A stretch of 35,203 bases of DNA from Melioribacteraceae bacterium. GTDB taxonomy: Bacteria; Bacteroidota; Ignavibacteria; Ignavibacteriales; Melioribacteraceae. This document shows, one piece after another, positions 1 to 35,203 of this stretch (position 1 is the stretch's first letter; each line of letters begins with the position of its first letter). The translations under genes and the position numbers were made by a program. The notes under the pieces were generated by a model that was not told the origin of the DNA, searched no databases, and saw only the letters and a list, made by a program, of their open reading frames with translations. Where the stretch lies: contig JALSTI010000250.1 in NCBI GenBank assembly GCA_026983795.1, positions 1-35,203 on the forward strand, written 5' to 3'.

Positions 1-1
1 C

Positions 2-532
2 TCTTTATATATAATTTTAACTGCAGCAATTTCTAACGCTCAAACGTCGAATACCGAAGTAGGAGCCGGTTTGGGAATAGGAACAATTAAAGGAAATTCC
101 CCTTCCGTTACATCTTTGTCCGGCAAAATTCTTGTCGGCTACGAACCTGAATTTTTAGCAGGACTTTCAATACGATTAGGATTTTTATTTGCCCGCAAAG
201 TAGAATATTTTTTACCCGAAAACCGAACCGACAGATACTATCCGTTTATAAAAGCTTTCACTCTAACCGGATTTATTGAACAGCCTTTGTCAAAAAATTT
301 ATTTTTGGAAGAAGGTTTAGGTTTCGTTTATTTAAACGACAGGACATTTAGCGACGTTGATGCCTGGGATTTTGGAATCGTAGGAAATTTTTTAGTCGGA
401 ATTCACTTGTGGAATATGAACGAAAAAGGATTTACTTTCGGTGTGGGTACCGGATTCGGAAATACTTTTACTAACAGCACTGCCAGTTATTTCAACTTTT
501 ATTTTGAAACGCGTTATAAATTTGCTTTATAA
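2..532 (+). CDS. Outer-membrane beta-barrel protein, C-terminal part (5' end outside window)
   Basis: The reading frame is open from base 2, so the true start lies before the window. The first TTG/ATG-type codon inside (base 71) is not the real start. The visible N-terminus reads ...ILTAAISNAQTSN, which looks like the end of a signal peptide with cleavage after an Ala-Gln-type site. What follows is about 160 residues of alternating hydrophobic/polar strands rich in Gly, Phe and Tyr (for example VGAGLGIG, LVGIHLW, FNFYFETRYKFAL). This is typical of small outer-membrane beta-barrels of the OmpA-like/porin-family type in Bacteroidota relatives. No catalytic motif is visible and no specific function can be assigned. 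It ends 4 nt before the convergent aromatic-amino-acid fusion gene. Confidence 0.7.
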   Translation, partial: SLYIILTAAISNAQTSNTEVGAGLGIGTIKGNSPSVTSLSGKILVGYEPEFLAGLSIRLGFLFARKVEYFLPENRTDRYYPFIKAFTLTGFIEQPLSKNLFLEEGLGFVYLNDRTFSDVDAWDFGIVGNFLVGIHLWNMNEKGFTFGVGTGFGNTFTNSTASYFNFYFETRYKFAL

Positions 533-536
533 ATTT

Positions 537-2585
537 TTAGATTTTACTCAAATCACGCATCATTTCTTCAAACTGATCAAACCTTAAAGCTTGATCGGGA
601 TCGCTTAAAGCTTTTTCCGGCTCGGGATGAAACTCAACCATAATTCCATGTGCACCAACAACTTTTGCGGCTTTGGCTAACGGGATTACTTTATCGCGCT
701 GACCTATTGCATGCGAAGGGTCAACTATAATAGGCAAGTGCGTAAGTTCTTTCAAAACCGGAATTGCGCTTAAATCGAGTGTATTACGGGTAGCGGTTTC
801 GAAGGTTCTTATTCCCCTTTCGCATAAAATTACCTGTCTGTTTCCCTGCGAAAGAATATATTCGGCAGCATTTAACAACTCATCCAACGAAGACATCATT
901 CCCCTTTTAAGCATTACCGGTCTGTGGCATCTTCCAACGGCTTTTAGTAAAGAGAAATTCTGCATATTTCTGGCGCCGACCTGTAAAATATCCGCTTGTC
1001 TGGCAATTGCTTCAACTTGGTCGGGAGCCAAAACCTCTGTAATTATTGGTAAATCGTAGGTTTTACCGGCTGCTTCAAGTTCGTTTAACCCTTCGAAGCC
1101 CAAACCTTGAAAACTGTATGGCGATGTACGCGGTTTAAAACATCCGCCTCTAAGTATTTGGGCACCGTATTCTTTAGCTTCCTGAGCGCACGAAAATATT
1201 TGTTCGTGCGATTCAACAGAACACGGTCCGGCTATTACCGTAAAATTATCTCCTCCAATTATGATATCTCTTACTTTTATGATTGTGTCATCCGGTTTAT
1301 ATTCCCGGCTTGCTAATTTATAACTTTTTGGTTTTTGGGATTTTTCCGGCAATTTAGTTCCGGGAATTTCCGGCTTACTTTTAGCGTTTTCTTCCGGTTC
1401 AATTTTACCGGCATCATTAAAAACCTTGTATTCCGTTTTGATGATATCTTTTGAGGGATAAGTGCCAAGAATTTTTAAAAACCGGGTATATCTGCCAAGT
1501 TCTTCCAACAACTTTCGAACTACAGGATCTACCATATTTCCTTCGAAATCCAAATAGAACATTTCTTCCCAAGGATTACCCAAAATAGGACGGGATTCCA
1601 GTTTTGTCATGTTTACATGATACTTTTGAAATACCGATAAAGCATCGACCAATGACCCCGGAGTGTGGGAGGTTGCCATTACCAAAGAAGTTTTTGCCGG
1701 AATTCTTAAATCTACATCTTTCGGTTTACGCGAACAGACTAAAAACCGTGTATAATTTTCGGATTGATTTGCTATGTTTCTTTCAAGTATTTTAACATTA
1801 AACAGGTTTGCTGCTTCTTCGCTGGCAATTGCTCCGTAAGACGGATTATTTTCTTCTACAATTTTTTTTACCGACATTGCCGTATCCGAATAGAAAGTGA
1901 TTTCACAATTGGGTAATGCAGCTATAAACTTACTGCATTGCGAAGCTCCTTGATAATGTGTAAATATCTTGGTCAATTTCGAAAGTGATGAACCTCCGGT
2001 TCCAATTAAACAATGTTTTACTTGAAATTTTTCTTCGCCGACTATCGAAAGGGTAGTATGGAGCAACAAATCATAAACTTCGTTTATTCCGCCGGAAGTA
2101 GTATTTTCAATTGGTAAAACCGCATAATCAGCTTCACCTTTTTCAACTGCTTCAACAACATCGTTAAAAGTTTCTTTATTAAGAAATATTAACTCCTCTT
2201 GGTTATGAGCAAAAAATTGCGTTGAGGCTAAATGACTATAGGACCCTTCAATTCCCTGAATCGCAATTCTCAAAATTCCGGCTTCGTTTTCAGGTTTATA
2301 ATTTTGTAAATACTTCTGCTGCAGCCGGACCGAATCATCAATAATTTCGTAAAATATCTTTGTGAGAAAATGAGAATCCAAATTATGTTTTTTACCTATT
2401 GCAATTATTTTGTTCAACAATTCGGTTTCCCGCTGCTGATCCCGAATCGGCTTTCCGTCTTTATCCTTAACAATCACAACTTCCTTGCTTAATTTTCGCC
2501 GTTCGGCCAATAGCTTTACCAGTTTTTCATCAATATTATTAATAGCTTCTCTTAAGCTTTTTATATTTTTGTTTTTCTTTTCCAT
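537..2585 (-). CDS. Chorismate mutase / prephenate dehydratase (ACT) / DAHP synthase triple fusion
   Basis: This 682-residue protein joins the first step of the shikimate pathway with two steps of phenylalanine synthesis. Residues about 5-95 are an AroQ-type chorismate mutase (LREAINNIDEKLVKLLAERRKL). Residues about 105-290 are prephenate dehydratase (GIEGSYSHLA; catalytic TRF at 279-281). Residues about 298-375 are an ACT domain with the ESRP motif at 330-333, which in PheA binds phenylalanine for feedback inhibition. A low-complexity Lys/Glu/Pro linker covers about 380-430. Residues about 437-682 are a type I-beta DAHP synthase (AGPCS at 452-456, KPRTSPYSFQG, LCERGIRTFE, DPSHAIG). All three catalytic cores look intact and no frameshift is seen. 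Two-domain fusions (AroQ-PheA and AroQ-DAHPS) are well known; the three-part order is less usual. Likely cytoplasmic and probably Phe-inhibited. Confidence 0.93.
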   Translation of the reverse strand: MEKKNKNIKSLREAINNIDEKLVKLLAERRKLSKEVVIVKDKDGKPIRDQQRETELLNKIIAIGKKHNLDSHFLTKIFYEIIDDSVRLQQKYLQNYKPENEAGILRIAIQGIEGSYSHLASTQFFAHNQEELIFLNKETFNDVVEAVEKGEADYAVLPIENTTSGGINEVYDLLLHTTLSIVGEEKFQVKHCLIGTGGSSLSKLTKIFTHYQGASQCSKFIAALPNCEITFYSDTAMSVKKIVEENNPSYGAIASEEAANLFNVKILERNIANQSENYTRFLVCSRKPKDVDLRIPAKTSLVMATSHTPGSLVDALSVFQKYHVNMTKLESRPILGNPWEEMFYLDFEGNMVDPVVRKLLEELGRYTRFLKILGTYPSKDIIKTEYKVFNDAGKIEPEENAKSKPEIPGTKLPEKSQKPKSYKLASREYKPDDTIIKVRDIIIGGDNFTVIAGPCSVESHEQIFSCAQEAKEYGAQILRGGCFKPRTSPYSFQGLGFEGLNELEAAGKTYDLPIITEVLAPDQVEAIARQADILQVGARNMQNFSLLKAVGRCHRPVMLKRGMMSSLDELLNAAEYILSQGNRQVILCERGIRTFETATRNTLDLSAIPVLKELTHLPIIVDPSHAIGQRDKVIPLAKAAKVVGAHGIMVEFHPEPEKALSDPDQALRFDQFEEMMRDLSKI

Positions 2586-2835
2586 ACTATTTTAATATTC
2601 TTAAAAACCAATAGGGAAACTACAAATTTTCAGGATTAGAGTAAACTATAACAAAAACAATTGAGATTGAGAATTTTTAATCCGCCTTATAATGAATGAT
2701 TGAGGAATATTAATTCAATTACTAATGAGTGAGAGACCTGATAAATATTGAATATAAAACAGGCAGCGGCTTTTCTTTGTGTAACTTCGTTTTTCTTTCC
2801 AACGTTTTTCTTTATAATTAAATATCATCTGCGTG

Positions 2836-4764
2836 CTATTTATTTGACTTAGCTTTTGGAACGGTGAAATAAAAAGTTGAACCTTTACCTTCCTCGCTCT
2901 CAACCCAAATTTTACCGCCATTTTTTTCAACGTGTTCTTTACATAAAAGCAAGCCAAGTCCGCTCCCCTTCTCTTTTTCGGTACCGTATTCGGTAAAATG
3001 AACATCCATTCTAAATAATTTCTTTAAATTCTCTTTGCTAATTCCAATCCCGGAATCGCTAACGCTTACCACGTAATTTTCATCGCTTTCATTGGCTGCA
3101 ACTTCAATTTTTCCTCCGCGTGGTGTAAACTTAATTGCATTCGTAATTAAATTTTCTATTACGGATTCAATCATAACTTCATCTACAAAAACCATGGAAC
3201 CTTTTTGAACGGAATTAATTAGTCGGATTTCTTTCTTTTCCGCAGAAGGTTTAAGCAGCATAACAGATTGAAGTGTTAGTTCATATAAATCGATATTTTC
3301 GGGATTAAAATCAGCTCTTCCCGAAGTTAACCGGGACCAACTAAGTAAATTTTCAAGTAGTCTGAATAAATTTTGACCGGCGCTGTTTATATCGTTAATA
3401 ATTTTTATAACTTCTTCGCTGCTTAATTCGTTAAATTCTTGCGCTACAAATTGCGACAAACCGAGCAGCGCATTAAAAGGAGTTCTTAAATCGTGAGCCA
3501 GAATCGAAAAGAATTTGTCCTTGTCCTCGTTAAGTTTTTTTAATTTTTCTTCCGATTTACTTAATTCAATATTTAATTTCTTAAGTTCTTCGTTTTTCTC
3601 TTCAATATCGGCTTTGCTTTCCCTTACTTTTTCCAAATATCTGTTAAGCGCCTCTTGAGTTTTTCTTTGATCGGTTACATCCAAGACAAAAAATATCTGT
3701 TTTTTATTGTTTAAGCGACTCGTTCTAAAATCCAACTGTTTAACTTCGCCGTTTTTACATTTAATACTAAAAGTTCTCACAATTTTTTCTTTTGAAAAAT
3801 CCGTTTCCCAAATTCCTTTAACTATCTCACGGTATTTAGGATCGGGGAAAACAACTTCGAACCATTTTTCCAAGGTCGGAATTTCGCTAACGGAATAACC
3901 TGTTATATCTGAAAATTCGGGATTAAAATATTCAAAATTACCATCCGAAAGAACAGCTATTCCGTAAGGAGCATTGTTAAACAAACTTAAATAATCAACT
4001 TTTTCCGCGACTGTTTTAACAACTTCAGGAACTTGTTTTTCTTCCGCAAGCTCGAATAATAGCCCGGGCGAATTAATATTTTGTATCGGTTTTACATAAA
4101 AATCCAGCGTAATTTGTGTTTCGTTTTTCTTTTTTAACTTCAACCGGAAAGAGTCTGACTTTTCCTTTGCCCCTTGCAGCAATGATTCCAACCGAGTTAA
4201 AATACCGGATTCATCTAATAAGATAGTTTCTAATTTGGTTGAAATTAATTCATCTAATTTATAACCAGCAAGTTTCAAAAAAGTTTTGTTTGCGAACTTA
4301 AAACAAAGGTCTTTATCCAGTACAAAAACAGACTTTTTAGATTGATCTAAAAAGTTTTTATATTCTTCTATCTGGTTTCTAAATTTTACGATTTTTCTAT
4401 GGGTAACAAGGGTTTTTTCAATAGCAAATTTAATTTGAATTAAACTGCTTGGCAAAAGAAGATACTCAAACGGTAAACTCTCGCTTACTTTTTGAAGAAA
4501 CGATTCGTTTAACGATTCGGTTGTAATAATTATGGGTATATCATAAACATCAAAAATTATATTACCGGTTACAAAACTGTCAATTTTACCTTCAATTTTA
4601 TCTTTTATTATCACAATTTTGGGTTTTATTTTATATGCCAGTTTTATGGCTTCTTCGCCGGAAAAAACATCTTGAATAACCGAATAATCCAGTTTTTCCA
4701 AATCGGATGCTAAATTATAACCTTCAAAGTCTCCTACAAGTAATATGTTCTGTTTTTTAATCAA
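2836..4764 (-). CDS. PAS-domain sensor histidine kinase with degenerate N-terminal receiver
   Basis: This 642-residue protein has no obvious membrane segment, so it is probably cytoplasmic. Residues about 5-120 fold like a receiver domain but look unable to accept phosphate: the usual acidic pair is reduced to Gly-Asp (11-12), Lys54 aligns where the phospho-Asp should be, and the conserved Lys-Pro is Leu104-Pro105. Two PAS domains follow (about 135-245 and 258-365), then a Lys/Glu-rich coiled coil (about 366-415). The HisKA domain has the phospho-acceptor His424 in LAHDLRTP. The ATPase domain has N box (ENLITNAIKF), G1 (DSGIGIS) and G2 (GSGLGL). The gene is divergent from a sigma-54 activator that has no receiver, and no response regulator gene is adjacent, so its partner is unknown. 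The signal sensed is also unknown. Confidence 0.9.
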   Translation of the reverse strand: MIKKQNILLVGDFEGYNLASDLEKLDYSVIQDVFSGEEAIKLAYKIKPKIVIIKDKIEGKIDSFVTGNIIFDVYDIPIIITTESLNESFLQKVSESLPFEYLLLPSSLIQIKFAIEKTLVTHRKIVKFRNQIEEYKNFLDQSKKSVFVLDKDLCFKFANKTFLKLAGYKLDELISTKLETILLDESGILTRLESLLQGAKEKSDSFRLKLKKKNETQITLDFYVKPIQNINSPGLLFELAEEKQVPEVVKTVAEKVDYLSLFNNAPYGIAVLSDGNFEYFNPEFSDITGYSVSEIPTLEKWFEVVFPDPKYREIVKGIWETDFSKEKIVRTFSIKCKNGEVKQLDFRTSRLNNKKQIFFVLDVTDQRKTQEALNRYLEKVRESKADIEEKNEELKKLNIELSKSEEKLKKLNEDKDKFFSILAHDLRTPFNALLGLSQFVAQEFNELSSEEVIKIINDINSAGQNLFRLLENLLSWSRLTSGRADFNPENIDLYELTLQSVMLLKPSAEKKEIRLINSVQKGSMVFVDEVMIESVIENLITNAIKFTPRGGKIEVAANESDENYVVSVSDSGIGISKENLKKLFRMDVHFTEYGTEKEKGSGLGLLLCKEHVEKNGGKIWVESEEGKGSTFYFTVPKAKSNK

Positions 4765-4995
4765 ATTTCAAAATAAATTTTTATTTAAGTAAATATAAAT
4801 ATATGCCACCAAACTAAAGAAGGATAAAACCGTAGATTTGATAAAGCTCACAATTCCAAAACAATTTTCCGGATTAATGTAGTGGAAATACCAGTGTAAA
4901 ATAACTAAATTATTATGTTCTTCTGTTATTGCAGATCACAAAAATTTCCAAATATAAAAAGACGATTGTGTATTTTTATCGTTATTTTTATTACA

Positions 4996-5019
4996 TTACA
5001 ATTGTAAAATATTGTAAAA
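4996..5019. promoter_or_regulatory. Palindrome plus direct repeat in divergent promoter region
   Basis: The 298-base gap 4765-5062 between the divergent kinase and activator genes holds no ORF that I can support. Near the activator start there is a perfect 12-bp palindrome, TTACAATTGTAA (4996-5007). Its right half overlaps a direct repeat of ATTGTAAAA (5001-5009 and 5011-5019). Upstream lies TGTGTATTTTTA (4968-4979), which resembles the -10 region of the promoter at 14115, but no convincing -35 sits at the right distance. This could be an operator for autoregulation of the divergent pair. AT-richness makes short palindromes common, so confidence is modest. Confidence 0.35.
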
Positions 5020-5062
5020 ATTGCGGAATGTTTCTCGTTTAGTAAAATAATCCCAACCGAAA

Positions 5063-6406
5063 ATGGGAAATATAAAACAAAAAATTATAACAGAAACACA
5101 TTCCGATGTAATTTTGAATAGTATTGCTGAAGGTGTTTTTACCGTTGATAAAAATCTGCGAATAACATTTTTTAATCAAGCCGCCGAAAATATTACGGGT
5201 GTACGAAGAAAAGAAGCTGTAGGACAATTTTGTTTTGAAGTTCTTCGTTCTAACATTTGTGAAACCGCTTGCCCATTTAAAGGCAGATTTAAAACCAGCA
5301 AGGAAAATATAAACCTCCACGCCAATATTTTACGCTCGGACGGGAAACAAGTCCCGATTAACTTGAGCGCTACGGCATTAAAAGACGAAAAGGGAAATGT
5401 TTTAGGAGGAGTTGAAACTTTTCACGATCTTTCTGCTATCGAAGCACTGCGTAAAGAAATCCGCCAGAATTATACATTTGAAGATATCGTTTCAAAAAAT
5501 CACCGGATGTTACAATTATTTAATATTATGCCGAATATTGCTGAAAGCGAGTGTACGGTTCTTATTCAAGGAGAAAGCGGCACGGGCAAAGAGCTTTTTG
5601 CCAGGGCTATTCACAACTTAAGCTTTAGAAATAACGGTCCTTTTATAGCCATAAATTGCGGCGCTTTACCCGATAATTTGCTCGAGTCGGAACTGTTCGG
5701 TTATGTAAAAGGGGCTTTTACCGATGCAAAAAAAGACAAACCGGGCAGATTTGCACTTGCAGCCGGCGGTACAATATTTTTAGACGAAGTAGAAAGTTTA
5801 TCCCCTGCAACACAAGTAAAATTATTGAGAGTGTTGCAAGAAAAAGAATACGAACCTTTAGGTGCAACATATACGGAAAAAGCGGATGTAAGAATAATTT
5901 CCGCCACAAAAGTTGATTTGCACCAATTGGTAAAAGAAGAGAAATTTAGAGATGATTTGTATTTCAGGTTGAATATAGTTAGAATTGAACTTCCTTCGCT
6001 TGTAGAACGGCGGGATGATATTCCGCTATTAATTAATCATTTTATTGAAAAATATAATTACAAAATGGGTAAGTACATCGAAAGGGTTTCAAATGAAGTG
6101 CTGGAATTGTTAATGCATTATGATTTTCCGGGAAATGTTCGGGAACTTCAAAATGTAATTGAACATGCATTTGTAATGTGCCAAAATGAAGAAATAACTC
6201 TGAAAGATTTACCGCCTGAATTAATTCAATACAAAAAACAAAAAGAAAACGTAAAAATCAATACACCGCCTCTCGAATCCTCGGAGAAAACAACAATTTT
6301 GGAAATCCTTAACAAATATGGATGGAACAGAACTCTTACCTCTCAAAAATTAGGACTTCACCGCTCAACATTATGGAGAAAGATGAAAAAGTACGGTCTG
6401 CTTTAA
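5063..6406 (+). CDS. Sigma-54-dependent transcriptional activator (PAS-AAA+-Fis)
   Basis: This 447-residue bacterial enhancer-binding protein has an N-terminal PAS domain (about 15-125) containing three spaced cysteines (C57, C66 and C70 in the pattern Cx8Cx3CP). The central AAA+ domain shows Walker A GESGTGKE (170-177), the sigma-54 contact loop as GAFTDA (217-222; the classical form is GAFTGA), Walker B GGTIFLDE, and an arginine-rich DDLYFRL/ERRDD region. A C-terminal Fis-type helix-turn-helix (about 408-447, HRSTLWRKMKKYGL) should bind enhancer DNA. There is no receiver domain, so it is likely controlled through the PAS-Cys region (redox, metal or heme; inference). The next operon has a sigma-54 promoter about 130 bases downstream with a dyad cluster in between, making it the obvious target. 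A paralogue with the same Cys pattern lies at 21578-22909. Confidence 0.93.
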   Translation: MGNIKQKIITETHSDVILNSIAEGVFTVDKNLRITFFNQAAENITGVRRKEAVGQFCFEVLRSNICETACPFKGRFKTSKENINLHANILRSDGKQVPINLSATALKDEKGNVLGGVETFHDLSAIEALRKEIRQNYTFEDIVSKNHRMLQLFNIMPNIAESECTVLIQGESGTGKELFARAIHNLSFRNNGPFIAINCGALPDNLLESELFGYVKGAFTDAKKDKPGRFALAAGGTIFLDEVESLSPATQVKLLRVLQEKEYEPLGATYTEKADVRIISATKVDLHQLVKEEKFRDDLYFRLNIVRIELPSLVERRDDIPLLINHFIEKYNYKMGKYIERVSNEVLELLMHYDFPGNVRELQNVIEHAFVMCQNEEITLKDLPPELIQYKKQKENVKINTPPLESSEKTTILEILNKYGWNRTLTSQKLGLHRSTLWRKMKKYGLL

Positions 6407-6431
6407 GCAACATGTTTCATCTTTAAAACAC

Positions 6432-6460
6432 TTGCAACTCTTACCGTTGCAATGCTGCAA
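6432..6460. promoter_or_regulatory. Candidate enhancer (UAS) for the sigma-54 activator
   Basis: A 7-bp perfect inverted repeat, TTGCAAC (6432-6438) and GTTGCAA (6446-6452) with a 7-bp spacer, is followed by a further TGCAAC. That extra copy forms a second overlapping dyad, GTTGCA-4-TGCAAC (6446-6461). The cluster is centred about 100-115 bases before the expected start of transcription from the sigma-54 promoter at 6534-6549, a usual distance for enhancer-binding protein sites. A Fis-type HTH protein encoded immediately upstream is the natural binder; this is inference from position and symmetry. Confidence 0.55.
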
Positions 6461-6533
6461 CCGTTAAATAACTTCACATTTTAATTTCCGGATAAATCAT
6501 TGAATTTTCATTAAAAATCAATAAAGGACATTT

Positions 6534-6549
6534 TGGTCCGCTATTTGCT
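6534..6549 (+). promoter_or_regulatory. Sigma-54 (-24/-12) promoter
   Basis: The sequence TGGTCC-GCTAT-TTGCT matches the sigma-54 pattern TGGCAC-N5-TTGCW, with GG at 6535-6536 and GC at 6547-6548 at the required 12-bp offset. Transcription would start near 6560, about 20 bases before the NifX-like gene. It lies just downstream of a sigma-54 activator gene and a dyad cluster, so several independent signs agree. Confidence 0.75.
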
Positions 6550-6578
6550 CTATCCCAACTAAAAAGTATGAGAGAAAG

Positions 6579-6905
6579 ATGCGAACTATCGCAATCCCAA
6601 TATTCGGAAGCAGAATATCACCCAGACTAGATTTGGCAAATAATTTCGAAATAATAAAAATAGACAACAACAAAATTGTGGAAACGGAAAATATAAAGCT
6701 TGTTTCCCATAACAGATTGGAAAAAATTAACATGATTATTGAATTAAAACCCGATGTAATTATATGCGACGGACTTTCGGAAATATGCAAACAAGAAATT
6801 GATAAAAGTAATATCAAGTTAATTCCTTGGATACACGGAGAAGTAAAAAATATTGTAAAAATGTATTTGAATAATCAATTAAATAATCCAGTAGACAAAA
6901 AATAG
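6579..6905 (+). CDS. NifX/NifB-type dinitrogenase cofactor-binding domain protein
   Basis: This 108-residue single-domain protein begins MRTIAIPIFGSRISPRLDLANNFEIIKID, the start of the dinitrogenase iron-molybdenum cofactor biosynthesis (NifX/NafY/NifB C-terminal) family. It continues with the typical LKPDVIICDGLSE segment and a short C-terminus. Family members bind metal-sulfur cofactors or act as small carriers; free-standing versions are common outside nitrogen fixation. No nif gene is visible here. It is the first gene behind the sigma-54 promoter, preceded by a purine-rich ribosome site (GAGAGAAAG), and lies 12 bases before the ferredoxin gene. A role in delivering or handling a metal cluster for this operon is inference. 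Confidence 0.75.
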   Translation: MRTIAIPIFGSRISPRLDLANNFEIIKIDNNKIVETENIKLVSHNRLEKINMIIELKPDVIICDGLSEICKQEIDKSNIKLIPWIHGEVKNIVKMYLNNQLNNPVDKK

Positions 6906-6917
6906 CGGTTTAATGTT

Positions 6918-7826
6918 ATGGCTACTCAAAACAGGAGGGATTTTATTAAAACCGCCGTTGCAATTGGCGCCGGGGCTGGAATTTTAACAGGCACCATGCC
7001 TTCGAGAATAACGGCGAAAGAAGTTAAAACACCTTCTCCCGCACGTAAAGGTGTTTTAGTCGACACGACTTTATGCATTGGCTGCAGGTTATGTGAATAT
7101 GCCTGTAAAGAAGAACATAATATACCTGCCGGTAATTTAAATTCATATGAAGACCGGTCCGTATTCGACCATTTACGCCGCCCTGACGAAACTGCTTTAA
7201 CGGTAGTTAACGAATATAAAAATTATGGACAGGGAGAAAACATTACGGATGTAAAAATTCAATGTATGCACTGCGATCATCCTGCTTGTGTTTCCGCATG
7301 TATAGTAGGAGCAATGACAAAGCAGGAAAACGGAGCGGTTATTTGGGATACCGATAAATGTATAGGCTGCCGTTATTGCATGGTTGCCTGTCCGTTTCAA
7401 GTGCCAGCTTTCGAATACCAAAAAGCGCTCGATCCGCATATAATGAAATGTGATTTTTGTTACGATAGACAGCAAAAAGGAAAACTTCCCGCGTGTGTGG
7501 ATGCTTGTCCCGTTGAAGCTTTAACTTTCGGTAACAGAGTTGATTTGGTTGAAGAAGCGCACAGGCGTATTAAAGCAAAACCGGATAAGTATTTTAATCA
7601 CGTATACGGCGAATACGAAGTCGGCGGAACTTCATGGCTATACCTTGCTTCGGAAGATTTAAGTAAGAAAGCTTTACCAAAATTAGGAACCGAACCGGCT
7701 CCGGGCGTTACAGAATCGATACAACACGGACTTTTCGCATACTTTGTTCCGCCCGTTGCTTTGTATGCATTACTCGGAGGTATAATGTGGTTAACAAAAA
7801 GCAATAAAGAGGAGGAAGAAATATAA
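6918..7826 (+). CDS. Tat-exported four-cluster ferredoxin subunit with C-terminal membrane anchor (HybA/NrfC/DmsB-like)
   Basis: This 302-residue electron-transfer subunit opens with a twin-arginine signal (NRRDFIKTAVAIGAGAGIL), so it is probably exported folded to the periplasmic side. Four cysteine groups follow: CIGCRLCEYAC, CMHCDHPACVSAC, CIGCRYCMVAC and CDFC...CVDAC, giving 16 Cys for four [4Fe-4S] clusters as in HybA/NrfC/DmsB proteins. A hydrophobic stretch near the C-terminus (FVPPVALYALLGGIMWL) is likely a membrane anchor, as in HybA. The stop codon overlaps the ATG of the next gene (TAATG at 7824-7828), showing tight coupling with the NrfD-type subunit, its expected partner. No molybdopterin or hydrogenase catalytic subunit is encoded nearby. 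Confidence 0.92.
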   Translation: MATQNRRDFIKTAVAIGAGAGILTGTMPSRITAKEVKTPSPARKGVLVDTTLCIGCRLCEYACKEEHNIPAGNLNSYEDRSVFDHLRRPDETALTVVNEYKNYGQGENITDVKIQCMHCDHPACVSACIVGAMTKQENGAVIWDTDKCIGCRYCMVACPFQVPAFEYQKALDPHIMKCDFCYDRQQKGKLPACVDACPVEALTFGNRVDLVEEAHRRIKAKPDKYFNHVYGEYEVGGTSWLYLASEDLSKKALPKLGTEPAPGVTESIQHGLFAYFVPPVALYALLGGIMWLTKSNKEEEEI

Positions 7827-9070
7827 TGCGCCAATATACCGAACCGGCTCCGGTGAAAATTAAATATTTTACTCCCGGCGTAATTGTTGTTTGTTTAGTA
7901 GCACTAAACGGATTTTTCTTTTTAATGGGAAGGTTTATATTCGGACTTGGCGCCGTTACAAATTTAAACAACCAATATCCATGGGGGTTATGGATTGGTA
8001 TTGACGTTGCTGCGGGTGTTGCGCTTGCCGCCGGCGGATTTACAACCGCGGCATTAGGACATATTTTTCATAAAGACAAATATGAAGAAATTACACGGCC
8101 GGCATTACTTACCGCTATGCTTGGTTATACCTTTGTCGCTTTCGGTGTCTTTACGGATATCGGTCGATGGTATTACATTTGGCATCCCTTAATATTCTGG
8201 AACCATACTTCCCCATTGTTTGAAGTTGGTATATGTGTAATGACATACCTTACGGTTTTGTACATCGAATTTTTACCGATTGTAACCAAGAAATTTATCG
8301 GGCATGTGAATCTTCCTGGAGTTTTAAGCAAATTAAACAGAACGGTAGATAAATTACTCCGCGCATTAGATAGAGGTCTAGATAAAACAATGTTTATTTT
8401 CATTATTGCGGGAGTGGTTCTATCGTGTTTGCACCAATCATCTTTAGGCACGTTGATGGTAATTGCCGGTTCTAAAATGCATCCCCTTTGGGAAACACCG
8501 GTTTTACCGTTATTGTTTCTGCTTTCGGCTATTGCGGTCGGATTCCCAATGGTTATTATGGAATCAATTACGGCATCACATTCGTTCGGATTAAAACCCG
8601 AAAAAGAAACGCTTTCGGGATTAGCCAATTTCATCGGTCCTCTTTTGGGAATTTATCTTGCATTTAAAATCGGCGATATGGCTATAAGAAACACATTCAG
8701 GTATCTAACCGAATTCAATTTACAGAGTGTGATGTTTACTATAGAAATAGTAGTTGGATTTATAGTCCCTTTCAGAATGTTTATGTCTAAAGCAATAAGA
8801 GAATCAATAACGGGTATGTATATTGCTTCGCTGCTTGTAATATTCGGCGTTTTTCTTAATAGATTTAACAACTTCATTGTAGCGTATAAACCTCCTTACA
8901 TATTAAAACAATATTTCCCGTCATTCGGAGAAGTTTCCGTAACGCTCGGTTTTATTGCTATGGAAATTCTTCTATATAGATTATTTGTAAAGTACTTCCC
9001 TATTATCAGTCAACCCAAAACCGGTGTAACACCTTCTGCAAAATTCGAAATTAAGGGAGCGACGAAGTGA
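7826..9070 (+). CDS. NrfD/HybB-type integral membrane quinone-interacting subunit
   Basis: This 414-residue hydrophobic protein has about ten predicted membrane helices (for example WGLWIGIDVAAGVALAAGGF, TMFIFIIAGVVLSCLHQSSLG, PLLFLLSAIAVGFPMVIMES). The PWGLWIGIDVAAGVALAAGG and LHQSSLG...HPLWETPVLPLLFL segments are characteristic of the HybB branch of the NrfD/PsrC family. These proteins exchange electrons between menaquinone and a periplasmic ferredoxin subunit and contain no heme of their own. Its start overlaps the stop of the ferredoxin gene, and its own stop overlaps the start of the 13-heme cytochrome (GTG at 9067). Together the three make an Hmc/alternative-complex-like module linking quinones to periplasmic multiheme cytochromes. 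Direction of electron flow is not shown. Confidence 0.92.
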   Translation: MRQYTEPAPVKIKYFTPGVIVVCLVALNGFFFLMGRFIFGLGAVTNLNNQYPWGLWIGIDVAAGVALAAGGFTTAALGHIFHKDKYEEITRPALLTAMLGYTFVAFGVFTDIGRWYYIWHPLIFWNHTSPLFEVGICVMTYLTVLYIEFLPIVTKKFIGHVNLPGVLSKLNRTVDKLLRALDRGLDKTMFIFIIAGVVLSCLHQSSLGTLMVIAGSKMHPLWETPVLPLLFLLSAIAVGFPMVIMESITASHSFGLKPEKETLSGLANFIGPLLGIYLAFKIGDMAIRNTFRYLTEFNLQSVMFTIEIVVGFIVPFRMFMSKAIRESITGMYIASLLVIFGVFLNRFNNFIVAYKPPYILKQYFPSFGEVSVTLGFIAMEILLYRLFVKYFPIISQPKTGVTPSAKFEIKGATK

Positions 9071-10191
9071 AAAAGTGGATTTTAATATTGTTTATATTTC
9101 TTAGTTGTATAATGCTTAACGGACAGACTAAGAAAGTTGAGTCCTTGGCAAAAATAGATTGTAAATTTTGCCATACATGCGATACTCCGACTAAATTAAA
9201 TCCTTGTCTGTCTAAATGCCCCAGAAACTTGATAATTACAATTTACCACTCTCCTACCGAAGCCCCCGGAACAATAGACCTCAACCAATTTAAGGGTATT
9301 TCCAATTTGTTCGGCCCGGTAAAATTTCCTCATAGAACACATGCGGAAATGGCAGAGATGAACGGCGGTTGTTCATCATGTCATCACTACACACCAAACG
9401 GTAAAATAACGCCTTGCCGGGATTGCCATGAAAAAAACAGAAAAATTGCGCCTATCAGCAGACCGGATTTGAAAGGCGCATATCATCAAGAATGCTTAGG
9501 CTGCCACAGAAATTGGAGCCACTCAATAAAATGCGAAACTTGTCATTTATCGAAAAGTGGAAACCCAAGAACAATATCTTCAAATATTAATACTTTAAAA
9601 GATAAATATAAAATAACCACTCCGGTTAAAATAGTTTACAAAACGGATAACGAAGATAACCCCGTTGTAACTTTTTTCCATTTAGACCATACAAAAAGAT
9701 TCGGTTTAAAATGTAAAAATTGCCATACAAACGAGCAGTGTAAAAATTGCCACGATATTAACAAAGGGAAAACAAAACTTGCCGGCGGGGAAGCACACGA
9801 CAAATGCGAATCTTGTCACGATACTGACGATAAATGTACTTTTTGCCATTCCAAAACCGAAGAGAAACAGTTTAACCATTTCGCAAAGTCCGGTTTTGAT
9901 TTAACTAAATTCCATTCGAATTTAAAATGTAAGATATGTCACAAATCGCCTGAGAACTTTAGAAAAGTATCAAAATATTGCAACTCTTGCCACAGTGGTT
10001 GGAACGAAAACAATTTTAATCATAAAGTAACGGGTTTTGTATTAAACGAAACTCACAGCGATTTTGAATGCGAGGCGTGTCACCCGGACAGAAATTTTGC
10101 GGTTAACCCCAAATGCAGCGAATGCCATGACGAGGATATATATTTTCCGAAAAAATTACCCGGGAAATATATTAAACGGAAAACAAAATAA
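9067..10191 (+). CDS. Periplasmic 13-heme c-type cytochrome
   Basis: This 374-residue protein starts with GTG, overlapping the previous gene by 4 bases. It has an N-terminal hydrophobic signal (ILILFIFLSCIMLNG). The FLSC is a weak lipobox, so a lipoprotein form cannot be excluded. I count 13 CXXCH heme motifs: CKFCH, CSSCH, CRDCH, CLGCH, CETCH, CKNCH twice, CESCH, CTFCH, CKICH, CNSCH, CEACH and CSECH. The first sits in a Cys-rich stretch (CKFCHTCDTP...CLSKC) with three extra cysteines not explained by heme attachment. Many separate His residues could be distal ligands. It resembles class III multiheme cytochromes of the kind paired with NrfD/ferredoxin modules, and would take or give electrons to that module. 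Confidence 0.9.
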   Translation: MKKWILILFIFLSCIMLNGQTKKVESLAKIDCKFCHTCDTPTKLNPCLSKCPRNLIITIYHSPTEAPGTIDLNQFKGISNLFGPVKFPHRTHAEMAEMNGGCSSCHHYTPNGKITPCRDCHEKNRKIAPISRPDLKGAYHQECLGCHRNWSHSIKCETCHLSKSGNPRTISSNINTLKDKYKITTPVKIVYKTDNEDNPVVTFFHLDHTKRFGLKCKNCHTNEQCKNCHDINKGKTKLAGGEAHDKCESCHDTDDKCTFCHSKTEEKQFNHFAKSGFDLTKFHSNLKCKICHKSPENFRKVSKYCNSCHSGWNENNFNHKVTGFVLNETHSDFECEACHPDRNFAVNPKCSECHDEDIYFPKKLPGKYIKRKTK

Positions 10192-10204
10192 TTAAGGATA
10201 GAAA

Positions 10205-12079
10205 ATGCTTCAGAAAATAGGAATAAAATTAATTGTAGCCGTTGCTCTTACCGCTTTGGTAACTATCGGTGTTTTCTCCTATTTCCAAACCAGAAACCAA
10301 AAAGAGGCAATGATAGAAATCGTTAAGCATAATGGAACTCAACTTAGCGAAATTATAAAAATGAGTTTACACGACGATATGTTGTTAAATCAAAGGAAAC
10401 ATATTTATAAACTGATTAACAGAATAGGTAATGCCGGTGAAGGCTGCATCAAAAAAATAAGAATATTTAACAAAGCGGGCGAAGTAATTTACTCTTCGGA
10501 TTCTGTCGATATTGGAACAAAGGTAGATTTAAAAGACGAAAATTGCTACTTGTGTCACGCTGCTAATAAACCTCTGGAAAAAGTTCCGGCATCGGATAGA
10601 ACAAGAATATTCAAGTCCGAATCCGGTTCTGAAAGATTGTTGGGAATTATAAATCCAATTTATAACGAGCCCAGTTGTTATAACTCTGCTTGTCATACTC
10701 ATCCAAAATCAAAAAAGGTTTTGGGGGTTTTAGACGTAACTTTTTGCTTGAAACTTGCCGACCAAGCAATACAGAAAAATCAATTTACAAATTTGGTCTT
10801 GGCAATAGTATCAATCCTTGCATTCAGCTTACTGATTGGTTTATTCGTAAAAAAATGGATTGACAAACCTGTAAAAAAATTAGTTGAGGCAACAAACCGG
10901 GTGGCAATAGGTGAACTTAATCAACCTATTGATTACGAAAGCAAAGACGAGCTGGGAATTTTAGCCCGTTCGTTCAATAATATGATGAAGAAACTTGCAG
11001 AAATGAGAGTACAGCTTTTTCAATCCGATAAAATGGCTTCCCTTGGTAGATTGGCAGCCGGTGTAGCCCATGAAATAAACAATCCTTTAACCGGTGTTTT
11101 AACTTACAGCAGCTTCCTGCTTAAAAGAGCAAAGGATAATCCCGAATTACAAAAAGACCTTGAAGTTATTGTCCGGGAAACAAAAAGGAGCAGAGAAATT
11201 GTTAAAGGTCTGTTAGATTTTGCCCGTCAATCAACTCCTAAAAAAAATAAAATTGATATTACTGAGGTAATTCAAAATTCATTATCTGTAATATCAAATC
11301 AGTTAAAGATTCACAAAATTAAGCTTGAAAAAGAAATAGATGCCGATCTTCCTCAAATTACTGGAGATGCAAACCAAATTCAGCAAGTATTATTAAACCT
11401 GATAGTAAACGCAATTGATGCTATGGGAGATAACGGTGGAACTCTCAAAATTAAATCCGAAAAAATAAGTTTAATTCCTTACGGAGTTAAGCAAATTAAA
11501 CGTGCTACTTGCCCTAAAGGACATAATTTAATGGATGACGAGCATAAGATTGACGGAATGCCGTCAATTAAATTACTTGCAAAGTCAGGTAAGAACGAAG
11601 GATTTGTTCATCTCGATCCTATTTACGGCAGGCATCAACATCATTACGGAATTCAACTAAAAGAAAACGAAATACTAAAACTTTACTGCCCTGTATGCGG
11701 TGTTTCTTTAATTGACGAAGAGGAAAAAGGTCCGCATTGCGGCGCTCCGGTTTATAAAATACTTATCCCTAATCAAGGCACGCTTGTTGGCTGCACAAAA
11801 TATCAATGCAGCTGGCAAAAATGGGATTATATCGATTCCAAAGGACAGCAAGATTATGTAAAAATTCAAATTTCGGATACCGGACACGGTATTAAGGAAG
11901 AATATCTTAATAAAATTTTCGAACCTTTCTTTTCGACTAAAGGACAAAAAGGCACCGGACTTGGACTGGCGATAGTTTGGGGTATCATCGATAACCACAA
12001 CGGTAAAATTTCCGTGGAAAGTAAAGTTGGGAAAGGTACAACTTTTACTATTCAACTACCTGTAAACGAATTAACGTAA
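10205..12079 (+). CDS. Membrane histidine kinase with periplasmic c-heme sensor and Cys-rich insert in the ATPase domain
   Basis: This 624-residue protein has two membrane helices (about 7-25 and 195-215) enclosing a periplasmic sensor. The sensor carries two c-heme motifs, CYLCH (114-118) and CYNSACH (158-164, the CX4CH spacing). A HAMP domain (about 216-270) and HisKA with phospho-acceptor His289 (VAHEINNPLTG) follow. The ATPase domain has its N box at about 396-407 (LLNLIVNAIDAM), then an unusual insert of about 130 residues (about 421-552), then G1 (DTGHGI), F (FEPFFSTK) and G2 (GTGLGL). The insert holds CPKGH (436), CPVCG (495/498), HCG (511-512) and C530/C535, suggesting one or two zinc-ribbon-like sites. 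It probably reports the redox state of the cytochrome chain to the two response regulators encoded just after it (6-base gap). Confidence 0.92.
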   Translation: MLQKIGIKLIVAVALTALVTIGVFSYFQTRNQKEAMIEIVKHNGTQLSEIIKMSLHDDMLLNQRKHIYKLINRIGNAGEGCIKKIRIFNKAGEVIYSSDSVDIGTKVDLKDENCYLCHAANKPLEKVPASDRTRIFKSESGSERLLGIINPIYNEPSCYNSACHTHPKSKKVLGVLDVTFCLKLADQAIQKNQFTNLVLAIVSILAFSLLIGLFVKKWIDKPVKKLVEATNRVAIGELNQPIDYESKDELGILARSFNNMMKKLAEMRVQLFQSDKMASLGRLAAGVAHEINNPLTGVLTYSSFLLKRAKDNPELQKDLEVIVRETKRSREIVKGLLDFARQSTPKKNKIDITEVIQNSLSVISNQLKIHKIKLEKEIDADLPQITGDANQIQQVLLNLIVNAIDAMGDNGGTLKIKSEKISLIPYGVKQIKRATCPKGHNLMDDEHKIDGMPSIKLLAKSGKNEGFVHLDPIYGRHQHHYGIQLKENEILKLYCPVCGVSLIDEEEKGPHCGAPVYKILIPNQGTLVGCTKYQCSWQKWDYIDSKGQQDYVKIQISDTGHGIKEEYLNKIFEPFFSTKGQKGTGLGLAIVWGIIDNHNGKISVESKVGKGTTFTIQLPVNELT

Positions 12080-12085
12080 AATACA

Positions 12086-12898
12086 ATGGTCGATAAAAAA
12101 ACATACGATCTATTAATAATTGATGACGAACAAGTTATAATTGACGCGATTGCAAGAATAGCCGGCGGCGAAGGCTTTACCGTCGATTCATCATTGTCTG
12201 CAATTAATGCATTAAAGCAAATTGAAAATGTTAATTACAAATTAATTATCACCGACATTATGATGCCGGAAATGGACGGTTTTCAATTTTTGGAAGAACT
12301 TGAAAAAAGAAGAATTTCTGTTCCCGTAATTTTAACTACAGGATTCTCAACAGTGGAAATGGCTGTTAAATCTCTGTTGAAAGGGGCAATCGGATATATT
12401 CCCAAACCATTTACCGCAGAAGAGATTTTAAGTGTTATTTACAGGGGAATGGAATATAGAAGGATTGAAAAAGAATTGAAGAATAATTTGTTCGGAAAAA
12501 AGAACTCTTCAATTATTTACGTCCCTTGTCCACCAAAGTATTACCGGTTAGGGCATAACAGTTGGATTAACATAGATAACGAAGGATTAGTATTTGTAGG
12601 AGCAACCGATTTGTATCTGAAAACAATAAAATCATTGAAGAAGATTGAATTAATGAAATTTGAAGAAAATATAATGCAGGGCAGCGTTTGTGCAAAGTTT
12701 GAAACGGAAGAAAGTTTGATTCATCATTTATTGGCGCCTTTAAGCGGAATGATAGTAGAACCGAACTATAAACTAATCGATGAACCGTTGTTAATCGAAA
12801 AAGATCCTTATTTCAGAGGTTGGTTATACAGGATATTGCCATCCAACCTCGAGGCGGAATTGAAAAATCTTAGCTCATGCAGTTCAGATAGAATTTAA
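12086..12898 (+). CDS. Response regulator with GcvH-like (biotinyl/lipoyl fold) output domain
   Basis: This 270-residue protein has an intact receiver at about 8-125 (IIDDE acidic pair, phospho-Asp in LIITDIMMPEMDG, conserved Thr in LTTGFST, Lys in IPKPF). After it (about 150-262) comes a domain that aligns by eye with glycine-cleavage H protein: YRLGHNSWI near its start, GATDLYLKTIKSLKKIELMKF, then APLSGMIVEPN and EKDPYFRGWLYRI. The residue aligning with the lipoyl-carrying Lys of GcvH appears to be Ser, so it is probably not lipoylated. There is no DNA-binding domain. It is expected to be phosphorylated by the heme kinase just upstream and to act by protein contact. A similar protein follows immediately. 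Confidence 0.88.
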   Translation: MVDKKTYDLLIIDDEQVIIDAIARIAGGEGFTVDSSLSAINALKQIENVNYKLIITDIMMPEMDGFQFLEELEKRRISVPVILTTGFSTVEMAVKSLLKGAIGYIPKPFTAEEILSVIYRGMEYRRIEKELKNNLFGKKNSSIIYVPCPPKYYRLGHNSWINIDNEGLVFVGATDLYLKTIKSLKKIELMKFEENIMQGSVCAKFETEESLIHHLLAPLSGMIVEPNYKLIDEPLLIEKDPYFRGWLYRILPSNLEAELKNLSSCSSDRI

Positions 12899-12917
12899 TA
12901 ACAATCCGGAGTGAAAA

Positions 12918-14072
12918 ATGGCACTCTTTATAATTGCAGTAATTGTTTTCATAATTGCCGATATTATTATTCGGTTAATTATAAAGAAAATCCGCGAGAA
13001 AAATTTAAGAGCCGAAAGGGAAAAAGCTCTTAAAGTAGACCTCAAAATCGATTACACAACAGAATCTAAAACATTAAAACGTGTTGAGGTCCCAAACCCG
13101 AAAGCGAGAATCCTTTGCGTAGACGACGAACCGATAGTATTAGACAGTTTTAGAAAAATCCTGGTTTTGGAAGGTTATAATGTAGATACCGTTGAAACCG
13201 GACAAGAGGCGCTGGGGTTAATTCAAAAACATTCGTACGATTTTGTATTTACCGATTTGAAAATGCCGTTTATGGATGGCGTGGAAGTAACAAAAGCAGT
13301 AAAACATTTACGTCCCGATATTGATGTGGTTATTATTACCGGTTACGCTACGGTAAAAACAGCGGTCGAGTGTATGAAATACGGCGCAATGGACTATGTT
13401 GAAAAACCGTTTACGGAAAATGAATTAATTGAATTCACAAATAAACTTTTAATTAAACGGCAAGAACAAATTAAAAAGCAACTTCAACCAAAAGTTCATA
13501 TTACTCACTTTCCGGATTCAACAGGTCTCGAGCAGGGCGAATTTGCGATTCCGGGCGGTGTGTTTATTGCAGAAAATCATGCGTGGATTGCTATCGATCC
13601 GGAAGGATTGGTAAAAGTTGGAATTGACGACTTTGCAAAAAAACTAATAGGAAAAGTAGATGGAGTGGAATTTCCTAATTTAGGCATGGAGGTTAAAACC
13701 GGTCAAGTTTTATTTAGTATTAAACAAGGTAACAAATCAATTCCATTTAAATCACCAATTTCCGGAAAGGTTGTTAAAATCAATAAAAAGTTATCTGAAG
13801 ATTTTGAAAAACTTGATATAACTCCATACGAACAAAATTGGATATGCGCAATTGATGCTAACAATCTGGATTTTGAACTGAAAAAATTGAAAATTGGTAA
13901 ATCTGCAATAAATTTATACGAAGAAGATATAGAAAAATGTCAAAGTATAATGAAAAAATTATTCAAGGATGATGAGAAGCTGAAGGATAAAGCCTGTATG
14001 TATATTGGGATAATGGAGAATTTAGATGAGTCCGGATGGAACGAAGTATGCGATCAATTTTTTCTGAAATGA
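12918..14072 (+). CDS. Membrane-anchored response regulator with GcvH-like output domain
   Basis: This 384-residue protein starts with a membrane helix (ALFIIAVIVFIIADIIIRLII), then a basic linker and an intact receiver at about 64-180 (CVDDEP, phospho-Asp in FTDLKMPFMDG, ITGYAT, EKPF). A GcvH-like domain follows at about 200-325 (AENHAWIAIDPEGLVKVGI, SPISGKVVKIN, EQNWICAI). The canonical lipoyl-Lys position seems to be Asn, with Lys next to it, so modification is doubtful. The last 50 residues are acidic and Cys-containing. The N-terminal helix should hold this regulator at the inner membrane, near the kinase and the quinone-linked complex. It is the last gene of the sigma-54 operon; the gap before it is 19 bases and a new promoter follows it. 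Confidence 0.87.
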   Translation: MALFIIAVIVFIIADIIIRLIIKKIREKNLRAEREKALKVDLKIDYTTESKTLKRVEVPNPKARILCVDDEPIVLDSFRKILVLEGYNVDTVETGQEALGLIQKHSYDFVFTDLKMPFMDGVEVTKAVKHLRPDIDVVIITGYATVKTAVECMKYGAMDYVEKPFTENELIEFTNKLLIKRQEQIKKQLQPKVHITHFPDSTGLEQGEFAIPGGVFIAENHAWIAIDPEGLVKVGIDDFAKKLIGKVDGVEFPNLGMEVKTGQVLFSIKQGNKSIPFKSPISGKVVKINKKLSEDFEKLDITPYEQNWICAIDANNLDFELKKLKIGKSAINLYEEDIEKCQSIMKKLFKDDEKLKDKACMYIGIMENLDESGWNEVCDQFFLK

Positions 14073-14091
14073 AATTTATATTAAAAGTTCA

Positions 14092-14120
14092 TTGACATTA
14101 AAAACTATTCTGTGTATTTT
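14092..14120 (+). promoter_or_regulatory. Housekeeping-type promoter for the 16-heme cytochrome-b gene
   Basis: TTGACA (14092-14097), a 17-base spacer, then TATTTT (14115-14120). The -35 is the perfect consensus and the spacing is ideal. It lies 60-90 bases before the ATG at 14179, and the same arrangement recurs at 16692 and 25762. Confidence 0.6.
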
Positions 14121-14178
14121 TAGATTAAAGCACTCTTTTATCTCTTTTTAGACATTCGGTCTTTTTTTTGAGGTGTTT

Positions 14179-16641
14179 ATGAATTTCATAAAGTATCCTC
14201 TTCTCTTACTCCTGCTTGGCTTTGCTCAAATTGTATTCGCTCAATCTTCATCTGACTGCCTCGAATGCCACAGCGACAATGAGTTGACTTATACGAGGCA
14301 TGGCAAAGAAATATCGTTATACATTGATTCTACAAAATTTGGAAATTCCGTTCACGGCGATTTGGATTGTACCGATTGTCATGAAGATTTTGATCCGGAA
14401 GAACTTCCGCACAAACCGGGTAAAAATATATACAAAGTCAATTGCGGTAATTGCCACGAAGATATTGCAGAACAACAAAAAACGGATATTCATCAACGGT
14501 TAAAGGACCGGATTAAACATCCGCCGACTTGCGTTACGTGCCACGGAGCTCATTATGTAAAATCTCCAAAGGATTGTAAATTACCGGCGCGCAAATATTG
14601 TTCTAAATGTCACCAAAGCAGGGTATTGCTTAGACCTTACCATTCTCAACCCAAGGTTAGTGATAAAAAGTGCACCGAGTGTCATAAAATCGATTCTTAT
14701 AAACATTCTCTTGAAAAATCAATTCACAAAGAATTACTTTGTACGGATTGTCATATATGCGTTGCAAACAAAGGGATGACGCCCGATAAATTAAAACACA
14801 AAAATGCTCCGGTAGCTAACTGTTACGTATGCCATAATAAAGAAGCGAGCGAACACAAAAAGAGTATTCATGGAATAGCGCTAAGGGAAGGCGTAGACGA
14901 AGCTGCCAAATGTTGGGACTGTCACGGCTCGCATGATATTTTACCTGTTAACAATAAAAAAAGCCCAGCTTATATTTCCAATATTGCCAATACTTGTGCA
15001 AAGTGTCACGCCGGTTCCAAATTAGAGAAAAAATTTAATTTTACGGCAAGCATGCCTGTTCAAAATTACTTGGCTTCGGTACACGGTAAACTTCAAAGCA
15101 AAGGTGATACTACGGCTGCTACATGCACTACATGCCATGGCGTTCATGATATAAAAAATGCCGCTCAACCCGGCTCAAAAATTTCACCTTACAATTTGCC
15201 TAATACATGTGAAAAATGTCATCCTAAGGAAGTTTTGAGATATAAGCAATCTATTCATTGGATATATGTTGAAAAAGGATTTAAATTCGCTCCTGTTTGC
15301 AACGATTGCCATACCGAACACGGAATTAGGAAGGTCTCAGGTAAAAATAACCGTAAGATTGCCCGGATAATGCAGCAACAAACCTGCGTTGTTTGTCATC
15401 AAAATAAAATTTTAGCAAAAAGAGTCGGACTGAAAGCAGACGAGCCATACACTTATGAAGACAGTTATCACGGTTTGGCAACATTACGTGGAGACGAAGA
15501 TGCAGCCATGTGTATCGATTGCCATAACGCACATAAAATTCTCCCTAAACAAGATCCGGAATCGTCCGTTAATGTTAAAAATGTAAAAAATACATGCAAA
15601 AAATGTCATCCGGAAGCTACGCAAGTATTTTCGGAAAGTTATTCACATCACAATATATCGGTCGCCAGCAATAAAGCGCAGGACATAGTTAATACATTTT
15701 ATTTTTGGCTAATTTTATTTACAATAGGAGGAATGTTCGTTCACAATTTAATAATTTACATTCACGATGTAATTGAAAAAAGAAAAAGGATTAAAGAGCG
15801 ACCCACAATTCCAAGATTAACCAAAAACGAAGTTATACAGCATATTATTTTATTTACATCCTTTATTATTTTGGCAATAACCGGTTTCGCATTGAAATTC
15901 TCTCAGAGTTGGTGGAGCGAAGGATTAACAAAAATAGGTTTAAACGAGCATGTACGCCAACTTGTTCACCGCACTGCCGCAGTTATATTGATATTAACGG
16001 GAATATACCATGTTATTTATTTGATTCTTACAAAACGCGGAAGATTTGTATTAAGCGCTTTAATTCCAAAGTTCAAAGACATAACACAAGCGTCACAAAA
16101 TATTGCGTATTATTTGGGACTGTCGAAATTGAAACCGGAATTTGACAAGTTCGATTATACGGAAAAGGCCGAATATTGGGCTCTGATTTGGGGAACGGTT
16201 ATTATGGGTTTAACAGGTTTTATCCTTTGGTTCCCTACAGCCGTTGGTAATTGGGCTCCTATTTGGTTAATTAAAGTTTGCCAAAGTATTCATTTTTACG
16301 AAGCTGTTCTGGCATCATTGGCTATATTAATTTGGCATTGGTTCTTTGTAATATTTCATCCAAAGGAATATCCTATGAATTTAACGTGGGTCGACGGTCA
16401 AATGTCGCTTGACGAATATAAAGAGCATCATACCGAAGACTTTAAAACAATTATAAAAGAATGGGCTGAAATAAAATCAAACAAAAAACCCGCCGACGAA
16501 ATGGGTTACGAAACCAAATTGTTCTTGGAAAACATTAAAAAACACGGAAACGATCCTGACAGGGTTTTAATAGACCAACTAAAATCCGATTTGGAATTAC
16601 GACGTTGGTTAGAAGCAAATATCGGAACTCTTAACTTATGA
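14179..16641 (+). CDS. 16-heme cytochrome c fused to cytochrome-b561-like membrane domain (CbcL-like quinone:cytochrome oxidoreductase)
   Basis: This 820-residue protein is read from ATG 14179, preceded by GAGGTG. An in-frame GTG at 14173 lies inside that ribosome site and is rejected. A signal peptide (LLLLLLGFAQIVFAQ) leads into a periplasmic region of about 480 residues with 16 CXXCH motifs (CLECH through CKKCH). Then come about five membrane helices with paired His (VHNLIIYIHDVI, LVHRTAAVILILTGIYHVIY, IHFYEAVLASLAILIWHWF), like diheme b561/formate-dehydrogenase gamma domains. A cytoplasmic tail of about 90 residues ends it. In Geobacter, CbcL joins a multiheme domain and a b561-type domain and moves electrons from menaquinol to periplasmic cytochromes in metal reduction; this protein has more hemes. 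It is the likeliest quinone outlet for the conduit encoded downstream. Confidence 0.92.
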   Translation: MNFIKYPLLLLLLGFAQIVFAQSSSDCLECHSDNELTYTRHGKEISLYIDSTKFGNSVHGDLDCTDCHEDFDPEELPHKPGKNIYKVNCGNCHEDIAEQQKTDIHQRLKDRIKHPPTCVTCHGAHYVKSPKDCKLPARKYCSKCHQSRVLLRPYHSQPKVSDKKCTECHKIDSYKHSLEKSIHKELLCTDCHICVANKGMTPDKLKHKNAPVANCYVCHNKEASEHKKSIHGIALREGVDEAAKCWDCHGSHDILPVNNKKSPAYISNIANTCAKCHAGSKLEKKFNFTASMPVQNYLASVHGKLQSKGDTTAATCTTCHGVHDIKNAAQPGSKISPYNLPNTCEKCHPKEVLRYKQSIHWIYVEKGFKFAPVCNDCHTEHGIRKVSGKNNRKIARIMQQQTCVVCHQNKILAKRVGLKADEPYTYEDSYHGLATLRGDEDAAMCIDCHNAHKILPKQDPESSVNVKNVKNTCKKCHPEATQVFSESYSHHNISVASNKAQDIVNTFYFWLILFTIGGMFVHNLIIYIHDVIEKRKRIKERPTIPRLTKNEVIQHIILFTSFIILAITGFALKFSQSWWSEGLTKIGLNEHVRQLVHRTAAVILILTGIYHVIYLILTKRGRFVLSALIPKFKDITQASQNIAYYLGLSKLKPEFDKFDYTEKAEYWALIWGTVIMGLTGFILWFPTAVGNWAPIWLIKVCQSIHFYEAVLASLAILIWHWFFVIFHPKEYPMNLTWVDGQMSLDEYKEHHTEDFKTIIKEWAEIKSNKKPADEMGYETKLFLENIKKHGNDPDRVLIDQLKSDLELRRWLEANIGTLNL

Positions 16642-16691
16642 AAGTAACGCTATTGAATGTGGAAAATTCCAAAAAATATTTTTTAAAACCA

Positions 16692-16720
16692 TTGATAAAA
16701 TTTATATAAAACGGTATCTT
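16692..16720 (+). promoter_or_regulatory. Promoter of the first tetraheme cytochrome gene
   Basis: TTGATA (16692-16697), a 17-base spacer, and TATCTT (16715-16720) place the start of transcription near 16727, about 60 bases before the ATG at 16789. The -10 is part of a symmetric element described separately. Confidence 0.55.
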
Positions 16721-16738
16721 TAAATAAGATATCTTTAA
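16715..16738. promoter_or_regulatory. Candidate operator overlapping the -10 (TATCTT/AAGATA dyad)
   Basis: TATCTT (16715-16720) and AAGATA (16726-16731) form a dyad across TAAAT, and AAGATATCTT (16726-16735) is itself a perfect palindrome. TATCTTTAA also occurs twice directly (16715-16723, 16730-16738). The half-site AAATAAGATA (16722-16731) is identical to one arm of the large palindrome at the sodC promoter (25699-25708). Position over the -10 and start site suggests repressor binding; the regulator is unknown. Confidence 0.4.
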
Positions 16739-16756
16739 CGGATTTAAGTAAATCCG
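16739..16756 (+). other. Hairpin near the 5' end of the tetraheme cytochrome mRNA
   Basis: CGGATTT and AAATCCG form a perfect 7-bp stem with an AAGT loop. It begins about 12 bases after the predicted start of transcription and well before the ribosome site (CCGGAG). There is no following T run, so it is not a terminator; it may protect the message end. It could be incidental. Confidence 0.4.
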
Positions 16757-16788
16757 GATATTTTCAAAATAATCTACCGGAGAAAATT

Positions 16789-17340
16789 ATGAAACTTTCA
16801 AGATTTTTAATTTTAACTTCAACTATTATAATGTTAGCTTTCTCTTCTAACATTATGGCGCAAAAGTACGTGGGAGTTAAAAAATGTGCAATGTGCCATA
16901 AATCGAAAAAAATTGGCGCTCAATATAAAATTTGGAAAAAAACAAAACACGCAAAAGCATACGAAACATTAAAAACGGAAAAAGCCGATAAAATTTCGAT
17001 GAAAAAAGACGGCAAAAAAGCAGTAGATAATCCCAATTGCTTAAAATGCCATGTAACCGCTTACGGCGTCGATAAATCTTTACTCGGGAAGAAATTCAAA
17101 ATGGAAAACGGAGTACAATGCGAGACGTGTCACGGTCCGGGTTCTAAATACAAAAAGAAAAAAATTATGAAAAACCACGCTAAAGCCGTGGCAAACGGTC
17201 TTGTTGAATATAAAACAAAAGCTGACATTGAAAAGAAATGCAAGACTTGTCATAATGAAAAAAGCCCAAGCTATAAAGGGTTCGACTTTGAAAAAAGATG
17301 GAAAGAAATCGCTCATTACATTCCGGGTAAGAAAAAATAA
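16789..17340 (+). CDS. Periplasmic tetraheme cytochrome c554-like protein (first copy)
   Basis: This 183-residue protein has a clear signal peptide (MKLSRFLILTSTIIMLAFSSNIMAQ) and four CXXCH motifs: CAMCH, CLKCH, CETCH and CKTCH. The start of the mature part (KYVGVKKCAMCHKSKKIGAQYKIWKKTKHAKAYETL) and the GVQCETCHGPGSKYK block are typical of the cytochrome c554 family. It is very rich in Lys, so the protein is strongly basic, which would favour docking to acidic partners as a soluble electron shuttle. It has its own promoter, a 5' hairpin and a strong terminator, so it may be made independently and in quantity. A paralogue lies 102 bases downstream. The family includes shuttles and some NO- or hydroxylamine-linked proteins; the shuttle role is inference. 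Confidence 0.92.
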   Translation: MKLSRFLILTSTIIMLAFSSNIMAQKYVGVKKCAMCHKSKKIGAQYKIWKKTKHAKAYETLKTEKADKISMKKDGKKAVDNPNCLKCHVTAYGVDKSLLGKKFKMENGVQCETCHGPGSKYKKKKIMKNHAKAVANGLVEYKTKADIEKKCKTCHNEKSPSYKGFDFEKRWKEIAHYIPGKKK

Positions 17341-17352
17341 TTTTGAAAATAC

Positions 17353-17382
17353 GGGACTCGGTTTTTAGCGAGTCCCCTTTTT
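17353..17382 (+). terminator. Rho-independent terminator after the first tetraheme gene
   Basis: GGGACTCG (17353-17360) and CGAGTCCC (17369-17376) form a perfect 8-bp GC-rich stem around an 8-base loop, followed by C and TTTTT. Confidence 0.85.
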
Positions 17383-17442
17383 ACTCAACCTGTTGTTAAG
17401 ATATTTATAACCAATTTCCATAATATTTTTAGAGGAGAAGCT

Positions 17443-18009
17443 ATGAAACAGAAAAGTTTTTATTTTTATTTTCTACTCCTCTTTCTACTCATAAATCCGC
17501 ATAATATCTTTCCCCAAACTTTAAATCAACATAAATACGTTGGCACAAAGGTATGTGGGAAATGCCACAAATCCGAAAAGCAAGGCAAGCAATATGTAAT
17601 ATGGAAAGAAAGTATTCACGCGCAGGCTTATAAAACTTTAGAAACCGAAAAAGCTAATAAAATTTGCAAAGAAAAAGGATTCGGCGACAAAGCCGTGGAA
17701 GCAAAAGAATGCTTGGGTTGCCATGCTTCCGGCTGGGATGTAGATAAAAAATTTATTGGGAAAAAATTTAAAATTGAAGACGGCGTACAATGCGAAACTT
17801 GCCACGGATCGGGAGGAGATTACAAGTCTCTTAAAGTAATGAAAAACCGCAAGCTGGCTATTAAAAACGGTTTGGTAGATGTTTTTGATAATACCGAACA
17901 ATTCTGCAGGAATTGTCATAACCCAGATAGTCCAACGTTCACCGGATTCAACTTTGAAGAAATGTGGGCGAAAATTGAGCACCCGGTTCCCCATAGAAAA
18001 AAGAAATAG
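17443..18009 (+). CDS. Periplasmic tetraheme cytochrome c554-like protein (second copy)
   Basis: This 188-residue paralogue of the preceding gene has a signal peptide (FYFYFLLLFLLINPHNIFPQ) and four CXXCH motifs (CGKCH, CLGCH, CETCH, CRNCH) at matching positions. Shared blocks include HKYVGTKVCGKCHKSEKQGKQY, SIHAQAYKTLETEKA, GKKFKIEDGVQCETCHG and NPDSPTFTGFNFEEMW. It is less Lys-rich than the first copy. AGGAG precedes the ATG. It lies after a terminator and only 7 bases before the outer-membrane barrel gene, so it belongs with the conduit genes and may be the shuttle dedicated to them, while the first copy is separately controlled. It arose by tandem duplication, now clearly diverged. Confidence 0.92.
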   Translation: MKQKSFYFYFLLLFLLINPHNIFPQTLNQHKYVGTKVCGKCHKSEKQGKQYVIWKESIHAQAYKTLETEKANKICKEKGFGDKAVEAKECLGCHASGWDVDKKFIGKKFKIEDGVQCETCHGSGGDYKSLKVMKNRKLAIKNGLVDVFDNTEQFCRNCHNPDSPTFTGFNFEEMWAKIEHPVPHRKKK

Positions 18010-18016
18010 GTCTCTT

Positions 18017-19282
18017 ATGAAAAAACTTTTAGCTGTTTTTATTCTATTTACAAGCGTGTTATCAGGACAAAATTTTAACGGAAGGATTTCTTCTTCTTTT
18101 TATACTTTTAACAGGTTTAATTCGTTAACGGATTCTAAAACCTATTTAAGAAGTTATAACACGCTCAGTTTCAATCTGACTAAAAATAATGTTTCCCTGC
18201 GCACAAGATTAAATCTTGAATCCGATATTGTAAATCCTTTGGATAACGATCCACGGTTGAGATTTTATAATCTATTTATTGAAGCGCGTAAAATTTTTAA
18301 CATTGCAACAATTAAAGTCGGCAGACAACCGATTTACAACAGCGTTGCCGGCGGTTTGTTCGACGGCGTAAACCTTAAATTAAAACACAAAGGTTTTTCT
18401 TTAGTCGGTTATTACGGTGCTAACGTTCCCGCTTATCAAAAACTGGAATTAACCGACGATTGGGGAAACGATTATATTTTAGGAGGAACCATTTCCGCTA
18501 ATTTCCTTCAACATTTTCGAGTTGCCCTAAGTTATATTAATAAAAATTTTAAACCTGTTGAATATACGGCATTGCGGCTGGATGAAAATCTAAATCCTAT
18601 TCAAATTTTAATTCAAAAAAATTCTAACCAATATAAATTTGTTTCCGGCGATTTTTCCTACCGGTTGAAAAATGTTGTTAGAGTTAATACCAGGTATGAT
18701 TACGATTTGAATTTTAATACAACCTCCAAATTTTATATAAGCGCCAGATATTCCCAAATTAAGAATTTGGGTATTAGCTTATATTACAATTACCGGGAAC
18801 CGAGAATAAGATACAATTCAATTCTGTCGGTTTTTAATTTCGGAAACACTAAAGAAATAGAGGGCGGTATTGATTATAAAATAAATAATCAATTTACGGT
18901 AATTGGAAAATTCGGAAACGTTTCTTATAAAGACGATAATTCGCAACGTTTAACTTTGGGAATAAATTCTAATTTCGGGAATTTGTCGTATCGCAAAACT
19001 TTCGGATATGCCGGTGAGCTCAGCTCTATTTCCGCTTATGCGGCTCATACGTTTTTTAACGGTTTGCTGACTCCGTCAATCGGTTTAGCCTATACTAGTT
19101 ATAAACTTTCTGAAGATGCCGAAACAAATAACATAACTTCGTTACTCGGCGGAATTAACTTCAGACCTTTACGTTTATGGTCTTTTGACTTGCAAGGACA
19201 GTTTTTCAATAATAAATTTTACAAAGATGATTTTAGATTGCTCTTCAAAATAAATTATTGGTTCAATACAAATTTTAACTGA
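18017..19282 (+). CDS. Outer-membrane beta-barrel (porin-like) of a porin-cytochrome conduit
   Basis: The chosen start is ATG 18017, which gives a good signal peptide (MKKLLAVFILFTSVLSGQ). The frame extends upstream to 17879, but that would overlap the previous cytochrome gene by 131 bases. The 421-residue product is made of alternating strands rich in Tyr, Asn and Phe (for example FVSGDFSYRLKNVVRVNTRYDYDLNF, FYISARYSQIKNLGISLYYNYRE), ending in FKINYWFNTNFN, typical of an outer-membrane barrel. It sits 2 bases before a 14-heme cytochrome and just before a 7-heme lipoprotein. This barrel + periplasmic cytochrome + surface cytochrome set is the architecture of the Geobacter-type porin-cytochrome complex. 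I cannot show homology to any named barrel; the role rests on context. Confidence 0.8.
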   Translation: MKKLLAVFILFTSVLSGQNFNGRISSSFYTFNRFNSLTDSKTYLRSYNTLSFNLTKNNVSLRTRLNLESDIVNPLDNDPRLRFYNLFIEARKIFNIATIKVGRQPIYNSVAGGLFDGVNLKLKHKGFSLVGYYGANVPAYQKLELTDDWGNDYILGGTISANFLQHFRVALSYINKNFKPVEYTALRLDENLNPIQILIQKNSNQYKFVSGDFSYRLKNVVRVNTRYDYDLNFNTTSKFYISARYSQIKNLGISLYYNYREPRIRYNSILSVFNFGNTKEIEGGIDYKINNQFTVIGKFGNVSYKDDNSQRLTLGINSNFGNLSYRKTFGYAGELSSISAYAAHTFFNGLLTPSIGLAYTSYKLSEDAETNNITSLLGGINFRPLRLWSFDLQGQFFNNKFYKDDFRLLFKINYWFNTNFN

Positions 19283-19284
19283 TT

Positions 19285-20508
19285 ATGAAAAATTTAATAT
19301 ATCTTAAGTTTGTTTTTACCGGCGCAATTATATTTTTGGTCGTTACTGCATTTACCGGACAGCCGGGGAATAACGTTCCTGTACCACACAAAAAAATAAT
19401 TAAATTTTCACATGGTTATCATCTTCAAGAGGTCGGCGCCGATTGTGAAGATTGCCATGTAAACGTTAGAACAAGTACCGCATTAAGCGATACTTTACTA
19501 CCCACAATGGATGCATGTGGTAGTTGTCATGACGTGGAAGATGATGATGAATGCGAAACATGTCATTACGAAGATGTTTACGAACCGTTCCCCGCCGATT
19601 CAATAGAACTGAATTTTAATCATAAATTCCATCTTGAATCACAAAAATTAAATTGCGAAACTTGTCATAAAGGGCTCGATAAAGTTAATTACGGGAAAGA
19701 ATCATCAACCGTTTTTCCTGAAATGGAACAATGTGCAACTTGCCACAATAACGAATCGGTTGCCACAAACGAATGTTCAAGCTGTCATATTTCCACAGTA
19801 AACCTTTTGCCGGATACCCATAAAGAAGTGAACTTTTTGAAAAATCATAAATTTGCCGCACTGCAAGAAGATGAAAACTGCGCCATGTGCCATACAAATA
19901 ATTTTTGCGAAGACTGTCATGTTTCAACAAATAGATTGGGAGTAAAAAATACGGCATCCGATTTCTTTACTCCGTTTTCTCCGCATAAATTTTTAGATAA
20001 TACCAAACAGCAACAAATAACTACGGTTCACGATTTGAATTACCGGTTTACTCACGGAATAGATGCAAAAGGTAAAACCAAAGAGTGTCAAACATGCCAT
20101 CAAATAGAAACGTTTTGTGCAGAGTGCCACGATTCAAAAGGCGGAGATTATGCATTGGGCGGATTCACACCCACTTCGCATCTTCAACCTAATTTTACTA
20201 CAATCGGAGTCGGTTCGGGCGGAGGACTTCATGCCGAACTGGCACAACGGGATATTGAAAGCTGCGCATCGTGCCATGATACACAAGGTGCCGATCCCGC
20301 ATGTATTCTTTGCCATAACGATCCGGATGGAATAAAAGGCACAAACCCCAGAACTCATAAAGCCGATTTTATGATGGATACTCATGGAGAATGGCACGAA
20401 TCTATGGGAGCGGTATGTTTTAACTGCCATACAGATCCTAATGCCAGACCCGACGGAACTCCGGGTGTTGGATTTTGCGGTTATTGTCATGGTTCTAATC
20501 CAGATTAG
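19285..20508 (+). CDS. 14-heme c-type cytochrome (periplasmic part of conduit)
   Basis: This 407-residue protein has an N-terminal hydrophobic segment (FVFTGAIIFLVVTAFTG) serving as signal or anchor, and 14 CXXCH motifs: CEDCH, CGSCH, CETCH twice, CATCH, CSSCH, CAMCH, CEDCH, CQTCH, CAECH, CASCH, CILCH, CFNCH and CGYCH. Motifs occur mostly in pairs with intervening free His (FSHGYHL, FNHKFHL, FTHGID), which would supply distal ligands, suggesting a bis-His heme wire. It follows the barrel gene by 2 bases with almost no room for a separate ribosome site, so translation is probably coupled. By analogy with porin-cytochrome complexes it would sit within or under the barrel. Confidence 0.9.
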   Translation: MKNLIYLKFVFTGAIIFLVVTAFTGQPGNNVPVPHKKIIKFSHGYHLQEVGADCEDCHVNVRTSTALSDTLLPTMDACGSCHDVEDDDECETCHYEDVYEPFPADSIELNFNHKFHLESQKLNCETCHKGLDKVNYGKESSTVFPEMEQCATCHNNESVATNECSSCHISTVNLLPDTHKEVNFLKNHKFAALQEDENCAMCHTNNFCEDCHVSTNRLGVKNTASDFFTPFSPHKFLDNTKQQQITTVHDLNYRFTHGIDAKGKTKECQTCHQIETFCAECHDSKGGDYALGGFTPTSHLQPNFTTIGVGSGGGLHAELAQRDIESCASCHDTQGADPACILCHNDPDGIKGTNPRTHKADFMMDTHGEWHESMGAVCFNCHTDPNARPDGTPGVGFCGYCHGSNPD

Positions 20509-20532
20509 TAATTATTAAATTGTAGGTTTATT

Positions 20533-21408
20533 ATGAAATCAATTTTGTTTTACTTAATTATAATTGTGTTATTCTCATTGTATTTCTTCTCGTGCAGTGA
20601 TCTCGAAGAAAATATAACTCCGCCTCAGAACACCGTTGGAGTTCACCCTGCAAAATTTGCCGATCCGGCTTCTTCAACTTTCCACGGCAATTTAATTAAG
20701 CAAAACAATTGGGACCTTACGGAATGCAAAACATGTCATGCAAGTAATTACGAAGGAGGACTAACCGGACAGAGTTGTTTCGAATGCCATACTTCAAAAG
20801 AGGGACCGGAAGCATGTAATACTTGTCACGGAAATTTTGATAACGGTACTTTTACGGATAGTACAAGAATTGCTCCGCCCAGAGCAGTTTTTAGCGAGAA
20901 TAATGCCGGAGCGCACGTTTCGCATCTTTATGAAAACGATTTAACTGCAAATGTTAATTGCGAACAATGCCATATTGTTCCCGGAAATGTGAACGATCCC
21001 GGACATATAGTTCCCGGAGCAACCCATGCAACATTAGCATTCGGTAACTTAGCTAAAAACCAAGGTGCGAATCCCAATTACGATTTTAATACTAAAAAAT
21101 GTTCAAATGTATATTGTCATGGCAATTTTTCTTTCTTAAAAGACTCGTCAGCAAACTCTTATATTTATGTAGATTCCGTTATTGTCGGAAATAACTTTGA
21201 ACCTCAATGGAATAAATTGGATGACACTCAAGGGGAATGCGGAACTTGCCATGCTTTACCGCCAACGGGGCACCTTAATGCCGGTAACGATCCCGATGCC
21301 GCATCTTGTGCAACATGTCACTCAAGCGTTGTTGGCAGCGACGGAACCATTATTGACAGCACAAAACACATTAACGGCAAAATAAATGTTTTTGGAAAAG
21401 AGTTTTAA
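20533..21408 (+). CDS. 7-heme lipoprotein cytochrome (outer-surface part of conduit)
   Basis: This 291-residue protein has a lipoprotein-type signal (LIIIVLFSLYFFSCSDLEE, Cys at about 21). Ser and Asp after the Cys do not by themselves settle inner or outer membrane in this group. It has six CXXCH motifs (CKTCH, CFECH, CNTCH, CEQCH, CGTCH, CATCH) plus CSNVYCH, a CX4CH site. The mix of CX2CH and CX4CH, and the Gly/Asn/Pro-rich spacers, recall the Geobacter family of outer-membrane c-type lipoproteins that includes OmcB. It is 24 bases after the 14-heme gene and last in the barrel operon, so it probably forms the outward end of the conduit. Confidence 0.88.
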   Translation: MKSILFYLIIIVLFSLYFFSCSDLEENITPPQNTVGVHPAKFADPASSTFHGNLIKQNNWDLTECKTCHASNYEGGLTGQSCFECHTSKEGPEACNTCHGNFDNGTFTDSTRIAPPRAVFSENNAGAHVSHLYENDLTANVNCEQCHIVPGNVNDPGHIVPGATHATLAFGNLAKNQGANPNYDFNTKKCSNVYCHGNFSFLKDSSANSYIYVDSVIVGNNFEPQWNKLDDTQGECGTCHALPPTGHLNAGNDPDAASCATCHSSVVGSDGTIIDSTKHINGKINVFGKEF

Positions 21409-21491
21409 TTTTAATTATTTCCTCAAACTTTTTTTAACAATTACAAAACCTTTACAGATTTTATCGCCGCGGGAAATATTGCAAAATACCT

Positions 21492-21520
21492 TTTAGGATA
21501 AACGGATTCCCTTGTATTTT
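21492..21520 (+). promoter_or_regulatory. Possible promoter of the second sigma-54 activator gene
   Basis: TTTAGG, 17 bases, then TATTTT (21515-21520), about 60 bases before the ATG at 21578. The -10 matches the other promoters here, but the -35 is poor. A wide dyad, TGTTTC (21551-21556) and GAAACA (21573-21578), overlaps the start codon. No terminator stem is visible between 21408 and this point. Confidence 0.3.
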
Positions 21521-21577
21521 TATAAGATTTTCCTTATAATTAATTTGAGATGTTTCCATTTAGATAATGAGTGAAAC

Positions 21578-22909
21578 ATGCCCTTCAACAAACATTTGAA
21601 AAATGATATATTAGATTCCCTTGGCGAAGGTGTTTTTACGGTCGATAAAAGTTTCAGAATTAATTTTTTTAACAAATCCGCCGAAAGAATAACGGGCTTA
21701 AAACGCGAAGAAGTAATAGGACAATTCTGCAAACATGTATTTAATTCAAAAGTTTGTTATTCCGATTGCCCTATTGCAATTGTATTAAAATCAAAAAAAA
21801 ATCTTTATGATTTCGAATCGGAAATTCACTGCCCTACCGGTATTACCAAACCTATTAAACTAAGCGCAGCGGTTTTATACAACGGCAATAATGAACCGTT
21901 AGGCGGAGTTATTTCTTTCCGGGATATATCCGAGTTCGATAAAATAAAAAAACGGCTTGCAAAAAATACTCAGTTTCATAATATAATTGGTCACGATAAA
22001 CAAATGCAGGAAATTTATACTCTGATTCAAGATATTGCCGATTCTGATGCGCCGGTTCTGATTCACGGTGAAAGCGGGACAGGAAAAGAAATGATTGCAA
22101 ATGCAATTCAAGCTACAAGTAGTAGAAAAGACAAACCGTTTATAAAAATTAATTGTTCGGTTTTTCCCGAAAACTTATTAGCCAGCGAACTTTTCGGCCA
22201 CGTAAAAGGGGCTTTTACAGACGCGGTGAAAGATAGAATCGGCCGGTTTGAGCTTGCCGACGGCGGAACAATCTTTTTAGATGAAGTTGCAGAAATGCCA
22301 TTGCAAATGCAATTGCAACTCTTGCGGGTAATTCAGGAAGGGACATTTGAGCGTGTTGGAGAATCCATTACAAGAAAAGTTGACGTGAGAATTATTGCCG
22401 CAACTAACAGGGATATTGAGGCAGCCCTCGAAAGCGGAGAATTTAGAGAAGATTTATACTACAGATTGAGCGTAATTCCAATTTACGTTCCCCCCCTGCG
22501 CGAAAGGATGTGTGATATTGCACCTTTAACATATCACTTTCTTAATAAATTTTCTTTAATGTATAAAAAAGATATTACGGAAATTGACGACGAAGCAATG
22601 GATATAATTATGAATTACGAATGGAGGGGTAACGTAAGAGAACTTGAAAATGTTATTGAATATTCATTTGTAAGAACTCCTAACGGAGAAAAAATTACTC
22701 TAAATAAACTTCCGCTTTTAATAAGAGAACGGGTTTACAATAAGAAAAAACAAAAAAATAACTTCCTATTTAATGATCCGGAAAAAGAAAAACTTATTAG
22801 AATTTTAGAAAAACACCACTGGAATAAAAGTAAAGCAGCAAAAGAATTGGGCATAGGCAGAACAACTCTTTGGAGAAAGTTAAAACAACATAACATTTTA
22901 GAAAAATAA
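21578..22909 (+). CDS. Sigma-54-dependent transcriptional activator (PAS-AAA+-Fis), second copy
   Basis: This 443-residue paralogue of the activator at 5063-6406 has the same layout. It has an N-terminal PAS with the same three-Cys pattern (C51, C60, C64: Cx8Cx3CP). The AAA+ domain has GESGTGKE, GAFTDA and GGTIFLDEVAE. The C-terminal Fis helix-turn-helix is ELGIGRTTLWRKLKQHNIL. There is no receiver domain. The recognition helix differs from the first copy (GRTTLWRKLKQ against HRSTLWRKMKK) but is similar enough that overlapping targets are possible. It lies between the conduit operon and the TPR/octaheme genes, and a weak -24/-12 element at 23070 is the nearest candidate target. Control through the Cys-PAS domain is inference. 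Confidence 0.93.
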   Translation: MPFNKHLKNDILDSLGEGVFTVDKSFRINFFNKSAERITGLKREEVIGQFCKHVFNSKVCYSDCPIAIVLKSKKNLYDFESEIHCPTGITKPIKLSAAVLYNGNNEPLGGVISFRDISEFDKIKKRLAKNTQFHNIIGHDKQMQEIYTLIQDIADSDAPVLIHGESGTGKEMIANAIQATSSRKDKPFIKINCSVFPENLLASELFGHVKGAFTDAVKDRIGRFELADGGTIFLDEVAEMPLQMQLQLLRVIQEGTFERVGESITRKVDVRIIAATNRDIEAALESGEFREDLYYRLSVIPIYVPPLRERMCDIAPLTYHFLNKFSLMYKKDITEIDDEAMDIIMNYEWRGNVRELENVIEYSFVRTPNGEKITLNKLPLLIRERVYNKKKQKNNFLFNDPEKEKLIRILEKHHWNKSKAAKELGIGRTTLWRKLKQHNILEK

Positions 22910-23069
22910 ATCGTTCCGATATGTTCCCTTTTTGAACAATCCGTTTCACATATCTAATTTATTGTTTTTATTTAAGTTAGAAGCACAAAAAGAAGTATTC
23001 CCCTCAAGCGTAAAACAATTTGTTTCATTCCCATTCTTAAATAGACTTAATTTTACGCAATTTTCAAAA

Positions 23070-23085
23070 TGGCAAGGTAATTGTT
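23070..23085 (+). promoter_or_regulatory. Weak sigma-54-like element before the TPR gene
   Basis: TGGCAA-GGTAA-TTGTT has a good -24 box and correct spacing, but the invariant GC at -12 is GT. Transcription would start only about 3 bases before ATG 23099. Upstream, the 22910-23069 gap holds a TGTTC/GAACA dyad (22922-22938) and TGTTTCAT (23023-23030); the latter octamer also occurs at 6413-6420 before the strong sigma-54 promoter. Confidence 0.3.
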
Positions 23086-23098
23086 TATAAGTATTATT

Positions 23099-23575
23099 AT
23101 GAATGAAATGCTTGGTAATCAATACTTTATGGCAAGAAAATATAGCGAAGCACTTTCGGTTTATGAAGAGTGCGTTCAGCAAGATAAAAGCAATAACCTT
23201 ATAATGAAAAAAATGGTTATTTGTTATACGCAAGTCGGTAAAATTCAAAAAGCAGCGGAATTATTATATAAAATTATTCAAAATAATTTGGATTTAATTT
23301 TATTTACCGATCCACTTAAAGAAGATTGCCCTTGTGATGAATTAGCGTTTAATCTGGAGACCAAATATGATAAAACACTTAAAAGTTTCGATTATTTACT
23401 GGCGCTGGGAGTTTTATGGCTTTATTGCGATTTAAATAAATCCATAGAATATTTTACCGAAGCTTTACAACTTAAACCGGATAATAAACTCATTAATTCC
23501 ATTTTAGTTATACTGACCAAAAGGAAAAAGCAAGACTCTAAACAATTTGATCATCATTCGTCTTGGCAAAATTAG
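23099..23575 (+). CDS. TPR-repeat protein
   Basis: This small protein of 158 residues is read from ATG 23099; a TTG at 23081 in frame is possible but adds only FISII-type residues. The first part, NQYFMARKYSEALSVYEECVQQDKSNNLIMKKMVICYTQVGKIQKAAELLYKII, fits one to two tetratricopeptide repeats. The second, LALGVLWLYCDLNKSIEYFTEALQLKPDNKLINSIL, is another. Between them is a short acidic CPCDE sequence. There is no signal peptide or membrane helix, so it is cytoplasmic if this start is right. TPR proteins mediate protein contacts. The gene lies 39 bases before the secreted octaheme gene and after a sigma-54 activator, so a role in that system's assembly or control is possible but unproven. Confidence 0.75.
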   Translation: MNEMLGNQYFMARKYSEALSVYEECVQQDKSNNLIMKKMVICYTQVGKIQKAAELLYKIIQNNLDLILFTDPLKEDCPCDELAFNLETKYDKTLKSFDYLLALGVLWLYCDLNKSIEYFTEALQLKPDNKLINSILVILTKRKKQDSKQFDHHSSWQN

Positions 23576-23614
23576 CAAATAAATATAATTAAGCAACTAA
23601 CTTATGAGGCAAAT

Positions 23615-24994
23615 ATGAAACAAATCAAATTACTATTAATGTTGATTGCACTGTTTTCATTCAGCGGTATGCTCTATGCTCAAGCCGATTTTAGCACCAG
23701 TTTGCATAATACAAGGAACGGGAAACCGACATGGTATAATGAAACGAACGGCGGGTTTGAATCGATTACTCATGTTTCAATCGATACTTTGGGCTGCAAA
23801 CATTGCCACGGTCCAAATAACGCCGACGGTGTTCCAAACGATAGTACCTATCAACCCGGTTGTGCCGATTGTCATCCTTCCGGTTCCGCTTTTAGCCCCG
23901 ATTCAATTAAAGTTGATCAATGTTACAGTTGCCACGGCAGACAAAAAACTGTTGCTATGAAATTAAATCTTCCCGATGTTCACCGCGATGCCGGTATGAA
24001 ATGTTGGGACTGCCATGGGATGGAAGATATGCATGGCGATGGTAACGAGTATGCTTCACTATTTGATGACGGAGCTATTAAAGCCAAGTGCACAAATTGT
24101 CATATCGACGAAAACTCAACTCCGCCTTTGCCCGATCATAGTCAATATGATCCGCATAACGGAAAACTTGACTGTACTGCTTGTCACGTTCAATCGGTTG
24201 CCGCTTGCTATAATTGCCATTTTGAGAGTATGACTGAAAGTCATCTTAAAAGAGCTTACACTGTGATGAGTGACTTCGTTTTACTTGTTAACAGAGACGG
24301 AAAAGTTCACAGCGCTACTTTTCAATCTTCTACGTTTAACGGTTCGGCTTTCAATGCAATCGGTCCCGGTTCTTCTCACACAATTGGAAAAGGCAGGGAA
24401 TGCAGTGATTGCCACAATAACCCGAATGTTCAAGAATATGAAAATACCGGAGAAATTAAATTTACTACTTGGAACGATACAGACAGTACACTGAGTTGGA
24501 AACACGGTATTGTTCCGATTCCCCCCGATTATCAAACTTCTTTTAAGATGGATTTCATAACTTACAACGGTAATACAAATGATCCGCTCGGTCCGTCTAA
24601 AAACTGGTCGAAAATTGGCAAGGATTTACCCGACCTAATCCAAATGAAATATGCCTCTCCGTTAAACGAAGACCAAATAAACGCTTTGGAAACAATAGTT
24701 GACGTTAAAAAGGATGACAATACAATACCGGCAAAATTCTCATTAGAACAAAATTACCCAAACCCGTTTAACCCAACTACGGTAATAAAATATTCAATTC
24801 CAAAAACTACTAAAGTGGAATTAAATATTTATGATTTACTGGGTAACAAATTAGAAACGTTGATTAATAAAGAACAAAGTGCGGGAGTTTACAGATATCA
24901 ATTTGATGCTGGCAAATTAGCCAGCGGTGTATATTTCTATAGGTTAAAAGCCGGAGAGTTTGTCCAGACAAGAAAATTAGTCTTGATGAAATAA
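23615..24994 (+). CDS. Secreted octaheme cytochrome with type IX secretion sorting domain
   Basis: This 459-residue protein has a signal peptide (LLLMLIALFSFSGMLYAQ), then eight CXXCH motifs in about residues 60-275: CKHCH, CADCH, CYSCH, CWDCH, CTNCH, CTACH, CYNCH and CSDCH. A heme-free stretch follows. The last 85 residues (about 375-459) start FSLEQNYPNPFNPTT and end in SGVYFYRLKAGEFVQTRKLVLMK, a clear T9SS type A C-terminal sorting domain. The product should therefore cross the inner membrane by Sec, receive heme in the periplasm, and be moved to the cell surface or medium by T9SS. No substrate-binding motif is obvious; it could be a surface electron-exchange protein or a reductase. GAGG precedes the ATG, and a strong terminator follows. 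Confidence 0.93.
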   Translation: MKQIKLLLMLIALFSFSGMLYAQADFSTSLHNTRNGKPTWYNETNGGFESITHVSIDTLGCKHCHGPNNADGVPNDSTYQPGCADCHPSGSAFSPDSIKVDQCYSCHGRQKTVAMKLNLPDVHRDAGMKCWDCHGMEDMHGDGNEYASLFDDGAIKAKCTNCHIDENSTPPLPDHSQYDPHNGKLDCTACHVQSVAACYNCHFESMTESHLKRAYTVMSDFVLLVNRDGKVHSATFQSSTFNGSAFNAIGPGSSHTIGKGRECSDCHNNPNVQEYENTGEIKFTTWNDTDSTLSWKHGIVPIPPDYQTSFKMDFITYNGNTNDPLGPSKNWSKIGKDLPDLIQMKYASPLNEDQINALETIVDVKKDDNTIPAKFSLEQNYPNPFNPTTVIKYSIPKTTKVELNIYDLLGNKLETLINKEQSAGVYRYQFDAGKLASGVYFYRLKAGEFVQTRKLVLMK

Positions 24995-25032
24995 AATTAA
25001 TTAACCTCCTAGATCAATCCGTTGTACATAAT

Positions 25033-25072
25033 AAAAGCTCAACTTTGAGATAAAGTTGAGCTTTTCTTTTTC
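25033..25072. terminator. Bidirectional Rho-independent terminator
   Basis: A perfect 14-bp stem (AAAAGCTCAACTTT at 25033-25046 with AAAGTTGAGCTTTT at 25052-25065) and a 5-base loop is followed by a T-rich run on the + strand and preceded by A residues that serve the - strand. It separates the octaheme gene from the convergent sodC. Confidence 0.9.
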
Positions 25073-25104
25073 TAATTCAGCTTTCTTATTATAAATCGAA
25101 AATA

Positions 25105-25656
25105 TTATTTTGCAATTGATATAGAGCCGCATCCAACTCTTGGACCTGCGTTTCCCGACGGTTGAGATACTAAATCATCGGCGCCGCCATGTATTACCAC
25201 TCCTCTGCCAATTATATTATGCGGACCCTCAAATGAAATTAAATGATCAACAAATTCAATATGTGCCTTACCATTTTTACCCGCAACAATGTTGCCAAAA
25301 TCTCCCACATGCCTAACGGCGGAAGTATGCCCTGCATGTTTCACCCCATCCGGATTAAAATGACCGCCGGCCGATTTCCCTTTAGGATCGCTGCAATCGC
25401 CGTATTGGTGAATATGGAAGCCGTGTTTTCCCGGTGTTAGACCTTCGATATCGGCGACCACTTTTATTCCCGCGTCAACTTTGGTAAATGTAACTATTCC
25501 GTGAGTTTTATTTCCCACAGTCGGATAAATTATAGCAACCGCTTTTGTTATGCTATTTGTTTTTGCCTTTTTATTAATATTTTGCGCATTCGCCGGTTTA
25601 ATGCAAAACGTTAACGCAAACAAAACAATGATAAAAAAACTCTTTAATCTATTCAT
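25105..25656 (-). CDS. sodC: Exported Cu/Zn superoxide dismutase
   Basis: This 183-residue protein has a signal peptide (FFIIVLFALTFCIKPANAQ), so it is periplasmic. It converts superoxide to oxygen and peroxide. Metal-ligand motifs are visible in order: HGFHIHQYGDC (copper His pair and the disulfide Cys), GGHFNPDG and HAGHTSAVRHVGDFGN (bridging and zinc ligands, with the zinc Asp), and VVIHGGADDL (fourth copper His). GNAGPRVGCGSI gives the active-site Arg and second Cys of the disulfide. Its presence beside a large periplasmic cytochrome set makes sense, because reduced low-potential hemes leak electrons to oxygen. The gene is convergent with the octaheme cytochrome and divergent from the heme operon. 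Confidence 0.95.
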   Translation of the reverse strand: MNRLKSFFIIVLFALTFCIKPANAQNINKKAKTNSITKAVAIIYPTVGNKTHGIVTFTKVDAGIKVVADIEGLTPGKHGFHIHQYGDCSDPKGKSAGGHFNPDGVKHAGHTSAVRHVGDFGNIVAGKNGKAHIEFVDHLISFEGPHNIIGRGVVIHGGADDLVSQPSGNAGPRVGCGSISIAK

Positions 25657-25698
25657 TATTATCCCCTTTTTAATTGTGATAAAAATTATGCTCGTGTT

Positions 25699-25721
25699 AA
25701 ATAAGATATTATATCTTATTT
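25699..25721. promoter_or_regulatory. Large palindrome over the sodC -10 (operator candidate)
   Basis: Arms AAATAAGATA (25699-25708) and TATCTTATTT (25712-25721) are perfectly complementary around TTA. On the - strand the centre reads TATAAT (25713-25708), an ideal -10 that would start sodC transcription about 40-45 bases before its ATG. No clear -35 was found at 16-18 bases. One arm is repeated exactly before the first tetraheme gene (16722-16731). A repressor shared by oxidative-stress and cytochrome genes is a reasonable inference. Confidence 0.5.
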
Positions 25722-25761
25722 TGAATTACAAGTTATTTTTTCAATAAATATTAGATCAAAA

Positions 25762-25790
25762 TTGGGTAATTTACGGTTGTGAATTATTTT
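25762..25790 (+). promoter_or_regulatory. Promoter of the heme-biosynthesis operon
   Basis: TTGGGT (25762-25767), a 17-base spacer and TATTTT (25785-25790) sit 38 bases before the hemX-like ATG (25828), repeating the pattern seen at 14092 and 16692. Confidence 0.5.
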
Positions 25791-25827
25791 TTAAAATCAA
25801 TTTGGTTTATAAATCCGGTTGGGTTAA

Positions 25828-26652
25828 ATGTTATCTACAATTCATATTCTAAATTACTTGTTACCTATTTTTTACTTGGTTACGTTTTACGTTTATTATT
25901 TCGATTTTACGCATGATAAAAGTTCGTTTCACAACGCTAAAAGAATATTTCTGTTTGTTACTTTGTTTGTTCATTTAAGTTATTTATTAATAAGAACAGC
26001 CGAATTCAACCACCCTCCTATTACCAATAAATTTGAAATTTTTACAGTACTGGCTTTCACTATTGCATTCTCTTACTTTTTATTGGAATTGTTAACCGAT
26101 GTACGAGGCACCGGCCTATTTGTCATATTTTTCTCTTTGATTTTTCAAATAATATCATCCTTGTTTATTCAGGACCTACTTGAAGTTAAGGAGGTTTTAA
26201 GAAACAGAATGCTTGGGTTACACGTTGTAAGCGCTTTGTTGGGTTATTCCGGTTTTACAATTGCTGCAGTTTACGGAGTGTTATTTATGTTGCTATACAA
26301 AGATATTAAGCTTAGTAAATACGGATTGATTTTCAAAAGATTGCCCAGTTTGGAAACGCTTGAAAAGTTGAACTTTTATTCAATGATTATCGGGTTTATT
26401 TTGCTTACTTTTGCAATGATTGTAGGCTTTGTTTGGCTACCTTCGGCTTTTCCCAATTTTAGTTATTTAGACCCGAAATTGATTTTTACCTCTATTGTGT
26501 GGATAGTTTTTGGAATAGGTATTTTGTTAAAATTAATTGCAAATTGGTATGGTAAAAAGGTTATAATTTTCAGTTTGGTAGGATTTGTATTTGCAATGAT
26601 TTCGGTAGTAATTCAGAATATATTTGCTAAAACCTTCCACTCTTTTTATTAG
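25828..26652 (+). CDS. hemX: HemX/CcsA-family membrane protein
   Basis: This 274-residue integral membrane protein has about eight hydrophobic helices, belonging to the cytochrome c assembly (CcsA/CcmC/HemX) superfamily. The region where CcsA proteins carry the Trp-rich WWD heme motif reads VWLPSAFPNFSYLDPK, keeping the final Asp-Pro but lacking most tryptophans. This favours the HemX branch over a full cytochrome c synthase. In Bacillus, HemX is encoded next to hemA and lowers the level of glutamyl-tRNA reductase. Here it is directly before hemA (81-base gap) and first in the heme gene series, matching that context. A direct role in heme delivery to the many cytochromes is an alternative. 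Confidence 0.78.
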   Translation: MLSTIHILNYLLPIFYLVTFYVYYFDFTHDKSSFHNAKRIFLFVTLFVHLSYLLIRTAEFNHPPITNKFEIFTVLAFTIAFSYFLLELLTDVRGTGLFVIFFSLIFQIISSLFIQDLLEVKEVLRNRMLGLHVVSALLGYSGFTIAAVYGVLFMLLYKDIKLSKYGLIFKRLPSLETLEKLNFYSMIIGFILLTFAMIVGFVWLPSAFPNFSYLDPKLIFTSIVWIVFGIGILLKLIANWYGKKVIIFSLVGFVFAMISVVIQNIFAKTFHSFY

Positions 26653-26733
26653 CGGATAAATGAAGCGCTCGATGTTTTTAATTTATGATTTTATATGGAA
26701 AATATTATTTGACAAGATTTAAGTTAGTGTAAA

Positions 26734-28023
26734 ATGGAATTAATCGGTATTTCAATAAATCATAAGACCGCTCCGGTTCACCTTAGAGAAGAACTTCATC
26801 TTACCAAAGAAGAAATGATTGATTTAGCCGCTCATCTAAAAAAAGATCTTCTTTCGGAAGGAATTGTTTTATCAACCTGTAATAGAACCGAAATATTCGG
26901 TTTAACTCAAAACAAACAGTTAAATCATTCACAAATCATACAATCCCTAATCGATTTGAAAAAAAGTAACGAAATTACGGAGGATCATTTTTATAAGTTT
27001 TTTTCCTGTAATGCCGTTAAACATTTATTTAACGTAGCTGCCGGTATAGATTCATTAATATTAGGGGACAGTCAAATTTTAGGACAGGTAAAAGAAGCTT
27101 TTCAATTATCGGAGGATGTAAGATTTTCCGGTGCGATTATGCGCAGAATTAGTGAATATGCAATTCACGTTGGCAAAAGAGCTATAAGCGAAACTTCGAT
27201 TGGAGTTGGAGCAGTTACTGTTAGTTACGCCGCGGTTCAAGTTATTGAAAAAATATTTGCCGGGTTAAATAAAAAATCGGCGTTAATTATTGGTGCCGGT
27301 GAAACAGCCGAACTTGCCGCTATTCATCTAAAAGATAAAGGGATTGGGAAAATCAGCATTACAAACAGAAGCTTTGACAGGGGAAAAATATTAGCGGAAA
27401 AAATAAACGGTTATATGCTTAACTGGGATAATTTTAAAAACGAGTTACATAACTTCGACATAATAATAAGCGCCACTAGCTCTCCCGAATTAATAATTTA
27501 TTACGACGAAATTAAAAAAGTAATGAAAAAAAGGAAAGGATCGCCTTTGTTTATAATGGATATTGCAGTACCGAGAGATATAGACCCAAAAGTTAAAAAA
27601 CTGGATAATGTTTTTCATAACGATATTGATTCGTTGAAAGTAATAGTTAATGAAAATCTTAAAAAAAGAGAGAATGAAATTCCCGTAGTAAAAAAAATAA
27701 TTCAAGAAGAGTTAGTAAACTTTTTCAGCTGGTACAATACTCTTGAAGTGGTGCCTACAATTAAAACCGTAAGAGAATTTTTTGAAATGATTGGAAACGA
27801 CGAGCTTGTTAAAATTAAAAATAAAATTCATAAAGACGATTATCCTAAAATTGAACAAATGACTAAAAGATTAATCGGAAGAATCCTTCACAATCCAACA
27901 ATTAACCTTAGAAAATTAGCCGAATCCGGCAGGACAAAAAGCGAGGCGATAGAATATTCCGAAATTCTTAAAGAACTGTTCAATTTAACTAAAAACTCCA
28001 ACAATGGTAAGGATACTAACTAA
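26734..28023 (+). CDS. hemA: Glutamyl-tRNA reductase
   Basis: This 429-residue NADPH-dependent enzyme reduces glutamyl-tRNA to glutamate-1-semialdehyde, the first committed step of C5-pathway heme synthesis. Family signatures are visible: IGISINHKTAPVHLRE at the start, catalytic Cys in LSTCNRTEIFG, AAGIDSLILGDSQILGQVKEAF, the nucleotide-binding LIIGAGETAELAAIHL, and IMDIAVPRDIDP. The C-terminal dimerization helices are present. Length is normal for the family. Its stop codon is immediately followed by the ATG of hemC, so translation is likely coupled. The presence of this gene shows the organism uses the C5 route, not glycine-succinyl-CoA. Confidence 0.97.
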   Translation: MELIGISINHKTAPVHLREELHLTKEEMIDLAAHLKKDLLSEGIVLSTCNRTEIFGLTQNKQLNHSQIIQSLIDLKKSNEITEDHFYKFFSCNAVKHLFNVAAGIDSLILGDSQILGQVKEAFQLSEDVRFSGAIMRRISEYAIHVGKRAISETSIGVGAVTVSYAAVQVIEKIFAGLNKKSALIIGAGETAELAAIHLKDKGIGKISITNRSFDRGKILAEKINGYMLNWDNFKNELHNFDIIISATSSPELIIYYDEIKKVMKKRKGSPLFIMDIAVPRDIDPKVKKLDNVFHNDIDSLKVIVNENLKKRENEIPVVKKIIQEELVNFFSWYNTLEVVPTIKTVREFFEMIGNDELVKIKNKIHKDDYPKIEQMTKRLIGRILHNPTINLRKLAESGRTKSEAIEYSEILKELFNLTKNSNNGKDTN

Positions 28024-28977
28024 ATGGCAAATATTATTCAACCGGAAAATAAAATTATTATCGGTACACGATCGAGCGATTTAGCACTATGGCAGGCAAA
28101 TTTTATAAAAAAAGAACTGAAGAAGATATATAAAAATTTAATTGTTGAATTGAAATTAGTTAAAACTAAAGGCGATAAAATTTTGGATGTTTCCTTATCT
28201 AAAATAGGAGATAAAGGATTATTTACAAAAGAACTGGAAAAAGCACTATTAACAAATCAAATTGATATTGCCGTCCATAGCTTGAAAGACCTTCAAACGG
28301 AAATACCAAAGGGACTTAAACTAACCGCCGTAACAAAACGGCATCCGGTTGAAGATGTATTAATCTCTAGAAAAAAGGGAACGACAATTTTTGATTTACA
28401 CGAAAATGCAACCGTGGCTACCGGCTCTTTAAGAAGAAAATCACAATTAAAGCATCTTCGTCCCGATATAAATATTGTTGATTTACGGGGAAACGTTCCT
28501 ACACGGATTAAAAAATTTTTGGAGTCCGATTGGAATGCAATCATTTTAGCCAGGGCGGGAGTTGAAAGATTAAAAATGAAAAAATATATCTCCTCTATTA
28601 TACCAATTGAGTTAATGCTGCCCGCAGTGGGACAAGGTGCTCTTGGACTGGAAATAAATTCAAAGAATAAACGTGTTGAGGAATTGTTAAAACCATTGAA
28701 CGATGAAGCAACTTTTATTGCAGCAGTTACGGAACGGGAATTTCTTAAAACTTTGGAAGGCGGATGCCAAGTTCCGATTGGCGCCTATGCCCAATTAAAA
28801 TCAAACGGTCTTTATTTCGACGGATTTGTCGGCTCAATTGACGGAAGTATTACTTTTAGGAAAAAAGTACGCGGTCGCAAATCAGATGCGTCAAGAATAG
28901 GAAGATTGTTGGCAAAGGACTTGAAAAAAGCCGGCGCCGCAAAAGTTTTGGATGAAATTTATAAAACTTCGAGATAA
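28024..28977 (+). CDS. hemC: Porphobilinogen deaminase (hydroxymethylbilane synthase)
   Basis: This 317-residue enzyme joins four porphobilinogen units into hydroxymethylbilane. It begins IIIGTRSSDLALWQANFIKKEL and contains IGDKGLFTKELEKALL, DIAVHSLKDLQTEIP, ATGSLRRKSQL, DLRGNVPTRIKKF, PAVGQGALGLEI and EGGCQVPIGAYA, where the Cys carries the dipyrromethane cofactor. All regions appear complete. It directly abuts hemA and is followed 4 bases later by hemD. Confidence 0.97.
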   Translation: MANIIQPENKIIIGTRSSDLALWQANFIKKELKKIYKNLIVELKLVKTKGDKILDVSLSKIGDKGLFTKELEKALLTNQIDIAVHSLKDLQTEIPKGLKLTAVTKRHPVEDVLISRKKGTTIFDLHENATVATGSLRRKSQLKHLRPDINIVDLRGNVPTRIKKFLESDWNAIILARAGVERLKMKKYISSIIPIELMLPAVGQGALGLEINSKNKRVEELLKPLNDEATFIAAVTEREFLKTLEGGCQVPIGAYAQLKSNGLYFDGFVGSIDGSITFRKKVRGRKSDASRIGRLLAKDLKKAGAAKVLDEIYKTSR

Positions 28978-28981
28978 AAAA

Positions 28982-29767
28982 ATGAACGACGTATTAAAAA
29001 ATAAAACCGTATTAATAACCCGCTCCGCCGAAAATTCAAAAAGGGCAATCGAAAAGCTTAAAAACTGCGGCGCAAAAGTTATTCCCTTTCCTACTCTTAA
29101 AATTCAAACGCTGGAAAATCCTTATAAATTTTATGATGTCTTAAATTCTTTCGGAGAAATTAATTTTTTGGTATTTACGTCGGTTAATGCGGTTAATTCA
29201 TTTGTAGAACTTTTAAATAAAAAAAATATCGGTCTGAGTTTCGATGATTGTAAAGTTATTGCCGTAGGAAATAAAACTGCCTCAGCATGCAAAAATAATA
29301 ATATTCCTATCCATATTGTGCCGGAAAAATTTAGCGCGGAAGGTATGATTAAATATTTCGAAAATTTTAATTTAAATAAATTAAAGTTCTTTATTCCAGG
29401 TTCGGAAATTGCTAAATCCGAGTTTAAAGATTTTCTAGAATCGGCCGGAGCTACCGTTTACCAAATTCCAATATATTCGGTTAGCATTCCCGAATCCGGA
29501 TTAAATAAAGATTTTTTAAATTCTGTCAAAGTTAAAAAACCTGACATTTTTATTTTTACAAGTCCTTCTACTTTCAAAAATTATTTAAAATTGTTGGAAA
29601 TTAAGAACGCCGGAAATTATTTTAACGGAAAAACGGTCGCAGCCATAGGTCCAACAACAGCAAAAGCAATTAAAGAAGCAAACGTAACGGTGAATATAAT
29701 TCCCGGAACATTCACAATAGACGACACAGTTAACGGAATAATTAATTATTTTACTAATAGAAAATAA
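28982..29767 (+). CDS. hemD: Uroporphyrinogen-III synthase
   Basis: This 261-residue protein is read from ATG 28982 (an earlier ATG at 28952, overlapping hemC, would add 10 residues not usual for the family). It closes hydroxymethylbilane with ring inversion. The family is poorly conserved, but the two-lobe pattern is visible: KTVLITRSAENSKRAIEKLKNCGAKVIPFPTLKI, FLVFTSVNAVNSFVELL, KVIAVGNKTASACK, IFTSPSTFKNYLKLL and GKTVAAIGPTTAKAIKEANV. Position between hemC and hemE supports the call. Confidence 0.93.
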   Translation: MNDVLKNKTVLITRSAENSKRAIEKLKNCGAKVIPFPTLKIQTLENPYKFYDVLNSFGEINFLVFTSVNAVNSFVELLNKKNIGLSFDDCKVIAVGNKTASACKNNNIPIHIVPEKFSAEGMIKYFENFNLNKLKFFIPGSEIAKSEFKDFLESAGATVYQIPIYSVSIPESGLNKDFLNSVKVKKPDIFIFTSPSTFKNYLKLLEIKNAGNYFNGKTVAAIGPTTAKAIKEANVTVNIIPGTFTIDDTVNGIINYFTNRK

Positions 29768-29787
29768 TTGTTTTGCCAAGGAAAAAT

Positions 29788-30849
29788 ATGACAGAGAATT
29801 TACAAAATGATTTAATTTTGCGGGCATGCAATAAATTACCCGTCGAAAGAACTCCGGTTTGGATAATGAGACAAGCGGGTAGATATTTACCCGAATATAG
29901 AAAGGTAAGAAAGAAGGCGGATTTTTTAACAATGTGCAAAACTCCCGAACTCGCCGCCGAGGTTACGCTTCAACCCATAGAGATAATTGGTGTGGATGCC
30001 GCAATTATCTTTTCCGATATTTTGGTAATTCCTGAAGCAATGGGAATGGAATTACAAATGTTGGAGGGACAAGGTCCAAATTTCCTCAATCCTATCAGAA
30101 ATAAAACAGATTTCCGAAATCTTAAAAAAATTGATGCTGAATCTTCTCTTAAATATGTGCTGGATGCAATAAGTTTAGTAAAACGGGAACTCAATGGTAG
30201 GGTTCCGCTTATTGGTTTTTCGGGTTCACCATGGACGCTGCTAACTTACATGGTTGAAGGAAAGGGCTCTAAAAATTTTTCAAATGTTAAAAAATTAATT
30301 TTTAACGAACCCGAGTTGGCTCACGAAATCCTTGATTTTATTGCCGATGCCGTCACTAATTATCTTTCTGCTCAAATTGAAAGCGGTGTTAACCTCGTTC
30401 AAATATTTGATACTTGGGGCGGAATTTTATCCCCTTCGCATTTCGAGGAATTTTCTCTCCGGTATATATCGCACGTTATTCAAAAGTTAAAAAGAGACGG
30501 ACAACCGGTTATTTTATTTGCCAAAGGTATGCATGATTTTGTTAAACTTGCAAATTCCGGAGCCGATGTTATAAGTGTTGATTGGACGGTGAATATAGGC
30601 GAGGTTAGAAAAATAACCGGCAGTAAAGTTGCATTACAAGGTAATTTGGACCCGGCAGTTTTATACGCAAACTTCAGTACAATTGAAACCGAAACCGAAA
30701 AGGTATTAAGATCGTACGGTTATGGTAGCGGACATATATTTAATTTGGGTCACGGTATTTTGCCCGATGTTAATCCCGAAAACGCAAAATTTTTAGTAGA
30801 TTATATTAAAAACAATAGTTCAAAATATCATAAAGAAATTGAAATTTAA
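29788..30849 (+). CDS. hemE: Uroporphyrinogen decarboxylase
   Basis: This 353-residue enzyme converts uroporphyrinogen III to coproporphyrinogen III. The start at ATG 29788 is supported by AAGGAAA just upstream; an in-frame TTG at 29773 would place that ribosome site inside the gene. Signatures include RTPVWIMRQAGRYLPEYRKVR, AAIIFSDILVIPEAMGM, GFSGSPWTLLTYMVEG, LVQIFDTWGGILSP, LQGNLDPAVLYA and FNLGHGILPDVNPENA. All catalytic regions (including the Asp in FSDIL) appear intact. Confidence 0.97.
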   Translation: MTENLQNDLILRACNKLPVERTPVWIMRQAGRYLPEYRKVRKKADFLTMCKTPELAAEVTLQPIEIIGVDAAIIFSDILVIPEAMGMELQMLEGQGPNFLNPIRNKTDFRNLKKIDAESSLKYVLDAISLVKRELNGRVPLIGFSGSPWTLLTYMVEGKGSKNFSNVKKLIFNEPELAHEILDFIADAVTNYLSAQIESGVNLVQIFDTWGGILSPSHFEEFSLRYISHVIQKLKRDGQPVILFAKGMHDFVKLANSGADVISVDWTVNIGEVRKITGSKVALQGNLDPAVLYANFSTIETETEKVLRSYGYGSGHIFNLGHGILPDVNPENAKFLVDYIKNNSSKYHKEIEI

Positions 30850-30864
30850 CCGGAAGGAATTAAA

Positions 30865-32241
30865 ATGTTTGAAATAGATATTGACTTAGTAAAAAAATAC
30901 GACAGACCCGGACCGAGATATACAAGTTATCCCACCGCGCCGCATTTTACCGAAGAATTTACGGCTGAAAATTTTCTGGAAGAAATAATCAAAACCAACA
31001 ATGTAAAAAACAAGCGTGATTTATCTTTGTATTTCCATATTCCGTTTTGCGATACTCTTTGCTATTTCTGCGGCTGCAACATGATTGTTTCACGAAACAG
31101 AGACAGAATAAAAGATTATTTAAAATATATAAAAAACGAAATCGATCTTGTAAGGTCTTATATTCTTAAAGACCGGCAAGTAGCCCAGCTACATTGGGGC
31201 GGAGGCACTCCTACTCATCTCAACCCCGGTGAAATTAACGAACTGATTTCATATATCAATAGTAATTTTAATATTAAACCCGATGCGGAAATCAGTAGTG
31301 AAATCGATCCCCGTGAACTAACAAAACAACATATAGAAGCCCTTAGAAACGGCGGTTTTAATCGCATTAGTATGGGCGTTCAAGACTTTAACGAAAAAGT
31401 TCAAAAAGCGGTAAACAGAATTCAACCGGAAGAGTTAACGCGTCAAGTAGTCGATTGGATAAGAGAATTAAATTTTCAAAGTATTAACCTGGATCTGATG
31501 TACGGTCTCCCCTTCCAAACTGTTGAATCATTTGAAAAAACAGTCGAAACAATTATTGATATTTCTCCTGACAGAATAGCGTTGTTTAATTACGCTCACG
31601 TACCGTGGATGAAAAAGCACATGGGTTTAATACATGCCGAAGACTTGCCTTCTCCCGAAGAAAAATTAAATATTCTTAAAATGTCGATCGAAAAATTAAC
31701 TTCCTCGGGTTATGAATTTATCGGGATGGATCACTTTGCAAAACCGGATGACGAGTTAACAATTGCGTTAAAAGAGAAAAAACTTTATAGAAATTTTCAA
31801 GGTTACAGCACCAACGCCGGAACGGATTTGTATGCAATGGGAATTACCAGTATCAGTCAACTGGAAAGAGTTTATGCCCAAAATCAAAAAAACGAAAAAG
31901 ATTATTTTACAGCTTTGGACGAAGGTAAGCTTCCTACTCTTAAAGGGTATTACCTCTCGAATGATGATATGCTAAGACGTGATGTAATTATGCGAATTAT
32001 GTGCGATTTTGAACTCGAGTTTAAAAAAATCGAAGAGAAATATAAAATCGATTTTCGAAAATATTTCTTTTACGGATTGCAAAATTTGAAAGAATTTGTT
32101 GACGACGGACTTGTAATTTATGAAAACGACAAAATTAAAGTTACCGAAATGGGAAGATTACTTATTAGAAATATAGCAATGAACTTCGACGGATTTATTG
32201 AGCGTAATGAAGATAAAGCAAAATATTCACGTACGGTTTAA
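30865..32241 (+). CDS. hemN: Oxygen-independent coproporphyrinogen III dehydrogenase (radical SAM)
   Basis: This 458-residue enzyme oxidatively decarboxylates coproporphyrinogen III without oxygen. It starts with the HemN-specific KYDRPGPRYTSYPTAPHF and has the radical-SAM cluster motif in YFHIPFCDTLCYFCGCN, with the extra Cys typical of HemN. GGGTPTHL, SSEIDPRELT, RISMGVQDF and NLDLMYGLPFQT follow. A C-terminal HemN domain (DMLRRDVIMRIMCDFELEF) is present, which separates it from HemW. An AAGGAA ribosome site precedes the ATG. The last 4 bases overlap the tail of the ATP-grasp gene on the opposite strand. It points to anaerobic or facultative growth. Confidence 0.96.
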   Translation: MFEIDIDLVKKYDRPGPRYTSYPTAPHFTEEFTAENFLEEIIKTNNVKNKRDLSLYFHIPFCDTLCYFCGCNMIVSRNRDRIKDYLKYIKNEIDLVRSYILKDRQVAQLHWGGGTPTHLNPGEINELISYINSNFNIKPDAEISSEIDPRELTKQHIEALRNGGFNRISMGVQDFNEKVQKAVNRIQPEELTRQVVDWIRELNFQSINLDLMYGLPFQTVESFEKTVETIIDISPDRIALFNYAHVPWMKKHMGLIHAEDLPSPEEKLNILKMSIEKLTSSGYEFIGMDHFAKPDDELTIALKEKKLYRNFQGYSTNAGTDLYAMGITSISQLERVYAQNQKNEKDYFTALDEGKLPTLKGYYLSNDDMLRRDVIMRIMCDFELEFKKIEEKYKIDFRKYFFYGLQNLKEFVDDGLVIYENDKIKVTEMGRLLIRNIAMNFDGFIERNEDKAKYSRTV

Positions 32242-33446
32242 TCGAACGGCGTATCTTTCATAGGTTGGCTTGTAAAAAAATCATCGTAAAACCTTTTTGT
32301 GTATTTTTCCAATAATTCGTTTATTCTTTTTTTGGCAGGGGAAGCGATAATTAAACCCGCGTGGTATTTTTTCTTCAATTTCCATACTACTTCCTTATCG
32401 TTATAGTTAGAAAGATCCGGCCATTCTTGTTTGGATAAGGAGGTGAGTATTGCGGCATACTTTCTGTTAACTTCCGGAAGTTTATATTCCCCTTCGCTCT
32501 TTAGTATCTCAATTTTTGCCCATTCCGACCATAAATTAATTCCCGTTGCGGCTTTAACCAATTCCGATAAATTTGCTCCTCCCACTCTTGCCGATGTTTC
32601 AAGGAAATAATATTCACCGTTATTTTTGGCTTTAATGAATTCGGTATGACTGACTCCGTGTTTCAAACCCAAAGCTTCAATAACTTTTTTATTGAACTTG
32701 CTTAAATCTTTAGCCTCATCTTCATCCGGATGTAAAGTTCTACTGGAAAAAACACGTCCTTTATGCGCAACTTCCATCGGCGGTAATCCGTATTTACTTA
32801 CACAATCGAACATTATATTTTTGTTATGAATGATTGAATCCACATGATAAACATTCCCTTCCACAAATTTTTCTATCAAATAAAAAGATTGTTCATCGCC
32901 TAATTCAACCAATAATTTCCAGAATTCATCGGGATTTAATATTTTTCTCACTCCAATCGCGCCCGCTTGCATTCGAGGCTTAACAATATAGGGCGGTTCA
33001 ACAGAATCAAAATATTCATTAATTGTATCATAATTAAGAATACCGGCAAACGGCGGAACGCGTAAACCAACTTCTTGCGCACGGCTTCGCATTGCTAATT
33101 TATCTCTAAAATATCTGGCAGTTGTATCGCCCATGCCTCCTAATCTTAAATGTTCTCTTAAAGCCGCAGCTTTTTCCACATCAAAATCGTCCAATGCAAC
33201 AATCCGGTCTATTTTTTCTTTTCTTGCTAAAAAACTAACTCCGTAAATAACATCTTTCATATTCCATTGTTTTTGATTATCCGGGATGTAAAAAATTTCA
33301 TCGATGCTTTCCCGCGGCCAATCTGCATCTTCCAGACTTTTGGAAGTAAGCAGAATAACTCTGCAGCCCTCTTTTTTACAACGTATTAAAAAATCGTCTC
33401 CCTTTTTGTAACTTGCAATACACAGGAAAGTCAATGGATTATTCAT
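32238..33446 (-). CDS. ATP-grasp family ligase of unknown substrate
   Basis: This 402-residue protein has ATP-grasp features. An N-terminal Rossmann-like preATP-grasp region reads FLCIASYKKGDDFLIRCKKEGCRVILLTS. The ATP-binding segment is PPYIVKPRMQAGAIGVRKI, followed by FYLIEKFVEGNVYHVDSII and the magnesium-binding FLETSARVGGANLSELV. The arrangement is like carbamoyl-phosphate/biotin carboxylase-like and amino-acid ligase ATP-grasps that join a carboxylate to an amine, but I cannot name the substrates. It lies on the opposite strand between hemN and hemH and shares its stop region with hemN, so it interrupts an otherwise one-direction heme series. Its promoter lies in the 33447-33597 gap shared with hemH. 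Confidence 0.85.
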   Translation of the reverse strand: MNNPLTFLCIASYKKGDDFLIRCKKEGCRVILLTSKSLEDADWPRESIDEIFYIPDNQKQWNMKDVIYGVSFLARKEKIDRIVALDDFDVEKAAALREHLRLGGMGDTTARYFRDKLAMRSRAQEVGLRVPPFAGILNYDTINEYFDSVEPPYIVKPRMQAGAIGVRKILNPDEFWKLLVELGDEQSFYLIEKFVEGNVYHVDSIIHNKNIMFDCVSKYGLPPMEVAHKGRVFSSRTLHPDEDEAKDLSKFNKKVIEALGLKHGVSHTEFIKAKNNGEYYFLETSARVGGANLSELVKAATGINLWSEWAKIEILKSEGEYKLPEVNRKYAAILTSLSKQEWPDLSNYNDKEVVWKLKKKYHAGLIIASPAKKRINELLEKYTKRFYDDFFTSQPMKDTPFD

Positions 33447-33461
33447 TTTTTTCCTCTTCTC

Positions 33462-33498
33462 ATTTCTTAAAGAAATTGATTATTACCGAACAGTAATT
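33462..33498. promoter_or_regulatory. Two adjacent dyads between ATP-grasp gene and hemH
   Basis: ATTTCTT-A-AAGAAAT (33462-33476) is a perfect palindrome, and ATTAC (33484-33488) with GTAAT (33495-33499) is a second small dyad around CGAACA. They lie in the divergent 151-base gap, closer to the ATP-grasp start. They may be operators, or simple AT-rich chance. Confidence 0.25.
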
Positions 33499-33597
33499 CT
33501 TTTTTAATATACCAAATTAATTGAATAATTTTTAACTCAGAAAATACATCTGAAATTAATAAATTTATATTTCTAAAATTATTTTGATTGGATACTA

Positions 33598-34569
33598 ATG
33601 CGAAAAACAGCGATTGTTTTACTTAATTTAGGCGGACCCGATTCACTTGATGCCATTGAACCTTTTTTGATGAACCTCTTTAGTGATAAAGATATTTTTA
33701 AAATTCCTGTCGGTCAAAAACTATTTGCAAAAATAATCTCTAACCGCCGTGCACCCAAAGTTCAAAAGCAATATGAACTAATAGGAGGTAAATCCCCAAT
33801 CAACGATTGGACTGAAAAACAAAGGTCTATGTTAGAAAATGAACTAAGGGAATTTAATCCTAACATAGATGTTTATACTGCAATGCGCTATTGGAATCCT
33901 TTAACAAAAGAAACAGCCGGACAAATTGCGAACCGGAATTATGAAAAAATATTGTTGTTACCGCTTTACCCTCATTACTCAATTTCTACAACAGGTTCTT
34001 CGTTTAACGAATGGAAAAGGGTTTTTCCTTCCGATACGGAAAATCATATTTTTGTAAATAATTATTACAAAAATACGTACTACATTAAAGCGATAAATAA
34101 TAGAATAGACGAAACACTTACAAGATTTCCCGAAACCGCTAACGATATTCAGTTGGTTTTTAGCGCACACGGAACGCCGGTAAGTATGGTAAATAAAGGC
34201 GATCCTTACAGTCATCAAATTAAGGAAACAATAGAGCTTGTTATGAAGAACCGGAATTTTTCTCATGAATACCATCTTTGTTTTCAGAGTAAAGTAGGAC
34301 CCGTAAAATGGCTTGAACCTTCTACCGATCAAATGATTGAAAAACTTGCAAAAGACGGTAAGAAAAATTTGTTAATTATTCCTATCAGTTTTACTTCGGA
34401 TCACGTTGAAACATTATTCGAATTAAATATTGAATACAGGCACGTTGCCGATGCTTTGGATGTAAATAATTACATTGTTATGGAAGGATTAAACGATTCC
34501 GCTTTATTTATTTCGGCATTAAAAGATATTACTATTTCCACACTGAAAGGTGAAAGTACGTATTTATGA
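33598..34569 (+). CDS. hemH: Ferrochelatase
   Basis: This 323-residue enzyme inserts ferrous iron into porphyrin. Family signatures: AIVLLNLGGPDSLDAIEPFLMNLFSD at the start, RYWNPLT, LLPLYPHYSISTTGSSFNEW, the metal-binding His in LVFSAHGTPVSMVNKGDPY, CFQSKVGPVKWLEPST and the conserved Glu in ISFTSDHVETLFELNIEY. The length is normal. The conserved ferrochelatase His and Glu make porphyrin metalation the obvious role. The stop overlaps the next gene's start (ATGA at 34566-34569), so the two final steps of the pathway are translationally coupled. Confidence 0.96.
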   Translation: MRKTAIVLLNLGGPDSLDAIEPFLMNLFSDKDIFKIPVGQKLFAKIISNRRAPKVQKQYELIGGKSPINDWTEKQRSMLENELREFNPNIDVYTAMRYWNPLTKETAGQIANRNYEKILLLPLYPHYSISTTGSSFNEWKRVFPSDTENHIFVNNYYKNTYYIKAINNRIDETLTRFPETANDIQLVFSAHGTPVSMVNKGDPYSHQIKETIELVMKNRNFSHEYHLCFQSKVGPVKWLEPSTDQMIEKLAKDGKKNLLIIPISFTSDHVETLFELNIEYRHVADALDVNNYIVMEGLNDSALFISALKDITISTLKGESTYL

Positions 34570-35203
34570 AAAAGGAAAAAAATATCGTAATACTCGGTGC
34601 CGGCATTTCAGGGCTAGCCGCAGGTTTTTTACTAAAACAAAAAGGCTTTATTGTTAAAATATTGGAAAAGTCCAATCATCCCGGCGGTTCCATGATTTCC
34701 GAAAAATCGGATGGTTATTTAATAGACTATGGTCCCAACAGCGGATTGGAAACTACCCCCGTTATTAAACAATTAGTTGATGCCGTTGGATTAAAGGATG
34801 AAATGATATATGCTAATGAGGAAGGAAATAAAAGATACATTCTAAAAGATAACCGGCTTTATCCTTTACCTGCTAATCCTAAAGATTTTCTCAAAACAAA
34901 ACTTTTTTCTACGGGAGCAAAATTAAGATTATTATACGAACCGTTCGTTGGCAAATCGGATGACGGATACTACCAAAGTATTTCGGAATTTGTTAAACGT
35001 AGATTAGGCAAGGAATTTCTCGACTACGCCATCAATCCTTTTGTGGCCGGCGTTTATGCCGGAAACCCCGATAAATTAAGCGTTAAATCCGCATTCCCAA
35101 AGCTCTATAGATTGGAAGAGCTGTACGGCGGATTAATTAAGGGAATGATTAAAGGAGCTAAAGAGAGAAAACAAAGAAATGAAAAATCGAAACAAAATGC
35201 AAA
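34566..35203 (+). CDS. hemY: Protoporphyrinogen oxidase (HemY/HemG-type flavoprotein), 3' end outside window
   Basis: The frame is open from ATG 34566 to the window end, giving the first 212 residues. The start reads KNIVILGAGISGLAAGFLLKQKG, the FAD-binding GxGxxG fold. It continues ILEKSNHPGGSMISEKSDGYLIDYGPNS, YPLPANPKDFLKTKLFS, SISEFVKRRLGKEFLDYAINPFVAGVYAGNPDKLSVKSAFPKLYRLEELYGGLIKGMI, all typical of the oxygen-using protoporphyrinogen oxidase family. It oxidizes protoporphyrinogen IX for the ferrochelatase encoded just upstream (4-base overlap). Some bacteria instead use a related enzyme on the coproporphyrin route; the presence of hemN makes the protoporphyrin route more likely here. 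Confidence 0.92.
   Translation, partial: MKKEKNIVILGAGISGLAAGFLLKQKGFIVKILEKSNHPGGSMISEKSDGYLIDYGPNSGLETTPVIKQLVDAVGLKDEMIYANEEGNKRYILKDNRLYPLPANPKDFLKTKLFSTGAKLRLLYEPFVGKSDDGYYQSISEFVKRRLGKEFLDYAINPFVAGVYAGNPDKLSVKSAFPKLYRLEELYGGLIKGMIKGAKERKQRNEKSKQNA

Follow-up and report, generated by a model that had tools for sequence, protein, structure and literature searches.

An octaheme cytochrome gene and its surroundings

The window analysed here is a stretch of 35,203 nucleotides from an uncultured Melioribacteraceae bacterium, and on its + strand, at 23615..24994, lies a gene for an octaheme c-type cytochrome that ends in a T9SS type A sorting domain. The open reading frame starts with ATG, is unbroken and encodes 459 aa. 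Its N-terminus, MKQIKLLLMLIALFSFSGMLYAQ-A (23615..23683, +), was judged by eye from the translation to be signal-peptide-like and contains no lipobox cysteine, so that the protein appears to have the Sec signal of a T9SS type A substrate. A motif scan placed CXXCH heme motifs at residues 61, 83, 103, 130, 159, 187, 198 and 263 (residues 61–267; 23795..24415, +), eight in all, compared with a mean of 0.02 and a maximum of 2 in 20,000 shuffles of the same protein. The Pfam families Cytochrome_C7 and Cytochrom_c3_2 both scored above cut-off in this part. Eight heme motifs behind a signal peptide, conserved in 45 modules, mark the product as a multiheme c-type cytochrome.

The sorting domain occupies residues 381–456 (24755..24982, +) and matched both TIGR04183 (NCBIfam, 45.4 bits against a cut-off of 23) and PF18962 (Pfam, 40.4 against 27), which gives the protein the C-terminal type A domain of a T9SS substrate. 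AlphaFold predicted an all-beta domain there (pLDDT about 71–91), and Foldseek matched the model to the tails of T9SS substrates (8gl6, 8glk, 8qb1), to PorZ (5m11) and also to other Ig-like domains. The preliminary description of this DNA had read eight CXXCH motifs ahead of a type A sorting domain in one intact frame; the continuous frame and the scores above cut-off establish this anatomy.

The octaheme gene is the last of a unit that begins, on the + strand, with the gene for a PAS/AAA sigma-54 activator (21578..22909), a conserved neighbour. There follow a sigma-54-like −24/−12 site, TGGCAAGGTAATTGTT (23070..23085, one mismatch in the GC element), the gene for a small TPR protein, a conserved partner directly 5′ of the octaheme gene (23099..23575, start codon set by locus comparison), the octaheme gene itself and, 3′ of it, a terminator-like hairpin of 15 pairs and a T run (25033..25065). 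Sigma-54-like sites in the window alone were no more frequent than expected by chance in single-base shuffles, with weights chosen from the consensus, and the GC element is degenerate in the genus of the source organism; the evidence for the site is therefore its conserved position: in 10 of 11 loci such a site lies about 13–14 bases 5′ of the TPR start. The order activator–TPR–octaheme was kept in relatives with and without a porin/lipoprotein-cytochrome cluster in the fetched flanks, and conservation of the operon is thereby established. Between the site and the TPR start codon (23085–23099) there is so little room that a transcript would have hardly any leader, a spacing that relatives share. 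A second sigma-54-like site, TGGTCCGCTATTTGCT (6534–6549, one mismatch, not above chance when taken alone), sits between a sigma-54 activator gene and a NifX-like/FeS/NrfD/multiheme operon.

Just upstream of this unit, also on the + strand, are genes for a cytochrome c554-like tetraheme protein (17443..18009), a porin-like outer membrane barrel (18017..19282), a cytochrome with 14 CXXCH motifs and no lipobox (19285..20508) and a lipobox-bearing multiheme cytochrome with 6–7 motifs (20533..21408, lipobox FFSC by eye). The model of the porin-like protein is all-beta and of low confidence (mean pLDDT 51.7), and its Foldseek matches are outer membrane barrels. With that caution on the barrel, the gene content (porin, non-lipobox cytochrome, lipoprotein cytochrome) fits a porin-cytochrome conduit, a kind of complex already reported in Ignavibacteria (PMC7399161). 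The lipoprotein/porin cytochromes and the tailed octaheme protein do lie side by side, as had been noted before.

Several other genes of the window bear on heme proteins or signalling. Directly 3′ of the cytochrome genes, a heme-biosynthesis cluster (25828–34569) encodes a cytochrome c assembly/HemX-like protein, hemA, hemC, hemD, hemE, a HemN-like protein and ferrochelatase. A 16-CXXCH region is fused in one chain to a cytochrome b561-type membrane domain (14173–16641). Two adjoining response regulators (12086–12898 and 12918–14072) each contain a fused glycine-cleavage-H-like (GCV_H) domain. The putative periplasmic sensor region of the histidine kinase beside them (10205–12079) contains one CXXCH and one CX4CH-like motif, and the kinase is possibly a heme-based redox sensor.

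Distribution of the module and its tail

For comparison across genomes we used the octaheme module of about 350 aa as the unit. A sequence search of 97 near genomes found relatives of the heme part in 14, counting the genome of origin, and a profile search of the class (391 genomes) gave matches in 43, of which a few were only distant and partial. In a sample of 395 genomes from the phylum, a profile search returned relatives in 8, one of which belongs to another class and has the tail too. When 45 full modules were aligned, all eight heme motifs were invariant as CX2-4CH. Proteins holding 39 of these modules end in a sorting domain (3 of the 39 labels were assigned by eye, the tail pattern having missed them), and one or two changes suffice to account for the tail label on the tree of the modules. 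Retention of the tail in the family is thereby established. A KSB1 homologue likewise carries the tail, with SprA in its genome.

Some relatives contain the module in tandem: two modules, and thus 16 hemes, in two members of the source organism's genus, and three modules, 24 hemes, in another genus. Each of these chains bears a single tail, at its C-terminus. The window module is 79% identical to the first module of a sister species' tandem protein and 62% to the second, and the window linker and tail resemble the end of that protein (64%), so the window gene fits the loss of a second module. The KSB1 homologue (L042 5605–8415) has an octaheme module, then a second heme region of another kind and finally a T9SS tail, with 16 motifs in one chain. 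Elsewhere, in a Bacteroidetes MAG, one ORF of 726 aa contains 28 CXXCH motifs (L046 5601–7779) and an adjoining ORF of 537 aa contains 20.

T9SS genes and further tailed cytochromes in the genome

The source genome is a draft assembly of 3.35 Mb in 312 contigs, 95% complete. A profile search of it found SprA, the PorU sortase and PorV, all above curated cut-offs, together with about 90 sorting-domain matches. Translocon, shuttle and sortase are thus present alongside the candidate substrate, and the lack of T9SS machinery, which the preliminary description had named as the finding that would count against export, does not apply. That description had also called for a search for other multiheme proteins with the sorting domain. 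We counted heme motifs in the DNA of the other tail proteins of the genome (72 stretches) and found two more tailed multiheme proteins, one of 669 aa with 7–8 motifs (contig C289) and one of 582 aa with 9 motifs (contig C67). The tail was present in all 11 and all 12 sequences found for their respective families, own genome counted in. Thus, three cytochrome families with T9SS tails occur in one genome.

A proposed route to the cell exterior

What would the octaheme protein do with such a tail? We propose, with a probability of roughly 0.7, that it is a T9SS-exported cytochrome, at the surface or released, that serves in extracellular electron transfer; for this protein we infer heme loading, export, surface location, an electron partner and sigma-54 control. 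Co-expressed with the TPR protein under the sigma-54 activator, it would cross the inner membrane by Sec, gain its hemes and fold in the periplasm. With the type A tail as its address, it would next pass the outer membrane by way of the T9SS, after which PorU would cut off the tail and leave the cytochrome surface-held or released. Outside, it would take part in extracellular electron transfer, a role suggested by its heme content and neighbours, with electrons coming probably from the adjacent porin-cytochrome conduit, which may feed a T9SS cytochrome that needs an electron source. This partner is uncertain, because octaheme units at five loci (L040, L162, L163, L164 and L168) had no porin-cytochrome cluster in the fetched flanks.

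The passage of a folded, heme-loaded protein through the T9SS pore had been presented as a puzzle. It is weaker than stated: according to reviews, T9SS substrates fold before they leave the periplasm, traverse the outer membrane in that state by way of the 36-strand SprA barrel and, once PorU has processed them, are anchored or released (PMC9251779, PMC10202324). A system known to move folded proteins makes a folded heme protein no paradox, and passage of a heme-loaded cytochrome through SprA would be compatible with the known scheme. As for the separate T9SS route for cytochromes suggested at the outset, its supports hold (tail, machinery, tail conservation and the adjoining lipoprotein/porin cytochromes); actual export, a surface location and independence from the adjoining conduit are its hypothetical parts.

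The octaheme protein resembles T9SS type A substrates in its Sec signal, its C-terminal type A domain and the SprA, PorU and PorV of its genome, and differs in its cargo, a multiheme c-type cytochrome; the word cytochrome is absent from a 2023 review of T9SS effectors (PMC10202324). With porin-cytochrome complexes of the Geobacter and Shewanella types it would share a multiheme cytochrome presumed at the outer surface. In contrast to them, a T9SS tail replaces the lipoprotein signal, and its own placement would need no porin.

Surface cytochromes are usually sought through lipoprotein signals and adjacent porins. Because relatives in the class and beyond keep the tail, bacteria of the Ignavibacteria class probably have a second way, besides the lipoprotein/porin route, of bringing some electron-transfer proteins to the cell exterior. 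We also entertain, at slightly less than even odds, a wider T9SS-dependent branch of extracellular electron transfer in this class and its relatives, in which several multiheme families, some of them 16–24-heme tandems, would pass heme-loaded through SprA and form a conduit-fed surface layer. If T9SS tails do mark another set of surface cytochromes, surveys of electroactive bacteria overlook a share of the outer-surface inventory in Bacteroidota and Ignavibacteria, and the T9SS would be seen to carry large cofactor-loaded proteins. Within the open-access literature searched, we found no paper that treats the T9SS and multiheme cytochromes jointly. Among open-access papers with both T9SS and c-type cytochrome, one was unrelated and the others appear to deal with a methanotroph secretome and with Riemerella. 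In the 2013 Melioribacter genome paper, carbohydrate-active enzymes are the only proteins for which the sorting domain is mentioned.

Alternatively, the protein could be exported by the T9SS and yet act mainly as an enzyme, with one or two hemes that lack a distal histidine forming a catalytic site for an extracellular substrate, soluble or mineral, that it would reduce or oxidise. Several features of the 45 modules point this way: (i) only five non-motif histidines are invariant (31, 123, 140, 181 and 255), a sixth near 176 aligning poorly; (ii) the eight hemes are matched by 6 non-motif histidines in one module and by 7 in ten, so that in some members one or two hemes may lack bis-His coordination and a catalytic role is possible; and (iii) Y41, K230 and W331 are invariant. 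In addition, the best PDB profile match is an octaheme enzyme, the sulfite reductase MccA (4rkm). However, 11 non-motif histidines are available in the window protein, and the similarity to MccA is weak and local (26 bits, profile residues 95–175), covering a fraction of the module, whereas MccA has 732 aa, differs overall and has no tail. Moreover, an AlphaFold model built with 13 sequences had pLDDT mostly below 50 in the heme region, too low for inferring heme geometry or ligands. We regard a mainly enzymatic function as unlikely.

Other known cytochromes matched in part or not at all. The small tetraheme cytochrome c/CctA (1m1p) aligns with residues 80–157 (E 4.6e-5) and, unlike the octaheme protein, has half of the hemes only, is periplasmic and lacks a tail. 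ExtM, ExtN and ExtO of selenite/tellurite reduction operons (NF040943, NF040967, NF040968) gave weak local matches of 27–32 bits, far under their curated cut-offs of 200–800 bits. At E 0.01 the window protein had no match to the tetrathionate-reductase-type octaheme family (TIGR04315) or to the OmcA/MtrC decaheme family (TIGR03507). A Myxococcota homologue scored 19 bits against TIGR04315, whose cut-off is 375.

Could the tail instead be vestigial or otherwise used, and the cytochrome periplasmic? Five homologues in the class (L029 and L149–L152) are tail-less in genomes that have SprA, indicating that the module is not bound to the T9SS and can serve without it. Yet 39 of the 45 modules keep the tail, which still scores well above the family cut-off, and the Myxococcota homologue, whose genome gave no SprA match, lacks one: in its place stand a cysteine in a lipobox-like context and an extended spacer rich in Asp, Pro and Gly, so that this homologue looks like a lipoprotein. 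A periplasmic location thus appears very improbable. That the fusion of heme part and tail is a chance event or an artefact of a draft assembly in so many contigs is ruled out, since dozens of independent genomes, single-contig ones among them, contain the identical arrangement.

Beside the exported octaheme cytochrome proposed here, an 11-heme family occupies the same kind of locus in several other genera and shares about 150–290 residues with the octaheme module. All five members read have a lipobox, as judged by eye, among them the proteins at L156 7472–8938, L158 5722–7134, L159 7676–9163 and L161 4571–6082.
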